Shown here one piece after another: positions 1 to 64,000 of a DNA stretch of 64,000 nt. The stretch lies in contig NZ_WWGX01000032.1 of the NCBI RefSeq assembly GCF_009862265.1, forward strand, positions 1 through 64,000, given 5' to 3'. A model generated the notes under the pieces. It saw nothing but the letters and a program-made list of their open reading frames with translations. It was not told the DNA's origin and ran no database searches. How positions within the stretch are numbered: position 1 is the stretch's first letter; each line of letters starts with the position of its first letter. Position numbers and translations under genes: made by a program. This stretch comes from Streptomyces sp. SID8352. Lineage in GTDB: Bacteria > Actinomycetota > Actinomycetes > Streptomycetales > Streptomycetaceae.

Positions 1-1
1 G

Positions 2-436
2 GTCGAGGGCATCATCACCTACCACGACCCCTGCTACCTCGGCCGCCACAACAAGATCTACACCCCGCCACGCGAGATCATCGCCGCCGTCCCCGGCATC
101 CGCAACGAGGAAATGCACCGCCACAAGGAACGCGGCTTCTGCTGCGGCGCCGGCGGCGCCCGCATGTGGATGGAGGAGCGGATCGGCAAACGCGTCAACG
201 ACGAACGCGTCGACGAAGCCCTCTCCCTCAACCCCGACATCGTCTCCACCGCCTGCCCCTTCTGCCTCGTCATGCTCACCGACTCCGTCAACGGCAAGAA
301 GAACGACGGCAAAGCGAAGGAATCCATCCAGGTCGTCGACGTCGCCCAACTCCTCCTGGAATCCGTCAGAACCCCCACCGACCCCGCAGGCGAAGCGGAG
401 ACGGAGAACGCGCCGGAGCCCGAGCCGGCGAAGTAG
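2..436 (+). CDS. Fe-S oxidoreductase, CCG-domain C-terminus (partial)
   Basis: The gene enters from outside the window; only about 144 C-terminal residues are seen. The reading frame holds HDPCYLGRHN, then GFCCGAGGARMW, then ACPFCLVML. That is the cysteine-rich CCG signature (Cys, later Cys-Cys-Gly, later CxxC) of heterodisulfide reductase subunit B and GlpC-like proteins. The domain usually binds an unusual Fe-S cluster and works in electron transfer between a flavoprotein or quinone and a soluble partner. The last 30 residues are an acidic Pro/Glu-rich tail ending at TAG. A strong hairpin follows 37 bp downstream, so this is the last gene of its transcript. The N-terminal ferredoxin or membrane domain lies outside the window, so the exact substrate cannot be stated. 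Confidence 0.85.
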   Translation, partial: VEGIITYHDPCYLGRHNKIYTPPREIIAAVPGIRNEEMHRHKERGFCCGAGGARMWMEERIGKRVNDERVDEALSLNPDIVSTACPFCLVMLTDSVNGKKNDGKAKESIQVVDVAQLLLESVRTPTDPAGEAETENAPEPEPAK

Positions 437-472
437 CCGCCCGCGCCCGGCACTCCGCCCGGCACCGACGAC

Positions 473-506
473 CGGCGCCCCCGGGTCCCCCGACCCGGGG
501 GCGCCG
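473..506 (+). terminator. Hairpin terminator after the Fe-S gene
   Basis: A perfect 14-bp GC stem (473-486 with 493-506) closes a six-base loop, with no T-run. It lies 37 bp after the stop codon. T-less GC hairpins are the usual terminator form in Streptomyces. The rest of the 437-783 gap is C-rich low-complexity DNA; I see no other gene in it. Confidence 0.7.
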
Positions 507-783
507 CCGTCCCCGGGCGCCGCCCACGGGGGCCGGGGTGCCCGCCGGAACGGCGCCGGGGATGCCCGGGGCACGGGGCCGGGGACGCCCGGCCGCACGG
601 GGGCGAGGGTTCCGCTATCCCCCTCCCGGTCGGCGTGCTCCCCCACCCCCTAGGGGACGCGCGGTCGGGCGCCCGGGCCGCCTCCGGGAAGGCCCGTAAG
701 GGATGTCACAGCTCGGCCGCAAAGCCCGGCCGGGGCCGAGGGCTCCGGTACGCGGTGCGGCGGGAACGGGTACGTTCGAGGGC

Positions 784-1788
784 GTGGCTGGATTCAGGAA
801 CGGACGCGGCCGGGACGACGGCGCTCCTCACGCGCGACCGCAACATCCTCCGTACGGGCAGCAGGCGCCGCAGGGACCGTCGTACGGCGGCCCCGCCGCG
901 CCCAGGCCCCCGTACCCCCAGCAGCCGTACGGGGGCGGCGCCCCCGGCGGTTCACCCTGGCCGCAGGGGCACGCCGGGGGGCATGCAGGGGGCCACGCGG
1001 GGGGGCACGGGGAGCCGGAGTACTTCGGTGACGGCGGCTACCCCCCGGGCCCGCAGGGACCGCACGGCGGGCACCGTCCGCAGGGTCCGCACGGCGGGTA
1101 CGGGGCCCCCGCGCCCCAGCCCCCGTACGACCCCTACGCGGCCAACAACCCCGGCCACACGCAGGCGTTCGCGCTCGGGGAGGACCCCTACAGCCAGGGC
1201 GAGACCTACCGCGCGGGCGCGGCGGCCCCGCCGCCCGGTCCGTCCGGCCCCCCGCTGCGCTGGAAGGAACTGCTCAAGGGCATCGTCGTCGCCCCGAACC
1301 AGACCTTCCTGAGGATGCGGGACTACACGATGTGGGTCCCCGCCCTCGTCGTCACCTTCCTCTACGGCCTGCTGGCGGTCTTCGGCTTCGACGGGGCCCG
1401 CGAGGAGGCGATCAACGCCACCCTCTCCAACGCCGTCCCGATCGTCCTGATCACCGCCGTCGCGCTGGTGCTGAGCGCCTTCGTGCTCGGCGTGGTCACC
1501 CACACCCTGGCCCGCCAGCTCGGCGGCGACGGGGCCTGGCAGCCGACGGTCGGCCTCTCCATGCTGATCATGTCCATCACGGACGCGCCGCGCCTGGTCG
1601 TCGCGATGTTCGCCGGGGGCGACGCGCCCTTCGTGCAGTTGCTCGGCTGGGCAACCTGGATCGCGGGCGGTGCGCTGCTCACCCTGATGGTCGGCCGCTC
1701 CCACGACCTGCCGTGGCCGAGGGCGCTGGGCGCGTCCGCGATCCAGCTCGTCGCGCTGCTGTCGATCGTGAAGCTCGGCACGTTCTGA
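784..1788 (+). CDS. Yip1-domain integral membrane protein
   Basis: Roughly the first 155 residues are a Pro/Gly/Tyr-rich, probably disordered cytoplasmic tail with repeats such as GGHAGGHAGGH and PHGGHRPQGPHGGYG. A membrane part follows, starting near LRWKELLKGIVVAPNQTF, with four to five hydrophobic segments. This is the layout of actinobacterial Yip1-family proteins. Their role is not established; the family name comes from eukaryotic Rab-interacting proteins. I chose GTG at 784 because the following residues (VAGFRNGRGRD) look like the usual start of the family. An in-frame ATG at 703 would add 27 residues of poor quality. The gene stands alone between two strong hairpins. Confidence 0.75.
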   Translation: MAGFRNGRGRDDGAPHARPQHPPYGQQAPQGPSYGGPAAPRPPYPQQPYGGGAPGGSPWPQGHAGGHAGGHAGGHGEPEYFGDGGYPPGPQGPHGGHRPQGPHGGYGAPAPQPPYDPYAANNPGHTQAFALGEDPYSQGETYRAGAAAPPPGPSGPPLRWKELLKGIVVAPNQTFLRMRDYTMWVPALVVTFLYGLLAVFGFDGAREEAINATLSNAVPIVLITAVALVLSAFVLGVVTHTLARQLGGDGAWQPTVGLSMLIMSITDAPRLVVAMFAGGDAPFVQLLGWATWIAGGALLTLMVGRSHDLPWPRALGASAIQLVALLSIVKLGTF

Positions 1789-1818
1789 GCCGTGGGGCCC
1801 AGCGGGGGCGGAGGCCAC

Positions 1819-1883
1819 CGGACAGGGACACGGCAAGGGCCCCCGGCGCCGCGCGCCGGGGGCCCTTGCCGTGTCCCTGTCCG
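1819..1883. terminator. 31-bp perfect inverted repeat, bidirectional terminator
   Basis: Arms 1819-1849 and 1853-1883 are exact reverse complements of 31 bp around a 3-base loop. The structure lies between the Yip1 gene and the converging phosphoribosyltransferase gene, so it can end transcripts from both sides. The rest of the 1789-2100 gap holds short direct repeats, for example a roughly 20-bp GACGTACCGTCCGCCCC unit twice near 2048-2090. Confidence 0.85.
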
Positions 1884-2100
1884 TGTCCGTGTGGGTCGTC
1901 ACCGTGGGGCCGTCCCCGGTGCCGGGGCGGGCGTACCGGGGCAGGCGTACCGGCGGGCGGGTTGCCATGAGGGCGGGCCGAGGCGGGCCCGTCGAGGCGG
2001 AGGTACCGGGGCGGGGCGGACGTGCCGAGGTGGCCGCCCCGCCCCGCCGACGTACCGTCCGCCCCGCCGACGTACCGTCCGCCCCGTCGGCGCCGTCTCC

Positions 2101-2598
2101 TCAGGCGTCGAGCACCTGGCCGCCGCGCCGCACCACGGGCGGGAGGACGCTCCACGGGAAGTTGATCCAGTCGTCGGTGCGCTTCCAGACGTACTCACAG
2201 CGGACGAGCGAGTGGGACTTCTCGTAGATCACCGCGCTGCGCACCTCGGCGACCGTGTCCAGGCAGAAGTCCCGCACCAGCTTGAGCGTCTTGCCGGTGT
2301 CGGCGACGTCGTCGGTGATGAGGACCTTCTTGTCGGAGAAGTCGATGACGTTCGGCACCGGCGCGAGCATGACCGGCATCTCCAGCGTGGTGCCGACCCC
2401 GGTGTAGAACTCCACGTTGACCAGATGGATGTTCTTGCAGTCCAGCGCGTACGCCAGCCCGCCGGCCACGAAGACGCCGCCGCGCGCGATGGAGAGGACG
2501 ACATCGGGTTCGTAGCCGTCGTCGGCGACCGCCTGCGCGAGCTCGCGGACGGCGGTGCCGAACTGCTCGTAGGTCAGGTTCTCCCGTGTCCCGCTCAT
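2101..2598 (-). CDS. Phosphoribosyltransferase
   Basis: This 165-residue protein belongs to the type I phosphoribosyltransferase fold. The PRPP-binding loop reads KVLITDDVADTGKTL (about residues 90-104), with two acidic residues followed by TGKT. VVLSIARGGVFVAGGLA (about 34-50) is the PPi loop. Members of this cytosolic xanthine/hypoxanthine PRTase-like group transfer the ribose phosphate of PRPP to a purine base; the exact base cannot be read from sequence. It starts at ATG 2598, 30 bp below the dcd stop on the same strand. The two therefore probably form a nucleotide-metabolism operon. The convergent 31-bp hairpin ends it. Confidence 0.85.
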   Translation of the reverse strand: MSGTRENLTYEQFGTAVRELAQAVADDGYEPDVVLSIARGGVFVAGGLAYALDCKNIHLVNVEFYTGVGTTLEMPVMLAPVPNVIDFSDKKVLITDDVADTGKTLKLVRDFCLDTVAEVRSAVIYEKSHSLVRCEYVWKRTDDWINFPWSVLPPVVRRGGQVLDA

Positions 2599-2628
2599 CC
2601 GTGTGCCCCACTCATCCGCGTGCCCTGC

Positions 2629-3204
2629 TCACACCTGGGTCCGGTGGAAGTTGAGGAAGGAGCGGGAGGCGGTCGGCCCCCGCTGCCCCTGGTACCGCGA
2701 TCCGTACCGCTCGCTGCCGTAGGGGTGCTCGGCCGGCGAGGTCAGCCGGAACAGGCAGAGCTGCCCGATCTTCATGCCCGGCCACAGCTTGATGGGCAGG
2801 GTCGCGAGGTTGCTCAGCTCAAGCGTCACGTGCCCGGAGAAGCCGGGGTCGATGAAGCCGGCGGTGGAGTGCGTGACGAGCCCGAGGCGGCCGAGGGAGC
2901 TCTTCCCCTCCAGCCGCGAGGCGAGGTCGTCGGGCAGCGTGATCACCTCGAACGTACTGGCCAGCACGAACTCACCGGGGTGGAGGATGAAGGGCTCGTC
3001 CCCCTCCGGCTCCACGAGCCGGGTGAGGTCCACCTGCTCGACCGAGGGGTCGATGTGCGGATACCGGTGGTTCTCGAACACCCGGAAGTAGCGGTCGAGG
3101 CGCACGTCGATGCTCGACGGCTGCACCATGGAGTCGTCGAAGGGATCGATACGGACCCGCCCGGCGTCGATCTCGGCCCGGATGTCCTTGTCTGAGAGAA
3201 GCAC
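2629..3204 (-). CDS. dcd: dCTP deaminase (probably bifunctional, dUMP-forming)
   Basis: This 191-residue enzyme is the usual length. Characteristic stretches are [51 protein letters not shown] and a C-terminal [15 protein letters not shown] lid. The Glu of VTLELSN is the expected catalytic residue. It deaminates dCTP on the way to dTMP. The [11 protein letters not shown] type of active site resembles the mycobacterial enzyme, which also hydrolyses the dUTP to dUMP, so bifunctionality is likely but inferred. The open frame runs further upstream, but GTG 3204 (V-L-L-S-D-K-D-I) is the correct start by family length. It is followed at 30 bp by the phosphoribosyltransferase. Confidence 0.95.
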
Positions 3205-3737
3205 GCACCGAGGATACGCAAAGCGCGCGGAGCGGCGACAACCAGCCGCCACCCCACGCGCCGGGTCCCGTGGGACATGCCCGCGCCTGCGCGCGTGCGC
3301 TACCGCTTGCGCGCTCCCACCGGCACGGCACTCCGCAGCCGCGCACACCGCGGACATCGGACGAGCCGACCGGGGCCGAGTCGATCGGCCTGCTGCATCG
3401 GGAACGAGCTGGCGGTGAACACGTGCCCATCGGCACAGCGGACGAGGGTGCGCTCCATCAAGTCCTTCAAGTCCCTTCCCCAAGAGCCGCGTCTGGCTGG
3501 ACTACCCTGACGACGAAAGCCACATTACGGGATGAAAGAGACTGCGCTCCAGGCGGCACTCCGCCCTCGCGGGCACCTGCCGGACGCGGCCCCACGGTAC
3601 GCCCCGAGCCGCCCCCGGCGCAGCCGGATCACCCCCTGAAACGCCTTCAGGCCCCACGGGGCGAAACGCCGGGGGCCTGCGATGGGGTACAGTGAGCGAG
3701 CATCCGGACACCGGCTCGACCGGCTCCGCAGTGCAAC
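3205..3737. other. Gene-free region between dcd and tRNA-Gly
   Basis: No convincing coding region is present. It must hold the leader of dcd on the minus strand and the promoter of the tRNA on the plus strand. A possible -10 for the tRNA is TACAGT at 3688-3693, 45 bp before the mature 5' end; no good -35 is visible. Short open frames here lack RBS and family features. Confidence 0.5.
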
Positions 3738-3811
3738 GCGGGTGTAGTTTAATGGTAGAACATCAGCTTCCCAAGCTGAGAGCGCGAGTTCGATTCTCGT
3801 CACCCGCTCCA
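3738..3811 (+). tRNA. tRNA-Gly(CCC), CCA encoded
   Basis: A full cloverleaf can be folded. The acceptor GCGGGTG pairs with CACCCGC (3801-3807), the D stem is GTTT/GAAC, and the anticodon stem is TCAGC/GCTGA around loop TTCCCAA. The T arm has loop TTCGATT. The anticodon is CCC at 3770-3772, reading GGG glycine codons. The discriminator is T at 3808, and CCA follows in the DNA (3809-3811). A terminator starts 8 bp later. Confidence 0.96.
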
Positions 3812-3818
3812 TGCGTAA

Positions 3819-3853
3819 CCCCCAGGTCGGCTGCCTGGGGGTTCTCTTGTTTT
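3819..3853 (+). terminator. Rho-independent terminator of tRNA-Gly
   Basis: Stem CCCCCAGG (3819-3826) pairs with CCTGGGGG (3834-3841) around a 7-base loop. It is followed by the T-rich tail TTCTCTTGTTTT. This is the most classical intrinsic terminator in the window. Confidence 0.92.
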
Positions 3854-4051
3854 CCAGACCGGTGGACGGGTGCCCACCGCGACCGCGGCGAGGAGGGCCC
3901 GGGACGCAAACCGGCCCGACGCGGTCGGGTCGCGCCGGGGGATGCGCGACGCGCAGGACCGCGGCGACCAACCCCGCTCCGGGGCCCTTCAGGCCGAGCG
4001 GAGGCGGTGCCGGCGAGCCTGAGGGCACCGGTGCGGGAGTGCCGCCGCTCG

Positions 4052-5386
4052 CTATCCCCGCATGCGGATCTCCTTGAACTCGACCATTTCTGCGATGATC
4101 GCAGAGATGAAATCCGATGCCTCCCCCACGTTGCCGGGCCGGGGCCGGGGATCATCACTCTCCGGGACCGGGGACAGGAAGGCGGTGGGGTCGGGCGCCG
4201 TCGGCGGCAGGGGCTGGGCGTCGCGGAGAATGAGCATGTCGGCCACCATGCAGGTCACCTCTCCTTCCTCCGTACGCCCGATCCAGACCGGGTACGAGCC
4301 GTCGCCCATGCCACTGGGATAGGCGACCAGGTTGGCTCCCGTGCCGGGATCGGTCGTCTCCCCCAGTTCGACGCCCTCCTTGCACAGTTCGATCAGGGCA
4401 CCACGTCCCGCCGCGTCCAGGAACGAGCCCGTGCCGCTGTCCACTCCGAAGCCGTAGAACTCACGCTCGCCCAGCAATCGTGTGTCCTGGCCGGGCCGGA
4501 CGGCGAGTTCCCAGCTCACGGTGGGCCTGTCGAGAACACGCAGCATGGCGGCGGTGGTCTCCCCCCACCCCGTGTCGTCCCACGTCATGGTGGCGAGCAC
4601 CACGGGATACTCGCCGGGCGGCACCGGCACGGTGAAGGGTTCGTCGCCCTCGCGCAGAGTGCCGGGGTCCGCCGCTATGACCGAGCCGGTGGGCAGCCGC
4701 AGGACACCGGCCGTCTTGGAAGCGGTGACGGTCGCCACGCCGCATTCATCGTCGGCGAAGCGGCTGCCCGGGGTGAACAGGGCCTCCAGGTGCCGAGGGC
4801 GGGCCCCTCTCGGGACGGACCACGCTCCGGCCGGGGATTCGGGCCGTTCCTCATGGGCGGCGGGCATGAGGGACAGGGCGTCATCGGCCGCGAATCCCAG
4901 CATCCGACCGTCGGCATACGCCGTCCAGTCGCCGAACCGCGCACGGAGCAGAGTCCGGTGCCGTTCCGGAAGGTTCGGCCGCATTTCCAGGCAGCCGCCG
5001 AGGCGCAGTTCGGCGCTCGCGTACTCGCCGACGGTTCTGGGGGTGAGGGTGAAATGCCAGCCCTTCCCCTCGAACTCCGGCTCGGCCGGGGACAGGTGGC
5101 GCCACTCCTCATAACGGCGCAGGTGCAGCAGGCCCGCCGCCAACTCCCGGTAGTCATAGGCGCGGACGCGTCGTTCCTGTTCGTCGAAGAGGAACACTCC
5201 GAGGTAGTGGTCCCTCCAGCTCACCTGAAGCAGCGCCCGCCGCCGGCCCCCACCGCCGAGCAGCACCGCGTACGGCTCTCCTGCCCGGTCGCGCTCGCGC
5301 GCCCGGTCCTCGGTCATCGTCCCCACGGGCATCCGCGCCTGCGGATCCCAGCCCGCGCAGTAGACGACATCGATCCGTGCACGCAT
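4052..5386 (-). CDS. DUF4241-domain protein
   Basis: This protein has 444 residues. The second half (about 215-400) contains FTVPVPPGEYPVVLATMTW, then REFYGFGVDSGTGSFLDAAG, and a DGSYPVWIGR segment. That is the layout of DUF4241 proteins. Their biochemical role is unknown; some members sit near polymorphic toxin genes, which suggests but does not prove immunity or regulation. No signal peptide or membrane helix is visible. ATG 5386 is preceded by GGAGGGGG at good distance. The first 200 residues are not recognised. It lies alone between the tRNA terminator and the HTH/coiled-coil gene, with 122 bp to the latter. Confidence 0.7.
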   Translation of the reverse strand: MRARIDVVYCAGWDPQARMPVGTMTEDRARERDRAGEPYAVLLGGGGRRRALLQVSWRDHYLGVFLFDEQERRVRAYDYRELAAGLLHLRRYEEWRHLSPAEPEFEGKGWHFTLTPRTVGEYASAELRLGGCLEMRPNLPERHRTLLRARFGDWTAYADGRMLGFAADDALSLMPAAHEERPESPAGAWSVPRGARPRHLEALFTPGSRFADDECGVATVTASKTAGVLRLPTGSVIAADPGTLREGDEPFTVPVPPGEYPVVLATMTWDDTGWGETTAAMLRVLDRPTVSWELAVRPGQDTRLLGEREFYGFGVDSGTGSFLDAAGRGALIELCKEGVELGETTDPGTGANLVAYPSGMGDGSYPVWIGRTEEGEVTCMVADMLILRDAQPLPPTAPDPTAFLSPVPESDDPRPRPGNVGEASDFISAIIAEMVEFKEIRMRG

Positions 5387-5508
5387 GAATCCCCCTCCGG
5401 CTCCAACGGTGGTGACACGTTAACCAGCACGTCCGACAACGGGAGCACGGCTCATCCCGGCGGGCGGGGCCGGCAGGCGGTGCCGGTCGGCCGCGTGGCG
5501 GTGCGGCG

Positions 5509-7863
5509 TCAGTGGCCCGGGCGGCGGTGGCGGGGCCGGCCCCGGCGGCGGGGCAGGGAGCCGCGGGGGGTTCCGGGGCGGGGGTCCCCGGGGCGTTCGG
5601 GCAGCCAGAAGCGGCGGGAGAACACCTTCTGCTCGTCCTTCGTGCGCAGCCGCTTCAGCTCCGAGGTGAACGCGCCCCGGTACCGGGCCCCCGCGCGCTG
5701 GACGAGGGTCGCCGCGTGGGCGTCGAGGCTGGCCTCCTCCAGGGCGAGGACGTGGCCGGCCACGGTCTCGGCCGGCAGCAGGGAGAGGCACACCTCCGTC
5801 AGGCGGTCGAAGACGAGGTCCCGCAGAGGGGCGAACGGGCTGTCCGCCAGGGCCATCTGGCGGAGCAGGATGGCGATCTCGCCGCCGTCCCGCTCCGCCC
5901 CGCCCCCGCGGAGCACCGCGTCGAGCTGCTCCGGGAGGTACGCCGAGGCGAGCGCCAGGACCAGCCGGGCGACCATCGCCGTCGGCATCGCGCGGGCGCG
6001 CACCAGCAGCGCGTCCGCCGTGAGTTCGGGGGCGCCGCCCTGGTGCAGGATGGCGAGGAACTGCCCGGCGTGGCCGGTGGGCCGGTTCTCCAGGGTGAAG
6101 GCCAGCACCGTCTCCGCGCGCTCGGGCAGCGCCACGTCGTTCAGCGTCCGGAACAGGAGCGCCGCGTCCCCGGGGCCGGTCGTCCCGGCCGCGTGTCCCA
6201 GCACCCAGCCGACCTCGTGGTGCCTCCCGTCGAGGGCGCGCAGCAGCGCGAGGAAGTCGTCCCGGGTCCGGGCGGCGGCCGAGACGACCAGCACGTCGCA
6301 CGCGAGCACGCCGTTGCCGGTCGCGTGCAGGTCGTTGATCAGGGTGGCCACGTCGGCGGGGGCGCGGGTCAGCGCGGCGCGTTCGAGCACCGCCGCGGCG
6401 GCCGTGTGGTTGCGCACCACGCGTAAGGCGGAGACGAGGGCCACCAGATGGCCGCTGCTGCACGACTGGGCGTTGTCGAACACGAAGTCGGCGTCCCGCA
6501 GCAGCCCCCGGGACGAGAGCGTGTCGATCAGCTCCGTGACATCGGTGGCCGGGCGTACGGAGACGGTCTCCGCCTGGAGGACATGGGTGAGGCCGTGCCG
6601 GCCGTTCTCGCCGAGGCCGCGGCCGATCTCCACGATGTCCGACACCGGGCGTTCGGCCGCCGCCGCGCGCAGGGCCAGCGGCAGCACGGCGGCCCCCGGC
6701 CCGGCCAGCACCAGCTCCACCGCCTCCAGCACCTGGGCCACCTCGCGCGTGGCGAGGAACGCGCCGAGCACCACGGCGACGTGCTCGGGAAGGTGTTCGC
6801 GGTGCAGGGCGGCCACGAACGCGGCGGTGTCGCGCGGGGTGTGCAGCCGGACCGACGCCTGCAGCAGCCGGGCGCCGAGGTCGCGCAGCCGGGAGCGTTC
6901 CAGTTCCGCCGCGAGTCGGCCGAGCTCGTCGACCGGGCGGGTGAGCACCAGGACGGGCAGCGCCGCCTGGGCGTGCGCCCCCAGTCCCGCCCCGTCCAGT
7001 CCGGCGAGCAGGGCGCCGACCTCCTGGACCGGCCGGGTCCTGCTGACGGAGGTGACCAGTTCGCTGGCCATGGCGCGCTGGGTCCGCGACTCCAGGTCGC
7101 CGACCACGCTGACCAGTTCCGGCACCGAGGCGGTGCGGTCGGTGGCCTCCAGCGCCGCCATCAGCGACGGGACGACCGCCGCCTCCTCCCAGAGCTCCTG
7201 CACGGTCTCCAGCTGCGATTCCAGGACGCAGCACTGGTTCTCCGCGGCGATCAGTTCGGCGCGGGTGACGGCCAGCACCTCCTCCAGATAGGTGATCTCC
7301 TGCCGGAGGTCCTGGCACTCTCGGCCCAGTTCCTCGTACTCGCCCTGCCACACGTCGATCTCGGCCCGGTGCGCCTGTGTCCGCCGGTCGAGTTCGACGG
7401 CGAGGGCGCGGCTGCGGGCCTCCGCCGCGGACAGCCGCCGCACGCGGTCGTGCAGCGCCTCCTCCAGGGCCTGGGCGTGCGCCTGCTTCCGCCGGGCCTC
7501 CTCGTCGGCCAGGGCGAGCTGGTCCTCCAGCTTCTGCCGCTTCCCGGCCGGCCTGTTGGACCGCAGCGCCTCGCGGTGCAGTTCCCGCACCCGCCGCTCG
7601 GCCTCGGGCGTGAGGGCCATCCCCTCCTCCCGGAGGTCGGCGACGAGGGTGGCGACGAAGTCCCACCCCGGGAGGCGGTCGCCCTTCAGGTAGCGGGTCA
7701 GGGTGCTGGGGTCCACGTGCCGCCGCGCGGCGTACCGCCGGACGCTCACCCCGAGCCTGAGGAAGATCATCCGCAGGTCCTCGACGAAGGCCCGCTTCTC
7801 CGGTACGAGGTCCTCCCCGAGCGGTGCCAAGCGCGCCGCGCCCACCGCGTCCCGTGTGCCCAT
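5509..7863 (-). CDS. HTH / coiled-coil / helical-repeat protein with a TTA codon
   Basis: This 784-residue protein starts with a Cro/XRE-like helix-turn-helix (about 25-70; core VRRYAARRHVDPSTLTRYLK). A charged alpha-helical stretch (about 105-215) with heptad-like KLEDQLALADEEARRKQ follows. The rest is a long array of helical units rich in Leu, Ala and Val. Large Streptomyces families share this layout; they are assumed to be DNA-binding or scaffold proteins, with no proven function. Codon 480 (6424-6426 on the plus strand) is TTA, so full translation should require the bldA tRNA. The last 30 residues are a Pro/Arg-rich tail. ATG 7863 is the start; a small membrane-protein gene diverges from it. 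Confidence 0.72.
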   Translation of the reverse strand: MGTRDAVGAARLAPLGEDLVPEKRAFVEDLRMIFLRLGVSVRRYAARRHVDPSTLTRYLKGDRLPGWDFVATLVADLREEGMALTPEAERRVRELHREALRSNRPAGKRQKLEDQLALADEEARRKQAHAQALEEALHDRVRRLSAAEARSRALAVELDRRTQAHRAEIDVWQGEYEELGRECQDLRQEITYLEEVLAVTRAELIAAENQCCVLESQLETVQELWEEAAVVPSLMAALEATDRTASVPELVSVVGDLESRTQRAMASELVTSVSRTRPVQEVGALLAGLDGAGLGAHAQAALPVLVLTRPVDELGRLAAELERSRLRDLGARLLQASVRLHTPRDTAAFVAALHREHLPEHVAVVLGAFLATREVAQVLEAVELVLAGPGAAVLPLALRAAAAERPVSDIVEIGRGLGENGRHGLTHVLQAETVSVRPATDVTELIDTLSSRGLLRDADFVFDNAQSCSSGHLVALVSALRVVRNHTAAAAVLERAALTRAPADVATLINDLHATGNGVLACDVLVVSAAARTRDDFLALLRALDGRHHEVGWVLGHAAGTTGPGDAALLFRTLNDVALPERAETVLAFTLENRPTGHAGQFLAILHQGGAPELTADALLVRARAMPTAMVARLVLALASAYLPEQLDAVLRGGGAERDGGEIAILLRQMALADSPFAPLRDLVFDRLTEVCLSLLPAETVAGHVLALEEASLDAHAATLVQRAGARYRGAFTSELKRLRTKDEQKVFSRRFWLPERPGDPRPGTPRGSLPRRRGRPRHRRPGH

Positions 7864-8076
7864 GTTCCACCCACCGTCCCCTCAACAGGCCCCAGTATCA
7901 CGCCCGTTGGGCCTTCCGGTGGCGAGCTTCCGTTGCCATCCGTGAACGGCAACGGTCGCGCCGCTGCCGACCTCGGGTGTCAACGCGGAGGGCGTTCCCG
8001 GCGGCGCCCGCGCCCGGCACGCTGGGGTCCGGGCCGGCCCACGGAGAACTCCGACACACGCGGGAGGAACGCGCAG

Positions 8077-8238
8077 ATGAACGATCACGGTGCCCCGGTG
8101 CGGGAACAGCCCCCGCCACCGGCCCCGCCGCCCCTCTGGCGGCGGCTCTGCCAGAAGGCGCTCCTGGGTGCCACCGGGGCGCTCGGCGCCACGGCGGTCA
8201 CCTGGCTGCGGGCCTGGTGGGAGGACCACAGCGGGTAG
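8077..8238 (+). CDS. Small single-span membrane protein (53 aa)
   Basis: This short gene starts at ATG 8077 after GGGAGG (8063-8068) at 8-9 bp spacing and ends at TAG 8236. It has a proline-rich N-terminus (EQPPPPAPPPLWRRL) and then one hydrophobic helix, KALLGATGALGATAVTWL, ending in RAWWEDHSG. No family is recognised. It diverges from the HTH/coiled-coil gene, with 213 bp of shared upstream DNA. The good RBS and membrane helix make it plausible, but it could be spurious. Confidence 0.5.
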   Translation: MNDHGAPVREQPPPPAPPPLWRRLCQKALLGATGALGATAVTWLRAWWEDHSG

Positions 8239-8960
8239 CCCGGGCCGGGACCGGGTGCCGGGCCGGGTGCCGGGCCGGGGCACGGGTCGCAACCCGGCAC
8301 CCGGAGGCCGGACCCGGGTGCGCCGCCCGACACCCGGGGTTCCGGGCCGCCGCCCCGGGGTTCCGGGCCGCCGCCCGGCACGCGGGACCAGGGGCCGGTC
8401 CGCCCGCCGCCCGGCACGCGGGAGCAGGCCGCCGCCAAAACCGCGCGGCGGCCGGAGCGACCCGGCACCCGGGGCATCACCGCCGGGGCGTCACGGCGGC
8501 CGAGGCATCACGGCTCCGGAATCGCCCGGCACCTGAGGCACCGTGGGACCAGGCCCTCACCGGGCCCGCTCGTCACCGGGTGCGGGACCCTGCGGGGCCC
8601 CGGGGCACGGTGGGTCCGGGCCCGCGCGGGCCCAGGTCGTCACCGGACCGGTACCGGCGCGGGCCCGGCCGCCGTCGGAAACGCGGAGCCGCGGCGCCGG
8701 GCGCCCGCCCGTGGGCCGACACGGGACCGGCCGCCCCCGCGCACTCGCGCCCCGGCAGCCCCGCGCGCGCGTCCCGGCTCCGGACCCGCACCCCACCCCG
8801 AGCCCAACGGCCGGTCCCGCACCGCTCCCGGGCCGGGCCCGGCGCCCGCTCCCCGGCCGGGCCGGCCACGGCCCCGGCGCACCCGCCCCGGGCCCCGCAC
8901 CGGACCGCTCCCGCGCGCGGTCGGCGGTCCCCGGCCCGACCACCCTGTCGGCGCGGGACG
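8239..8960. repeat. Gene-free, repeat-rich GC tract
   Basis: About 720 bp of nearly pure G/C with direct repeats. CCGGGTGCCGGG repeats near 8250-8280, and GGGGTTCCGGGCCGCCGCC occurs twice near 8335-8380, followed by CGCCCGGCACGCGGGA twice. Open frames cross it on both strands but have no RBS or recognisable protein. It forms the upstream flank of the cobalamin riboswitch, whose promoter must lie near its right end. Confidence 0.6.
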
Positions 8961-8962
8961 CG

Positions 8963-9116
8963 GGAAACGTACTATCGCCAGGTCATCGCCGCGACGGGAG
9001 ACAGGAAGCCGGTGCGAGTCCGGCACGGTCCCGCCACTGTGACCGGGGAGCGCGTCCGCTCCGCACGCTGTCGTGTGCGGAGGGGGGTCGACCCGGAAGT
9101 CAGGACACTGGTCCGT
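8963..9116 (+). promoter_or_regulatory. Cobalamin (B12) riboswitch
   Basis: Conserved core elements are present in order: GGAAGCCGGTGCGAGTCCGG (9004-9023), then CCCGCCACTGTGACCGG (the B12-box region, about 9030-9046), a variable hairpin arm with GTCCGCTCCGCACGC, and the closing AAGTCAGGACACTG (about 9097-9110). It lies about 45 bp before the GTG of the substrate-binding protein. Streptomyces cobalamin riboswitches normally repress uptake or biosynthesis genes when adenosylcobalamin is abundant. Here it should control the three-gene uptake operon downstream. Outer boundaries are approximate. Confidence 0.92.
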
Positions 9117-9160
9117 CGCGGGCCCATTCCGAGGAGCGCGGACTCCCCAGGAGGCTCTAC

Positions 9161-10204
9161 GTGTACGACGGCATGCCCCATGCCCCCCTGTCCTCTCCCA
9201 CCCCCGCCCGTCGGCGCCGCCGGCCGCGTGCCGCGGCCGCCGCCCTCACCGCGGCCGTCGCCCTGCTCGCCGGCTGCGGACCGGCCGACGGCGACGGGAA
9301 GCCCGAGGCCCGGCCCGCCGCCGGGTTCCCCGTCACCGTCGACAACTGCGGTGTGCGCACCACCTACGACCGGCCGCCGTCCCGGGTGGTCACCATCCAT
9401 CAGCACCCGGCGGAGCTGCTGCTCTCCCTCGGCCTGGCGGACCGCATGGTCGGCACGGCCTTCCCCGACTCCGCCGTCCTGCCCGAGCTGGCCGAGGAGT
9501 ACGCGGCCGTCCCGGAACTGGCCCCGCGGGAGCCGTCGTTCGAGACCGTGCTGGAGGCCGACCCCGACCTCGTCTACGGCGGTTACGCCAGCGCCTTCGA
9601 CGAGAGCCAGGGCCGGTCCCGCAAGGCCTTCGCCGACGCCGGGATCAACACCCACCTCAACCGCGAGTACTGCGGCGGGAAGCGGGTGACGATGCGGGAC
9701 ACCTACGACGAGATCCGCACCATCGGCACCGTCTTCGGCGTCCCGGACCGGGCCGGGAAGCTGGTCGCCGACCTGGAGGACCGCGTCGAGGGGGCCGTCA
9801 CCGCCGTCCGCGGCGAGCCCGAGGTGTCCGTCTTCGTGTACGACAGCGGCGACAAGACCGCCTTCACCGCGGGCGGCCGGAGCCTGGGCACCGAGCTGAT
9901 CCGGCTGGCCGGCGGCCGGAACGTCTTCGCCGACCTCGACGACGTCTTCGGCGACGTCTCCTGGGAACAGGTCGTGGCGCGCGCCCCCGAGGTCATCGCC
10001 ATCTACGACTACGCCGACGACGGCGCCGGGAGCGTCGAGCGGAAGAAGAAGTTCCTGCTCTCCCAGCCCGCGCTCGCCGACGTGCCCGCGATCCGGGACA
10101 AGCGGTTCGTCGTCCTGCCGCTGACCGCCACCCTGGTCGGCATCCGCTCGGCGCACGCGGTCGAGGACCTGGCCCGCGGGCTGCACCCCGAGAGCTTCCG
10201 GTGA
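9161..10204 (+). CDS. ABC transporter substrate-binding lipoprotein (cobalamin/corrinoid type)
   Basis: This 347-residue lipoprotein has an Arg-rich n-region, a hydrophobic stretch and lipobox LLAGC near residues 40-45, so it should be anchored on the outer face of the membrane. The mature part follows the FecB/BtuF (periplasmic-binding type III) pattern, with RVVTIHQHPAELLLSLGL, a middle ADPDLVYGGYAS and a C-terminal KRFVVLPLT. GTG 9161 is preceded by AGGAGG (9149-9154) at six bases. The riboswitch in the leader argues for cobalamin or another corrinoid as ligand; sequence alone would also allow a siderophore. Its stop overlaps the permease start (GTGA), so the genes are coupled. Confidence 0.87.
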   Translation: MYDGMPHAPLSSPTPARRRRRPRAAAAALTAAVALLAGCGPADGDGKPEARPAAGFPVTVDNCGVRTTYDRPPSRVVTIHQHPAELLLSLGLADRMVGTAFPDSAVLPELAEEYAAVPELAPREPSFETVLEADPDLVYGGYASAFDESQGRSRKAFADAGINTHLNREYCGGKRVTMRDTYDEIRTIGTVFGVPDRAGKLVADLEDRVEGAVTAVRGEPEVSVFVYDSGDKTAFTAGGRSLGTELIRLAGGRNVFADLDDVFGDVSWEQVVARAPEVIAIYDYADDGAGSVERKKKFLLSQPALADVPAIRDKRFVVLPLTATLVGIRSAHAVEDLARGLHPESFR

Positions 10205-11637
10205 CCCGCGCCGCCCCCGGGGCCCGCGCCCCGGGGGGAGGACGGCGGCGGACCCCGGGGCGCAACGCGGATCCCACCGGGCCGGACCCGGCCCGCGCCG
10301 CCCCGGCTCCCGACCGCGCGGAACCGGACCCGGACCCCACCGGGCGGAACCCCGCCGGTCCCCCACCGCGGCCCGTCGGCCCCCAACCGGGGCCCACCGG
10401 CACCGAGACCGCCAAGGACCCCGGCACCGGACCCACCCAGGCCCCCGGCACCGGAACCACCCAGGACGCCGCCGGGCCCACCGGCACCGAGACCGCCGAG
10501 AACCCCGGCACCGGACCCACCCAGGCCCCCGGCACCGGAACCGCACCGGACACCGGCACCGGAACCGCCCCGGACACCGCCGGGCCCGCCGCGCGTCGCA
10601 CCGCCCCGGCCGTCACCCTGCTCGTGCTCGGCGCCCTGCTCCTCGTCTCCCTCACTGCGGGCCTGGCGATCGGCTCCGTGCGGGTGCCGCCGGGCCAGGT
10701 GTGGGGCATCGTGGCGCACGCGCTCGGCGCCCCCTGGGCCGAGCCGGACTGGCCACGGGCGCGGGAGACCATCGTGCTGGACGTCCGGGCCCCCCGGGTG
10801 CTGCTCGGCGCGGTGACCGGCGCCGGGCTCGCGGTGGTCGGCACCGCGCTCCAGGCCCTGGTGCGCAACCCGCTCGCCGAGCCCTATCTGCTGGGCGTCT
10901 CCTCGGGCGCCTCCCTCGGCGCGGTCACCGTGATCGTCTTCGGGGTCACCCTGTTCGGCCCGGTCTCCCTGCCGCTGGCCGCGTTCCTCGGCGCGCTCGC
11001 CGCCCTGGCCCTCGTCTACGCCACCGCGCGCACCGGCGGGCGGATCACCTCCGCCCGGCTGGTGCTGTCCGGGGTGGCCGTCGCCGCGATACTCACCGCC
11101 GTCCTCAACCTGCTGCTGCTCACCACCGACCGGGGCAACGAGGCCCGTGCCGTCCTCGCCTGGACCCTGGGCGGGCTCGGCGGGGTCGCCTGGGACACCC
11201 TGTGGCTGCCCTGCGCGGCCCTGCTGCTCGGGCTCGGGGTGCTCATGACACAGGCCCGGCGGCTGAACCTGCTGCTGGCCGGGGAGGAGGCGGCCACCAC
11301 CATGGGGCTGGACGTGGGCCGGTTCCGCGCCCGGATGTTCGTCCTGCTCTCCCTGGTCACCGGCGTCCTGGTGGCAGCGACGGGGCCGATCGGGTTCGTC
11401 GGCCTGATGATGCCGCACATCGTGCGGCTGTTCGTCGGCGGCGACCACCGCCGGGTGCTGCCGACGGCGGCGCTCGGCGGGGCGGTCTTCCTCGTCTGGG
11501 CGGACATCGCGGCGCGCACCGTCGCCGCCCCGCTGGAGATCCCCGTCGGGGTGCTCACGGCGTTGTGCGGGGGTCCGTTCTTCCTGTGGCTGATGCGCAG
11601 GGACGCCCGGCGCGGCACCGGCCGGGGGGCGGCATGA
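10201..11637 (+). CDS. FecCD/BtuC-type ABC permease with unusual N-terminal extension
   Basis: The C-terminal 340 residues are a normal FecCD permease with about ten hydrophobic segments. They include ALQALVRNPLAEPYLLGVSS, a cytoplasmic loop with TMGLDVGRFRARMF and GPIGFVGLMMPHIVRL. It would form the membrane channel of the uptake system. Before the first membrane helix there are about 135 residues of Pro/Gly/Thr-rich sequence with a tandem repeat (TGPTQAPGTGT units). Such a long cytoplasmic extension is not usual in this family. GTG 10201 overlaps the previous TGA and is the only well-supported start. A later start within the hydrophobic region would remove part of helix 1. Confidence 0.87.
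   Translation: MTRAAPGARAPGGGRRRTPGRNADPTGPDPARAAPAPDRAEPDPDPTGRNPAGPPPRPVGPQPGPTGTETAKDPGTGPTQAPGTGTTQDAAGPTGTETAENPGTGPTQAPGTGTAPDTGTGTAPDTAGPAARRTAPAVTLLVLGALLLVSLTAGLAIGSVRVPPGQVWGIVAHALGAPWAEPDWPRARETIVLDVRAPRVLLGAVTGAGLAVVGTALQALVRNPLAEPYLLGVSSGASLGAVTVIVFGVTLFGPVSLPLAAFLGALAALALVYATARTGGRITSARLVLSGVAVAAILTAVLNLLLLTTDRGNEARAVLAWTLGGLGGVAWDTLWLPCAALLLGLGVLMTQARRLNLLLAGEEAATTMGLDVGRFRARMFVLLSLVTGVLVAATGPIGFVGLMMPHIVRLFVGGDHRRVLPTAALGGAVFLVWADIAARTVAAPLEIPVGVLTALCGGPFFLWLMRRDARRGTGRGAA
10391..10558 (+). repeat. 84-bp tandem repeat inside the permease gene
   Basis: An 84-bp unit (28 codons) beginning GGCCCACCGGCACCGAGACC occurs at 10391 and again at 10475, the second copy diverging near its end. 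The period is a multiple of three, so the frame is kept. It encodes part of the odd N-terminal extension and probably arose by slippage or unequal exchange. Confidence 0.8.
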
Positions 11638-12422
11638 CCGCGGCCCGGCTCTCCCTCGACGGCGTCACCCTGACCGCCGGGGCGCGCGCCCTGGTGCGGG
11701 ACGTCAGCCTGACCGCCCGGCCGGGCGAGACCATCGGCCTGGTGGGTCCCAACGGCAGCGGCAAGTCCAGCCTGCTGCGCACCGTCTACCGGGTGCTGCG
11801 GCCCGGCTCCGGCCGGGTCCTGGTCGACGGGGAGGACGCCTGGTCGCTGCCGGTGCGGCGGCTGGCCCGGACCGTCGCGGCGGTGGTGCAGGAACCGGCC
11901 GCCGACTTCGACCTCGCCGTCCGCGAGGTCGTCGCGATGGGCCGGACCCCGCACAAACGGCTGCTCGACGGCGACACCCCCGAGGACGCCGCGTTCGTCC
12001 GCTCCGCGCTCACCGCCGTGGACGCCCTCCACCTGGCCGACCGGCCCTTCGACCGGCTCTCCGGCGGCGAACGCCAGCGCGTCCTCATCGCCCGCGCCCT
12101 CGCCCAGCGGCCCGCCCTCCTCGTCCTCGACGAACCCACCAACCACCTCGACATCCGGCACCAGTTGTCCGTCCTGGGCGCGCTGCGCCGGCTGCCCGCG
12201 ACGGTGCTGCTGGCGCTGCACGACCTCAACCTGGCCGCGTACTACTGCGACCGCCTCTACGTGCTGTCCGGGGGCGCGATCACCGCCTCCGGCCCGCCCG
12301 CCGAGGTGCTCACCCCCCGGCTGCTGGCCGAGGTGTACGGGGTCGGGGCGGAGGTCGCCGTCCACCCCCGGACGGGGGCCCCGCAGGTGACGTTCCTCCC
12401 GGAGGAGGCGGGGGACGGCTGA
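11634..12422 (+). CDS. ABC transporter ATP-binding protein (cobalamin/siderophore uptake)
   Basis: This 262-residue ATPase has Walker A GPNGSGKSS (about 39-47), Q-loop VVQEPAADFD, signature LSGGERQRV, Walker B LLVLDEPTNHLD and switch histidine LALHDLNLA. This is the FecE/BtuD group, which powers FecCD permeases. ATG 11634 overlaps the permease stop (ATGA), completing a coupled binding protein-permease-ATPase operon under the riboswitch. No cobalamin biosynthesis or adenosylation gene lies in the operon. Confidence 0.93.
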   Translation: MTAARLSLDGVTLTAGARALVRDVSLTARPGETIGLVGPNGSGKSSLLRTVYRVLRPGSGRVLVDGEDAWSLPVRRLARTVAAVVQEPAADFDLAVREVVAMGRTPHKRLLDGDTPEDAAFVRSALTAVDALHLADRPFDRLSGGERQRVLIARALAQRPALLVLDEPTNHLDIRHQLSVLGALRRLPATVLLALHDLNLAAYYCDRLYVLSGGAITASGPPAEVLTPRLLAEVYGVGAEVAVHPRTGAPQVTFLPEEAGDG

Positions 12423-12736
12423 CGGCCGGGCGGGGGCCGGGCGGGGCGGCGCCCGGCGGGGCGGGGCACCCCCTGTCCCGGCCCCACCCACGCCGCGCCA
12501 ACCCCCGCGCCCGCGCCCCTTCCGCACCGCCCCCGCGGGCATCCGTTCCGGCCTCCCGACGGCCCGCCCCGGCGCACCAGCCGCAGGTCAGAGGGGTGCG
12601 GGGTGCTAGGATCCGGCCACTCGCCTGGGGGGGGTGCCGGTACGTCCCGCGCGGTGCCGCCGCTCCGCGGCCCGCCGCCCGACGGTGTGCGCGCGGTCCT
12701 CCACGGCTCCACCCACCGTCCCGGAGAGGTCCCCGC
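12423..12736 (+). promoter_or_regulatory. Intergenic region with a possible promoter for the FG-GAP gene
   Basis: GC-rich DNA without a gene. TAGGAT at 12607-12612 fits a -10 hexamer 125 bp before the ATG; the -35 position is weak. GGAGAGGT at 12723-12730 is the likely RBS. Confidence 0.4.
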
Positions 12737-15700
12737 ATGGGCAGACGTGCCCTTCTACGAGGCGCCACCGCCACCGCTGTCTCCCTCACGCTCGCCCTCG
12801 GCCTCGGCACCCTCCCGGCGGACTCCGCCCACGCGGCCGCCGCCGGTGACGCGATCGTCCCCGCCGCCACGGCCATGGTCCCCGCCACGGACCTGCTCAG
12901 CGCGGGGCCCACCGGGTTCCTGCGCCACGAGCCGGGGCGCGGCAGGCTGTGGACGACCTACGACGGCGCCGACACGGTCGTCGACCCGGCGGGTGGGGAC
13001 GGGTACGCCGACCCGGCCACCGGGGCGGGCTCGGACGTGGTCGCCCACCACGACCCCGACGCCCGGACCGTGACCCTGCGCGACATGGTCTCCGGCGAGG
13101 TCGCCGTCGTCGGACTCCCGGACGGGCACTCCTACTTCAGCACGCTCGGATCGACCGTCGTCACCACGTCCGGGACGCCCGGCACGGGCCGCTCCTGGCA
13201 CCTGCTGGACGCGCGCGACGACGGCTCCGTCGCCGACCGCGCGGTGGAGGGCGTACCGGCCGGCGCCACCCTGTGGCCCGCCATCGGCGCGGCCGACGCG
13301 CACGGCCAGGTGGTGCGCTACGAGGCGGGCGGCAGCCAGGTCACCGGCTGGCTCGACGCCGACCGGGGCCGCGTCGTCCGCCTGCCGTACCAGGTGCCGA
13401 GCTGGTACCACCTCGTCGCGCTCGCCCCCACCCATCTGGTGTGGTTCTACGACGGCACTCTGTACGCCGCCTCCCGCTCCGACCCGGCCGCGCCCGTGCG
13501 GACCGTGCCCGGCGGTGACGTCACTCAGGTGCTGGGCCTGGTCGGCGGCTCGGTCGTCGTCTCCCGCAACGTCCCGGAGCTGGGCCGGAACTCCACCGAC
13601 CGCGCGGTCTCCCGCGTCGAGGCCGTCCCCCTGGACGGCTCCGCGCCGCGCACCCTGCTGGACAGGACGTCGCGGCGGGCCGTGGCGACCCCCGCCGGCG
13701 GGCTCCTGGTGGCGGGCGGTGCCGACACGGAGCACTGGGGCGTGCATCTCGTCGAGGCCGCCCGGGGCGGCGGGGTGACGGTGCGCCGGATCGCCGGGGC
13801 GCACCCCCGCCGCACCGTCCGCGCCGTCTCCCGGTTCACCCTCGCCCAGGGCCGGCTGACCACGGTGGAGAACGACCCGGTCGGCGACTGGACGTACCTG
13901 CACACCCGGGACACCGGGGCGGCCGGGTCCGCCGCGACGGGGGCGCGCGCCGACCGCGGCCGGGTCCCGCTGGAGAACTACCCGGCGCGGGGGCCGGTCC
14001 TGCTCGACACCGGCGACGGCCGGACGGTCGTCTCCGGACACGGGGTGGACGCCGCCGCGCAGCCCCGGCTCCTCGGGGCCTCCCAGAAGATGCCCGGCAC
14101 CCGGATCGACGGCTCCCGCACGTATCTGACGGCCACCGCCGCCAGCGGCCGGTTCGCCGCGCTGACCGGCCGCGCCAACGCCTCCACCGGCACGGCGGAG
14201 ACCCGGGTCGTCGACCTCGACACCGGGCGCACCGTGTACACGACGACCGGGTCCGTGGCGGCGCTCTGGGGCACCACGCTGTGGCTGCGGGCCGGGGGCG
14301 GCGTCGACTCCGTCGACGTGCTGACCGGGCGGCCGGGCCCGTCGGTGTACCTGGGACGCGGCTGCCTGCTCGACGACGTCCGGGCCGTGGGCCGCTGGGT
14401 GCTCTGGGCCTGCGCGATCAACAACGAGGGCCAGGGCGTCTACGACACCGTCACCCGCCGCAACGTGGTCTTCCAGCCCGGCGGCCGACGGGTCGCCGCC
14501 CGGCTCGGCGACGGCTTCGTCGCGACGTCCGACGGCGGGAACGTGAGGGTGGTGGACGTCCGCGGCGCCACCCCCGTGACGCGCGTCGTGGCGAAGGCCG
14601 AGGGCTCCGACTGGGAGGTCGACCCCTACACCGGGGTGATCGCCCAGCTCCGCGACGACGGCTCCGTGCGCCTGACCCCCGGCGGGGTCCCCGTCTCCGC
14701 CCTCGTCCAGCGCGACGCGGTGGTCGCCGCCTCGGCGGACGTCCGGGGCGGGACCGCGCCGTGGAGCCCGAAGTGGTGGCTGAACAAGCCCGCGGCCTCC
14801 TGGAGGCTGGTGGTCGCCGACCGGTCCGGGAGGACCGTGCGCACCCTCACCGGCGGTCCGGCGCGCGGTGTGGTGACCCCGTCCTGGAACGGCCGGAACA
14901 CCGCCGGGCGGCTGGTCCCCAACGGCGCCCACACCTGGAAGCTGACCGTCACCCCGGCCGACGGCCGGGGCGCGGCCCTGACGAGGTCGGGCACCCTCAA
15001 GGTCACCGGCGCCGCCCCGGCCCACCGCGACTTCGTCGGCTCGGACGGCTTCGGCGAGGTGCTGACGCTGAACGGCACGGGCGGGCTGACGTACCAGTAC
15101 GGCACGGGCAGGGGCACGTTCACCGGGAAGCGGTCCGGCTCCGGGTGGCCGGCCACGGTGAAGGCGGTGCCCTTCGGCGACCTGAACGGCGACCGCTGCA
15201 ACGACGTGCTCGTCAGGTTCGCGGGCGGCACCCTGCGCGGCTACCGGCCCGCGTGCGGGGCGGCGGTGACCCCCTCCACCCCGTACACCTCGCTGGGCGG
15301 CGGCTGGAACCAGTACGACCTGCTGACCTCGCCCGGCGACATCACCGGCGACGGCCGGCCCGACCTGCTCGCCCGCCAGGGCTCCACCGGTGACCTCTAC
15401 CTCTTCAGGGGGACGAGCGCGGGCAAGCTCTCCGCCCGGGTCAAGGTCGCCTCCAAGTGGAAGGGCCACAAGAAGATCGTGGGCGCCGGCGACCTCACCG
15501 GCGACGGCCACGGCGACCTGCTGGTGCAGGACGCGTCGAACACCCTGTGGCGCCACGACGGCACCGGAAAGGGCACGTTCAAGGCCCGGGTGAAGGTCTT
15601 CTCCGCGTGGGGGGCCTCGTACAACGCGGTCGTGGGCGTGGGCGACATCACGGGTGACGGCAGGGCGGACATCGTCTGCCGCGACACCTCCGGAGTCCTC

Positions 15701-15787
15701 TGGCGCAACAACGGCAACGGCAAGGGGTCCTTCGGCGGCCGCACGAAGATCGCCACGGGCTGGAAAGGGTACAAGGGGCTGTTCTGA
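12737..15787 (+). CDS. Secreted FG-GAP/VCBS repeat protein
   Basis: This 1016-residue exported protein has a signal peptide with MGRRALLRG, a hydrophobic core and cleavage near ADSAHA. The large middle part (about 40-690) looks beta-rich and propeller-like, with no catalytic motif that I recognise. About 690-745 resembles a FlgD-type Ig-like fold (VVTPSWNGRNTAGRLVPNG). Four FG-GAP/VCBS units follow near residues 814, 868, 918 and 969, each with the calcium-site pattern such as GDITGDGRPDLL. Such repeats form extracellular beta-propellers in Actinobacteria. ATG 12737 follows GGAGAGGT. It is monocistronic. Binding or adhesion outside the cell is inferred; no enzyme activity is claimed. Confidence 0.82.
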   Translation: MGRRALLRGATATAVSLTLALGLGTLPADSAHAAAAGDAIVPAATAMVPATDLLSAGPTGFLRHEPGRGRLWTTYDGADTVVDPAGGDGYADPATGAGSDVVAHHDPDARTVTLRDMVSGEVAVVGLPDGHSYFSTLGSTVVTTSGTPGTGRSWHLLDARDDGSVADRAVEGVPAGATLWPAIGAADAHGQVVRYEAGGSQVTGWLDADRGRVVRLPYQVPSWYHLVALAPTHLVWFYDGTLYAASRSDPAAPVRTVPGGDVTQVLGLVGGSVVVSRNVPELGRNSTDRAVSRVEAVPLDGSAPRTLLDRTSRRAVATPAGGLLVAGGADTEHWGVHLVEAARGGGVTVRRIAGAHPRRTVRAVSRFTLAQGRLTTVENDPVGDWTYLHTRDTGAAGSAATGARADRGRVPLENYPARGPVLLDTGDGRTVVSGHGVDAAAQPRLLGASQKMPGTRIDGSRTYLTATAASGRFAALTGRANASTGTAETRVVDLDTGRTVYTTTGSVAALWGTTLWLRAGGGVDSVDVLTGRPGPSVYLGRGCLLDDVRAVGRWVLWACAINNEGQGVYDTVTRRNVVFQPGGRRVAARLGDGFVATSDGGNVRVVDVRGATPVTRVVAKAEGSDWEVDPYTGVIAQLRDDGSVRLTPGGVPVSALVQRDAVVAASADVRGGTAPWSPKWWLNKPAASWRLVVADRSGRTVRTLTGGPARGVVTPSWNGRNTAGRLVPNGAHTWKLTVTPADGRGAALTRSGTLKVTGAAPAHRDFVGSDGFGEVLTLNGTGGLTYQYGTGRGTFTGKRSGSGWPATVKAVPFGDLNGDRCNDVLVRFAGGTLRGYRPACGAAVTPSTPYTSLGGGWNQYDLLTSPGDITGDGRPDLLARQGSTGDLYLFRGTSAGKLSARVKVASKWKGHKKIVGAGDLTGDGHGDLLVQDASNTLWRHDGTGKGTFKARVKVFSAWGASYNAVVGVGDITGDGRADIVCRDTSGVLWRNNGNGKGSFGGRTKIATGWKGYKGLF

Positions 15788-15850
15788 CGGTAAGCCGGGG
15801 GACGGTGCGGCGCCCTGCCGCCCTCCCCCGGCCAACGGTCCTGGAGCACG

Positions 15851-15882
15851 GGTCCGGTCCTCCTTCCGGAGGGTCCGGGCCC
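15851..15882 (+). terminator. Hairpin after the FG-GAP gene
   Basis: GGTCCGGTCCTCC pairs imperfectly with GGAGGGTCCGGGCC around TTCC, 63 bp after the stop. The rest of the 15788-16137 gap is G-rich on the plus strand, with repeated GGCGGCAGGC-like and GACGGGGCGATCGGGG-like words and no gene. Confidence 0.55.
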
Positions 15883-16137
15883 GTTCGCCGTGCGGCGGTC
15901 CCGCCGGGCGGGCGGGGATGGTGGGAGTCCGGCGGGGAGGCGGACGGCAGGTGACAGGCGGCAGGCGGCAGGCGACCGACGGGCCGGGCGCCGGGGGCGT
16001 CACAGGCCGCGCCAGAGGCGGGGAGCCGGAACGGAGGCGAGGGGACGGAGGCGGGACGATCGGGGGACGGACGGGGCGATCGGGGACGGGGCAGGGCGGC
16101 CGGGGGCAGGGAGAGGGGGCCGGGGCGGTCGCCGGGG

Positions 16138-16947
16138 TTACCAGCCCTCCTTCTGCGCCCGCGCCTCGAACAGCATGACGGCGGCCGAGATCGACACGTT
16201 CAGCGAGTCGGCCGAGCCCATCATGGGGATGAAGACCCGCTTGAACCCTGCGTCGTACCAGGCCTTGGGGATCCCGTAGCGCTCGGCGCCGAGGACGAAG
16301 GCGGTACGGCGGTCCTCGTAGGGGTAGGAGCGGTAGCTCCGGGCGTTCTCCGTGTCGGCGAGGTAGACGTCGAAGCGCTTGCGCTTCAGCCAGTCGACCG
16401 CCTCCTCAGGGGAGTCGAACTCGACGATCGGCAGGGTGAGGACCATGCCCTGGCTCGCCCGGAACACCTTGGGGTGGGTGAGCCGGGTACGGCGGTTGGT
16501 CAGCACCAGGCAGTCCGCCCGGCACGCGTCCAGGGTGCGGATCAGCGTCCCGAGGTTCCCCGGGATCTCCATGCCGTCGGCCACCATGACCAGGGCCGAC
16601 TTCCCGAACCGGATCGCCTCCGGGTCCCACTGCGGCAGCCGCGCGAGGGACAGCAGCCCGTCGGGCTTGTCCCGCTCCGAGATCCGGGTGAAGGTCTTCA
16701 GCGACACCTCGTAGGAGACACGGGCCCGCGCGGCGATCTCCTCGGCCCGCTTGCGCGCCTCGTCCCCGTACGCCGCCTCGGGGCACCAGAAGAAGGTGTC
16801 GACATAGGTGTCGTTGGCCAGCAGCAGGTTGTGCGCCCAGAGCCCCTCGGCGACGAACAGCTTCTGCGGGTTGGGCGCGGAGTTGTTCTGGACGGACTGC
16901 ACGTGCTTGATCTTCGGGTGGTGCACACCGATCGGCTGGATGTTCAT
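16138..16947 (-). CDS. TrmH/SpoU family RNA 2'-O-methyltransferase
   Basis: This 269-residue SPOUT methyltransferase shows the three motifs of the knotted AdoMet-binding domain: ADGMEIPGNLGTLIRT (motif 1, Asn/Gly/Arg core), FVLGAERYGIP (motif 2) and IPMMGSADSLNVSISAAV (motif 3). The N-terminal part has the substrate-binding FVAEGLWAHNLLL pattern. The enzyme would methylate a ribose in rRNA or tRNA. IPMM...SLNVS also occurs in the thiostrepton-resistance methyltransferase group, so a 23S rRNA target is possible. It starts at ATG 16947. A second, frameshifted SPOUT gene lies 109 bp upstream on the same strand. Confidence 0.9.
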   Translation of the reverse strand: MNIQPIGVHHPKIKHVQSVQNNSAPNPQKLFVAEGLWAHNLLLANDTYVDTFFWCPEAAYGDEARKRAEEIAARARVSYEVSLKTFTRISERDKPDGLLSLARLPQWDPEAIRFGKSALVMVADGMEIPGNLGTLIRTLDACRADCLVLTNRRTRLTHPKVFRASQGMVLTLPIVEFDSPEEAVDWLKRKRFDVYLADTENARSYRSYPYEDRRTAFVLGAERYGIPKAWYDAGFKRVFIPMMGSADSLNVSISAAVMLFEARAQKEGW

Positions 16948-17056
16948 CGGGACCTCTCACTCACTGTCCGCGCGGGCCGCACGGCGGTGTCATTCAAACG
17001 GCGGGGTCATTCAACCGGACGCCGGGACCGCCCCCGGGACCCGCACGGGGCCGCGC

Positions 17057-17870
17057 TCAGCCCTGCGGGCCGCCCGCGCCGCGCCACGCCTCGTAGAGCA
17101 GCACCCCGGCCGAGACGGCGAGGTTGAGGGACTCCGCGGTGCCCACCATGGGGATGTGGAGCCGGATGTCGCCCCGCTCCAGCACCTCCGGGGGCAATCC
17201 CGGCCCCTCGGCGCCGAGCAGGATGGCGAGCGGGGTCGGGTACCCGATGGTTCCAGAAGTTGCTCTCGGCCGCCGCCGAGGTGGTGGCCACGGTGACGCC
17301 TCGGTCCGCGGCCCAGGAGAAGAACTCGTCCGCCGTCGCCGCGTGGGCCACCGGAACGTTGAACAGCGCGCCCATGCTGGCCTTCACGGCGGCCGGGTCG
17401 AAGGGGTCGGTGGCCCTTCCGATCAGGATGACGGCGGCGGTGTCGGTGGCGTCGGCGGTACGGACGATGGTGCCCAGGTTCCCCGGGTTCGCGACCTCGT
17501 ACAGCACCACCATCCGGCTGTCCGGACGCACCGTGATCTCGTCCAGCTCCCGCAGCCTCCCGCGCACGATGGCGGCGAGCCCGGAGGGGCCGTCCCGCTC
17601 CGAGAGTCGGGTGAAGAGACCGGCGCCGACCCGGACCACCCGGACGCCCCGCTCCTCCCGCTCCCGCACCATGCGCAGGGCCGGCTCGTAGCGCAGCAGC
17701 TCCGGGGCGACCACCAGCACCTCGATCCCGGCCCCCGCCTCGACGGCCTGCCACACCGGCTGGACGCCCTCCACGACGAACGCGCCCTCGCGCCGCCGGT
17801 GCTTGCGCTCCGACAACTGCCGCATTCGCTTGACCACGGGATTCCCCGTGCTGGTGATCAGGTCGGCCAT
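17057..17870 (-). pseudogene. TrmH/SpoU RNA methyltransferase with a single-base frameshift
   Basis: From ATG 17870 (RBS-like GGGAACG) the frame encodes MADLITSTGNPVVKRM, VVLYEVANPGNLGTIVRT (motif 1) and an intact chain to SAAAESNFWNHR. The frame then runs into a meaningless Pro/His/Arg-rich tail. One frame over, the family sequence resumes at once as YPTPLAILLGAEGPGLPPEV (motif 2) and IPMVGTAESLNLAVSAGV (motif 3), ending at TGA 17057-17059. Total length is 814 bp, one more than a multiple of three. Removing one C of the CCC at 17243-17245 restores a 270-residue protein. It is either a real recent inactivation or a homopolymer sequencing error. Without the repair, the AdoMet-binding knot is lost. 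Confidence 0.87.
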
Positions 17871-18093
17871 TTCGTTCCCGTTCGGGCTGCTGTTCCGCGA
17901 CGCAAAGTGACGCCCCAATGATACAGGAGCTTCCCGGCGAGTAATCGACATTTCCCGGCGCCCGGCCTCCTCGGGAAGGGGACCGTGAATCGGGTCCCGT
18001 TTCCGGGCGGCCCGAAACGGGGAGCGGACGCCGGGGGCGGGCGGGGGCCGTCGCCGGAGCGCGTCCGCAGGGGCCCGACCTCCGGGTACATCG

Positions 18094-18105
18094 TCCCACG
18101 TGGGA
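18094..18105. promoter_or_regulatory. 12-bp palindrome, possible operator
   Basis: TCCCACGTGGGA is a perfect 12-bp palindrome in gene-free DNA, 224 bp upstream of the frameshifted methyltransferase start. ACGTG-centred palindromes are common sites for dimeric repressors and some LuxR or WhiB-partner factors. No bound protein can be named. Confidence 0.3.
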
Positions 18106-18450
18106 AGTGGTTCACCTCCCTCGACCCGGCACCGGTCACGGGGTCCGGAGCCTCGTCCGGCCGAGACGGAAGGGGGCCCGGCAGTTGCGTTCGTCCTACC
18201 GGAGAATTCCACGCCCGGGGAGAGATGGCGATTTCCGGCGGGGAATGGTGCGCATTCTCCGGGGCGGCGAGCAGGGGCGGCGCGGGACCATTCCTTCCGG
18301 GCTGAAATCTTCTGGACACTGGAATTCGAATTTCCGGAACGCCGCAATGGACGGGAAAGGAAGCCGGTCCTTTCCGCCGGACCGGGTCGGAGTGGGGAGG
18401 GGTGAGGCAGGCCGGGGTGGAGTAGGAGATGGCCGGGGTGCGGAACGGGA

Positions 18451-18582
18451 GGGGAGTCGGTGGAGGTTCCTTCCGTCCCGGGAGGGGAGTCGGTGAAGGT
18501 CCCTCCTGTCCGGGGAGGGGTGTCCGTGGAGGTCCCTCCTGTCCCGGGAGGGGTGTCCCTGGAGGTCCCCGGCGGGACGGGG
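18451..18582 (+). repeat. 33-bp tandem repeat, four units
   Basis: Units begin at 18451, 18484, 18517 and 18550, with exact 33-bp spacing; the last is diverged at its 3' end. The inner units contain GGAGGTCCCTCC, a self-complementary core, so each unit can form a small hairpin. The frame stays open across it on the plus strand (EVPPVPGGVS-like repeats) but has no convincing start. Confidence 0.85.
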
Positions 18583-18653
18583 CGCCTCGGGGGTCCGGCC
18601 CGGCCGAGGACACCGCTTCGCGCGGCCTGTCACACGGGGCTCGTCGCGCGGAG

Positions 18654-18698
18654 CCCGTCGCGTTGGGGCCCGTCGCGTTGGGGCCCGTCGCGTTGGGG
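18654..18698 (+). repeat. 15-bp tandem repeat, three identical units
   Basis: CCCGTCGCGTTGGGG occurs three times head to tail at 18654, 18669 and 18684, without mismatches. Confidence 0.9.
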
Positions 18699-18932
18699 CC
18701 GCGTCGGGCGGGAGCCGCCGGTGCGACGCGGCACGGCCGCCGGTGCGGTGCGGTGAGGCCGGGGGAGCGCCCGGCGGCGGTGGTCGTGCCGGGCCCGGCG
18801 GGACGCACGGTCGGCGGGACGGCACCGGGCGCGCGGTCGGGGAGGACGGAGCCGTGCACCGTCCATCGGCCGGACCGGCCACGGTCCGCGGAACCGTGCC
18901 TTCGGGCCGACGGGCCCGGCCGTCGGGCCAAC

Positions 18933-18967
18933 CGGCACCCGGCACCCGGCACCCGGCACCCGGCACC
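18933..18967 (+). repeat. 7-bp tandem repeat, five units
   Basis: CGGCACC occurs five times in a row. A 7-bp unit breaks every reading frame, which supports a non-coding status for the surrounding DNA. Confidence 0.85.
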
Positions 18968-19135
18968 CGGGCCACGCTGCCGAGTTGCCGGGCTGTCGCG
19001 CAACCGGGTCCGAGCCGTCGCGCCACCGGAGTCGGGCCGTCCGGCCGTCGCGCCGGCGGAACCGGGCCGGCGGAACCGGGCCACGCCGCCCGCCGCACCA
19101 GCGGGACCGGGTCCGGGGGGACGCCGGAACCCCGG

Positions 19136-19921
19136 TCAGTCCAGGTGCGCGGCCAGGGACTCGCGCACCAGCCGTACCACCGCGTCCAGTTGGTCCTGGA
19201 GGTAGAAGTGGCCGCCGGGCAGGACGTGCAGGGCGAACCCCGCGTCGGTGTGGTCCGCCCAGTCGCGCATCTCGCCGGGGCCGACGCGCGGGTCACGGTC
19301 GCCCACCAGGGCGGTGACCGGGCAGGCCAGCGGAGGGCCGGGCTCGTAGCGGTAGGCCGCCAGCGCGGCGAAGTCGCTGCGCAGCGGCGGCAGCGCGAGC
19401 CTCAGCAGTTCCCTGTTCTCCAGCAGCACCTCGCTGCCGCCGAGCACCCTCAACTCCTCGATGAGCGCCTCGTCGTCCCGCTCCAGGTGCCGGAACGGCC
19501 CGGCCGACGGCGCGGTCCGGGCGGAGACGATCAGCGCCACCGGCGGTCTTCCGGCCGCCTCCAGCCGCCGGGCGGCCTCGAAGGCGACGGTGGAGCCCAT
19601 GCTGTGCCCGATCAGGGCCAACGGGCCGGTCACGTCCGCCAGCGCGGCGACCACGTGGTCCGCGAGGGCCGGGATGTCCGCGACGGACCGCTCCCCGATG
19701 CGGTCCAGCCGCCCGGGGTACTGCACGGACAGGGTCTCGACGTCGGGCGCCAGGGCCTGGGACAGCGGGTGCCAGGCGGTGGCGGAACCTCCCGCGTGGG
19801 CGAGCGCGACCAGGGAGACGCGGGGCGAGGGGCCGGGATGCCAGCGGCGCAGCCAGCGCCGGGCGGCGGACCCGTCGGCGTCCGCGGGCGCGGGCGGTCG
19901 TGCGGCCAGGGAGTCCGTCAA
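19136..19921 (-). CDS. Type II thioesterase (alpha/beta hydrolase)
   Basis: This 261-residue protein has the catalytic triad of type II thioesterases: nucleophile ALIGHSMGSTVAFEAAR (about 102-118), Asp in LVGDRDPRVG and His in LPGGHFYL near the C-terminus. VSLVALAHAGGSATAW near the N-terminus is the oxyanion region. Such enzymes remove wrongly loaded acyl groups from carrier proteins of polyketide or nonribosomal peptide synthetases in the cytosol. No synthetase gene lies in this window, so it is an orphan here. TTG 19921 is the start, supported by GAGGAG six bases upstream. A 20-bp direct repeat (GACGGCCCCCGGCGCGGCCG, twice, about 19979-20018) lies upstream. Confidence 0.88.
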   Translation of the reverse strand: MTDSLAARPPAPADADGSAARRWLRRWHPGPSPRVSLVALAHAGGSATAWHPLSQALAPDVETLSVQYPGRLDRIGERSVADIPALADHVVAALADVTGPLALIGHSMGSTVAFEAARRLEAAGRPPVALIVSARTAPSAGPFRHLERDDEALIEELRVLGGSEVLLENRELLRLALPPLRSDFAALAAYRYEPGPPLACPVTALVGDRDPRVGPGEMRDWADHTDAGFALHVLPGGHFYLQDQLDAVVRLVRESLAAHLD

Positions 19922-20167
19922 GTGCGCTCCTCGGAAGGGCGGTCGGGGACGAGCGGGCGGTACGGACGGACGGCGGGACGGCCCCCGGCGCGGCCGGACG
20001 GCCCCCGGCGCGGCCGGACGGACGCTCCCGTCGGGTGTCGCCCGATGCTCTCATCCCTCCCGGCCGGGCGGCGGTGCGGGCCCTGCCCGGTGCGCGCACT
20101 CGCCGTGGCCCCGGGTGCGGGGTGCGTGGGTGCGGGGTGTGTGGGGGTGCCGGTGCGGGCGGGGCCG

Positions 20168-20572
20168 CTACCGCCCGTCCGGGCCGTTGAAGGTGATCCC
20201 GGAGAAGTCACGACCCTGCACGACCGGGCCCTGCTGGGTGCCGCCCCCGATGACGTTCCTGACGTCGCCCGAGCCGGTGTTCAGCACCTGCGCCCGCTGC
20301 TCCCAGTGGACGAGCCGCGCGCGGAACCCCGGGTCCTGGGCGGCGCGTTGCCGAAGGGCCTCGCCGAGCAGCCGGGCACGCTCCTCGTCCTCGGGACTCC
20401 TGGCCAGGGCGTCGAGCTCGTCCTCACCCGGCGCCGGGAGCGGCGATCCGGCGGGGTCGTCCCCGGATGTCCGGCGCACCAGCCCGCTCAGGGCCTCCCA
20501 GAGCCTGCGCCCCGCCTCACCCCCCGCGCCGGTCGCCGCCGCCACGAGAACGCTCGCCGAGATCGGATCCAC
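20168..20572 (-). CDS. Small protein with C-terminal amyloid-signalling-like motif
   Basis: This 134-residue protein has two parts. Residues 1-35 (ISASVLVAAATGAGGEAGRR) are a hydrophobic, small-residue-rich helix; a helical charged middle follows (ELDALARSPEDEERARLLGE). Residues 106-128 carry NVIGGGTQQGPVVQGRDF followed by SGITF, close to the C-terminus. That tail resembles bacterial amyloid signalling sequences, in which a Gly/Asn-rich beta-arch motif ends a small helical effector (Bell/HeLo-like) and is templated by an NLR carrying the same motif. The NLR gene at 24281 has a comparable motif. GTG 20572 follows GGGGGG at eight bases; an open frame extends upstream but lacks family features. 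Membrane-active effector function is inferred. Confidence 0.62.
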   Translation of the reverse strand: MDPISASVLVAAATGAGGEAGRRLWEALSGLVRRTSGDDPAGSPLPAPGEDELDALARSPEDEERARLLGEALRQRAAQDPGFRARLVHWEQRAQVLNTGSGDVRNVIGGGTQQGPVVQGRDFSGITFNGPDGR

Positions 20573-20726
20573 GTCTGTGCCCCCCAGTCGCCCAGCGGAT
20601 TCGAACGGATCGGATCGCCATGCTCCCAGACCCGCCCGGTCCCGGGCAGGCCCCCGACCGGCCACATCCACGCGGGGGAACCCGGCACCGGGCCGCTGGG
20701 GGCGGACGGTACCGGGCGGCGGCTCG

Positions 20727-20753
20727 GCTATACCACCAGGAGACCTGTATCAA
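20727..20753 (-). promoter_or_regulatory. Possible promoter of the small amyloid-motif gene
   Basis: Read on the minus strand, TTGATA (20748-20753) and TATAGC (20727-20732) are separated by 15 bp. It lies about 155 bp upstream of GTG 20572. The spacer is shorter than ideal, so this is tentative. Confidence 0.3.
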
Positions 20754-21035
20754 AGTTTTTGTTTGTGTAGGCAATGCAGGTGAACACGATCAGGCCGATG
20801 ATTTTCCGCACAACAGGGAGACTTGGCACTGTTCAGTCTTTTCGTTGAAGCCCGCAAGTAGCTCGTCCGAGCGCAGGCATGGGCACATAGACCAGGGCTC
20901 CGACACGAGCCGGCCTGGAGCACCGACTATGGCTCATGCAAGTGCAGCAATTCAACTCACCGGCACTCGGGCAGCATTGAGCCGGGGCGACGGCAACCGC
21001 ACGCCCCGGCTCCCGGCACGGCACTCCTGGAAGGA
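20754..21035. other. AT-rich patch without a recognised gene
   Basis: About 20745-20965 is clearly less GC-rich than the surroundings (for example TATCAAAGTTTTTGTTTGTG). Together with 20573-20753 it forms a 463-bp stretch without a gene, between the small amyloid-motif gene and the stop of the SARP gene. A 63-residue Cys-containing open frame on the minus strand has no RBS or family. It may be promoter DNA or a remnant of foreign DNA. Confidence 0.4.
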
Positions 21036-24000
21036 CTACGCCGTGGCACTACCCCGGAGTTGGGCCAGAACCCGTGCGGCGCGGTCCTCCTCGGCGCTCG
21101 CGCCGACCCCCCGGCTCAGTTCCAGGCTGGACTCCAGGCACGCCATGGCCCTGCCGACGTGTCCCGCGTCCCACTCGGCCAGGGCCAGGTCGTAGAGGAT
21201 GTCGATCTCTTCGCCCGTCGCGTGGATGGCACGGGTGATCTCCAGTGCGGCATGGTGGCGGTGCAACGCCTCGTGCGTGCGCCCGACCAGGCGGAGCGCG
21301 CGGCCCGTCCTGGTGAGCGCGATGGCCTCGGCACGCTGGTCGTGGACGGCCCGGAGCACGGGCAGCACCTGCTCGTAGAGCGCCAGGGCCTCCCCCGACC
21401 TGCCCAGCTCGTCCGTGACGGCCGCGAGATTCATCTGGAGCGTGGCCTTGTCCCTCGGGTTGCCCAGAGTGTCCGCCACCAGAATCGCCTGCCGATAGGC
21501 CGATTCCGCCGCTTCCCAGCGCCCCGACTTCCGGTACACCTCGGCCCTGTTGTTGAGCGCGCTGTACTTACCCCGCTCATCACCCAGGGCCGTGAAGTCG
21601 GCAAGGGCCGCGTTGAAATACGAGAGCGCTTCGGAATTCTCCGCCAAATGCAGGTGGATGATCCCCAGCAGATTCCGGCAACGGGCGACACGGAGCCGAC
21701 TCCCCCTTCGCAGAAGGGAATTCAGCGACTCCTTCTGGAGGGACCGCGCCAGAGTGTACTGCCCCGTCTGCCACAGGGAGATCGAAAGCTGGTGAATGCA
21801 CTCGCTCTCCAGTTCCCGCTCCCGCAGCGACCGGGCGATGTCCAGCGCCTCGCGCGCGACGGTGATCGCGTCCTCGAAACGCGAGCCGTGGATGCAGACC
21901 GCGCAGAGGTCCAGCAGGGCCCGCACCCTGGCCCCGCCGTCACCTGCGGTGATCCAGTGCGAGACGGCGCGGCGGAGCAACGGCTCGGCGGCGGCGAGAT
22001 GCCCCTCCATGTCCAGGAATCCCGCCAGGACATGCACCGCCAGCGCCAGTTGGCTTTCCGTGCCGTGGTGGACGAACCAGTCCAGCGCGTCCAGGAGATT
22101 GGCCGACTCCGTCAGCAGCCGGCCCTCCGCCGAACGCGCGTCCGTGATGTCCGGGTCCGCCCCGGAGGGAAGATCGCCCCAACCGACATCCGTGCGCGAC
22201 CGGAACGGATAGGCGAGCCGGTCGGCGCGGTCCGCGATGTGGACGTAGTGGAACGCCAGCCGTTGCACGGACCTTCGGACCTCGTCCGGGGAATCGGCTG
22301 TTCCGGCTTCCACGAGTGAACGCGCGTAGTCGCGCAGGAGATCGTGAATCGTGTACCGGTGCGGAACGGGTTCGGACAGCAGATGGTGCGCGAGGAGTTC
22401 CTCGGCTATCCGTTCGGCCTTCTCCAGGGAGAATCCGGTGAGCGCGGCGATCGCCCCGGCGCCGAACTCCACGCCCCGGTGCAGTCCGATGCGCCGGAAC
22501 GCCAGCCGCTGCTCGGCGTCGAGCGCCTCGTAGGAGACCTCGAAGACGCGGGTCAGCGTCCGCTCGATGTCGCGCAGTTGGGCGAGCCGCCCGCCTCCGA
22601 GGCGGCGCAGCAGGTCGGCCGTGCCCCACGAGGCGTGGGTGAGCAGCCGGCTCGCGGCGATCTCCACGGCGAGCGGCAGATGGCCGCAGACGCGGACGAT
22701 CTCCGCCACATCGGCGGGGTCGGCGCCGCGCTCGGCGCCCAGCCGTCGCGCGAAGAGGGCCGCCGCGTCGTCGGGGGGCAGCACGTCGAGCGAGAGCGGG
22801 CGCACTCCGGGCAGTCCGGGCAGCCTGCGGCGGCTGGTCACGACGACCGCCGTCGGGGAGGCCCCCGGGAGCAGGGGGCGGATCTGGGCGGAGGAGGTCG
22901 CGTCGTCCAGGATCACCAGCATGCGCCGGTCGCGCGCCATCGAGCGCCAGAGGGCGACCAGTCCGTCGAGGTCGCCGGGGAGCTGGTCGGCGCCCACGCC
23001 GAGCAGCCGCAGCAGGTCGGCGAGGAGGCGCTCCGGGGCGGGGCGGGCCCGGTCGGTGGAGCCGCCGCCCAGGTGGAGGAAGACGCAGCCGTCCGGGAAC
23101 CTGCCGCGCAGCCGGTGGGCGAGGTGGACGGCGAGGGCGGTCTTGCCGACGCCGCCCATGCCGTGGATCACCTCGACGGTGACCACGTCCGAGGTGGCCG
23201 GACCCTCGCAGAGGGCGGCGGTCAGCCGCCGCAGCTCCTCGCGCCGCCCGGACCAGGGGACGTCGCGCGGCAGGTTGTCCGGCGCCACCCGCGCGGGCCC
23301 CGGCGGAGCCTCCCGCTCGGCCGGGGCGGCGGTGCGCGGCAGCAGGTCGGCCGGGGGGACGCCGGCCAGGATTCCCTGGTGCACCCGGTGCAGTCCGCGC
23401 CCGGCGTCGAGCCCGATGTCGCGGACGACGCGCTGCCGGGTCCGCTGGAGCAGCCGGGTCGCCTCGGCCGTGCGGCGGCTGCCGTAGAGGGCGACGGCGA
23501 GCCGTTCGGCGAGCGCCTCGTCGACCGGGTGCGCCTCGGCCGCCGGCAGCAGGACGGGCACCGCCTCGATGAACCGGCCCTCGTCGAGGAGCAGTTCGGC
23601 CCGGGTCATCGCGGCCACCAGGGCGGTCTCGCCCAGGACGGCGCGCAGGTGCTCGGCCCAGGCGCCGCCGATCCCCGCGAGCGGTTCGCCGCGCCAGAGG
23701 CCGTCCGCCCGGTCCAGCAGGCGCTGGGCGGCCCGCGCCTGCCCGCCGCCGCGGAGGGACCGGGCCCGCTCCACGCAGGTGGTGTAGTGGCGCAGGTCGA
23801 CCCGGTCCGGATCGGCCTCCAGGGAGTACGAGTTGCGGCGGCTGACGATCGCGGGCGCCTCCTCCCCGGCCACCGCCAGCGCGCTCCGCAGCCGCGAGAT
23901 GTGGACGTGCAGGGCCTGCCGGGCCTTGCCCGGCGGATGGTCGTCCCAGATCCGGTGGATCAGGGTGTCCACGCTCACCGTGCGGCCCGCGTCCCAGGCG

Positions 24001-24101
24001 AGGGCGGCCAGCGCCACCCGCGTCTTCGTCGAACGGAGATCACCGCGGCGGCCCGCCGCGCGGAGCTCCACCGGTCCCGAAAGCCTGATCTCGAACTCCA
24101 C
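21036..24101 (-). CDS. SARP-type regulator with NB-ARC and TPR domains (AfsR-like)
   Basis: This 1021-residue protein has four parts. The winged-helix OmpR/PhoB-type DNA-binding domain is about 1-95 (TVSVDTLIHRIWDDHPPGKA). The bacterial transcriptional activation domain is about 100-250. The NB-ARC ATPase is about 290-560, with Walker A GMGGVGKTALA, Walker B RRMLVILDD and GLPL-like CGHLPLAVEIAAS. The C-terminal half holds TPR repeats such as YSALNNRAEVYRKSGRWEAA. This is the AfsR/large-SARP layout: nucleotide-dependent activators that bind direct repeats near promoters of secondary metabolism or signalling genes. GTG 24101 is preceded by GGGAGGA. It diverges from the NLR-like gene. Direct repeats at 29958-29986 are a candidate target. 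No TTA codon was seen. Confidence 0.92.
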   Translation of the reverse strand: MEFEIRLSGPVELRAAGRRGDLRSTKTRVALAALAWDAGRTVSVDTLIHRIWDDHPPGKARQALHVHISRLRSALAVAGEEAPAIVSRRNSYSLEADPDRVDLRHYTTCVERARSLRGGGQARAAQRLLDRADGLWRGEPLAGIGGAWAEHLRAVLGETALVAAMTRAELLLDEGRFIEAVPVLLPAAEAHPVDEALAERLAVALYGSRRTAEATRLLQRTRQRVVRDIGLDAGRGLHRVHQGILAGVPPADLLPRTAAPAEREAPPGPARVAPDNLPRDVPWSGRREELRRLTAALCEGPATSDVVTVEVIHGMGGVGKTALAVHLAHRLRGRFPDGCVFLHLGGGSTDRARPAPERLLADLLRLLGVGADQLPGDLDGLVALWRSMARDRRMLVILDDATSSAQIRPLLPGASPTAVVVTSRRRLPGLPGVRPLSLDVLPPDDAAALFARRLGAERGADPADVAEIVRVCGHLPLAVEIAASRLLTHASWGTADLLRRLGGGRLAQLRDIERTLTRVFEVSYEALDAEQRLAFRRIGLHRGVEFGAGAIAALTGFSLEKAERIAEELLAHHLLSEPVPHRYTIHDLLRDYARSLVEAGTADSPDEVRRSVQRLAFHYVHIADRADRLAYPFRSRTDVGWGDLPSGADPDITDARSAEGRLLTESANLLDALDWFVHHGTESQLALAVHVLAGFLDMEGHLAAAEPLLRRAVSHWITAGDGGARVRALLDLCAVCIHGSRFEDAITVAREALDIARSLRERELESECIHQLSISLWQTGQYTLARSLQKESLNSLLRRGSRLRVARCRNLLGIIHLHLAENSEALSYFNAALADFTALGDERGKYSALNNRAEVYRKSGRWEAAESAYRQAILVADTLGNPRDKATLQMNLAAVTDELGRSGEALALYEQVLPVLRAVHDQRAEAIALTRTGRALRLVGRTHEALHRHHAALEITRAIHATGEEIDILYDLALAEWDAGHVGRAMACLESSLELSRGVGASAEEDRAARVLAQLRGSATA

Positions 24102-24280
24102 CAGCGTCCTCCCCGCCGGAAGGGTCTGCGATTGTCAAGTGTTCAAGAGTGTCACGATTCCCACATCCTCGAACACCTTGCGTCACCATCGGATCAAAAT
24201 TGACCGATTAGTAACCGCATGCGTTCGTGCCCGGCCGGGGGCGGGGAGGGACATCCCGACGATGGAAGGGAGTCGCGTAC
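24102..24280. promoter_or_regulatory. Divergent promoter region between SARP and NLR genes
   Basis: This 179-bp AT-richer segment serves both genes. GTGTTC (24139-24144) and GAACAC (24171-24176) form an inverted repeat 26 bp apart, and TCAAG occurs twice at 24135 and 24143. TTGACC at 24200-24205 could be a -35 for the plus-strand gene, although no good -10 follows. GGAAGGGA at 24264-24271 is the NLR RBS. Confidence 0.45.
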
Positions 24281-27200
24281 ATGGGCACTTTCTCCTCGGA
24301 CGGACTGGAGGCCCTGCTGTCGGCCCTCGCCGGCGACGGCACCGCCCCGGCACCCCCCGCGTGGCGCGATCTGGCGGTGGTGGCCGGTGTCGCGGCCCGG
24401 GCGGACCCGGCGGTGGCCCGGCTCGGCCCCCTCCACCCCGCGGGCGGACGGGACGCGGCGGCCACCGCGCGCGAACTGGCCCGGCGGCTCCACGCCCTGG
24501 CCGGGCGGGACGCCCCCACCCGGGAGGCGCTGACCGCGTGGGCCCACCGCCACGCGCCCGGGGTCCTCGTCCCCCCGCCCACGGCACCCTCCGGCCCGAC
24601 CGCGCCCCACGGCGGCGGCCACGTGCCCGTCGGGGACGGACACCCAGCGCTGCGCGGGGGCGAAGCGCCGTCCCGCGGTGGCCACTCGGGCACCGGAGGG
24701 GACGATCTGCCGACCGGTGCGGGTCCCTTGCCGCCCGGCGGAGGCGATCCACCGCACGGCGGCTTCCACTTACCCCCGAGCGGTGGTCATCTAGCGCCCG
24801 GCGGAGGCACCTTGCCTCCCGACGGCGGCGATCCACCGCACAGCGGCGTCCACTTACCCCCGAGCGGTGATGATCTTCCGCCAAGCCGAGGCCCCTTACG
24901 GCCCGGTGTGGGTGCCCTGCCTCCCGACGGCATCGATCCGCCCCCCGGCGGCGTCCGCATTCCCCCGGACAGTGGCGGTCTGCCGCCCGGCAGAGGCCCC
25001 CTACCGTCCGACGGCATCCCCGTACCTCCCACGAACGCCCCCGCTGCTCAGCCCCCGTCCGTGTCATCGGCGCCGCCCCCGCCCCGGCCCACGCCGCCCC
25101 CGCCGGGAGCCGTCACCAACTCCATCGACGGGGACGCCACGCTCCACGGCCCCAGCGTCCAGGCCCGGGACGTCCACGGCGGCATCCACTTCCACACCGC
25201 GGCCCCCGCGCCCGCCGCCCGGCGGAGTCCCCCCGTACCCCGCCAACTGCCGCCGCTGCCCGTGCGGTTCCTCGGCCGGGAGGCCGACCGGCGGGCCCTG
25301 GACACCCTGCGCGACCGGCATCCGGCGCACGCGCCGCAGGTGCTGGTGATCAGCGGGCTCCCGGGCGTCGGCAAGACCACCTTCGCCACCCACTGGCTGC
25401 ACGGCCGGGCCGACCGCTTCCCCGACGGCCAGCTCTACGCCGACCTCGGCGGCCAGCCCGGCGACGGGGAGGACGGGCCGGTCCCCGCGTCCGCCGTCCT
25501 GGAGTCCTTCCTGATCGCGCTGGGGGTCTCCGCCGTTCCCCCCGGGACGGGCCGGCGCAGCGCGCTGTGGCGCTCCCTCACCGCCGAACTGCGACTGGCG
25601 GTCCTGCTGGACAACGCCTTCACCGCCGCCCAGGTACGCCCGCTGCTGCTCGGCGCCCCGTCCGGGCTCACCCTGGTCACCAGCAGACGGAGCCTGACCG
25701 GACTCCAGGCCGACGGCGCCGCCGCCCACCGGCTGGCCGGGCTCTCCCCCGAGTCCGCCGTGGAACTCCTCGCCGTCGGCGGCGGCCCGCGGGTGGCGCG
25801 GGAGCCGACCGCCGCCCGCGAGGTCGTCCGGCTCTGCGGCCGGCTGCCGCTCGCCGTGGCCCTGGCCTCCGCCCAGCTCGCCCTGCGCCCGCACCACTCC
25901 GTCTCCGCCCTCGCCGACCGCCTCTCCCGGGGCCGGGGCGCCGTGGACGCGCTGCGCGTCGACGGAGAGGCCGTGATGGGCACGGCCCTCGACCTCTCGT
26001 ACGACGCCCTCCCGGAGGAGAGCCGCACCCTGTACCGGCGGATGGGGCTGCTGCCCGCCGACCGCCACGACCTGGCACTGCTCACCGCCCTCGGCGGCGA
26101 CGGCCCGCGCCCGGACGGCCCGCCGGGGCCGCGCGACGACGGCGGCGCGGACCCGCGCGACGCGGGGCAGTCCGCCGACCACGCCGTGCACGCCCTGGTG
26201 GAGGCCAGCCTCCTGGAGGAGACCGGCCCCGGCACCTACCGGTTCCACGACCTCGTCCGCCCGCACGCACGCCGACTGGGCGAGGAGCGGGAGACGCCCG
26301 CCCGGCGGGAGGAGACGCTGCGCCGCTTCGTCGGCTGGTGCCTGGCCACGACGGCGTCGGCGGAGCGCCTGCTCACCCCCAGCCACCGGCTGCCGGGCCA
26401 CGACCTCCCCCCGGACCTGCCCGCCCCGACCCCGCTCGACGGCCCCGAACAGGCCCTCGCCTGGCTGGACACCCACCGCAACGGCCTGCTGGGCGCGGTG
26501 CGCCTCACCTCCCGGAACGGCATGGACAGCGAGTGCTGGCGCCTGGCGGACCTCATGTGGCCGCTCTTCCTGCGGCTGCGGCCGACCGAGCCCTGGATCG
26601 AGGCGCACCGGCTGGGCCTGGACGCCGCCCGCCGCGCCGGGTCGCGGGAGGGCGAGGGCCGCATGCTCACCTCCGGCGCGATCGGTCTGCGCGACGCCGC
26701 CCGGTACGCGGAGGCCACCGACTGGTACCGGCGGGCGCTGGACCTCGCCGCGGCCGACGGCGACCCGCGCCAGCAGGCGCAGGCGCTGAGCGGGCTGGGC
26801 CACGTCGGTCTGCTGGACGGACGGCTGGAGGAGGCGCGGGCCCGGTTCGAGGAGGCCCTGCGGCTCAGGGAGTCGATCGGCTACCGGCGGGGCGCCGCGC
26901 TCACCCGGCGGCGGCTGGGCGAGACGGCGGTCGCCGCGGGCGACCTCCCCACCGCCGCCGACCAGTTGGGGCGGGCGGCGGGCGAACTGGAGGAACTGGG
27001 CGAGACGTACGAGGCGGCCCGGGTCCGGGCCCTCCTCGGCCACGTCCTGGACCGCGCGGGGCGACCGGCCGAGGGGGTGCGGCTGCTGGAGGACTCGCTC
27101 GGCCGCTTCCGGTCCGGGGAGGCCCGCTCCGAGCACTGGGAGGCACGCTGCCTGGAGTGGCTCGGCGGGGCGGCCGAGGCACGGGGCGACCTCGCGGAGG

Positions 27201-27292
27201 CGGAGCGGTGCTTCGGCGCCGCCCGGGACCTGCTGCGGCGGCTGAGCCCGGAGGAGGCGGGGCGGCTGGACGGACGGCCGCGGCGGGGGTGA
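24281..27292 (+). CDS. NLR-like STAND ATPase with amyloid-type motif and three TTA codons
   Basis: This 1003-residue protein has a small helical domain (about 1-95), a Pro/Gly linker of degenerate 8-residue repeats (about 96-279, LPPSGGH/LPPDGGD units) and the motif NSIDGDATLHGPSVQARD plus VHGGIHF at 280-304. NB-ARC follows (about 330-600; Walker A GLPGVGKTT at 359-367, CGRLPLAVALAS), then TPR repeats in the last 250 residues (DPRQQAQALSGLGHVGLLDG). The motif sits where amyloid signalling sequences sit in bacterial NLRs and resembles the tail of the small protein at 20168. TTA codons at residues 164, 192 and 206 (24770, 24854, 24896) imply bldA control. Start ATG 24281 has a good RBS. The TPR array would sense an unknown ligand; activation would template the partner motif. 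That mechanism is inferred. Confidence 0.82.
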   Translation: MGTFSSDGLEALLSALAGDGTAPAPPAWRDLAVVAGVAARADPAVARLGPLHPAGGRDAAATARELARRLHALAGRDAPTREALTAWAHRHAPGVLVPPPTAPSGPTAPHGGGHVPVGDGHPALRGGEAPSRGGHSGTGGDDLPTGAGPLPPGGGDPPHGGFHLPPSGGHLAPGGGTLPPDGGDPPHSGVHLPPSGDDLPPSRGPLRPGVGALPPDGIDPPPGGVRIPPDSGGLPPGRGPLPSDGIPVPPTNAPAAQPPSVSSAPPPPRPTPPPPGAVTNSIDGDATLHGPSVQARDVHGGIHFHTAAPAPAARRSPPVPRQLPPLPVRFLGREADRRALDTLRDRHPAHAPQVLVISGLPGVGKTTFATHWLHGRADRFPDGQLYADLGGQPGDGEDGPVPASAVLESFLIALGVSAVPPGTGRRSALWRSLTAELRLAVLLDNAFTAAQVRPLLLGAPSGLTLVTSRRSLTGLQADGAAAHRLAGLSPESAVELLAVGGGPRVAREPTAAREVVRLCGRLPLAVALASAQLALRPHHSVSALADRLSRGRGAVDALRVDGEAVMGTALDLSYDALPEESRTLYRRMGLLPADRHDLALLTALGGDGPRPDGPPGPRDDGGADPRDAGQSADHAVHALVEASLLEETGPGTYRFHDLVRPHARRLGEERETPARREETLRRFVGWCLATTASAERLLTPSHRLPGHDLPPDLPAPTPLDGPEQALAWLDTHRNGLLGAVRLTSRNGMDSECWRLADLMWPLFLRLRPTEPWIEAHRLGLDAARRAGSREGEGRMLTSGAIGLRDAARYAEATDWYRRALDLAAADGDPRQQAQALSGLGHVGLLDGRLEEARARFEEALRLRESIGYRRGAALTRRRLGETAVAAGDLPTAADQLGRAAGELEELGETYEAARVRALLGHVLDRAGRPAEGVRLLEDSLGRFRSGEARSEHWEARCLEWLGGAAEARGDLAEAERCFGAARDLLRRLSPEEAGRLDGRPRRG
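25118..25192 (+). other. Amyloid-signalling-like motif of the NLR gene
   Basis: This segment codes for residues 280-304. Shared positions with the small-protein tail (20189-20257, minus strand) are N-x-I-x-G, then G-P-x-V-Q, then R-D, then G-I-x-F. The order and spacing agree within two residues. The segment joins the Pro/Gly linker to the ATPase domain. Confidence 0.6.
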
Positions 27293-27313
27293 GCCACCGC
27301 GTCCGCCCCACCC

Positions 27314-27347
27314 CCGGGTGCCCGGGACGGCCGTCCCGGGCACCCGG
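27314..27347. terminator. 34-bp perfect palindrome, bidirectional terminator
   Basis: CCGGGTGCCCGGGACGG is followed directly by its exact reverse complement. It lies 22 bp after the NLR stop and 41 bp before the stop of the converging minus-strand gene, so it can end both transcripts. No loop bases are present in the DNA; the hairpin tip must open by a few pairs. Confidence 0.8.
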
Positions 27348-27387
27348 CACGGCCGTCCCGCAGCGGCCCCGCCCCTTGCACTCCGGC

Positions 27388-28647
27388 TCAGCGGCGGTGC
27401 ACCGCCGAAACGGACCGCAGCGCGCCGGGCGGGCGCCCGGACACGGTCCAGGCGTGCAGCACCGACGCGACCGCCTGCGGTGGCACCGGCCCGTACCGCT
27501 CCAGCCGCACCGGGGCCGCCAGGGCGCCGCCCGGGGCCCGCACCCCGGCGGCGCACCCCCCGGCCGTGTCGGGGACGGCGGCGGCGAGGCATCCGGGGTG
27601 CCCGGTGAGCAGTTCGCGCACCAGCCGCCGGGCCGCCCCGGGCGGCAGCGGTACGCGGCTCACGAGGACGTCGGCGTGGACCGCGAGCTCCGCCGCCCGG
27701 GGGCCGTGCGCGTCCACCCACAGGTGCTCGTCGCAGGGCGGCGCGCCGTGCCCGTACGGGCAGGGCAGGGGGTGCGGGGGCGCCGGCCGCGCCCCGGGCG
27801 GGGGCAGCCGTCGGGAGCGGAGCAGGGCGGGCCCGAGGGCCGCGTCCGACCGCCAGACGAGCAGCAGCTCCGATCCGCCCGCGCGACGGCCGCCGCCGCG
27901 GCGGTCCGGGCACGGGCACATCCCCCGTCCACCGCGCGGCCGGGCACCGCCGCCCCGGTGGCAGCCCCGGAACCCGGGCGGTCCGCCACGGGACCCATCG
28001 CACCGGCAACGGCCCCGACGGCCGCGCGGACGACCTCCCGGCCCCTCACCCGGGCCACCGCACGGGCAGCGGTCCCGGAGGTCCGGGAGGCCGCCGCCCG
28101 GCCCCTCGCGCAGACCGCAGCCAAGCACCTCACCCGGGTCACCGCACCGGCAGCCCTCCGGGAACCCGCACGCCTCACCGCCCGGCCCCCGGCACACACC
28201 ACCCCGCCGGCCACCCCGCAGGAAGCCGTCCCGGAGGCCGTGCGCGTCACCCCTCGGGCCCTCGCGGGACCCGGCGTCCGGTCCGCCGCGCGCGCCGGAC
28301 CTCCCGCCGTCCCGGAGGCTGTCCCGGAGGCCGTGCGCACCGCCGTCCGGCCCCGCGCACGGGCCGGTGCCCCGGTCCTCGCGCGGGCCGCCGCCCGGCC
28401 GCTGGTTCGGGCCGTCGGCCCGGCCCCCGTACTGGGCGCCGGAGGTCCCCTGCTCCCCGTGGGGGATGTGGTCCCACCCCCCGTACGGGGCGCCGCACGC
28501 GGGTCCCTTCCCGCCGTGCGGGAGCCCGCCCCCGCCGCACGGGCCGCCCCGGTCGTCCCCGGGCTCCGTCCCCCCGTGCTCCGCCGCGGGCAGGCACACC
28601 GTGGTCCACGCCGCAGACGGGCCCGGGGGCGCCGTGCGGGGGGTCAC
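27388..28647 (-). CDS. Cys/Gly-rich protein coupled to the glycerophosphotransferase-like gene
   Basis: The frame opens with GTG 28647, which overlaps the TGA of the upstream gene (GTGA), and runs 419 residues. A short N-terminal segment (AAWTTVCLPAAEHG) looks ordinary. About residues 40-240 are a strange Gly/Arg/Cys-rich tract with degenerate 28-residue repeats (RCPCGGPGEGPGG-like). The last 175 residues look like a normal folded domain, with ELLLVWRSDAALGPALL, CPYGHGAPPCDEHLWVDA and LVRELLTGHPGCLAAA. No family is recognised. The middle tract may be an expansion, or the true gene may be shorter, with an in-frame ATG at 27921 giving 177 residues. The coupling favours the long form. Confidence 0.5.
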   Translation of the reverse strand: MTPRTAPPGPSAAWTTVCLPAAEHGGTEPGDDRGGPCGGGGLPHGGKGPACGAPYGGWDHIPHGEQGTSGAQYGGRADGPNQRPGGGPREDRGTGPCAGPDGGAHGLRDSLRDGGRSGARGGPDAGSREGPRGDAHGLRDGFLRGGRRGGVCRGPGGEACGFPEGCRCGDPGEVLGCGLREGPGGGLPDLRDRCPCGGPGEGPGGRPRGRRGRCRCDGSRGGPPGFRGCHRGGGARPRGGRGMCPCPDRRGGGRRAGGSELLLVWRSDAALGPALLRSRRLPPPGARPAPPHPLPCPYGHGAPPCDEHLWVDAHGPRAAELAVHADVLVSRVPLPPGAARRLVRELLTGHPGCLAAAVPDTAGGCAAGVRAPGGALAAPVRLERYGPVPPQAVASVLHAWTVSGRPPGALRSVSAVHRR

Positions 28648-29900
28648 CGGGTGCTCCCGGCACCCGCCGCGCGCTGCCACCGCGCCAGGGCGGGCGGCGG
28701 CGGGGGCGGGGCGACGGGCGACGGATGGGCGGGCTCGCCCAGGCCCAGCAGGCGGTAGAGGACGGACCGCATCCGCCGGTGGAACTGGCCCGGCACCGAC
28801 GACAGCGAGGCCGCGACGTGGTCGTAGCCCCCGGGGCGGTGCAGCCGTGCCGCGTACTCCAGTTGCTCGGCCAGCGGACGCGCCGGGGAGAGCACCGGGG
28901 CCGCGGCGGAGAGCAGGGCGGCCGGGGAGCGGTCGGACACCTCCCGGCGCGGCCCGGCCGTCAGCAGCACGGCCGCGCCCGTGAGCGTCCCGTACGCGGT
29001 CAGCGAGCCGTGGTCGCCGATGATCCAGTCGGCCGCGATCAGCACGGACTGCCAGTCGGCCTCCGGCGGGACGACCGCGATCCCCCTCTCCCGGCAGGCG
29101 GACAGCCAGCCGTGCACCTGGCGGACGCCGTGCCCGGCGAAGACGTTGGGGTGCAGCAGCATCGCCACCCGGTAGCCATCGCCGGGCAGCCCGCCGAGCA
29201 ATTGCGGCAGCAGGGAGTCGAGCCGGCCGAACGTGGACGCCGGACCCCAGGTGGACGTGACGGCCACGAGCCGCTGCCCGTCCTCGATGCCCAGGGCACG
29301 GCGGTACTCCTCGCGGGCCGGACGCCCGGCGACGATCCGGTCGACGCAGGGGTCGCCCAGCACATGGGCCACCGGCAGCGCCTCCGGGCAGGACAGGGCC
29401 AGTTCCTCCAGGTCCCGGTCGTGGGCGTAGACGATCGCGGCCGGGACCAGCCGCCCCTCGTGCAGGAGGTGCTGGCGGCTGAGCATGCCCGGCACCCGCC
29501 GCTCCCCCGGGGAGAGCGTGCCGACGTCGGTGAGCAGCTTGATCTGCCCCGCCCCGTGCGAGATGCGGACGACCGGCGCCCGCAGCTCGTGCACCCCGCG
29601 CGAGCCCGCCGCGAGGGCGAGGTCGAACTCGGCCCGCAGGGCCTCCTCCCAGGGCACCGTGATGATGCCCAGGCTCCTCAGATACTCGGTGGTGCCGCCC
29701 CCGAAGGCGTGCGGGGCGACCGTGAAGACCAGTTGGACGCGCAGGTCGGTCTCCAGCAACTCGAAGACCTCCCGCAGCCGTTGGGCGAAGGTCACCGTGT
29801 GCACGACCACCAGGACCCGCTTGCAGTCCCGCACGGTCAGCCAGTGGCCCTGCTCGATCAGTGCGGATTTCGTCGTTCGGACGGACACGCGATCCCCCAT
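28644..29900 (-). CDS. GT-B-like glycerophosphotransferase/glycosyltransferase family protein
   Basis: This 418-residue protein is probably cytosolic. The N-terminal half has TVRDCKRVLVVVHTVTFAQR and VVRISHGAGQIKLL. The C-terminal half has LVAVTSTWGPASTFGRLDSL, RVAMLLHPNVFAGHG and the donor-site-like WIIGDHGSLTAYGTLTG. This pattern recalls CDP-glycerol:polyglycerophosphate glycerophosphotransferases and related GT-B enzymes (conserved H-x-G-S/T near a loop). The donor and acceptor are unknown; cell-wall teichoic-type polymers are a guess. Start is ATG 29900, or GTG 29888 preceded by GGGGGA. It is coupled by GTGA overlap to the Cys/Gly-rich gene. Three direct repeats lie 58-86 bp upstream. Confidence 0.6.
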   Translation of the reverse strand: MGDRVSVRTTKSALIEQGHWLTVRDCKRVLVVVHTVTFAQRLREVFELLETDLRVQLVFTVAPHAFGGGTTEYLRSLGIITVPWEEALRAEFDLALAAGSRGVHELRAPVVRISHGAGQIKLLTDVGTLSPGERRVPGMLSRQHLLHEGRLVPAAIVYAHDRDLEELALSCPEALPVAHVLGDPCVDRIVAGRPAREEYRRALGIEDGQRLVAVTSTWGPASTFGRLDSLLPQLLGGLPGDGYRVAMLLHPNVFAGHGVRQVHGWLSACRERGIAVVPPEADWQSVLIAADWIIGDHGSLTAYGTLTGAAVLLTAGPRREVSDRSPAALLSAAAPVLSPARPLAEQLEYAARLHRPGGYDHVAASLSSVPGQFHRRMRSVLYRLLGLGEPAHPSPVAPPPPPPALARWQRAAGAGSTR

Positions 29901-29957
29901 CGCTCGTGTCGGCGTACAACGGACAGCAGCAGGACTGCCCCCGGGCCGCGCCGGATT

Positions 29958-29986
29958 CCTTGCACGGCCCTTGCAACTCCCTTGCC
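29958..29986 (-). promoter_or_regulatory. Three heptamers at 11-bp spacing, SARP-like operator
   Basis: On the plus strand CCTTGCA (29958), CCTTGCA (29969) and CCTTGCC (29980) recur every 11 bp, one helical turn. Direct heptamers at 11-bp spacing near -35 are the hallmark of SARP binding. They lie upstream of the minus-strand gene at 29900 and about 260 bp from the plus-strand gene at 30248. No clear -10 follows in either direction. The remainder of the 347-bp gap 29901-30247 holds GC-rich DNA and, near its right end, a less GC-rich segment with GTATCAATTCCGGG that should contain the promoter of the next operon. Confidence 0.55.
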
Positions 29987-30247
29987 CCGCACCCCCGGAC
30001 GCGTGGGGCGGACCGCGCGGGACCGGCCGGACCGGGGAGCGGACGCCCGGCGCGCGGGAGGGCGCGCACCGCGCCCCGGCCGTCCGGTCCCCGCTCTCCC
30101 GGCGCCCCCGGCGGCGCCGGGCGGACGCCCCGCCTCCGGGGGCCGGGCACGGCCAGGCCGGTATCAATTCCGGGCAGAGGTAAACCACTTGGCTGTCCAT
30201 GGCTGTATCCGGGTGTCAATGTGGTGAGCCCGAGGAGGGACACGGAA

Positions 30248-30469
30248 ATGGTCGAGCCTGTGGTGGTGGCCGTGGTGGTCGTGGGCGCCCGGCTGGTGTA
30301 CGCGCTGGCGGCGCTGTGGAGCTGGCCGGTGCGGGAGCGGGCCCGGGCGCACGCGCTGGCGACCCTGGTGCGGGCGGCGGGCCCCGGCGCCGTCGTCGAG
30401 GTCACCCGCGCCGACGGCGGCGGCACGGTGACCGCGCGGACGGCCGGTCCCGGGACGGAGTCCCGGTGA
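30248..30469 (+). CDS. Small membrane protein (73 aa) leading the sigma/protease operon
   Basis: ATG 30248 follows GAGGAGGGA at eight bases. Residues 5-25 form one hydrophobic helix (VVVAVVVVGARLVYALAALW). A short basic stretch comes next (PVRERARAH), then a beta-like EVTRADGGGTVTAR tail facing the cytoplasm. Its TGA overlaps the GTG of the sigma-factor gene. No family is named. The position before an ECF sigma gene could suggest a regulator of it, but nothing in the sequence proves this. Confidence 0.7.
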   Translation: MVEPVVVAVVVVGARLVYALAALWSWPVRERARAHALATLVRAAGPGAVVEVTRADGGGTVTARTAGPGTESR

Positions 30470-31176
30470 CCGCCGGGCCGGCCGTGCGGCCGCGGGACTT
30501 CGAGACGTTCTTCGCCGCCTCGCACGGCGGCCTGCTGGCCCGGCTGATCATGCTGTCCGGCAGCCGCGAGGACGCCGAGGACGCGCTCCAGGAGTCCTTC
30601 GTCGAGGCCTACCGGGTCTGGGAGCGGGTCGGCGGCTACGAGCTGCCCGAGGCGTGGGTGTACCGGGCCGCCGTCCAGCGGCTGTGGAAGACCGCCCGCA
30701 AGCGGCGCCGGGGCCGGGAGCGGCTGCCGGACCTGCCGGTGCCGGTCCTCGCGGGCCCGGAGCAGAGCGCGGAGGCCCGCGAGGTGCTGCGGCTGCTCGC
30801 CGCCCTGCCGCCCCGGCAGCGGATCACCATGGTCCTGTACTGCCTGCACGGCTGGTCCCAGGCGGAGATCGCCGAGGCCCTGCGCATGACCCGGGGCGGC
30901 GTCGCCGCCAACGTGTCCAAGGCCCGCGGCACGCTGAGGGAGGCACTGGACGTGACCGCCGACGAGGCCGGCCCCGGCCGCGACGCGTTCCTCGGCGCCC
31001 CCGAGCCCCTCGCCCCGGGCCGGCTGCGTCCCCTGTCCGGCCCGCCGGACGACGACCCGGTCACCGCGGCCCTGCGCGGCACCGAGGACTGGCTGCGCGC
31101 CGCCCTGCTCGCCGACCCGGAGCGGACCCGGCGGGCGCGGGCGGCGCTGGCCCGGCGGCTGCCGGAGGGGTCGTGA
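30466..31176 (+). CDS. ECF-type sigma factor
   Basis: This 236-residue protein has sigma region 2 at about 15-75 (REDAEDALQESFVEAYRVWE) and sigma region 4 at about 110-160, with LPPRQRITMVLYCLHGWSQ and an EIAEALRMTRGGVAANVSKA helix-turn-helix. An extra C-terminal tail of about 75 residues is Pro/Arg-rich with acidic spots. It would direct RNA polymerase to a small regulon. No anti-sigma with a ZAS motif is adjacent; the neighbours are a small membrane protein and an M48 peptidase, each overlapping by four bases. GTG 30466 is fixed by the overlap. Confidence 0.87.
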   Translation: MTAGPAVRPRDFETFFAASHGGLLARLIMLSGSREDAEDALQESFVEAYRVWERVGGYELPEAWVYRAAVQRLWKTARKRRRGRERLPDLPVPVLAGPEQSAEAREVLRLLAALPPRQRITMVLYCLHGWSQAEIAEALRMTRGGVAANVSKARGTLREALDVTADEAGPGRDAFLGAPEPLAPGRLRPLSGPPDDDPVTAALRGTEDWLRAALLADPERTRRARAALARRLPEGS

Positions 31177-33206
31177 CCGCCGTCGTGGGCTGGTGGCGCG
31201 GGCTGCTCGCGGTGGGACTGCTCGCCGGGTTCTACGTGGTGGCGTTCGGACTGCTCGCGGCCGACACGGCACTGGTCGTGGGAGCGCTGTGGCTGATCGT
31301 CGAGGCACCGGCGCGGTCCAGCTCCTGGGCTCTCGTGGTCGGCGGCAGCCTCCCGGCGGTCCTCGCCCTCGTCCACGGGATCGCCACGGTGAGCCGCGCC
31401 GAGGACCATCCGCCCGGCGCCGTCCCGCTGCGCCGCGCCGAGGCGCCCGCGCTGTGGGCGCTCACCGAGGAGCTGGCCGGACGGCTGCGGACCCGGCCGC
31501 CCAGCCGGATCTACCTGACGCCCGAGGCCAACGCGTCCGTGTCGGAGGAGGCGCGGATGCTCGGCTTCGCCGTCGGGCGGCGCACCCTGTACCTCGGGGT
31601 GCCCCTGCTGCGGCTGGAACCGCTGGAGCTGCGGGCGGTGCTCTGCCACGAACTGGGCCACTACGCGGGCCGCCACACCCGTTTCGGCGCGGTCACCCAC
31701 CGGGGCGCGGCGTCGCTGCGCTCCACGCTGTTCCGGCTGCGGATGACCGCCCGCGCGGACCAGTCGCGGATCGGCTACGCCCGCTTCTTCCAGGCGGTGA
31801 TCGGCGCCTACGCCTGGGTCTACCTGCGGCTGTCGCTCGCCGTGCGGCGGCGCCAGGAGCTGGAGGCGGACGCCGGGGCGGTCGCGGAGGCCGGAGCGGC
31901 GGCGACCGCCGGGGCGCTGCGCTCCGTGTACGCGCTCGGCGTCCTGTGGACCGGGTTCGTCGAGGAGTACCTGCGGCCGGTGCAGCGCCTCGGATACGCC
32001 CCCGAGAACGTGTTCGAGGCGTTCGGCGCGATGCTGGACCACCCCCTGATCCGGCAGCAGGCGGCCCAACTGCGCGCGCGGCCGGCGGAACCGGAGCGGT
32101 CGCCGCTGGACTCCCATCCGCCGCTGGCCCGGCGGCTGGCGCTGATCGAGTCCCGGCCGCCCGGCCCGGCCCGGCCGGCCGTCGTGCCGGGGCCGCTGCT
32201 CACCGGCCCCGGACCGGCGCTGCGGGTGCAGCGCGAGCTGCTGAGGAGGGCGGGCGGTCCCGGAACCACGCTGCCGCTGGCGGCGTGGGGCGGCGTCGCC
32301 GCCGAGGCGCTGGCCGTCGGACGCGCCCGGCTGCTGCTGGAGGCGGCGGCCCGCGCCGGGGAGGCCGGGTCGGCGGGACCGACCGGGGGGACCGCCGGGA
32401 CCGGGCCGGTCAACGGGATGGGCGGGGCCGACGGGAACGGCGGGACCGGTGAGGTCGGCGGGGTCGGCGGGCGCGGGGGCCTCCCGGAGCCCACCCTCGG
32501 AACCGTCCTCGGCCTGCTGGAACGGGGGGAGCGGAACAGGCTGGCGCGTCAGCTCCCCGGCGGGGCCCGGCCCGGGGGCCGCCTCGCCGAGACGCTGTAC
32601 GCCCTGGCCGGGCAGGCCCTGACCGGCGCCGGGCGGGGGCGCTGGGTCCTCGGCTGGGCCCAGGGCCCCCTGCTGGACTCCCCGCTCCTCCCCCGGGGCC
32701 GCCTGGAGGACCTGGTCCGGGGCGCGGTCCGGGACCGCGCGGGAGCGGGCGCGCTGCGGCGCGAACTGGCGGGGATCGGGGTGGACGTCGGGGCGCCGGT
32801 GGGCCTGGCGGTGGCACCGGGCGGCCGGAAGGGCCCGCGGCGGGCCCCGGCCGCGCCGAACCCGGTCGTCGAGGAGCTGGGACGGCAGCGGACGGTCGCC
32901 AGGATCACCATGTGCGCCCTGGCCGCGGTGGGGGTGGTCTGGGCGGTCTCCCTGGTCGGCGCGGACGACCCGTCCGGGACCGGCCCGCCGGTCTACCGGC
33001 CGTCCCCCTACGTCCCGCGGGACCCCTACGGGTCGCAGGACCCCTACGGATCGTGGTCCTCCGGCCCGGAGCCGCCCGCCGGGCAGCCCGTGACGCCCGG
33101 CTCCGGTACCGTGCCCCGGCCGGGCCTCTCCTACGGCGCCCCGGCCCCGTCCCTGTCCTTCGCCCCGGCCCCCGTCCTCTCCCTGGCCCCGGCCCCCGAG
33201 CGCTGA
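31173..33206 (+). CDS. M48-family membrane metalloprotease with long C-terminal extension
   Basis: This 677-residue protein has two hydrophobic segments in the first 70 residues. The HELGH zinc motif (CHELGHYAGRHT, His at 159 and 163) and a third ligand in RRQELEADAGAV form the HtpX/Ste24-type (M48) active site. A Gly/Thr-rich hinge (GGTAGTGPVNGMGG) is near residue 410, and a further helical part follows. One more membrane segment (ITMCALAAVGVVWAVSLVG, about 580) precedes a Pro/Ser-rich tail. The catalytic domain lies at the membrane, where M48 enzymes degrade misfolded or regulatory membrane proteins. Coupling to the ECF sigma suggests signalling or stress response; the substrate is unknown. 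A strong hairpin follows. Confidence 0.85.
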   Translation: MTAVVGWWRGLLAVGLLAGFYVVAFGLLAADTALVVGALWLIVEAPARSSSWALVVGGSLPAVLALVHGIATVSRAEDHPPGAVPLRRAEAPALWALTEELAGRLRTRPPSRIYLTPEANASVSEEARMLGFAVGRRTLYLGVPLLRLEPLELRAVLCHELGHYAGRHTRFGAVTHRGAASLRSTLFRLRMTARADQSRIGYARFFQAVIGAYAWVYLRLSLAVRRRQELEADAGAVAEAGAAATAGALRSVYALGVLWTGFVEEYLRPVQRLGYAPENVFEAFGAMLDHPLIRQQAAQLRARPAEPERSPLDSHPPLARRLALIESRPPGPARPAVVPGPLLTGPGPALRVQRELLRRAGGPGTTLPLAAWGGVAAEALAVGRARLLLEAAARAGEAGSAGPTGGTAGTGPVNGMGGADGNGGTGEVGGVGGRGGLPEPTLGTVLGLLERGERNRLARQLPGGARPGGRLAETLYALAGQALTGAGRGRWVLGWAQGPLLDSPLLPRGRLEDLVRGAVRDRAGAGALRRELAGIGVDVGAPVGLAVAPGGRKGPRRAPAAPNPVVEELGRQRTVARITMCALAAVGVVWAVSLVGADDPSGTGPPVYRPSPYVPRDPYGSQDPYGSWSSGPEPPAGQPVTPGSGTVPRPGLSYGAPAPSLSFAPAPVLSLAPAPER

Positions 33207-33291
33207 GCGGCCGTGCCCGGCGGCGGCACGGCGCGGACGGCGCGGGGCAGGGCTCGGCGCGGAGCGGCCGTGCGGCGCTCCGCGCCCGCTT

Positions 33292-33326
33292 CCGCCCCCG
33301 CCGGAGGGACCGTCCGGCGGGGGCGG
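33292..33326. terminator. Terminator hairpin between convergent M48 and 124-aa genes
   Basis: CCGCCCCCGCCGGA (33292-33305) pairs perfectly with TCCGGCGGGGGCGG (33313-33326) around a 7-base loop. It sits between two converging genes and can serve both. Confidence 0.85.
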
Positions 33327-33331
33327 GGGTC

Positions 33332-33706
33332 TCACTGGTCGAAGTAGCGGAGGTCGCCCACGGTCCAGGCGCTGACGTCCTCGATCGCGACCCGGTACAT
33401 GCCGCCCGTCTCCGGGATGCCGACGCTGCCCTGGAGGATGCGGGCGAGGTGGAAGTGCAGGTGTGCGGGGGTGCGGGGGCGGCCGGGGCCTGCCTCGTCC
33501 GGGCCCTGTTCGAAGACGTCGGAGAAGGGCCCGAGGTGGTCCGAGTCCTTGAGGACCTCCGCCACCCGCTTCCGCCACACGGCCTCCGGGGCGAGCCGAC
33601 CGGTGATGACGGCCCCGCCGACGACCACGGTCAGTGACATCTGATTGCTTCGTCCGGACTCCACCGCGGCGGAGATGGCGACGAGCAGCTCATCAGGGTT
33701 CGACAT
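33332..33706 (-). CDS. Small protein of unknown function at the end of the CIS locus
   Basis: This soluble protein has 124 residues, with MSLTVVVGGAVITGRLAPEA and HLHFHLARILQGSVGIP, ending in AIEDVSAWTVGDLRYFDQ. The alternating beta pattern suggests a small beta-barrel. It resembles accessory GvpU-like proteins in general feel, but I cannot confirm this. ATG 33706 is the start, and the stop falls right beside the bidirectional hairpin. It is 177 bp below the membrane-anchor gene on the same strand and may be the last gene of the CIS operon or an independent neighbour. Confidence 0.65.
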   Translation of the reverse strand: MSNPDELLVAISAAVESGRSNQMSLTVVVGGAVITGRLAPEAVWRKRVAEVLKDSDHLGPFSDVFEQGPDEAGPGRPRTPAHLHFHLARILQGSVGIPETGGMYRVAIEDVSAWTVGDLRYFDQ

Positions 33707-33883
33707 GACAGCAGAGCTTATTCAGCCCCGCGCGCCCGCACCGCCCCCCGTGGCGCGAAATCCGCCGGGGCCCGGCCCGGAGCGGGGTTCCCGGCGGCCC
33801 ACGCCGCGGTCGGGGACGGACGGGGCGGACGGGAGCCGGGGCGACGGGGAGGGCGGGCGGCACCCGGCGCGGGGGCCGCCCCG

Positions 33884-36115
33884 TCAGCCGCGTTCGAAGA
33901 ACTCCACCTCCGCCAGCGCCAGATGCCGGCCGCCGCCCAGGCCGACGGGCGAGCCCAGGACCAGGCGCACCGTCCGCACGTCGCTGATCCCCATGGGGAA
34001 GTACTGCGCGCCCGGCTTGTCGCTGAGGGTGATCCGCCGGTGTTCCGTCCCCCCGTCGCCCCGGGTGATCTCCAGCTTCAGCTCCAGCGCCCGTCCCTGG
34101 CGCGCGTACTCCTGCGCCTTCTTGGAGGGGCCGTTGAAGACGGACAGCTCGAACAGCCGGAACGGCTTGCCGAAGGTGTACGTCACCTCCGCGCCCGGCC
34201 CGGACACCCCCCAGTAGCGGTTGCTCAGCCCGTCCATGGTGTTGGCCGCCGGGTACCCGGGCAGCTCCTCGCTGGCCTCGACGGACACGGGGGTGATGGC
34301 CCTGGGCTTGCTCGTCTTGTCCCGCACGTCCTCGTACAGCGCGCGTCCGGCCGGGACCAGCAGCACACCGGCCACGGCGAGGCCCGCGACGAGGGCCAGG
34401 ACCACCAGCAGCCGCACCCCCCGGCCCGAACTCGCCCGCACCCGGCGGCGGAACGGCCACACGGTCCGCCACCAGGGCAGCGGGGCGGGCTTCGCGGCCT
34501 GGTTCAGCGGGGTCGCGCAGCGGCGGCAGAACCGGCGGCCCACCGGGTTGGGCGTCCCGCAGGAGGGGCACGGCGGCCCGGTCACCTCGTCCGGTACGGG
34601 CACGGGGCGCACGGTCGGCCGGGCCGCCACGGGCTTCGCCGGCCGCACCGGCATCACGGGCTCCGGCGCGGACCGCGCGGGCGCGGACGGCGGCGACGGC
34701 GCGGGGGCGGACGGGGAACGGGGGCCGGGACTGTCCGGGGCGCCCGCCGTCCCGGGGACGGAACCGCTCCGCGGGACGGAGGGCGCCTCCGGGGCGGGGC
34801 GGCGCGCGGGGGGTGGGGAGGCGGTGGGCGCGGGGGCGGCGTCCGGGCCCGTGCCGGCGGCCCGGGTCCCGAGGCCGGGGTCCGTGCGCCCGGGGCGGGG
34901 CTCGGGACGTCCGGGGTCGGCGGCGGGGTGGCCGGTGGCGGAGCCCAAGTCGCCCGAGGCGGGGCGGGGATGGTCGGAGCCCGAGCCGGGGCCGTTGCCG
35001 GGGTGTCCGGAGCCGCCCCGGTGGCGGACCCGCCCCGCCAGCCGGGCGCGCAGCGACGCGCCGCGGGACGGCGGGGTGGACTGCGGGGTGGACGGCGGCG
35101 CGGTGGACGGCCGGGGGATACGGGACGGGGGCACGGCGTCCCCGTCCCCGCCACCGGTCCCGCTCGCGTCCCCGTCCTCCTCGCCGGTGCCGCCCGCGTC
35201 CCCGTCACCGGTGGCGCTCCCCGTGCGGTCGCCGTTCCCGTCCGGAACCGGCGCGGGCCCCGGCCGGGTCCCGGGGACGGCCCCCGGCGGAGCGCCGCCC
35301 GCGACGGCCGCACCGGTACCGGAGGCGGCACCGGGAAGGGACGCGGGACCGCCCGGAGCGGTCACCGGACCTGAGGACGGACCGGGGGACCGGACCGGAG
35401 GCGCCTCCTGGGACTCCCCGGTGGACTCCCCCGGCCCCGGGGCCGGTTCAGGGGCGGGAACCGAAATCGGATCGGGGACCGCGAGGGCGGAGGCCCCGGC
35501 GGCCGGACCAGCAGGCGGCCAGGCGGACGGACCGCGCACCCCGTGGGGCCCCGGGGCCACGTCCTCGTCCCGCCCCGGCCCGGCGTCCGCGCCCGGCCCC
35601 GCGTCCGGCCCCGCGTCCGGCCCCGGCATCGTGTCCTGACCCGCGTCGGGATGCCCACCCGAACCCCGGCCGGGACCCGCCGCCCCCGCCGCCCCGTCCG
35701 GCGAAGCCGCGGGCACGGCGGGCGAAGCCGCAGGCGCGGCGGGAGTCGTACCCGGCCGCCCGGCCGGGGCCGCCGTCGGCGCCGGGCCGGACGCCGACGG
35801 CCCGTTCCTCCCGCCCCGGCCCGGCAGTCCACCCGCGCCCGCGTCCGCACCCGGCGGGCCGCCCTCCCCCGTACCCGAGGGGCCGCCCTCCCCCGTGCCC
35901 GGCGCCCGGTCCGGCGCGGGTACCGGTGCGCCCACCGCACCGTCCGCAGACCCGCCCGGCGGCGCGCCCCTGCCGGGCCCGGCGTCCGGCGCCGACGGCT
36001 CCGGCCCCCCGTGGCGCGGCGGCGGGCTGTCCGACCAGCCCAGGTACGCGCCGCAGTTGCCGCAGAAGTCGTCCCCGGGGCCGTTGGACGCCCCGCACGC
36101 GGGACAGGCGCGCAT
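33884..36115 (-). CDS. cisA: CisA-like membrane anchor: zinc ribbons, disordered linker, TM, discoidin-like domain
   Basis: This 743-residue protein starts with a zinc ribbon (CPACGASNGPGDDFCGNC, residues 4-21). A disordered Pro/Gly/Ala-rich part of nearly 500 residues follows. A second ribbon (CPSCGTPNPVGRRFCRRC, about 515) precedes one membrane helix (about 565-590, VVLALVAGLAVAGVLLV). The outer C-terminal domain (about 600-743) looks like an F5/8-type, NADase-associated beta-sandwich (YPAANTMDGLSNRYWGVSG). In Streptomyces coelicolor a membrane protein with this kind of layout, CisA, links the cytoplasmic contractile particle to the membrane. The order here, last after the baseplate genes, matches. 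ATG 36115 follows GGAGGTGA. The gene symbol is by analogy. Confidence 0.8.
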   Translation of the reverse strand: MRACPACGASNGPGDDFCGNCGAYLGWSDSPPPRHGGPEPSAPDAGPGRGAPPGGSADGAVGAPVPAPDRAPGTGEGGPSGTGEGGPPGADAGAGGLPGRGGRNGPSASGPAPTAAPAGRPGTTPAAPAASPAVPAASPDGAAGAAGPGRGSGGHPDAGQDTMPGPDAGPDAGPGADAGPGRDEDVAPGPHGVRGPSAWPPAGPAAGASALAVPDPISVPAPEPAPGPGESTGESQEAPPVRSPGPSSGPVTAPGGPASLPGAASGTGAAVAGGAPPGAVPGTRPGPAPVPDGNGDRTGSATGDGDAGGTGEEDGDASGTGGGDGDAVPPSRIPRPSTAPPSTPQSTPPSRGASLRARLAGRVRHRGGSGHPGNGPGSGSDHPRPASGDLGSATGHPAADPGRPEPRPGRTDPGLGTRAAGTGPDAAPAPTASPPPARRPAPEAPSVPRSGSVPGTAGAPDSPGPRSPSAPAPSPPSAPARSAPEPVMPVRPAKPVAARPTVRPVPVPDEVTGPPCPSCGTPNPVGRRFCRRCATPLNQAAKPAPLPWWRTVWPFRRRVRASSGRGVRLLVVLALVAGLAVAGVLLVPAGRALYEDVRDKTSKPRAITPVSVEASEELPGYPAANTMDGLSNRYWGVSGPGAEVTYTFGKPFRLFELSVFNGPSKKAQEYARQGRALELKLEITRGDGGTEHRRITLSDKPGAQYFPMGISDVRTVRLVLGSPVGLGGGRHLALAEVEFFERG

Positions 36116-36119
36116 GGCG

Positions 36120-36695
36120 TCACCTCCCTTCGTCGGCGGGCGGCCCGGAAAGGATCTCCACCCGGCAGTCGGTGTGCACCGGGCACATCGCCCGGACGAT
36201 CCGGTGGACGCGGTCGGCGTCCACCGCGGTCCCCGGCGCGGTACCCGGGCCCGGCCAGACCCGGACCAGCGGCGGCGCGTCCGGCTCGGGCGGCGGCTCC
36301 GCGCCCGCCGTGCCCGACCAGAGCGCGCCCCCGTCCCCGGTGACGTCGGCGTCCACGCCGAGGGAGAGCCGCAGCGCCTCGACCAGTCCGCGCCGGGTGC
36401 CGCGCCACCGGTGCAGTTCCACCGCGCGGCCGACCGCCTCCCGGCGCACCGCCAGGGGGCGGCCGGGATCGTCGTCGGCGCCCACCCAGGACGCCAGCCA
36501 GACCAGGAAGTCGGCCGGGGCGAGACGCGGGTCGAGGTAGGCGGGCAGGTTGTCGAGGGTCGCGAAGACCGGGGCGAGGACCGTGTCCAGCCCGGCGGTG
36601 AACCGCTGCGCCAGGCCGTCCTCGGCGTACAGGGCGGGCAGCGCCTCGCCGATGGGGTGGCGGCTCGGCAGCCCCGGCACGGCGGCGCGGCTCAT
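36120..36695 (-). CDS. cis12: CIS baseplate protein, phage tail gpI-like
   Basis: This 191-residue protein has the N-terminal pattern of the phage tail protein I-like family: PSRHPIGEALPALYAEDGLA, AQRFTAGLDTVLAPVFATLD, PADFLVWLASWVGADDD and a conserved RWRGTRRGLVEALRL. It forms part of the baseplate wedge together with the J-like protein. ATG 36695 overlaps the stop of that gene (ATGA), and its own stop lies 4 bp before the CisA-like start, so the three are translated as one unit. The symbol follows the Afp/eCIS numbering. Confidence 0.87.
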   Translation of the reverse strand: MSRAAVPGLPSRHPIGEALPALYAEDGLAQRFTAGLDTVLAPVFATLDNLPAYLDPRLAPADFLVWLASWVGADDDPGRPLAVRREAVGRAVELHRWRGTRRGLVEALRLSLGVDADVTGDGGALWSGTAGAEPPPEPDAPPLVRVWPGPGTAPGTAVDADRVHRIVRAMCPVHTDCRVEILSGPPADEGR

Positions 36696-38650
36696 CCCCG
36701 CTCCTCCGGTCCGGCGGCGGCGGTGACCACGACCTGGTGCTGGTAGGAGAAAACCAGGGCGCCCGCGCCCAGGTCGATCCGGTCGACGGGGGCGCCGCGC
36801 CGGCCGGTGACGGGGTCGGCGGGGAACAGCCGGACGTCCTCCACCAGGGCGTTGCCCGCCGCGCGCTGGAGCACCCCGAAGACCTCCCCGTACTGCACGG
36901 GGCGCCCGAACGGCCAGCCGGTGCCGTCGGGGCCGCCGCGCAGCGGGTCGAGGTGGGCGAAGAGCGCGCCGAGCGCGGCCTCGCGCACCCGGTCGGTGTC
37001 GCCGGGCGCGGCCACCAGCCGGGCCACCACGGTGACACCCTGGTAGACCGGCGGCTCCACGACGAGCCGGGTGCCGATCAGCCGCCGTTCGTCGAGGCTC
37101 CCGGTGATCGCGCGGAGCACCTGCTCGGAGGGGATGAGCTGCTCGAAGCGGAGCCGGTCGCCCTCGTCGGGCGCCGCGTCCGGCACCACCAGCACCCGCA
37201 CCGCGCCCGCGCCGCCCGCCGGGAGGCAGCGCACCCGGCGCACCGAGGGCGCGGCCTGGCGGGCGATGGTCTCGTGGTCCTCGGCGGTCACCGCCCGCTC
37301 CTGCATGCGCAGCGCGTCCGGCGCCCGCAGCTTGGCGTTGGCGACGGTCTCCCCGGCGACGCCCCCGCGCGCGGCCTCCCGGTTGGTGACCCGGGCGATG
37401 TACGGGACGGAGCTGCGCAGCACGGAGACGGCGCCCCGGGCCACGTTGCCGGCCGGGCCGCCGCCGGTGCGGTAGCGGGCGACGCGGATCCGGGCGCCCT
37501 TGGCGGGGACGGCGCCCAGGTGGCGCAGGGTGCCGTCCGGTTCGCGCAGCACCGGCGGGAAGGCGAACTCGCCGGTGGTGGCGTCGACGCGGACGTGCCG
37601 GTCGCCGGGGGCGGAGCGGCCGAAGTGCTCCACCACCTCCCAGCGTTCCCAGCCGTCGGCCGAGGAGACCTCGACCAGCGGCGGTTCGCCGTCCAGCAGC
37701 ACGGGCGGCCGGTCGAGCCGGAACGTCTGCCCGGCGACCCCCTCCGAGGTGCCGAGCGGCACGTCGGTGACGGTCTCGGCGTGCTCGGCGGACATGGTGC
37801 CGCCGACGGTGAACACGGCGGCCTCCCGGACCGTCGGGGACTCGGAGTAGAAGGGCTGGCCCGGTTCGGGCTCGGTGACCCGGCAGCGCAGCCAGCCCGC
37901 CCGGGCGCCGCCGATCACCGACGCGGTGTGCCCGGCGGGCACGTGGACGATGATCTCGCCGGGCCGGTTGAGGCCGCCGGTGGTGTCGGTGCCGGTCTCG
38001 CAGGCCCGCCAGCCGCCGCCGTCCCACGCCTCCCACACCAGCGGGGGCTGGCGCGGGTCGACGCCGACGCCCTCGACGCGGCTGTCCAGGCGGACGGCGA
38101 CGACGCAGCGCGGCACCGCCACCGGCAGGCCGAACAGCAGGGCGTCGCCGGGCTCCGGGGCGGCCTGGAAGCACCGCACGTCGCGGCCCTCGTCGAGCAG
38201 TCCGGTCCGGTCGGTCTGCTCGCCGGAGCGGGGCGCGGTCACCAGCCGGACCAGTTCGCTGGGCACGATGCGCAGTTCGCCGGTGGTGGCGAAGACGACG
38301 GCGTCGTCGCTCTCGCCGCCCGCGGTGGTGACCTCGGTGCCCGGCGGCAGCACCACGGTGTCGGGCTGGGGCGCCGAGAGCCAGAAGTCGATCTCGGCCC
38401 CGGCGGCGGCCGGGGGGAACAGGCGGATGCCGAGCAGGTCGAGGAAGGCGGTGTAGTTCTTGTCCGGGACCCGGTTCAGCCGGTAGAGGAGCTGGTCGAC
38501 GAGGTGGGCGAAGGTCTCGATCAGGGTGACGCCCGGGTCGGAGACGTTGTGGTCGGTCCACTCCGGGGCGCGCTGCTGCACATACCGCTTGGCCTCGTCG
38601 ACGAGTTGCTGGAAGCGGCGGTCGTCCAGGTTGGGGGAGGGGAGGGCCAT
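36692..38650 (-). CDS. cis11: CIS baseplate wedge protein, gpJ/gp6-like
   Basis: This 652-residue protein starts with LDDRRFQQLVDEAKRYV and PGVTLIETFAHLVDQLLYRL, the N-terminus usual for putative baseplate assembly proteins. It also contains the core segment ALRMQERAVTAEDHETIARQ. Two copies of such wedge proteins normally surround the spike and connect to the sheath. ATG 38650 shares its bases with the stop of the gp25-like gene (TGATG), and the stop overlaps the gpI-like start. Length and order agree with Afp11-type proteins of contractile injection systems. Confidence 0.9.
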   Translation of the reverse strand: MALPSPNLDDRRFQQLVDEAKRYVQQRAPEWTDHNVSDPGVTLIETFAHLVDQLLYRLNRVPDKNYTAFLDLLGIRLFPPAAAGAEIDFWLSAPQPDTVVLPPGTEVTTAGGESDDAVVFATTGELRIVPSELVRLVTAPRSGEQTDRTGLLDEGRDVRCFQAAPEPGDALLFGLPVAVPRCVVAVRLDSRVEGVGVDPRQPPLVWEAWDGGGWRACETGTDTTGGLNRPGEIIVHVPAGHTASVIGGARAGWLRCRVTEPEPGQPFYSESPTVREAAVFTVGGTMSAEHAETVTDVPLGTSEGVAGQTFRLDRPPVLLDGEPPLVEVSSADGWERWEVVEHFGRSAPGDRHVRVDATTGEFAFPPVLREPDGTLRHLGAVPAKGARIRVARYRTGGGPAGNVARGAVSVLRSSVPYIARVTNREAARGGVAGETVANAKLRAPDALRMQERAVTAEDHETIARQAAPSVRRVRCLPAGGAGAVRVLVVPDAAPDEGDRLRFEQLIPSEQVLRAITGSLDERRLIGTRLVVEPPVYQGVTVVARLVAAPGDTDRVREAALGALFAHLDPLRGGPDGTGWPFGRPVQYGEVFGVLQRAAGNALVEDVRLFPADPVTGRRGAPVDRIDLGAGALVFSYQHQVVVTAAAGPEERG

Positions 38651-39069
38651 CAGCCGGCGCCCCGTTCCCCGGTGCCCTCGGAGGGGATCGTGTAGAAGGG
38701 GAAGACAAGGTTGCGGGGGTCGTTGGTGGAGCGCACGGTGTAGTGGACGTCGATGTAGAGGGTGCCGGCCTCGACGGCGTCGAAGGCGACCACCACGTCG
38801 TCCACGGCGATGCGCGGTTCCCACCGCTCCAGCGCGGAGCGCACCTGGCGGGCGACGCGTCCGGCGGTGGCGCCGTCGCCCGGCGCGAAGACGTAGTCGT
38901 GGATGCCGCAGCCGAAGTCGGGGCGCATGGGGCGCTCGCCGGGCGCGGTGCCGAGGACGAGGCGGATGGCCTCCTCGATCTCCCGGTCCCGTTCGACCAG
39001 CGCGATGCCGCCGGTCGGGCCGACGCGCAGCGGGAAGGCCCAGCCGCGGCCGACGAACCGCTCGCTCAT
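38650..39069 (-). CDS. cis9: CIS baseplate wedge protein, gp25-like
   Basis: This 139-residue protein has the compact gp25/lysozyme-related fold pattern: EREIEEAIRLVLGTAPGERP-like residues (here VERDREIEEAIRLVLGTAPG) and MRPDFGCGIHDYVF, with DDVVVAFDAVEAG further on. gp25 proteins contact the sheath base and hold the wedge. ATG 39069 is used; GTG 39072 directly before it would add one residue, and both overlap the PAAR stop. Confidence 0.92.
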   Translation of the reverse strand: MSERFVGRGWAFPLRVGPTGGIALVERDREIEEAIRLVLGTAPGERPMRPDFGCGIHDYVFAPGDGATAGRVARQVRSALERWEPRIAVDDVVVAFDAVEAGTLYIDVHYTVRSTNDPRNLVFPFYTIPSEGTGERGAG

Positions 39070-39386
39070 CACAGGCCCCCGATCCGCACACTCTGGGCGC
39101 CGGTCAGGATGGTGGCCCCGCAGGCGGTGCGGTCACCGGCCCGCGCGGCCGGGAGCCCGCCCACGAGCACCGCGCCCCCGACGGCGGCGGCCGGGGAGGG
39201 CAGCACCACGTCGGCGGGGCCGAGGGCGGCGTGCGGGGGGAGCGGGCAGACGTGCAGGCTGCCCACGACGGCGGCGGGCAGACCGCCGATCAGCACCGTC
39301 GCCACGGCCGCGGCGGCACCGGGCGGCGGGGTGGTGATCAGACCGCCGTGACTGGTGGGGTCACCGGTACGGGCTGCGGCTGGCAT
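39069..39386 (-). CDS. cis10: PAAR-type spike tip protein
   Basis: This 105-residue protein has the PAAR pattern of repeated Pro-Ala-Ala-Arg-like turns: MPAAARTGDPTSHGG, TVLIGGLPAAVVGSLHVC, AVLVGGLPAARAGDRTAC and TGAQSVRIGGL. Two Cys and several His residues could bind the single metal at the tip. It caps the VgrG-like spike. Its stop overlaps the gp25-like start. A 310-bp gap separates it from the spike gene. Confidence 0.93.
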   Translation of the reverse strand: MPAAARTGDPTSHGGLITTPPPGAAAAVATVLIGGLPAAVVGSLHVCPLPPHAALGPADVVLPSPAAAVGGAVLVGGLPAARAGDRTACGATILTGAQSVRIGGL

Positions 39387-39696
39387 GCGGCACTCCTAGC
39401 GGGAGGTCCCGGACCCGGGGGTCCGGAGCACGGTCACGGATCGAGGACACGGTCGCGGTCGCGGCCGGGCCCGGCGGCGCGGTCCGCCCCGGAACCGGCG
39501 GGACGGGGAGAAGGCGCCCGGCCCACGCGCCACCGGTGCCGCCGCGCGCGGACGGCGGAGGGGGAGCGACGGGAACGGCGGGCTCCGGGCCGGGTACGGC
39601 GGGCTCGGACACGGCGGGCGCGGAGGCCGTGGACGCGGGCAAGGTGAACACGGGGGCGACGGGCGCGGGGGCGGCGGGCACGGGCACGGGGCCGCC
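39387..39696 (-). other. 310-bp gap between PAAR and spike genes
   Basis: This is unusual in an otherwise tightly packed operon. A minus-strand frame of 108 residues starting at 39687 crosses it (Ala/Pro/Val-rich, FTLPASTASAPAVSEPAVPG) and runs 26 bp into the PAAR gene in another frame. It could be a low-complexity peptide gene or just spacer DNA. No RBS of note was seen. Confidence 0.35.
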
Positions 39697-41523
39697 TCAG
39701 TTGATCCGGACGAGGCGGGCCTTGAGGACGCCCAGCAGGCCGCCGTCCACGGTGACGTCCGACGTGCCGGAGACCTTCACCGACCGGCCGCCGACCGTGA
39801 CCGCGCCGGTGGCGTCGAGGTCCACCCGGGCGCCCCGCACGGTCACCCCGCCGCGCCCCGCGTCCAGCGTGATGCCGTCCTTGTCGAGCAGGACCGAGGT
39901 CAGCGCCCGGCCCCGCCCGGCGTACACCGTCAGCTCGATCCGGTCCCGCCGGTCGTCCAGGCGCACCTCGAGGCGTTCGTCGCCGGTCATCAGCCGCAGC
40001 CCGGACGGCCCCGGCGCGGGGGCGTCCAGCAGCTCCACCCGGTGGCCCGAACGGGACACCACGGAGCGGCGGTTGATCCTGCCGCTGGTGGAGTCGACCA
40101 GCGGCACGTCGTGCGGGGAGGGCCCGTCGACGCCGTTGTAGAGCCCGCCGATGACGTACGGGCTGTCCAGGAGCCCCTGTTCGAAGCCGACCAGGACCTC
40201 GTCGTTGACCTCCGGGCTGACCACGCCCCCGCCGCCCTTGCCGCCCCACTGCACGGTGCGCACCCAGTCCGTGGTGTACGTGTCGTCGAGCCACGGGAAC
40301 CGCAGCCGCACCGCGCCGCGCTCGGTGCGGCCGGGTTCGCGGACGTCGGTCACCACGCCGATCGCCAGGCCCGGCATCCGGGGCCCCCGGTCCGGCCCGG
40401 CCGCGGCACCGCCGACCAGTCCCGTCAGCGAGCGGTCCGGGCTGGCACTGACCCAGACCGTCGTGCGGTAGCCGCCGTGCGGCTCCAGGACGTGCTGCAC
40501 CGCCGTCGTCGTGTAGCGGCCGGAGAACGCCTGCCCGACGTTGCCGAGCGCGACCGGTTCCCCCGCCCGCAGCCGCGGGTTGCCCTCCACCACGGCCTCC
40601 AGTTCGGCGAAGCCCGCGCTGACCCGGGCGGCCACCGCGTCCGCGACCGCGGCGGTCTCGGCCTGCGTGCCGTACGGGGTGTCGGCCACCGTCATCTTCG
40701 CCGCCGCGCCGAACCGGGCGGACACCGCCGGGCCCAGCCCCGGCACCGCCGTCTCGCTGTCCACCGAGCGCTGCCGGGAGACCAGCGGCCGCTTGGTGGT
40801 GACGTCCCAGCCGCGCACCTCCACCTGCGAGGCGCCGTCCGACGCCGACAGCGAGGCCCGCAGCGCCAGCAGGTTCCGCCCGTACTCCAGCACCATCGGA
40901 TCCCGGTTCGCCGGCGTGGACGGCGCGGGCGCCCCCGAGGCCGGGCGCGGCCGGGTGAACTGGAGCACCCCCTGGTCGTCCACGCGCACCTGGGCGCCGC
41001 TCTCCCCCGCGAGGTGCTGGAGAAAGTCCCAGTCGGAGACGTTGGCCTGCGAGAGCTGCCGGTAGGTGACCGGAGCGGCCTGCACCTTGCCGCAGGACAG
41101 CCCGGCCCCGGCCGCTACCTTGCGGACGATGGCCGCCGCCGTCATGTTCCGGAAGGCCACCACCTTGCGGCCGCGCTGGAGGCGGTGCGCCTTGGACAGG
41201 GCGCGCACCACCGTGAAGGAGCCCGTGCGGTCCCGGTCCAGCTCCAGGGCCGTCACCTCGCCGCTGAACAGCCGCTCCCGCCCCTGGCCGGACGCCGTCA
41301 CCACGGAGACCCGCAGCGGGACGCCGATGGTGACCCCGGTCGCCCGCAGGAACTCGTGGTCGGGATCGCGGAAGGTGAGCACCGCCGCGTCGGGCAGGCC
41401 CACGTTCTCGTCCACCACGCAGTGCACGAGCTGCGCCGCCCAGACCGGGGGCAGTTCACCGGGCGCCTCCACGACCGGGTCCGCCGCGAACGACCGCCCG
41501 CCCGTCGTCTCCGTCCCGCTCAC
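39697..41523 (-). CDS. cis8: CIS central spike protein, VgrG/gp27-gp5-like
   Basis: This 608-residue protein has an N-terminal gp27-like part with DWDFLQHLAGESGAQVRVDD (about 170-190). An OB-like gp5 domain follows (IGVVTDVREPGRTERGAVRL, then WVRTVQWGGKGGGGVVSPEV) and VLVGFEQGLLDSPYVIGGLY. The C-terminus has repeated beta turns (VTVRGARVDLDATGAVTVGG) forming the trimeric needle. It is the puncturing hub that carries the PAAR tip. GTG 41523 overlaps the LysM gene stop. No extra toxin domain follows the needle. Confidence 0.93.
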   Translation of the reverse strand: MSGTETTGGRSFAADPVVEAPGELPPVWAAQLVHCVVDENVGLPDAAVLTFRDPDHEFLRATGVTIGVPLRVSVVTASGQGRERLFSGEVTALELDRDRTGSFTVVRALSKAHRLQRGRKVVAFRNMTAAAIVRKVAAGAGLSCGKVQAAPVTYRQLSQANVSDWDFLQHLAGESGAQVRVDDQGVLQFTRPRPASGAPAPSTPANRDPMVLEYGRNLLALRASLSASDGASQVEVRGWDVTTKRPLVSRQRSVDSETAVPGLGPAVSARFGAAAKMTVADTPYGTQAETAAVADAVAARVSAGFAELEAVVEGNPRLRAGEPVALGNVGQAFSGRYTTTAVQHVLEPHGGYRTTVWVSASPDRSLTGLVGGAAAGPDRGPRMPGLAIGVVTDVREPGRTERGAVRLRFPWLDDTYTTDWVRTVQWGGKGGGGVVSPEVNDEVLVGFEQGLLDSPYVIGGLYNGVDGPSPHDVPLVDSTSGRINRRSVVSRSGHRVELLDAPAPGPSGLRLMTGDERLEVRLDDRRDRIELTVYAGRGRALTSVLLDKDGITLDAGRGGVTVRGARVDLDATGAVTVGGRSVKVSGTSDVTVDGGLLGVLKARLVRIN

Positions 41524-42242
41524 CGTTCCTCCTCGCCCGCTTCGTCCCGCAGCGCCGGCACCACCAGTTCGGTGCCGGGCACGAGCGCCATCGGGTCGTC
41601 GATTCCGTTGGCCTCCGCGATCACCCGCCAGACCGTCGCGTCGCCGTACTCCCGCCAGGCCAGCAGCGCCAGGCTGTCGCCGGCCACCACGGTGTGCGTG
41701 CTGCGGGCGGTGCGCGCGCCGGAGGTGGGGTTCTGGCCGCGCGGGTCGACGCTGGCCTCCTCGATGGACAGCGCGCAGGTGGCCCGCAGCGGCTTCCCGT
41801 CCACGTCGAACAGGGTGTAGGTGACCGAGAGGCTGGAGAGCACCCCGTCGAAGGCGGTGGTCCGGGCGGTGCCCCACTCGAACCGCACCCACGGGCTGGC
41901 CGGCTTCTTGCGGCCCAGGCTGGCCGGGGTCGGCACACACGCCTTCATCAGCTTCTCCACCGCCTGCTCCACGGCGTCGTCGTGGGTGGCGGTGGCGTCG
42001 AGGAACACCTCCAGGCTCAGCTCGCGCGGACCGCTGCCGACGAACTCGGGCAGCGCCGACTGGCCCGCCATCCGGGACGGGGAGCGGCGCCACTCGGTGG
42101 TCTTGCGCAGTTGGAGGGTGGAGGGGTTGAACTGGAGGTCCAGCCGCGCGATGGTCCCGCCGGGCTTCGCGCCGACCGAGGCGGGGGGCTCCTGAAGGGT
42201 GAGCTGAGCCCGGGCCCGGCTGGCGCGGACCGCTGGGGACAT
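41520..42242 (-). CDS. cis7: LysM-domain baseplate adaptor (gp53-like)
   Basis: This 240-residue protein has an N-terminal part with LQFNPSTLQLRKTTEWRR and DGVLSSLSVTYTLFDVDGKP, then a C-terminal LysM (about 180-228) starting HTVVAGDSLALLAWREYGD. In phage tails and CIS this protein links the inner tube to the spike. ATG 42242 follows AAGGAG at seven bases. It overlaps the spike gene. A roughly 98-bp gap with GGTCGGATCGGGTCGGATCG repeats separates it from the tube gene. Confidence 0.92.
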   Translation of the reverse strand: MSPAVRASRARAQLTLQEPPASVGAKPGGTIARLDLQFNPSTLQLRKTTEWRRSPSRMAGQSALPEFVGSGPRELSLEVFLDATATHDDAVEQAVEKLMKACVPTPASLGRKKPASPWVRFEWGTARTTAFDGVLSSLSVTYTLFDVDGKPLRATCALSIEEASVDPRGQNPTSGARTARSTHTVVAGDSLALLAWREYGDATVWRVIAEANGIDDPMALVPGTELVVPALRDEAGEEER

Positions 42243-42340
42243 GGCGGGGACTCCTTTCGGTCGGGTCGGATCGGGTCGGATCGGGTCGGAGGTTCCGGGG
42301 AGGCGGTCGGCACGGGCGCCGGGGCGCGCGGCGGCGCCGG

Positions 42341-42766
42341 TCAGGAGGGGCGGAGGCCCTCGTGGGCGATCTCCAGCGTCTCCACCGCCGCCCTGGAGTC
42401 GGCGGGGTCGAAGGACGGCCCCTGCCAGCGCACCGGGACGATCCCGAACACCTGCCAGCCGATGATCCGCGTCAGGTCCGGGCGGAGCGCCACGATCTCG
42501 CCGTCCTTGGGCTCCACCCGCCGCAGCGTCTCGTCCAGCCAGCGGCCGATCTTCGCGGTGTCGGCGGTGACCGGCCGGGTGAGCGTGATGTTGGACCACG
42601 TCACCCGGCCGGGGAGCTGCCAGGTGAACCCGTTGTTGCCGCCCTCGGCATAGCTCTCCATCTCGACCTCGGCTCCCATGCCGGAGCAGGTGTGGAAGGC
42701 GCCCAGGTCATTGCCGCCGATCGCGAGCCGGAAGAACACGCTCGTCGCGAAGATGCTGTCCGTCAT
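42341..42766 (-). CDS. cis5: CIS tube protein, second copy (initiator-type)
   Basis: This 141-residue protein of the gp19-like tail tube family has FATSVFFRLAIGGNDLGAFH, CSGMGAEVEMESYAEGG and VETLEIAHEGLRP. A second tube paralogue next to the LysM/spike genes usually forms the first tube ring on the baseplate. The main tube gene is at 47562. ATG 42766 is the start. Confidence 0.9.
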   Translation of the reverse strand: MTDSIFATSVFFRLAIGGNDLGAFHTCSGMGAEVEMESYAEGGNNGFTWQLPGRVTWSNITLTRPVTADTAKIGRWLDETLRRVEPKDGEIVALRPDLTRIIGWQVFGIVPVRWQGPSFDPADSRAAVETLEIAHEGLRPS

Positions 42767-42884
42767 GGGCCGTTCCCCGTTCTCCGTTCCCCGTCGCGCG
42801 GCGCCGTCGCCGTGCCGTTGGTCGTCCTGCGCTGCCGTTCCGTGCGGTGCTGCCGCCCTGCGGTGTCGCGGTCGGGCGGTCGTG

Positions 42885-42953
42885 CGTGTCGCGGTCGGGC
42901 TGCCGAGCGTGTCGCGGTCGGGCTGCCGAGCGTGTCGCGGTCGTGCGGTGCCG
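42885..42953. repeat. 23-bp tandem repeat upstream of the second tube gene
   Basis: CGTGTCGCGGTCGGGCTGCCGAG begins at 42885 and 42908, and a third, shortened copy begins at 42931. A related GGTGTCGCGGTCGGGCGGTCG lies just before at 42862. They lie in the 234-bp gap between the large disordered-protein gene and the second tube gene. Confidence 0.85.
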
Positions 42954-43000
42954 GGCCCCGGGGGGCCGGGCCCGTGCGCCCGTCGGTGTCGGCGGCGCCG

Positions 43001-46000
43001 TCAGCGGCGGCCGTCGTGCGGGCGGCCCGTGCGGTCCCGGCCGCGCCGCAGTTCGGTCCGGAGCAGGCGGGCCACCGGATCGAGCAGACGACGCGCCAGG
43101 TCGTCCAGGTCGAGACCGGGGTCCTGCGGCGAGTCCGGACCGGCCCCGGCGGAGCCGTGCGGCGGCGCGGGGGCCGGAGCGGGGGCGGGGGCCGGAGGGG
43201 GCGCGGGGGCCGCCCTGGCCGGTACGCCGGTGACGTCCCGCTGCACGGGCGTCCGCGCCGCCGCCCCGGCCGGTGCCGGGGGCCGGGCGGGTGCCGGGGG
43301 CCGAGCGGGGACGGGCCGGACGGGTGCCGGGGGCGGGGACGCCTGGGCCACACCGACCGGCAGCGTCCGCGCCGGTGCCGGGGGCGGCGCCGCCGGGGCC
43401 GCGGGCCGGACGACGGGGACCGCGCCGGGGGCCGGGCCGTGCGCCCGGTGGTGCCCCGGGGCGGCGGCCCGCTGCACGGGCGGGAGCGTCGCCGCGGGCG
43501 GCGGCGTACCCGTGCCGGGGCGCGGCGCGGCCGCACTCCGCGGGCCCGGCGCGCTCACGGCCGGCGGGCGCGGCACGATGCCGTGGGCGGAGGGCGGCGG
43601 GACCGTGCCGGGTCCGGGGCCCGAGCCGACCGGGCCGTGCGCGGACGCCGCCCGGCCCACGGGATCAAACGCGCCCGGCCAGCGCGCCGCCACCACCGGA
43701 CGGCCGGACGGACGCGGTGCGGCGGCGGGCACCGCCCCTTCCACGGGCCGGGTGTTGAGGGTCAGCGGCCGGGCGGCGAGCAGCGACAGGGCCGGCGACG
43801 CGAGGGCGCGCGGGGCGGGAACGCCTCCGCGCACCGCCCGCGCGACGACGACGGGACGCGCCGCCGTACGGGGCCGTTGACCGCCGCCTCCCGGGGACGG
43901 AGTGCCCGTCGGCCCGGCGGCGGGTCGCGCGAGGGCTCCGTAGCGGGGCGCGGAGGCCGAGGGAGCCGTGCGGGGCGGGGGCTCCGCCGCCGTGGGCGCG
44001 GTGGCTCCGCCGGGGGTGGCGCCGGGCGCGGTGGCCGTGGGCGCGGGACGCGCCGACACCAGGGGGGTGCCGGGAGCCCCGGGGTGCAGCACGGACCCGG
44101 ATGCCTCGGCCCCGGGAGCGGTGGGAACGGTGGGGGCGGTGGGGGTACGGGCCGCCTCGGCTCCCGGGCCGCTGCCCAGCAGCGGCGCCTCCCCCACCGT
44201 GGGCCGCACGGCGCCCACGGCCGGGGCGCGCTGGATCGAGGGCCCGCCGGACACGCCGGAGGCGGTCGCGGACGGGCGGGGCGGGGGGCCGTCGGGGGCC
44301 CGGCCGCCCCCCGCTCCGGCCCCCGCCGCACGCCGGTCGGCGGGACCGGCGCCCGCACGGGAGCCGTGGGAGCCGTGGGAGGAGCCATGGGGACCGGCGG
44401 GCTCCGCGCCGGGCGGAAGCGCGGGCAGCGGCGCGCCCAGCCCTCCGCGCGCCCTCGCTCCGGCACCGGGGCCCGGACCATCCGCAGCGGTCCCCGAGCC
44501 GCCCGGGACCCTGTCGGACGCGCCCGGGAAACCACCGGCAGGACCCCGCGCGCCGTCGGAACGGGACCGCAGGACGGGCAGCGCCGGACCGGGGGGAGCC
44601 GTTGGCACACCGGGGCCGTCCCGCAGGGGCGCCGCCGTGGGCGGCAGTTCCCCCAGCGGCGCGCCGAGCCCCGCGCGGCTCCGCACGGGGGTGCCTCCGG
44701 AGGGCGCCGGGCTGTCACCGTCCAGGTTCCGCACGGCGGTGGTCGGCGCCTCCCCCGGCACGGAGGCCCCCGCCTCGCGAGCGGAGGCCCCCGTCCCGTG
44801 GGCAGAGGTTCCCTTCCCGTGGGCGGAGGCCCCCGTCCCGTGGACCGGGGCGGCCGCAGGACCACCGCTCCCCGCCGCCGGAGCCCTGCCGCCGGACGCG
44901 CCCGCAGCCGTCCCGCCCCCGGACGCGCCGGGGCCCGTACCCCCGCCGGTCGTTCCCGGGGCATCGCCGGAAGGACCCCGCGCACCCTCCGCGGCGGGCC
45001 GTACGACGGGCAGCGCCGGAGCGGCCCCGGGGCCGACGGGCCCTCCGGGCGCGGAAGACGCGGAGTGCGCGGCGGCGGAGTGCGCGGCGGCGGAGTGCGC
45101 GGCGGCCGGGGCCGACGGCCCGCCCAACGGCGTACCGAGGGGCTCCCGGCCGCCGAGCGGGGCGCCGTCCCGGGAGGGCACCGGCGCACCGCCCGCCCCC
45201 GGCCGGGCGGCGGACGCCGTCGCCCCGGGCGCCGCAGCACCACCGGGTGCCGGAGCGGGGGCGGGGCGCAGTGCGGGAAGACGGCGTACGGGTGCCGCCG
45301 GGCGCCGGGCGACCGTCGTCGGGGGCCCCACGGGACGGACCGGAACGGCCGCACCGCTCCCGGCGGCGCGCGCACCGCCCCCGGTGGAACCCGGCCCGGA
45401 CGCCCCCGGCCCGGCGGCGCGCACGGCAGGGTCGGCCGTGCCCGGTGCGGGCGGTCCCGACTCCGACCCCGGCACCACCCGCACCGCCCGGACCACCGGG
45501 AGTTCCAAGGACCCCGCGAGGGCCCGCCCGGCCCCGTCGGGTGCCAGGGCCGCTCCGGCACCGGGCAGCGCGGACCGCTGCACGGCGGGGGGCGAGGAGG
45601 TGGAAGGGGACAACGGGGACCGGGTGAGGGGAGCACCGCCGGAGACGAGACCGCGCTCCGCCGGGCCCCGGCCGGGCTCCCCCGCACCACGGACACCCTC
45701 CGGCCCCGCGGTGCCACCCGGCGCCGTACGCCCGCCCGGCCCGTCCGCCCCATCCGGTCCGGACGCACCACCACCGCCCCCGGACGCACCCGCGCCCGCA
45801 ACACCCGCACCGGCACCGGCACCGGCACCGGCACCGGCACCGGCACGAGCCGAACCGCTCCCGCCGCCCGAGCCCCCGGGCACCCCGGGCACCCCGGGAC
45901 CAGCCGGGCCACCCGAGCCGCCGGAGGCCCCCGGCGCCCCCGGCCCGACCCGCTCACCGTGCCCGCCGGCCGACGGAGCCGTACCGCGCGCGCCCCGCGG

Positions 46001-46888
46001 GACGCCCGGCGCACCGGGACCGGGCGCACCGCCCGGACTCCCCGTTCCCGTGCCGCCCTCCGCGCCGGGGGACGCCTCCCTGCGCCCCGCGCCCGGCCCC
46101 GGCGGCGTACCGCCGCGCCGGGGCGCCCTGGCGGTGGTGGGCGTGGCCCCGGCGGACCCGCCGCCGGACCGCCCGGCCCCGGAAGGGCCCGACGGGGTCC
46201 CGGATCCGCCCGGCCCGCCCGCCGGTGTGCCCGGCGCCGGTGAGGTTCCGGACGCGGTCCCCGAGGGTCCCGTGCCGCCCGGCCCGCCCCGGGTCACCGG
46301 CGGGCGGGGCGCCCGCTCCGGGGCCGACACGGAGGGCCCGTCCGGCGTCACCGGTGTTTCACGTGAAACCGCCGCTCCCCGCGCCCTGCCCGGCGCCCGC
46401 GCGGCCCGCCCGTCCGAGGACGGCGCGCCCTCCCCCGGGCCAAGGTCCTCCGCGCCCGGCCCGCCGTCGTTCTCCGGCCGCAGCGCGCGGAGCAGCAGCG
46501 GTCCCCCGTCGTCGCGGGCGGCCCGCGGGGACGGCGGGCGGGTGACGCCTTGGACCAGTCCGGTGGGCGCCGTGGGCAGCAGGGCATGGCCGAGGCCGGT
46601 GTCGAAGGCGGGGTTCTGCCAGGCGGCCAGGCGCGCGCGGAAGGCGAGGCCGTCGCTGACGCCGAGCGGGGCGCGGGCCACGGTCAGCACCGGCGGGGCG
46701 GTGGCGCGCCAGCCGCCGTCCCAGTCCCCGGGCACGGTGGAGGAGCCCCCGCCGCTGGACGGATCCGGCGGCGTCGGCGGACCGGTCCGCGGGGAGCCGT
46801 CCGCCCCGGCCGTCCCGGCGGACGGTGCCGCCGGACCGGCCACCGCCCCCCGGGAGGACCGGCGGCGCCACATCTCCCGCCATGCCAT
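43001..46888 (-). CDS. Very large disordered Pro/Ala/Gly-rich CIS-associated protein
   Basis: This 1295-residue protein lies in the middle of the CIS operon, between the DUF6760 micro-gene (3 bp upstream) and the second tube gene. Residues 1-120 look folded (GLAFRARLAAWQNPAFDTGL, LVQGVTRPPSPRA). The last 40 residues form a helix (LDLDDLARRLLDPVARLLRT). Everything between is low complexity, with repeats such as HSAAAHSAAAHSA, GAGAGAGAGAG (from a hexanucleotide run at about 45810-45850) and SAHGKGTSAHGTGASA. Homologues are usually labelled extensin-like. With folded ends, constant position and no other candidate, a length-measuring or tube-filling role is possible, but tape measures are normally helical. 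No enzyme motif is seen. Confidence 0.75.
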   Translation of the reverse strand: MAWREMWRRRSSRGAVAGPAAPSAGTAGADGSPRTGPPTPPDPSSGGGSSTVPGDWDGGWRATAPPVLTVARAPLGVSDGLAFRARLAAWQNPAFDTGLGHALLPTAPTGLVQGVTRPPSPRAARDDGGPLLLRALRPENDGGPGAEDLGPGEGAPSSDGRAARAPGRARGAAVSRETPVTPDGPSVSAPERAPRPPVTRGGPGGTGPSGTASGTSPAPGTPAGGPGGSGTPSGPSGAGRSGGGSAGATPTTARAPRRGGTPPGPGAGRREASPGAEGGTGTGSPGGAPGPGAPGVPRGARGTAPSAGGHGERVGPGAPGASGGSGGPAGPGVPGVPGGSGGGSGSARAGAGAGAGAGAGAGVAGAGASGGGGGASGPDGADGPGGRTAPGGTAGPEGVRGAGEPGRGPAERGLVSGGAPLTRSPLSPSTSSPPAVQRSALPGAGAALAPDGAGRALAGSLELPVVRAVRVVPGSESGPPAPGTADPAVRAAGPGASGPGSTGGGARAAGSGAAVPVRPVGPPTTVARRPAAPVRRLPALRPAPAPAPGGAAAPGATASAARPGAGGAPVPSRDGAPLGGREPLGTPLGGPSAPAAAHSAAAHSAAAHSASSAPGGPVGPGAAPALPVVRPAAEGARGPSGDAPGTTGGGTGPGASGGGTAAGASGGRAPAAGSGGPAAAPVHGTGASAHGKGTSAHGTGASAREAGASVPGEAPTTAVRNLDGDSPAPSGGTPVRSRAGLGAPLGELPPTAAPLRDGPGVPTAPPGPALPVLRSRSDGARGPAGGFPGASDRVPGGSGTAADGPGPGAGARARGGLGAPLPALPPGAEPAGPHGSSHGSHGSRAGAGPADRRAAGAGAGGGRAPDGPPPRPSATASGVSGGPSIQRAPAVGAVRPTVGEAPLLGSGPGAEAARTPTAPTVPTAPGAEASGSVLHPGAPGTPLVSARPAPTATAPGATPGGATAPTAAEPPPRTAPSASAPRYGALARPAAGPTGTPSPGGGGQRPRTAARPVVVARAVRGGVPAPRALASPALSLLAARPLTLNTRPVEGAVPAAAPRPSGRPVVAARWPGAFDPVGRAASAHGPVGSGPGPGTVPPPSAHGIVPRPPAVSAPGPRSAAAPRPGTGTPPPAATLPPVQRAAAPGHHRAHGPAPGAVPVVRPAAPAAPPPAPARTLPVGVAQASPPPAPVRPVPARPPAPARPPAPAGAAARTPVQRDVTGVPARAAPAPPPAPAPAPAPAPPHGSAGAGPDSPQDPGLDLDDLARRLLDPVARLLRTELRRGRDRTGRPHDGRR

Positions 46889-46891
46889 GTG

Positions 46892-47050
46892 CTAACCGCC
46901 TTCGTTCACACGGGTGTTGATCCGGGCGATCTCGTCCACCCACTGGCGGCGCTCGCCATGGGTCAGGCCGAGGATCTCCTCACGGGGCCAGTGGAAGTGA
47001 TAGGCGATGTACGCGATCTCCTCCCGGAGCCGGGGAAGGGCGTACGTCAC
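46892..47050 (-). CDS. DUF6760-type micro-protein of the CIS operon (52 aa)
   Basis: Start GTG 47050 overlaps the TGA of the 172-residue gene (GTGA); stop TAG is at 46892-46894. The product starts MTYALPRLREEIAYIAYHFH, followed by WPREEILGLTHGERRQWVDE and a short tail ending INTRVNEGG. This small helical protein with the aromatic YHFHWP core is conserved at the same place, after the tube gene, in many phage-tail-like clusters (DUF6760). It may be the counterpart of phage tail assembly chaperone fragments; function unproven. The strict overlap with both neighbours supports it. Confidence 0.85.
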   Translation of the reverse strand: MTYALPRLREEIAYIAYHFHWPREEILGLTHGERRQWVDEIARINTRVNEGG

Positions 47051-47565
47051 GATTCCCCCAGGCGCCCACCCGAGAGGTCGACCTCGAAACCGCCCGAGCA
47101 GTGCGGGCAGGTGACCGCCGCGCGGGTGTGGCCCTCGCTGTTGACGCGCCGGTAGAAGTCCTGGAGGAACGCCACATCGGTGGCGTACATCCGCTCCACC
47201 ACCCCGGCGTGCACATCGGTGACGGTGCCGATCCGGGTGATCACCTGGCTGAGCAGCACCACGCTGAGGTACGCCGGGTTCTCCTTGACCCGCAGGTCGA
47301 TCTGGGGCCGCAGCTCGTCGCGGGCCGTGGCCAGCCGCATCGAGCCGTGGCGGTGCACCGTGCCCGCCTCGTCCACGTATCCGCGCGGCAGCTCGAACTC
47401 GAACTCCGTGCGCAGCCCGTGCTCCTCCCGGTGCCCGGCGGCCGGGGAGGACGCGGCCGGAGGGGGTGCGGGGGATGCGGGGGCGGCCGGCTCCGCCGTC
47501 CGGGCGGGGTCCGTGGCCCGGAGGATCTCCTCCACGTTGCCCGCGGTCACCGTGCGCCGTCTCAT
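47047..47565 (-). CDS. CIS tail-assembly-like protein with CxxC
   Basis: This 172-residue protein has an N-terminal 60 residues that are Ala/Pro-rich. The conserved part has FEFELPRGYVDEAGTVHRHG, SMRLATARDELRPQIDLRV and YLSVVLLSQVITRIGTVTD. It ends with a possible half zinc-binding TCPHCSGGFEVDLSGG. Similar proteins lie just after the tube gene in many phage and CIS clusters, where tail assembly chaperones are encoded. ATG 47565 overlaps the tube stop (ATGA), and the stop overlaps the DUF6760 start. An assembly role is inferred from position. Confidence 0.75.
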   Translation of the reverse strand: MRRRTVTAGNVEEILRATDPARTAEPAAPASPAPPPAASSPAAGHREEHGLRTEFEFELPRGYVDEAGTVHRHGSMRLATARDELRPQIDLRVKENPAYLSVVLLSQVITRIGTVTDVHAGVVERMYATDVAFLQDFYRRVNSEGHTRAAVTCPHCSGGFEVDLSGGRLGES

Positions 47566-48002
47566 TCGACGATGATCTCCTCGAACACGATCGTGACGGA
47601 CTCGGTGGCCGGGGACGACTCGCCGGCCCGCAGCGAGGGGCCCTCCCACCGCGAGGCCCAGCCCTGCATGAGCTGGATGCGGCGGACGGTGTTGCCCTCG
47701 GAGTCCTTGATCTCGATGGTCAGGTTCTGCCGCGCGGAGTTCACGGCCCCGTTGTTCAGGGTCTCCTTGATCCACTTGGTGAACTCGCTGCTCTGGTCGA
47801 GCCCGCGGGTGATGGTGATCTCACCGGCCTGCCGCGCCCCGGGCTGCTTGCGGATGATCTGCTTGCCCTCGGCGCTGACCTGCTTGACCTCGACGACCTC
47901 CTCCTCGACCGTCAGTCCGCTGATCTCCTGGACCGACTCGACGAGATAGCCGCCGAGCTGCACGCCGAAGACATGGGTGGAAAGCGCGTCGCCCGTTGCC
48001 AT
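47562..48002 (-). CDS. cis1: CIS inner tube protein
   Basis: This 146-residue protein of the T4 gp19-like tube family has VFGVQLGGYLVESVQEISGL, EITITRGLDQSSEFTKWIKE and VTIVFEEIIVE, with alternating beta-strands. It forms stacked hexameric rings inside the sheath. ATG 48002 is preceded by AAGGTGA and lies 33 bp after the sheath stop. The second, diverged tube gene (42341) is for the baseplate end. Confidence 0.95.
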   Translation of the reverse strand: MATGDALSTHVFGVQLGGYLVESVQEISGLTVEEEVVEVKQVSAEGKQIIRKQPGARQAGEITITRGLDQSSEFTKWIKETLNNGAVNSARQNLTIEIKDSEGNTVRRIQLMQGWASRWEGPSLRAGESSPATESVTIVFEEIIVE

Positions 48003-48035
48003 GACTGTCTGTCACCTTTCCCTGCGACCCGCGGG

Positions 48036-49595
<1,560 letters not shown>

Positions 49596-50018
49596 GCGCG
49601 CTCCTTAGCGTCCTGGCGGGGTCTGGCGGGTCACCTGTGCCCAGGCCGAGTCTGCGGGGCGGGCGGGGAGCGGACCAGGGGCCGTCGGCCCCGGCCGGGG
49701 GCAAGACCGCTGCCCCTCCCTGCCGGTGCCGACCGCCCGGCCGCCCCCCGGTGCTGCCCCCGCGCTGTCCGCACGGACCTGGACGCCTCCCGGACGGGGA
49801 GCCGGAGTCCGGCGGGCGGAGCGGGGCGTGGTGCCGCGTGATGCGCGGGGAGGGTGCCCCCGCGGACGGGGGCGACGGGCGGAACGCGGCGTGATCCGCG
49901 GGAGGGACGCGCCTTCGGACGGGGACCGCGGGCGCCGCGGGGCGGGGGCACGGCGGGCATCGGGACGGCCGGGCGGGACGGTCGGCGGAACGCCCGCGCG
50001 CGGCCCGTCGCGGCCGTG
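49596..50018. promoter_or_regulatory. Gene-free region before the sheath operon
   Basis: These 423 bp follow the AAA+ gene stop and precede the sheath start, so they must contain the main promoter of the structural operon, or read-through from the ATPase operon. The DNA is GC-rich with GGGACG-type repeats (about 49800-49940). I do not see a convincing -10/-35 pair or a strong hairpin. Confidence 0.4.
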
Positions 50019-52352
50019 TCACGCCCCCGTCGCGTCCGCCAGGTAGGGGCCGAACTCCGTCTCCAGGACCAGGCGGCCCAGCTTGCGGTACTCCTGCGCG
50101 ACCGCCGCCATCAGTTCCCGCATGGTGAGCGGCGCTCCGGACTCGGCCGCCAGATAGGCGGCGGTGAGGGCGCAGGCCCGGATGGAGCCGCCGGCGAGTT
50201 CGAAGCGGGTCGCGCAGAAGTCGAGGTCGAGGTCTCCGCCCCGGGGCAGCCGGTCGCCCAGGCAGCGGTCCCACAGCGCGCGCCGCTGGTCCGGGTCGGG
50301 CACCGGGAAGTCGGCCACCACGTCCAGCCGGCGGGTGAACGCCTCGTCCAGGTTGGCCCGCAGATTGGTGGTCAGCACCGCGATCCCGTCGAACGACTCC
50401 ATCCGCTGGAGCAGGTACGCCGACTCGATGTTGGCGTGCCGGTCGTGCGCGTCCTTGACCTCCGCGCGCTTGCCGAAGATCGCGTCGGCCTCGTCGAAGA
50501 GGAGCACCGCGTTGACCGCCGACGCCTCGGTGAAGATCCGCTCCAGGTTCTTCTCGGTCTCCCCCACGTACTTGTCGACCACCGTGGACAGGTCGACGAC
50601 GTACAGGTCCATGCCCAGGTCCGCCGCGACGACCTCGGCCGACATGGTCTTCCCGGTGCCCGATCCGCCCGCGAACAGGGCGATCACCCCGCGCCCCCGC
50701 CCGCCGCCGGGCCGCATCCCCCACTGCCCGAGGACCCGCTCGCGGTGGCGGGCCCGCAGCGCCAGTTCGCGCAGCCGCCGGTGGGTCGCCGGGGGCAGGA
50801 CCAGGTCGTCCCAGCCGACGCCCGGCTCCACCCGGCGGGCGAGCCGGTCGAGCCCGGCGCCGTTCTGCGCCCGCACGGCGGTGCGCAGGTCCTCCGGGGT
50901 GACCGGGCGGCCCGCGAGGGCGGCGGTACGGACGGCCGCGTCGGCGGCGCGGCGCACCTGGCCCCCGTCCAGCCGGTGCGCGGCGACGGCACGGGCGAGC
51001 GCACCGGCGTCACCGGCCGCCTCCCCGGCACCACCGGGCGCGAGGCCGTCGGCGGCCCGCTCCAGGGCATGCCGCCAGCGCTCGGCCTGCCGCTCGGGGG
51101 CGGGCGCCGGCACGGAGAGCACGACGGGGGTGTCGGCCGCCCACGCCGGGTCCCAGCCGTCGCCCCCGTGCACCACCAGGGGGCGCCCGCGCAGCGCGGC
51201 GCACAGCGTCCCCAGGGCGCGGGCGCGTTCGGCGGGCGGCTCGGGCAGCGCCTCCAGCGGTCCGAGGACGACCCCGGCGCCGGTCAGCCGCGCCTCCAGC
51301 GCCACGACCCGGGCCAGGTCCGGCAGGTCGGCGGAGCGCCGGGAGAGCGCCGCCGCGTCCAGCACCAGCGGGGGCGGCCCGGCGGCGCGCAGGGCGGCGA
51401 CGGCCAGGCCCGCCGCGTCGCCGCCCAGGCCGCGCAACCGGACCAGCCCGGCGCCCGCGCCGGCCGCGTCGGCCACCCGGCGGGCCGCGGCCGGGTCGGC
51501 GGTGGGGTCCCCGGGCACGTCGGCGAGCACCCCGGCGAGCCGGGCGTCGGGCCGGGCGTCGCCCAGCAGGTGCGCGGTGACCCGGTCGGGGACCCGCAGC
51601 ACCCGGGACAGCGGCGGCAGCCCGGGGTCGGCGACCTCCAGCAGACCGCCCGCGACCAGCGGCGACCCGGGGGCGAGCCGGAACCGGGCGGGCGAGACCC
51701 CGGAGAGCCCGCACAGTTCCAGGGCCAGCCCGGTGGTGGGGCGGCGGCGCGTCAGGTCGTCGTGGAGGTAGCCGTAGAGGCGCTCGAAGCGGGCGTCCAG
51801 GTCGGGCGCGAGGGCGACCAGCAGCAGGTCCAGGTCGAGCGGGGCGAGGCCGAACCGCCGGGCGAGGACGCCGAGCACGGAACCGGGCGGCGGGTGCGGG
51901 GCGTCGTGGGCGGGCAGGCCGAGCCCGCCCGGCTCGTCCAGCAGCCGGGCCACGGCGGCAGGCGAGAGGTACTGGCCCCGGTAGGGGTCGTCGGGGTCGG
52001 GGTCGGCGGCGCGCCGCGCGGCCACCGCCTGCCGCACCCGCTCCTCGACGGCCGCCAGCCGCTCCCAGAGGTACGCGGCCCCGGGACCGCCGACGGCGGC
52101 GCCGTCAGCATCCCCACCGACGGCGGCGCCGTCAGCGACGGCCCCCGGCGGGGACGGAGGGTCCGGGGCACCGGCCGTGCCCGGGACACCGGCCGCGCCG
52201 TCAGCGACGGACCCCGGCGGGAACGGGACGTCCGGGGCACCCGCGGCACCGTCGGTGTCCGGGGCGCCGGCGGTGCCCTCCGTACCGGAGCGGGCGTCCC
52301 GGTCCTCCGCGCGGTCCCGCGCGCGGCCCCCCGGCAGCACGATGTGCGTCAC
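50019..52352 (-). CDS. cis15: AAA+ ATPase of the CIS
   Basis: This 777-residue protein has an Asp/Gly/Ala/Pro-rich tail in the first 85 residues. A winged-helix-like N-domain follows (about 90-300, FGLAPLDLDLLLVALAPDLD), then the AAA+ core with Walker A FAGGSGTGKTMSAEV (about 562-576), Walker B AVLLFDEADAIFGKR (about 612-626), sensor 1 AVLTTNLRANLD and arginine finger DEAFTRRLDVVADF. ATPases of this kind are constant members of eCIS loci (Afp15/Pvc15) and are needed for assembly. ATG 52352 overlaps the DUF4255 gene stop (ATGA). Confidence 0.93.
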   Translation of the reverse strand: MTHIVLPGGRARDRAEDRDARSGTEGTAGAPDTDGAAGAPDVPFPPGSVADGAAGVPGTAGAPDPPSPPGAVADGAAVGGDADGAAVGGPGAAYLWERLAAVEERVRQAVAARRAADPDPDDPYRGQYLSPAAVARLLDEPGGLGLPAHDAPHPPPGSVLGVLARRFGLAPLDLDLLLVALAPDLDARFERLYGYLHDDLTRRRPTTGLALELCGLSGVSPARFRLAPGSPLVAGGLLEVADPGLPPLSRVLRVPDRVTAHLLGDARPDARLAGVLADVPGDPTADPAAARRVADAAGAGAGLVRLRGLGGDAAGLAVAALRAAGPPPLVLDAAALSRRSADLPDLARVVALEARLTGAGVVLGPLEALPEPPAERARALGTLCAALRGRPLVVHGGDGWDPAWAADTPVVLSVPAPAPERQAERWRHALERAADGLAPGGAGEAAGDAGALARAVAAHRLDGGQVRRAADAAVRTAALAGRPVTPEDLRTAVRAQNGAGLDRLARRVEPGVGWDDLVLPPATHRRLRELALRARHRERVLGQWGMRPGGGRGRGVIALFAGGSGTGKTMSAEVVAADLGMDLYVVDLSTVVDKYVGETEKNLERIFTEASAVNAVLLFDEADAIFGKRAEVKDAHDRHANIESAYLLQRMESFDGIAVLTTNLRANLDEAFTRRLDVVADFPVPDPDQRRALWDRCLGDRLPRGGDLDLDFCATRFELAGGSIRACALTAAYLAAESGAPLTMRELMAAVAQEYRKLGRLVLETEFGPYLADATGA

Positions 52353-53095
52353 GGCCGGCGCTCCCCCCGGCGACGGCGGGCGGGGGCGGGGCCCCGGTCC
52401 CTGGGGGCGGCGAAGCCCTCCGCGCCCGGGTCACCGGTCTCCGTGTAGCGCAGCCGCCGCCCCGGTGCCGTGCCGCCGCCCTCGCCGTCCCGGGCGGAGC
52501 CGTCGACGCGCTGGGCGGAGCCGTCGACGCGCTGGGCGGAGCGGACCACCAGTCCCTCGGTGACCGGCGGCGCGACGGCCCGGGTGACGCCCGCGAGCGG
52601 TGCCCGCACCCGCACGCCGAGCGACGCCTTCAGCTCACCGCCGAGCGCCGACCACACGTCGGCGGCCTCCGGCGCGTCCAGCCCGGTCCCGGCGGTGTCC
52701 AGCGCCACGGTCAGACCCAGCTCCGCGAGGGAGCCGGTGAGCAGCCGGGCGGGCAGGGTGTCGGCGGCGGCGAGGCCGGCGAGCACCTGGGACAGCAGCC
52801 GGTGCTCGTCCTGCGGGCGGCCCGCCCACGCCGTGACCAGGTACGTCAGGTGGAACCAGCGCGGCGGGGAGCGCCGCGCCACGAGGTGCCCCTCCTCGTC
52901 GTACACCTCCTCGGTGCCGCTGCCGCGCCGGACCGCGTCCTCGCGCAGGTCGTAGAGGAAGACGCAGACCGTGGGGGCGGTGCGGCGCGCCGCCCAGTCC
53001 CGGGTGGGGGCGTCGAAGACGACATCGACGCCGGAGGCCTCCAGGCCGGACTCCGTGAGCAGGCGCCGCAGCGCCTCGTCCACCTCGTGGATCAC
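52349..53095 (-). CDS. cis16: DUF4255 (Pvc16-type) tail terminator protein
   Basis: This 248-residue protein starts IHEVDEALRRLLTESGLEA and has VVFDAPTRDWAARRTAPTVC, FLYDLREDAVRR and RWFHLTYLVTAWAGRPQDEH. This is the conserved DUF4255 N-terminal domain of tail terminator/sheath cap proteins in eCIS. The C-terminal 60 residues are basic and low complexity, with a duplicated SAQRVDG unit from a direct DNA repeat (about 52500-52545). GTG 53095 overlaps the stop of the beta-propeller gene, and its stop overlaps the ATPase gene. Confidence 0.92.
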   Translation of the reverse strand: MIHEVDEALRRLLTESGLEASGVDVVFDAPTRDWAARRTAPTVCVFLYDLREDAVRRGSGTEEVYDEEGHLVARRSPPRWFHLTYLVTAWAGRPQDEHRLLSQVLAGLAAADTLPARLLTGSLAELGLTVALDTAGTGLDAPEAADVWSALGGELKASLGVRVRAPLAGVTRAVAPPVTEGLVVRSAQRVDGSAQRVDGSARDGEGGGTAPGRRLRYTETGDPGAEGFAAPRDRGPAPARRRRGERRP

Positions 53096-56000
53096 CGGCG
53101 GTTCACCTCGTCCGGCGGCTGGACGGTGCCGCTGACCACCAGGAAGTCCGTGGTCACCGGTGAGAACCCGGGGCCCCGGGCGGTGATGGTCCGCGGCCCC
53201 GTCCGGTCCTTGGCCAGGATCAGGAGCTGGCCGATGAAGGTCCCGTCGGCCAGCGGCACGGTGGGCGCCGCCGCCGCGGTGATCCCCGGCTTCCAGGCGA
53301 ACCGGACCGGCACCCCCGGCGGGAAGTCCCGCCCGCGCACCGAGGTGACGAAGCCGGGCTTGCCGATGGCGGGCACGGCCACGATGCGCGGCTGGAGGAC
53401 GCGCAGCCGCTGCCGGGCGGTGTTGTCGCGCGGGTCGGCGTCCGTGCCGGTGGTGGTGAGGACCGCGGTGGCCTCGCCGGTGAACGCCCTGCGGGGACTG
53501 AGCACCACCGTCAGCACGGCGCTCCCGCCGGGCCGCAGGTCGGGCAGGGCGCACACCCAGGAGGCGTCGCAGCCGGGCGGCGGCCCGTTGCCGGGCACGC
53601 CCGGGGGCAGGCCGATGCGCAGCCGGAGCCCGGTGGCGAGCGCGTCGCGCCCGTTGCGCACGGTGTAGGTGACCACGACGCGTCCGCCGACGTAGCCGGG
53701 GTTCGGCTGGGCCGTGACGCGCACGCCCGGTCCGGCCCGGGGCGCGGGCGGCGGTGGCGGCACGGGCACGGGGGGCACGGGGGGCGCGGGCGGCGCGGGC
53801 GGCGCGGGCGGCACCGGGACCGAGGACGTCGGGGTGGGCGTCGGGGTGGGCTCGGGGGTCGGGGTCGGGGTGTCGGTCGGAGTCGGGGTGTCGGTCGGCG
53901 TCGGGGTGTCCGTCGGCGTCGGGGTGGGCTCCGGAGCCTCCCGTACGGGCACCACCGTCCGCCCGGCGTTGTCCTCCGGCCGGGGGTCGAGCACCGCGCC
54001 GGTGACCGACCAGTCGACGGGCGCGTCCCCCGGGGTGACCCCCGTCAGGGTCACGTCCACCGGCACGGCCGCGCCCGGCGGCACCACGCCCACGTCGCAC
54101 TGGAGGGACTCCGGGTCGCAGACGCCGTCCGGCGGGGTCAGCCCGGTGACGCGGGCCCCGGGCGGCGGGGCGACGGTCAGCCGGGTGCCGGGCGAGGCGG
54201 CCGGGCCCTGGTTGACGATCTCGACGCGGACCGTGGTGGTCTCCCCGACGATGACCTCGCCGGTGGTGGCGGGGGCACGGACCGCGAGGTCCACCCACTG
54301 CTGGACGCTCGGCTCCTTCTGCCGTCCCGGCAGCCCGCTGGTGATCCGGGTCAGCGCGCCGGACTCGATGTCCAGCAGCTTCAGGTCCTCGGGGGAGTTG
54401 GGCTCCGGCTCGGGCCGGGCGCTGATCACCAGTCCGGTGCCGTCGGCCGTCCAGGCCGCGTCCCGGGGCTGGTAGGGCCCGGTGGCCTCGGGCAGTTCGC
54501 GGCGGCAGCCGTCGTCGGTGCCGCGGGCCGCGACGGGCAGCAGGACCCGGCAGCCGTCGCCCTCCGGGGAGACCAGCAGGATGCCGTTGCGCTCGTCGAA
54601 CAGCCCGGCGCCGTTCTTGCGGTTGAAGGCGATGCCGCGGCCGTCCGGGGAGAACGCCGGGCTGTCGTCGATGACCTCGCACTCCCCCGGGCAGACGGCG
54701 GCGCTCAGGTCGCGCTGCCGGGTCAGGTCGTCCACCGGCGCGGTCCAGATGTGCTTGTTGCCGCCGTTCCCGTTGATCACCTGCCGCCGGGTGAAGGCGA
54801 GCACCGTGCCGTCGGGAGACCAGGCGGGCTGGGCGTCGTCCCCGGCGAACTGTCCGGCCGGGGGGACGACCTCCCCGAGCAGCTCCCCGGTGGCGGCGTC
54901 CGCCACCAGCACCCGGCGGGGTCCCGCGGTGTCGTCGGAGCGGCCGGGCGAGGTCCGGGTGAAGGCGAGGAACCTGCCGTCCGGGGAGAACGCGGGGTCG
55001 GTGTCCCAGTCCTCGGGGCCGCGCCCGGCGAGCGGCACGGGGGCCGGATTGGCGCCGTCGGCGTCCACCAGCCAGATCCGCTCGACCCGCTTGCCGTCGA
55101 CGGTCTCGAAGCGGGTCACCACGATCCGGCGCCCGTCGGGGGTGTAGCTCTGCCGCTCGTGCCAGGGGTCGTAGCCGGGCGCGGGCAGGAACAGCGGGTT
55201 CTTCCGCGGGTCGAGGTTGGTGTCGGCGGCCGGGTCCTCGGTGAGGATGGTCAGCCCCAGGTCGCGGGGGTCGGAGCCGTCGCCCCGGACGTCCTGGAGG
55301 GTCGCCACGTGCGGGCCGTCGGGACCGGCGGCCGTGGTCCGCTCGACGACGGTGCCGCCGCCGTAGAGGGGGCCGAGCCAGGTGGGGGAGGTGATCTCGC
55401 GGTCCTCGCTGAGCACCACCTCCGGGGTGTCCGCGGAGTGCGCGGTCGTCCGGAACACGTGCCTCCAGTCGCCCTCGCAGTCGCAGGTCCGGTCGGGGCT
55501 GAGGAACAGCAACTGGTTCCCGTCGGGCATCCAGGCCGCCCCGTGGGTGTCCCAGCCGGCCTGCGCGCCCGCGAGCAGCGGCTGGTCGGTGGTCCCGTCG
55601 GTCACCCGCAGCCGGGAGGTCCGCTGCCCGGGAGCGGTGGCGGTGTAGGCGATCAGGCCGCGGTGCGCGGGGTCGTCGACGGGGTTCCAGACCGGCTCGG
55701 TGGCCGCGCCGGCCGCCGGGTCGCTGACCCGCACGGCCGCGCCCCCGGCCAGCGGGCGGACCAGGATCTGCCGCCCGGCGTACGTTCCGTCGTCCCCGGA
55801 GTACGCGAGGCGGCCCCCGTCGGGGGAGACGGTGGGGTGCTCCTCGTCACCGGGGGTGTCGGTGAGCCGGGTCAGCCCGGTGCCGTCGGTGCGCACCAGC
55901 CAGAGGTCGCGCTGGCGGCCGCCGCCGGGCCCGCCGGGTTCGTCCGAGTCGAAGACCACGGCCGCGCCGTCGGGCGTCAGCCGGGGGTGCGCGGCGGTAC

Positions 56001-56370
56001 GGCCGCTGGTGAGGCGGCGGACGGAGCCGTCGGGGGCGCGCAGATAGACCTGGGCGGTCCGCTCGTCGCGGCGGCTGGTGAAGACCAGGGTGTCGCCGAG
56101 GGCGGACGGCTGGGTGTCGAAGTGGGCCGGTCCCCCGCCGAAGAACGGATCGCTGCGGGTGTCGTCGGCGACCCGGCCGAGGCTGCGGTGCCGGGTGCCG
56201 GCGAAGGCGATGCGGATGTCCGGGGCGGCCACCGCGGCGGCACCCGGCGCGGGCCCGGGACCGGCACTGCTCTGCCCGGACGCCGACACCCCGAGCAGCG
56301 GGACCAGGAGCAGCAGTGCGGCGCCGAACCCGCCCGGGCGGCGCCGCCCGCCAGGGCCAGCGGTTCCCAT
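53092..56370 (-). CDS. Exported PD40/beta-propeller protein with Ig-like domains, CIS-linked
   Basis: This 1092-residue protein has a signal peptide or membrane anchor in the first 35 residues (GAALLLLVPLLGVSASGQ). Many TolB/PD40-type blades follow (about 60-640), each with patterns like SPDGRFLAFTRTSPG or TPDGAAVVFDSDEPG. A DUF11-like Ig domain comes next (about 660-770), then a TPTPTDTPTPTDTP spacer from 24-bp DNA repeats, a Pro-rich hinge and two more beta-domains. ATG 56370 fits GAGGGGA six bases upstream better than GTG 56373 or 56400. It is the first gene of the operon that continues into DUF4255 and the AAA+ gene by four-base overlap, so it is tied to the CIS. How an exported protein serves a cytoplasmic particle is unclear. 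Confidence 0.82.
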   Translation of the reverse strand: MGTAGPGGRRRPGGFGAALLLLVPLLGVSASGQSSAGPGPAPGAAAVAAPDIRIAFAGTRHRSLGRVADDTRSDPFFGGGPAHFDTQPSALGDTLVFTSRRDERTAQVYLRAPDGSVRRLTSGRTAAHPRLTPDGAAVVFDSDEPGGPGGGRQRDLWLVRTDGTGLTRLTDTPGDEEHPTVSPDGGRLAYSGDDGTYAGRQILVRPLAGGAAVRVSDPAAGAATEPVWNPVDDPAHRGLIAYTATAPGQRTSRLRVTDGTTDQPLLAGAQAGWDTHGAAWMPDGNQLLFLSPDRTCDCEGDWRHVFRTTAHSADTPEVVLSEDREITSPTWLGPLYGGGTVVERTTAAGPDGPHVATLQDVRGDGSDPRDLGLTILTEDPAADTNLDPRKNPLFLPAPGYDPWHERQSYTPDGRRIVVTRFETVDGKRVERIWLVDADGANPAPVPLAGRGPEDWDTDPAFSPDGRFLAFTRTSPGRSDDTAGPRRVLVADAATGELLGEVVPPAGQFAGDDAQPAWSPDGTVLAFTRRQVINGNGGNKHIWTAPVDDLTRQRDLSAAVCPGECEVIDDSPAFSPDGRGIAFNRKNGAGLFDERNGILLVSPEGDGCRVLLPVAARGTDDGCRRELPEATGPYQPRDAAWTADGTGLVISARPEPEPNSPEDLKLLDIESGALTRITSGLPGRQKEPSVQQWVDLAVRAPATTGEVIVGETTTVRVEIVNQGPAASPGTRLTVAPPPGARVTGLTPPDGVCDPESLQCDVGVVPPGAAVPVDVTLTGVTPGDAPVDWSVTGAVLDPRPEDNAGRTVVPVREAPEPTPTPTDTPTPTDTPTPTDTPTPTPEPTPTPTPTSSVPVPPAPPAPPAPPVPPVPVPPPPPAPRAGPGVRVTAQPNPGYVGGRVVVTYTVRNGRDALATGLRLRIGLPPGVPGNGPPPGCDASWVCALPDLRPGGSAVLTVVLSPRRAFTGEATAVLTTTGTDADPRDNTARQRLRVLQPRIVAVPAIGKPGFVTSVRGRDFPPGVPVRFAWKPGITAAAAPTVPLADGTFIGQLLILAKDRTGPRTITARGPGFSPVTTDFLVVSGTVQPPDEVNRR

Positions 56371-56517
56371 CACAGTTCCCCTCGCTGTCCGGTGCGGCAC
56401 CGGAGGGTGCCCCCGGCCACCCTGCCCGCCCGGGTGCGGGGGCGGCAGGGCACCGGGGGCCGTGTCCGGGGAAGCGCGCGGTGTGCGTTCGGGCAGTGCC
56501 CGCTTCCCGGGGGGCCG

Positions 56518-57357
56518 TCAGATCAGCCCGTTGCGCAGCGCGTAGCCCACGGCATGGGCCCGGTTGCGCAGTTGCAGCCGGGTCATCACCTCGTGGAGCA
56601 CGTTCTTGACGGTCCGTTCGGAGTACGCGGTCGTGCGGGCGATCTCGGCGGTGTCCATGCCCTCCGACACCAGGCGCAGCATGTCCGCCTCGCGGCTGGT
56701 GAGCAGGGACAGTCCGCGCGGGTCGAGCGCCGAGCGCTGGAGCCCGCCGACATGGGTGAGGAGCTTGCCGAGCAGGTCGCCGGGGAGGACGCCCTCGCCG
56801 TTGGCCATCGCCAGCACCAGGTGGAGCAGCCGGTCCTGGTCGGCCTCGGCGCGGCGCAGCACCGCCACCACCCCGCACTCGATGACGCGCTGCAGCGCGC
56901 CGGGGCCGAGGGTGCCGACCACCAGGCCGGTGCGGGTGGCGGTGTTGTACCGCAACTGGTCGAGCAGGGCGGCGACGTCGTCGTCCACGCCGTCCACCAC
57001 GACGAGGGAGGCGTGGGCGCGCTCGGCGTCGGCGTCGGCGAGCAGGTCGACCTCGGGGCGGGACCGTAACTGCTGGACGACGCCGACCCGCAGCACCGGG
57101 TCGGCGGCGTACACCGCGACGGTCACCCGTTCCGGCCGGTCGGCGCGGGGGTGTTCGGAGCGGGAGCGGTCGGCACGGGGGCGGTCGGCGCGGTGGTGCT
57201 CCGCGCGGGCGCGGTCCTGGCCGGCCGGCGCGGAACCGCCTGTCCGGGGTGCGGAGCCGGCCTGGACCGGAACGTGGGGAACGGTGACGTGGGGAACGGC
57301 GGCGGACACGGCCGGAGCGGCGTCCTGAGAGCCCGGAAAGCTCTGAGAGCGTGGCAT
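56518..57357 (-). CDS. LuxR/NarL-type regulator of the CIS locus, TTA codon
   Basis: This 279-residue protein has a first 75 residues that are a low-complexity tail with repeated RADRP units. About 77-190 is receiver-like (VTVAVYAADPVLRVGVVQQL, HASLVVVDGVDDDVAALLD). It lacks the acidic pair at the start and the usual Lys, so phosphorylation is doubtful. The LuxR helix-turn-helix is at about 210-275 (LTSREADMLRLVSEGMDTAE, YSERTVKNVLHEVMTRLQL). Codon 97 is TTA (57067-57069 on the plus strand), making it a candidate bldA target. It lies 147 bp upstream of the beta-propeller/ATPase operon on the same strand and diverges from the membrane-protein gene at 57556. Control of the CIS genes is inferred from position. 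Confidence 0.85.
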   Translation of the reverse strand: MPRSQSFPGSQDAAPAVSAAVPHVTVPHVPVQAGSAPRTGGSAPAGQDRARAEHHRADRPRADRSRSEHPRADRPERVTVAVYAADPVLRVGVVQQLRSRPEVDLLADADAERAHASLVVVDGVDDDVAALLDQLRYNTATRTGLVVGTLGPGALQRVIECGVVAVLRRAEADQDRLLHLVLAMANGEGVLPGDLLGKLLTHVGGLQRSALDPRGLSLLTSREADMLRLVSEGMDTAEIARTTAYSERTVKNVLHEVMTRLQLRNRAHAVGYALRNGLI

Positions 57358-57555
57358 GTGTTACCTGTCCTGTGGTTTCCGTGGGTGACGCGGGAACGGC
57401 ACGGCCCCCCCGTGCGCGCCGCATCCACTGGGGACGGCTCTGTCCGGCCCCCGCTCCGGTGCGGGCGCCTCCGTCGCTTCCCGGGCATCATGCCTGCCCC
57501 GGTGTTGCCCTCGCGCTCCTCGTCGAGCCCTCGGGCACCCCCCTACCGTGGCCGT
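57358..57555. promoter_or_regulatory. Divergent promoter region, LuxR regulator and Ig-like membrane protein
   Basis: These 198 bp separate the two starts. It includes GTGTTACCTGTCCTGTGG beside the regulator start. No strong palindrome or hexamer pair stands out. If the membrane-protein gene starts earlier, at ATG 57490, the shared region shrinks to 132 bp. Confidence 0.4.
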
Positions 57556-58950
57556 GTGACGCCTTCTGCAGCCTCTTCCGGCCCCGGTGCTCCAGGTCTC
57601 GACCTCCCGGCGGTGACCGTGGCCCCGGGCGGCACCGCCGCGACCAGCGTGACCGTCCGCAACGACAGCGACATCGTCGAGGCGTACGGCCTGGAGGTCG
57701 TCGGTGACTGCGCGGCGTGGGCGACCGTCGAGCCCGCCCGTGTCTCCCTCTACCCGGGCACCTCGGAGACGGTGACGATCCGGCTGGACCCGCCCCGTTC
57801 ACCGGAGGTCCGCGCCGGGGACGTGCCGCTCGGCGTGCGGGTGCTGCCCGCCGAGCACCCGGAGGCGGTGCGGGTCCTCGAAACCACCGTGCACGTCGAG
57901 GAGTTCCGGGAGCTGCGCGCCGAACTCGCCCCGCGCCGCCGCCGGGGCTGGCTGCGCGGCCGGTACCGGCTGGCGGTGCGCAACCAGGGCAACGCGCCGG
58001 TGCGGGTGGGCTTCGCGGCCGGGCAGCAGGGCGAGGAGCTGAAGTTCGCCTTCACCCCGGAGCGGACGCCGCTGGAGCCGGGCGAGTCGGCGGAGACCGG
58101 GCTGCGGGTGCGCACCGGCAGCCCGGTGTGGTTCGGCTCCCCGGTGGTGTGGCCGTTCACGGTGGAGGTCACCGACGCCCCGGCGGACGGCGCGGACGGC
58201 ACCCCGGCCCCGGGCACCGTGCCGGAGGAGGTTCGGGCGCCGCTGGAGGCGGAGTTCGTGCAGATCCCCGTCTTCCCCAAGTGGCTGCTGGTGGTGCTGG
58301 CGGTGCTGCTGGCCCTGCTGCTCGCCTGGTTCGCGCTGGTCCGCCCGACCGTGCGCAGCGCCGCCGAGGAGGCGGCCACCAAGGCGGTCCAGCCCCGGCC
58401 GACCCCCGCCGGGGGTCCGTCCGCGAGCACCGGCACGGGTTCCGGCACCGGCTCCGGCACCGGCACCGGCGAGGACACCGGCACGGCGCCGGGCGCGGGC
58501 GGCGGCCCGGGCACCCGGCCCGGCGGCCAGGGACAGGGGCAGGGACAGGGCCAGGGCACGTCGGCGGGGCCGGGCGCGGGCGGTGCGGGCGGCGGCCAGT
58601 TCTCCACGACCATCGACCAGAAGACGTCCGGAGGCCGGACGGCCACCGGCACCTACGAGGTCCCCGAGAACAGCGTCTTCAGCGTCACGGACATCGTCGT
58701 CGCCAACTTCCAGGGCGACGAGGGCGTGCTGACGATCTCCTTCGGTGACCGCAAGATCACCACCATCGCGCTGGAGACCTTCCGTAACCAGGACTACCAC
58801 TGGGTGACCCCCATCGAGATCCGCGAGAAAGACACCGTGACCATGGAAGTGACGTGCGGAAGGCCGGGCACGCCGGCCACCGGCCGCCGGGCACCGGCCT
58901 GTCATGAGGTTCTCAACGTGAGCGGCACGATGGCCACTATCACGCCGTGA
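57556..58950 (+). CDS. Single-span membrane protein with cytoplasmic Ig-like domains, CIS-linked
   Basis: This 464-residue protein has two Ig-like beta-sandwiches at about 10-115 and 120-215 (VTVAPGGTAATSVTVRNDSD, YRLAVRNQGNAPVRVGFAAG). One membrane helix (about 240-262, WLLVVLAVLLALLLAWFALV), a Gly/Thr/Gln linker (GTGSGTGSGTGTG, GQGQGQGQGQG) and a C-terminal beta domain (about 355-464, VFSVTDIVVANFQGDEGVL) follow. With no signal peptide, the Ig domains should face the cytoplasm, where the CIS particle is. Start GTG 57556 is chosen at the beginning of the Ig-like part; no clear RBS is seen, and ATG 57490 in frame is possible. It diverges from the LuxR gene. The function is not known. Confidence 0.78.
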   Translation: MTPSAASSGPGAPGLDLPAVTVAPGGTAATSVTVRNDSDIVEAYGLEVVGDCAAWATVEPARVSLYPGTSETVTIRLDPPRSPEVRAGDVPLGVRVLPAEHPEAVRVLETTVHVEEFRELRAELAPRRRRGWLRGRYRLAVRNQGNAPVRVGFAAGQQGEELKFAFTPERTPLEPGESAETGLRVRTGSPVWFGSPVVWPFTVEVTDAPADGADGTPAPGTVPEEVRAPLEAEFVQIPVFPKWLLVVLAVLLALLLAWFALVRPTVRSAAEEAATKAVQPRPTPAGGPSASTGTGSGTGSGTGTGEDTGTAPGAGGGPGTRPGGQGQGQGQGQGTSAGPGAGGAGGGQFSTTIDQKTSGGRTATGTYEVPENSVFSVTDIVVANFQGDEGVLTISFGDRKITTIALETFRNQDYHWVTPIEIREKDTVTMEVTCGRPGTPATGRRAPACHEVLNVSGTMATITP

Positions 58951-59307
58951 GTTACGCAGCAAGCCTGTCAATATTGTTGATCCAACCCGGTGGCGGCGGC
59001 AAAGGCGCGCGTCTTTCCGTCCGAAAATCGACCCCCGCCCGGAAACCCCCCTCCCCCCGCCCCCACGCCCCTGGCCCCACCCCCACCACCGCACCCCGCC
59101 CCAACGGCGGGGACACGGCGGCGGATGGCCGGATCGGGCCGGTCGGGCGGGGGCGTTGGCGGGAAAGAGGCGTTTGCGCCCACCGCCCCGGACGCGGTGG
59201 GCGACCGTCGACACACCGAGGGTGACCGTTCGAACTCCGTTGTGAGAACGGCGTGTTCGGCAGGTCCGCCGGGGAACGGCGCCCACTTCCGGACACCGGC
59301 GGTCCGG
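58951..59307. other. Gene-free region after the CIS locus
   Basis: 357 bp. The left part has an AT-rich island (GTCAATATTGTTGATCC, about 58966-58982) containing the palindrome CAATATTG. The middle is a C/A-rich run. The right part has CCGTTC...GAACGG arms (59226-59231 and about 59246-59251). No gene is seen. It marks the boundary between the CIS locus and the sigma/sortase operon. Confidence 0.45.
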
Positions 59308-59670
59308 TCAGTCGGGGGGTGCCAGGTCCACCGGGCGGTCCCGTCCGTCCCAGCGCACCCGCAGGACGCGGACGACGGCCTCGCGGTCCAGGGGGCCGTG
59401 GACATGGGGGAAGAGGGTGCCGTCGGGGACGCCGTGCGGCGGGGCCGGGTCCGGGGCCTCCCAGCGGCAGGGCGCGGTCAGGCGGTGCTCGTCGACGACC
59501 AGCACCGCCAGGGGCCGCGGGGCCGCGCGGTAGAAGGCCCCGGCGACGGCGAGGGCGGTCGCCTCGTCGGGGGAGCAGTGCACGAAGCCGTCGTCGGCGA
59601 GGGAGGCGGGCGCGTAGGGCCGCCCCGGGTCGGCGGTCCATTCCGCGAGCGGCACGACGTGGTAGATCAC
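59308..59670 (-). CDS. DUF952 family protein
   Basis: This 120-residue protein starts IYHVVPLAEWTADPGRPYAP and continues LADDGFVHCSPDEATALAVA, with VLVVDEHRLTAPCRWEAPDP and LFPHVHGPLDREAVVRVLRV. This is the complete DUF952 pattern (His, FVHCS, Asp-rich and PHxxGPL segments). The fold resembles ADP-ribosyl-binding or transferase-like domains; the reaction is unknown. GTG 59670 overlaps the stop of the anti-sigma-like gene, making it the last cistron of the sigma operon. Confidence 0.88.
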   Translation of the reverse strand: MIYHVVPLAEWTADPGRPYAPASLADDGFVHCSPDEATALAVAGAFYRAAPRPLAVLVVDEHRLTAPCRWEAPDPAPPHGVPDGTLFPHVHGPLDREAVVRVLRVRWDGRDRPVDLAPPD

Positions 59671-60353
59671 CCCCCGGTTGTACCAGTGGCCCGCGGCGAC
59701 GGCGAGAGCGTCGCCGAGGGCACCGGACGGCCCTCCGGGGCCGTGGAGGGGACTGCCGGCGAGAAGGTCACCGCCCCGCCGGTTGCGGACGGGGTGCCCG
59801 CGCCGGGCGTCCGGGCCGCCTGCGCGCCGCCGCCCTGCGCGCCGCCGTCCTGCGCATCGCCGCCGGCCCTCGGGCCGCCGGTCGGTCCCGGGGCGTCCGG
59901 GGTCCCCGCGTCGTCGGTGGGTCCGGCGGTGCCGGCCCCGGGCACGGTCAGCTCCGGGGACGGGGTCACCGGCGGGGCGGAGGACGACGCCGGGGGCGGG
60001 GCGGGCGGCGGGGTCGGCGCGGGCGCCGGGTCCACGGGGGCCAGCGGGACCACGGGCCGGGCGGGCTCGCCGGTCCCCGCCCAGCGCAGCGGCAGCGCGA
60101 TGACGGCCGCCGCGGCGCAGGCCGCCGCGATCCCGGCGGCGGCGCGGCGCGCCCGGCGGCGGGCCGCGGTCCGCCGGATCGCCTCGTAGCGGCCGGGCGG
60201 CGGGCCCAGGTGGTCGGGGCCCGGCCGCAGCACGACCAGCAGCGGGTCGTCGTCCCGCGTCCCCTCCTCGGCCCCGGGCATCCGGTCCGCCTCCCGTCCC
60301 GGCCCCCGCCACGCCGGCTCCCGCGCCGGGTCGTCGTCACGGCGTGTGGTCAA
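59667..60353 (-). CDS. Single-span membrane protein paired with ECF sigma (possible anti-sigma)
   Basis: This 228-residue protein starts at TTG 60353, strongly supported by GAGGAGA five bases upstream and overlapping the end of the sigma gene by 17 bp. The N-terminal 65 residues are charged (LLVVLRPGPDHLGPPPGRYE). One membrane helix follows (about 72-92, AAGIAAACAAAAVIALPLRW). The rest is a Pro/Ala/Ser/Gly-rich outside tail. Short cytoplasmic part, one helix and an extracytoplasmic tail beside an ECF sigma gene is the layout of anti-sigma factors, but no zinc ZAS motif (HxxxCxxC) is seen. The role is inferred from position. Confidence 0.7.
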   Translation of the reverse strand: MTTRRDDDPAREPAWRGPGREADRMPGAEEGTRDDDPLLVVLRPGPDHLGPPPGRYEAIRRTAARRRARRAAAGIAAACAAAAVIALPLRWAGTGEPARPVVPLAPVDPAPAPTPPPAPPPASSSAPPVTPSPELTVPGAGTAGPTDDAGTPDAPGPTGGPRAGGDAQDGGAQGGGAQAARTPGAGTPSATGGAVTFSPAVPSTAPEGRPVPSATLSPSPRATGTTGG

Positions 60354-60828
60354 GGCTTCTCCTCAGATGGACGCGGAGCAGTTCGCGGGCGGCGTGGAGA
60401 TCGGACTTGACGGTTCCTTCCTTGCGCCCGGTCAGCACGGACACCTCCCGGATCGGCATGTCAGCGTAGTAGTGGAGGAGGATCGGGACCCTCAGCCGTT
60501 CCGGCAGCGACTGCACCAGCAGCCGCACCGAGGGGTCGGCCTGCTCGGAGTGCGGGCGGACGGCGGCCTCGGCGGTGACCCGGCGCACCGCCCGCCGCTC
60601 GCGCTCCAGCTTGCGCCAGTGGTCCCGGACGAGGTTGGCGGCGGTCACGTAGAGGAAGCCGCGCGGCTCCTCGACGGCGGTCCAGCGGGCCCAGAGCCGG
60701 GTGAACGCCTCCGAGGCGATCTCGTGGGCCGTCTCGTCGTCGTCGACGAGACGGCGGCACCAGCCGGCCAGGCGCGGGTACAGGGCGGCGAACAGCTCGG
60801 ACGCCGCCGTGTCACGGGACCGTTTCAA
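60337..60828 (-). CDS. ECF sigma factor
   Basis: This 163-residue protein has sigma region 2 (LFAALYPRLAGWCRRLVDDD, ASEAFTRLWARW) and region 4 (LPERLRVPILLHYYADMPIR, VSVLTGRKEGTVKSDLHAAR). This is a minimal ECF sigma (SigE/SigK-like size). The only in-frame start at the right length is TTG 60828, with GGAGAG five bases upstream. The stop lies inside the next gene (17-bp overlap), consistent with a sigma/anti-sigma pair. The sortase gene ends 51 bp upstream. Confidence 0.87.
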   Translation of the reverse strand: MKRSRDTAASELFAALYPRLAGWCRRLVDDDETAHEIASEAFTRLWARWTAVEEPRGFLYVTAANLVRDHWRKLERERRAVRRVTAEAAVRPHSEQADPSVRLLVQSLPERLRVPILLHYYADMPIREVSVLTGRKEGTVKSDLHAARELLRVHLRRSLDHTP

Positions 60829-60879
60829 CGCTCTCCAGGGTCGTTCGGTTGGCGGGGGCAGCGGGTGCCCGGGGGCTGT

Positions 60880-61530
60880 TCAGAGGCGCGGGCGGACACC
60901 GGTCAGCTTCGCGAAGACGATCACGTTGTCCCGGTAGCCGTCCCCCGAGCGCGGCCCGCCGCAGGTGATGAGCCGCAGCTCGGGGCGGTCCACGTCGCCG
61001 TAGACGTCCTCGGTGGGGAAGGCGGAGCGCGCCACGGTGCGCACCGAGGTGACGGTGAATTCCGCCGCCGTTCCGTCCTCCAGGCGCGCCACCGCCCGGT
61101 CCCCCGGGCGCAGCCGGTCCAGGTGCCGGAAGACGCCGTCGCCGAAGCGGCCGACGGTGACGTGACCGAGGAGGACGGACGGCCCGGTCCGGCCGGGGGT
61201 CGGCGAGTGCCGGTACCAGCCCGCGGGGTCGTCCGCGGCGACCGGAGGCACCTCGACCGTGCCGTCCGCCGCGAGGCCCAGCGGGATCACCGGGGTGTCG
61301 ACGCCGATGGCCGGGATGCTCAGGCCCACCGGGGCGGAGCGGGCCGCCGGCCCCGCGGGCGCCGGCGTCCCGGTGGTGTGCGAGGCCGCCGGGGCCGTGC
61401 CGCCGGGGCGCGCGGACCGCCCGCCGCCGGTGTCCGGCCCGTCGGCGCCGTCCGTGGAGCCGGTGCCGCAGCCCGCGAGCAGCACGGCCAGCGCCGCGGC
61501 GGCCAGGGCGCGCCCGGGGGACGGGGTCAC
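60880..61530 (-). CDS. Class F-like sortase (lipoprotein-type N-terminus)
   Basis: This 216-residue protein has N-terminus AAAALAVLLAGCGTGS, with a lipobox-like LLAGC, so it may be lipid-anchored instead of spanning the membrane. A Thr/Ala/Pro linker leads to the sortase domain (about 70-216): IPAIGVDTPVIPLGLAADGT, catalytic His in VLLGHVTVGRFG, catalytic Cys in LRLITCGGPR and a later Arg-containing strand. Sortases transfer surface proteins to the cell wall or to each other. GTG 61530 overlaps the stop of the upstream gene, which encodes a possible substrate with a C-terminal TM and Arg tail. Confidence 0.9.
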   Translation of the reverse strand: MTPSPGRALAAAALAVLLAGCGTGSTDGADGPDTGGGRSARPGGTAPAASHTTGTPAPAGPAARSAPVGLSIPAIGVDTPVIPLGLAADGTVEVPPVAADDPAGWYRHSPTPGRTGPSVLLGHVTVGRFGDGVFRHLDRLRPGDRAVARLEDGTAAEFTVTSVRTVARSAFPTEDVYGDVDRPELRLITCGGPRSGDGYRDNVIVFAKLTGVRPRL

Positions 61531-61967
61531 GCGCCCGTCGCCCGCCGGCGGCGCACGACGAAGGCGGTCGCGCCGCCCGCGAGCAGCAGCGCCGCCCCGG
61601 CGCCCGCGACGGCCGGGCCGCCGCCGGAACCGGCGGGCTCCGTCGCACCGGTGTCGGGGGCGCCCTCCGGGACGACCGCGACCTGGCCGCCCTCGCCGCC
61701 CGGCACGAGCGACGGCTCGGCGGAGGCGCCGGGCGGGGACGAGACGCTCACCGACGGGGTCGCCGCGGGAACGGGCGCGGCGGAGGCGTCGGTGGGCGCG
61801 GAGACGGTCGCCGACGGGCTCGGCACGAGGCTGGGCGCTTCGGAGGGCGCGGTGGAGGCCGGAGGGCTGCTGGGGGTCGCGGTCGGCCCGTCGGCGAACG
61901 CGGGCACGGCGCCCGCCAGGACGGCGGTGCAGGCGAGGGCCACGGCACTGAGGACGGTTCGGCGCAT
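61527..61967 (-). CDS. Secreted Ala/Pro/Ser-rich protein with sortase-like sorting signal
   Basis: This 146-residue protein has a signal peptide (MRRTVLSAVALACTAVLAGA, cleaved near AFADG). A Ser/Pro/Thr/Ala-rich stalk of about 80 residues follows. At the C-terminus are APDTGATEP, the hydrophobic span VAGAGAALLLAGGATAFVV and the positive tail RRRR. The tripartite end is that of sortase substrates, but the pentapeptide is not LPxTG or LAxTG; APDTG is the closest. It is coupled to the sortase gene by a four-base overlap (GTGA), so it is the likely dedicated substrate. ATG 61967 is the start. Confidence 0.83.
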   Translation of the reverse strand: MRRTVLSAVALACTAVLAGAVPAFADGPTATPSSPPASTAPSEAPSLVPSPSATVSAPTDASAAPVPAATPSVSVSSPPGASAEPSLVPGGEGGQVAVVPEGAPDTGATEPAGSGGGPAVAGAGAALLLAGGATAFVVRRRRATGA

Positions 61968-62504
61968 CGGGTCGCTCTCTTTCGTTCGGTCGGTCCGCCC
62001 GCCCCGGTGTACGGCGGGGCGGGCGGGCACGGATCGAGCGGAGAGACGAGGCGGCCGGGCACCGGGTTGCAAAGAGACGGCAAAGTCACGCCCCGTGCGG
62101 GAGGACGCACCCTCGGCACCCCCCGGACGGGGGCGCCCGGAACGCCGGGACACGGGCGACGGCCGCCCCCGGCCCCGTTCCCTTCCCGACCGCCCCCGTC
62201 CCCTTCCCGACCGGCCGCGGGGGCTCCCCGGCCGCGCACGGAGACTCCCGGCCGGGCACGAGGGCTCTCGGCCACACGGGGAGGGCCCTCGCCCGGCGGC
62301 CCCGGAAGGGACCTTCCCGGGCGGCCCGGAGGGTCCCTTCCGGTCGGACGCGGCGGCGCCGCCCCGGCCGGCGCCGCGGAGGAACGCCCGCGCACCCCGG
62401 CCGACACCGGGGAGGGGGCACCCGCGCACCCCCGTCCGCCGCATGCCCCCGCCCGCCGCCGCGCCCACGCCCGCCGGACGGCACCCGCGTCCGGGCATGC
62501 GGAA
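61968..62504. other. Gene-free repeat-rich region
   Basis: About 540 bp. The left end is the promoter region of the sortase operon and contains GTTGCAAAGAGACGGCAAAG near 62064. The middle has direct repeats such as CCCTTCCCGACCG (twice, about 62180-62212) and CCGGCCGxGCACGxGxGxCTC-like words (62216-62280). No gene is supported. Confidence 0.5.
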
Positions 62505-62530
62505 GGGCCCGCACCGAACGGTGCGGGCCC
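62505..62530 (-). terminator. Terminator of the cold-shock gene
   Basis: GGGCCCGCACC and GGTGCGGGCCC form a perfect 11-bp stem around GAAC, 36 bp below the cold-shock stop. Read on the minus strand it is followed by TTCC. Confidence 0.85.
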
Positions 62531-62565
62531 TTGCCTGCGGTGCGCGCCGGGGCGCGTCGCGCGTG

Positions 62566-62769
62566 TTACGCGGGGACGATGTTCTCCGCCTGCGGGCCCT
62601 TCTGGCCCTGCGTGACGTCGAAGTTGACCCGCTGGCCCTCCTGGAGCTCACGGAAGCCCTGGGTGGCGATGTTCGAGTAGTGGGCGAAGACGTCGGCGCC
62701 GCCGCCGTCCTGCGCGATGAAACCGAAGCCCTTTTCGGCGTTGAACCACTTCACGGTACCGGATGCCAT
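62566..62769 (-). CDS. Cold-shock protein (CspA family)
   Basis: This 67-residue OB-fold protein has RNP1 KGFGFIAQD and RNP2 VFAHYSNI, and starts [14 protein letters not shown]. These small proteins bind single-stranded RNA and DNA and keep mRNA unfolded. ATG 62769 has AGGAGT close upstream (minus strand CCTAGGAGTAAATGTC). About 240 bp of less GC-rich leader (62770-63010) separates it from the MerR-like gene, room for the long structured 5' leader usual for csp genes. Confidence 0.97.
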
Positions 62770-63012
62770 GACATTTACTCCTAGGCAGTATTGGAGGCCC
62801 GCACCGTGCGGACCTTCTCATCGCTGCGATGATCACCTGCCCGGAGAATCCCGGTAACACAAAGGGCAACCACACCTGCAACTCTCACCGACAGTAGCAC
62901 GGAACCTCCGCTCCGCACGGTGGCGAAAGCACGAGGAAAATCACGGGCCGGCCGGGAATTCGGGTTCTTTTTGCGGCGGTCGGCGGATATCTGTGCCATC
63001 GGCGTCAGGTAT

Positions 63013-63381
63013 TCATCCGCCGTCCGCCGCCCGATTCCCGGACCCGGCCGAGCGGCGCAGTTCCTCGTTCACCCGCCGCTGCGCGGCGAGTTCGTCCTCC
63101 AGGCCGACGATGCGGCAGGCGGCCTCGATCGGCGTGCCCTGGTCCACCAGCTCACGGGCGCGGGCGGCGCGGCGGAGCTGCTCGCGGGAGTACCGGCGGT
63201 GACCGCCCTCCGACCGCGTCGGGGTGATCAGCCGCGCCGCGCCGAGCGCCCGCAGGAACCCGGGCGTCGCCCCGATCAGCTCCGCCGCCCGGCCCATCGT
63301 GTACGCCGGGTAGCGGTCGTCGTCGAGCCGGTCGGCGACCGGGGCGGCGCCGTCCGCCTTCCGCCCGTTCTCCGAGGCCAT
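63013..63381 (-). CDS. MerR-family-like transcriptional regulator
   Basis: This 122-residue protein has a MerR-type winged helix: PAYTMGRAAELIGATPGFLR, AARLITPTRSEGGHRRYSRE, then ELVDQGTPIEAACRIVGLED and a short helical C-terminus (QRRVNEELRR). There is no Cys-rich effector domain, so ligand sensing is unlikely or uses a partner. Start ATG 63381 has GGGGAGG just upstream. It lies upstream of the cold-shock gene on the same strand; such pairs are common in Streptomyces and may be co-regulated. The open frame before ATG is not needed. Confidence 0.87.
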   Translation of the reverse strand: MASENGRKADGAAPVADRLDDDRYPAYTMGRAAELIGATPGFLRALGAARLITPTRSEGGHRRYSREQLRRAARARELVDQGTPIEAACRIVGLEDELAAQRRVNEELRRSAGSGNRAADGG

Positions 63382-63653
63382 GCCTCCCCTTCCGCGGACC
63401 GTCGGATCGCTGCGTGGTCCGCCCCGGGGTCTCCGGTTCCCCCGTGACCGGAACTCTAGTCGCGGGGCCCGCAAACCCCTCGCGGCGGACACAGACAAGC
63501 GACGGCCCGGCCGTGTGTGCGGCCCCGCCCGGCGGAGCCGGTCCGGGCCCAGCCCGGCGTTGCCGGGGCCGGGAGCCGGGGCCAGGGGCCGGCTCCGGGG
63601 CCGGGGGCCGGGAGCCGAGAGGGGTCGGCTCCGGGGCCGGGCCGCCGCTCCGG

Positions 63654-64000
63654 TCAGCCCGTGACGGGCGCCGGACCCACCAGCTCGGTCAGCACGTCCT
63701 CCATCGTCACGAAACCCAGCACCGCGCCCGTCTCCCCGGTGACCGCCGCGAGGTGGCAGTCCTCGGCGCGCATGGCGGTGAGCGTGTCGTCGAGCGGCGT
63801 GTCGATGCGCACCCGGGTGATCCCGTGCACGGCGCCGCGCGGGAAGGGCCGGTCGCGCTCGGTGACGCCGAGCGTGTCCTTGATGTGCAGGTAGCCCAGC
63901 AGGGTGCCCTGGGGGCCGGTGACCGGGAAGCGGGAGTAGCCCGCCTCGGCGGCCACCCGCTCCAGCTCGGCCGGGGTGATCGTGTGGGCGACCGTGCGCA
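63654..64000 (-). CDS. CBS-domain membrane transporter/hemolysin-like protein, C-terminus (partial)
   Basis: Only the last 115 residues are seen; the gene continues beyond the window. It holds most of a CBS pair: TVAHTITPAELERVAAEAGY, SRFPVTGPQGTLLGYLHIKD (first domain end) and VRIDTPLDDTLTAMRAEDCH, LAAVTGETGAVLGFVTMEDV (second). YLHIKDTLG and GFVTMEDVLTELVG are typical of the CorC/CNNM-type (HlyC/CorC) family, which have an N-terminal DUF21 membrane domain and bind adenine nucleotides in the CBS pair. The missing part could confirm this. It ends without the CorC transporter-associated domain, as in the shorter actinobacterial forms. Confidence 0.87.
   Translation of the reverse strand, partial: RTVAHTITPAELERVAAEAGYSRFPVTGPQGTLLGYLHIKDTLGVTERDRPFPRGAVHGITRVRIDTPLDDTLTAMRAEDCHLAAVTGETGAVLGFVTMEDVLTELVGPAPVTG

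Follow-up and report, generated by a model that had tools for sequence, protein, structure and literature searches.

The gene at 56518-57357 on the minus strand of the window (the whole 64,000-nucleotide stretch of Streptomyces sp. SID8352 DNA analysed here) probably encodes a bldA-gated, cluster-specific activator, a receiver-like member of the LuxR family that would act on two promoters of a contractile injection system (CIS) through a shared inverted repeat. In the mechanism we posit, the regulator would be made only when the bldA product, tRNA-Leu(UAA), is available, owing to a UUA codon in its message; it would bind GGGCA-N7-TGCCC at two promoters, with the centre of the repeat about 65 bp ahead of each transcript start, and would thereby activate the CIS structural operon (that of the sheath) along with a divergent gene for a membrane protein. 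In clusters of the S. coelicolor type, it is SCO4263, an unrelated neighbouring regulator of the LAL type (large ATPase-type LuxR regulator), that bears the codon instead. We infer binding to the repeat, activation, the transcript starts in this genome and the limitation by bldA from sequence.

The first-pass annotation had placed a TTA codon in this regulator, and the sequence agrees: the open reading frame begins with an ATG at 57357, and the plus-strand TAA at 57067-57069 reads TTA on the minus strand as codon 97, within VVQQLRSR. The N-terminal ~76 residues of the 279-aa product are of low complexity and weakly conserved, making the start codon uncertain; codon 97 is in frame and, by alignment, lies within the conserved core, where the homologous codon is TTA in 22 of the 121 regulators that we compared. 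The genome carries the corresponding tRNA-Leu gene (L207:1490-1574, anticodon taa). Across the 19 minus-strand open reading frames of the cluster and the divergent gene, the sole other TTA is codon 17 of the open reading frame at 46359-46943 (194 aa, with no Pfam match). Elsewhere in the window, a gene-like open reading frame at 5509-7863, also without a Pfam match, bears TTA at codon 480.

Pfam recognises the GerE helix-turn-helix of the regulator (3.8e-12), and Response_reg finds no match in it at E<=0.001. An AlphaFold2 model of the 204-residue core (pLDDT 85) predicts a receiver-like domain followed by a LuxR helix-turn-helix, and its best Foldseek matches are response regulators of the NarL/FixJ type (E 2e-11), with full-length TM-scores of ~0.4-0.6, which we read as differing domain placement. 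In two sets of 15 and 17 sequences drawn from both clades, the helix motif SERTVKN hardly varies; in the VVVD motif, the Asp is not invariant across 17 regulator sequences. Among the matches listed, the named nearest relatives are nearly all from Streptomyces. In its predicted fold the protein resembles the orphan or atypical NarL/FixJ-type response regulators, of which BldM and WhiI are Streptomyces examples, but it is set apart by the missing Pfam Response_reg match and by a VVVD Asp that is Glu in some relatives.

The regulator belongs to a cluster in which Pfam identifies sheath, two tube, hub, Baseplate_J, AAA and Pvc16 genes, all on the minus strand: the sheath protein (48036-49595; Phage_sheath_1, 1.3e-27), tube proteins at 47562-48002 and 42341-42766 (Phage_T4_gp19, 2.8e-25 and 1.8e-29), a baseplate hub or spike protein (39697-42093; Phage_base_V and Phage_GPD), the baseplate wedge protein (36692-39091; Baseplate_J, 6.2e-14), an AAA ATPase (50019-52352; AAA and WHD) and a Pvc16-like gene (52349-53092; Pvc16_N, 3.7e-41). 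Adjoining the regulator is a gene for a PD40 beta-propeller and DUF11 protein (53092-56400; Pfam); its start, like those of the AAA and Pvc16-like genes, is uncertain. The divergent gene (57556-58950, plus strand, GTG start) encodes 464 aa with Ig-like matches below the Pfam cut-offs, one hydrophobic stretch seen by eye and a Gly/Gln-rich linker; every one of the 61 loci closest to the window's has a homologue, the S. coelicolor-type cluster has two, and the protein resembles a membrane partner or accessory component of the CIS. Between both tube genes, the open reading frame at 43001-46888 is very GC-rich with an indistinct codon-position signal, and may encode a structural protein of the CIS with repeats, for instance a tape measure.

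For comparison we used 121 distinct regulators out of 125 rows drawn from the matches listed, 61 of them window-like (identity of at least 64%) and 60 more distant. The inclusion cuts were 40% identity and 170 residues, which L045 and L051-L054 failed; the rows dropped were L041 and L010, which have a short core (L010 has TTA at the codon homologous to 97), and L124 and Sx, near-copies of Sc. L055-L084 were omitted since the same loci are counted in rows with longer flanks, L055 being the window itself. The presence of a LAL was judged within the flanks fetched around each regulator: by this measure none of the 61 window-like loci has a LAL neighbour, against 26 of the 60 distant ones; these 26 take in L129, with the C-terminal part of a LAL only, and L141, whose LAL is 3.9 kb away.

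The candidate operator was first seen by aligning sheath upstream regions. GGGCA-N7-TGCCC lies at 49699-49715, centred 112 bp from the sheath ATG, and again at 57483-57499, between the regulator and the divergent gene; the window holds three copies against 0.15 expected, and the 7.78 Mb genome holds 17 exact copies (a reversed pattern used as a control, and not palindromic in the same way, occurs 28 times). In the looser form RGGCA-N7-TGCCY, the repeat stands upstream of the sheath gene in 51/51 window-like, 14/15 LAL-bearing and 5/8 other loci, the sheath regions of L122 and L140 being among those from which it is absent. Upstream of the regulator it is found in 59/61 window-like, 0/26 LAL-bearing and 11/33 other distant loci. 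Other spacers of 4-10 occur in none of the window-like sheath regions and in 0-2 of the window-like regulator regions; beyond the window-like group the repeat is looser, a spacer of 8 appearing in 2/15 LAL-bearing and 5/8 other sheath regions. This looseness, and the absence of the repeat upstream of so many distant regulators, count against our preferred reading. The third exact copy (52166-52182) lies inside the AAA open reading frame and has no counterpart at the same position in the other listed window-like loci; we set it aside as an operator, as it is probably there by chance. In 29 of the 61 window-like loci another RGGCA-N7-TGCCY lies downstream, ~1.6 kb from where the regulator core begins; in the window this place is taken by the PD40 gene and has no such repeat. 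Among the papers on slpR and CIS listed from one open-access collection, none describes an operator for these regulators in its title or abstract opening.

At both promoters the repeat keeps an almost fixed distance from a -10-like element. That of the sheath operon, AGACT (49649-49653, minus strand), starts at the 46th base after the repeat, and that of the divergent gene, TACCGT (57544-57549, plus strand), at the 45th. Across window-like loci, AGRCT is found at offset 46-47 in 47/51 sheath promoters, and the looser AGRST is found there in 11/14 LAL-bearing and 3/5 other sheath promoters; for the divergent gene, TANNNT falls at offset 44-46 in 58/59 window-like and 11/11 other repeat-bearing loci, while any TANNNT at offsets 20-43 is found in 1/59 and 0/11, respectively. 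Within this genome, TANNNT or AGRCT, the two forms scored, stands at the offset only at the two CIS promoter repeats and at none of the 15 other exact repeats, namely 14 outside the window and that at 52166-52182. The -10-like element of the divergent gene is so close to the GTG start that its mRNA may be leaderless. A repeat centred near -65, upstream of the promoter and at near-constant spacing, is typical of activators. In the S. coelicolor-type genome 98 bp separate the centre of the repeat from the sheath ATG downstream of it; with the SCO4253 transcription start placed 32 bp upstream of the ATG in a passage of PMC2000904, our own arithmetic puts that centre at -66.

The first-pass annotation had also considered that the regulator might activate the CIS, and had named three regions in which its binding could be looked for. 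Two of these, 49596-50018 and 57358-57555, do hold the repeat with its near-fixed -10 spacing; the third, 56371-56517, holds no exact repeat. Judged from sequence, we regard the support for CIS control by the window regulator as strong and indirect. Two further ideas about its own expression were abandoned: autoregulation through 57483-57499 is unsupported, as the conserved promoter elements lie on the side of the repeat that faces the divergent gene, and for sigma-E control, GAAC-N15/18-SGTC was found upstream in 6/61 window-like loci against a shuffle mean of 3.7, and is absent in the window.

That bldA governs the CIS through a TTA-bearing LuxR-family regulator, as the first-pass annotation proposed, has been shown by experiment, but for a non-orthologous gene, SCO4263/slpR. 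According to parts of PMC2000904, the SCO4251-4253 proteins and the SCO4252-4253 transcripts of S. coelicolor require bldA, and SCO4263 bears a TTA codon and is needed in turn, its deletion removing SCO4253 transcription and the SCO4251-4253 proteins; a section of PMC8505568 reports that slpR and bldA mutants of S. lividans are without particles. The same paper (Nagakubo et al. 2021, PMC8505568) reports that no slpR homologue was found in the CIS clusters of S. griseus and S. avermitilis, where regulation might be different. Our starting assumption, that the window gene is orthologous to SCO4263, was rejected when the published sequence of the single sigma-E promoter needed for sco4263 transcription (an excerpt of PMC6767563) led us to a LAL gene. 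Searched in 392 genomes, that promoter gave one exact match and two with one mismatch; in the matched genome, an ATG lies 38 nt past the sigma-E box, the distance printed in that part of PMC6767563. The SCO4263-type gene of the exact-match genome encodes 1299 aa with AAA_16 and GerE domains and has TTA at codon 142. Divergent from it is a TTA-free gene for a 236-aa GerE protein, 49.5% identical to the window regulator; after it come genes homologous to the Pvc16-like and AAA genes of the window. Because of this match and this neighbourhood, the window regulator is, on sequence comparison, the counterpart of SCO4263's neighbour and not of SCO4263. Both architecture and orthology speak against membership of the SCO4263/slpR family: the window gene encodes 279 aa with GerE only, as against ATPase plus GerE, and its best match within the S. 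coelicolor-type locus is the small neighbour. What the window gene shares with SCO4263/slpR is an in-frame TTA in a CIS-linked gene of the LuxR family, SCO4263/slpR being needed together with bldA for the CIS (passages of PMC2000904 and PMC8505568); but SCO4263/slpR is a large LAL ATPase regulator and the window gene encodes a small protein with a receiver-like domain and a helix-turn-helix.

A survey of 213 Streptomyces genomes (PMC10327506) counts on average 177 ORFs with TTA in each genome, lists 18 orthogroups in which half or more of the species have the codon, and reports that Transcription and Signal Transduction genes are often enriched; a TTA codon in a regulator is therefore unsurprising by itself. 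Among the regulators compared here, the codon homologous to 97 is TTA in 17 of the 61 window-like and 5 of the 60 more distant regulators; in the window-like group it is otherwise TTG (17) or CTG or CTC (27). TTG at this site is also found outside Streptomyces, in Actinopolymorpha (L037) and Saccharothrix (L042), and therefore need not be a remnant of TTA. Elsewhere in the core, nine more aligned positions carry TTA in window-like regulators, such that 27 of the 61 bear a core TTA somewhere, amounting to 29 of 1955 Leu codons. In the same loci, the control genes yield TTA at 0/1562 (sheath), 0/1629 (AAA) and 1/1322 (Pvc16 gene) Leu codons, or 1/4513 together, a density ~67 times lower: TTA is more frequent in window-like regulators than chance would have it, since 29/1955 stands against 1/4513. 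On the other side, 34 of the 61 lack a core TTA, although five of these have one immediately upstream of the core, in a stretch of open frame that may or may not belong to the gene, its start being uncertain, and because of these 34 the sequences imply that bldA dependence cannot be universal across the small-regulator family.

Core TTA and a LAL neighbour seem to avoid each other: the regulator bears a core TTA in 1/26 loci with a LAL and in 40/95 without (13/34 among distant loci without one), and the LAL itself has TTA in its N-terminal part in 20 of 25 readable cases. On a protein tree built by a quick method, 8 changes are required for the LAL label and 19 for the TTA label; independent pairs number only 4 on supported branches (8 on all branches), and the sign test gives p=1. 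The exclusion is a clade-level association, without independent replication on the tree, and therefore not statistically independent evidence.

Could the regulator control the CIS while its TTA is a neutral rare codon of no regulatory weight? The 34 regulators without a core TTA and the 27 with CTG or CTC at codon 97 would be expected of such a codon, but neither the ~67-fold excess over the control genes nor the way in which members differ in the codon affected, with 19 changes of label on the tree, sits easily with neutrality, and we think it unlikely. It is also conceivable that the repeat belongs to another factor, a LAL or a global regulator, with the window regulator acting elsewhere or indirectly. 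Indeed, SCO4263, a LAL, is needed for SCO4253 transcription (part of PMC2000904), and the repeat is present at the SCO4253 promoter in the S. coelicolor-type genome. In LAL-bearing loci the LAL itself could be the repeat binder, because the sheath repeat is shared there and, in the portion of PMC2000904 concerned, the LAL is needed. As an account of the window, though, this reading meets several obstacles: the repeat is present in loci with or without a LAL, the small regulator being common to both locus types; none of the 61 window-like loci has a LAL in its fetched flanks, and the repeat is still there; the closest LAL match that this genome offers has 34% identity and lies on a different contig; and repeats with a correctly placed -10-like element are confined to the CIS locus. 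We rate it as quite improbable.

The direction of control might, in principle, be reversed, so that the regulator is a repressor and bldA would shut the CIS off in development. LuxR-family members include repressors, and direction is unreadable from sequence alone. Set against this are the position of the repeat near -65, upstream of the promoter at near-constant spacing, and the analogous system, which passages of PMC2000904 and PMC8505568 describe as activated through bldA; we consider repression very unlikely. Activation by a bldA-gated window regulator is the reading that we prefer, and it would have company among the pathway-specific TTA activators actII-ORF4 and redZ and in adpA, where bldA gates a pathway via its regulator (as set out in part of PMC2000904); but the target here would be the CIS, and the rare codon lies at another position and on another of the neighbouring regulators.

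The general idea, bldA gating of the CIS via a TTA-bearing regulator, is known; what is new here is which gene is involved, the operator-like repeat, and the way in which the rare codon falls on different neighbouring regulators. A survey of eCIS regions (PMC10020575) reports, in the sections concerned, a TTA gene in 42 of 56 regions and 22 TTA genes that are putative regulators; it differs from the present analysis in that those sections name only SCO4263, leave regulator families unseparated and give no operator. Casu et al. 2023 (PMC10066040) has no word beginning bldA, TTA, LuxR or regulator in its main text. One slpR-less type of CIS cluster gains here a candidate regulator and a candidate operator with exact coordinates, making the question of its regulation directly testable, and some caution is due when a TTA-bearing CIS 'LuxR regulator' is met, as it is not always SCO4263. 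We could speculate further that the bldA checkpoint on Streptomyces CIS is evolutionarily mobile wiring, carried by the LAL in one lineage and by the small regulator in others, where it would be gained and lost at changing codon positions while the geometry of operator and promoter stays nearly fixed; on this broader idea we are evenly balanced. If it is true, selection would act on bldA control of the CIS and not on a particular gene or codon.

A second, more distant type of CIS-linked regulator, with TTA at aligned position 82, was also seen (L092, L094-L097, L099, L100 and L102), and most of the genomes with this type also have a window-like regulator (G066, G070, G075, G115, G116, G127 and G147).
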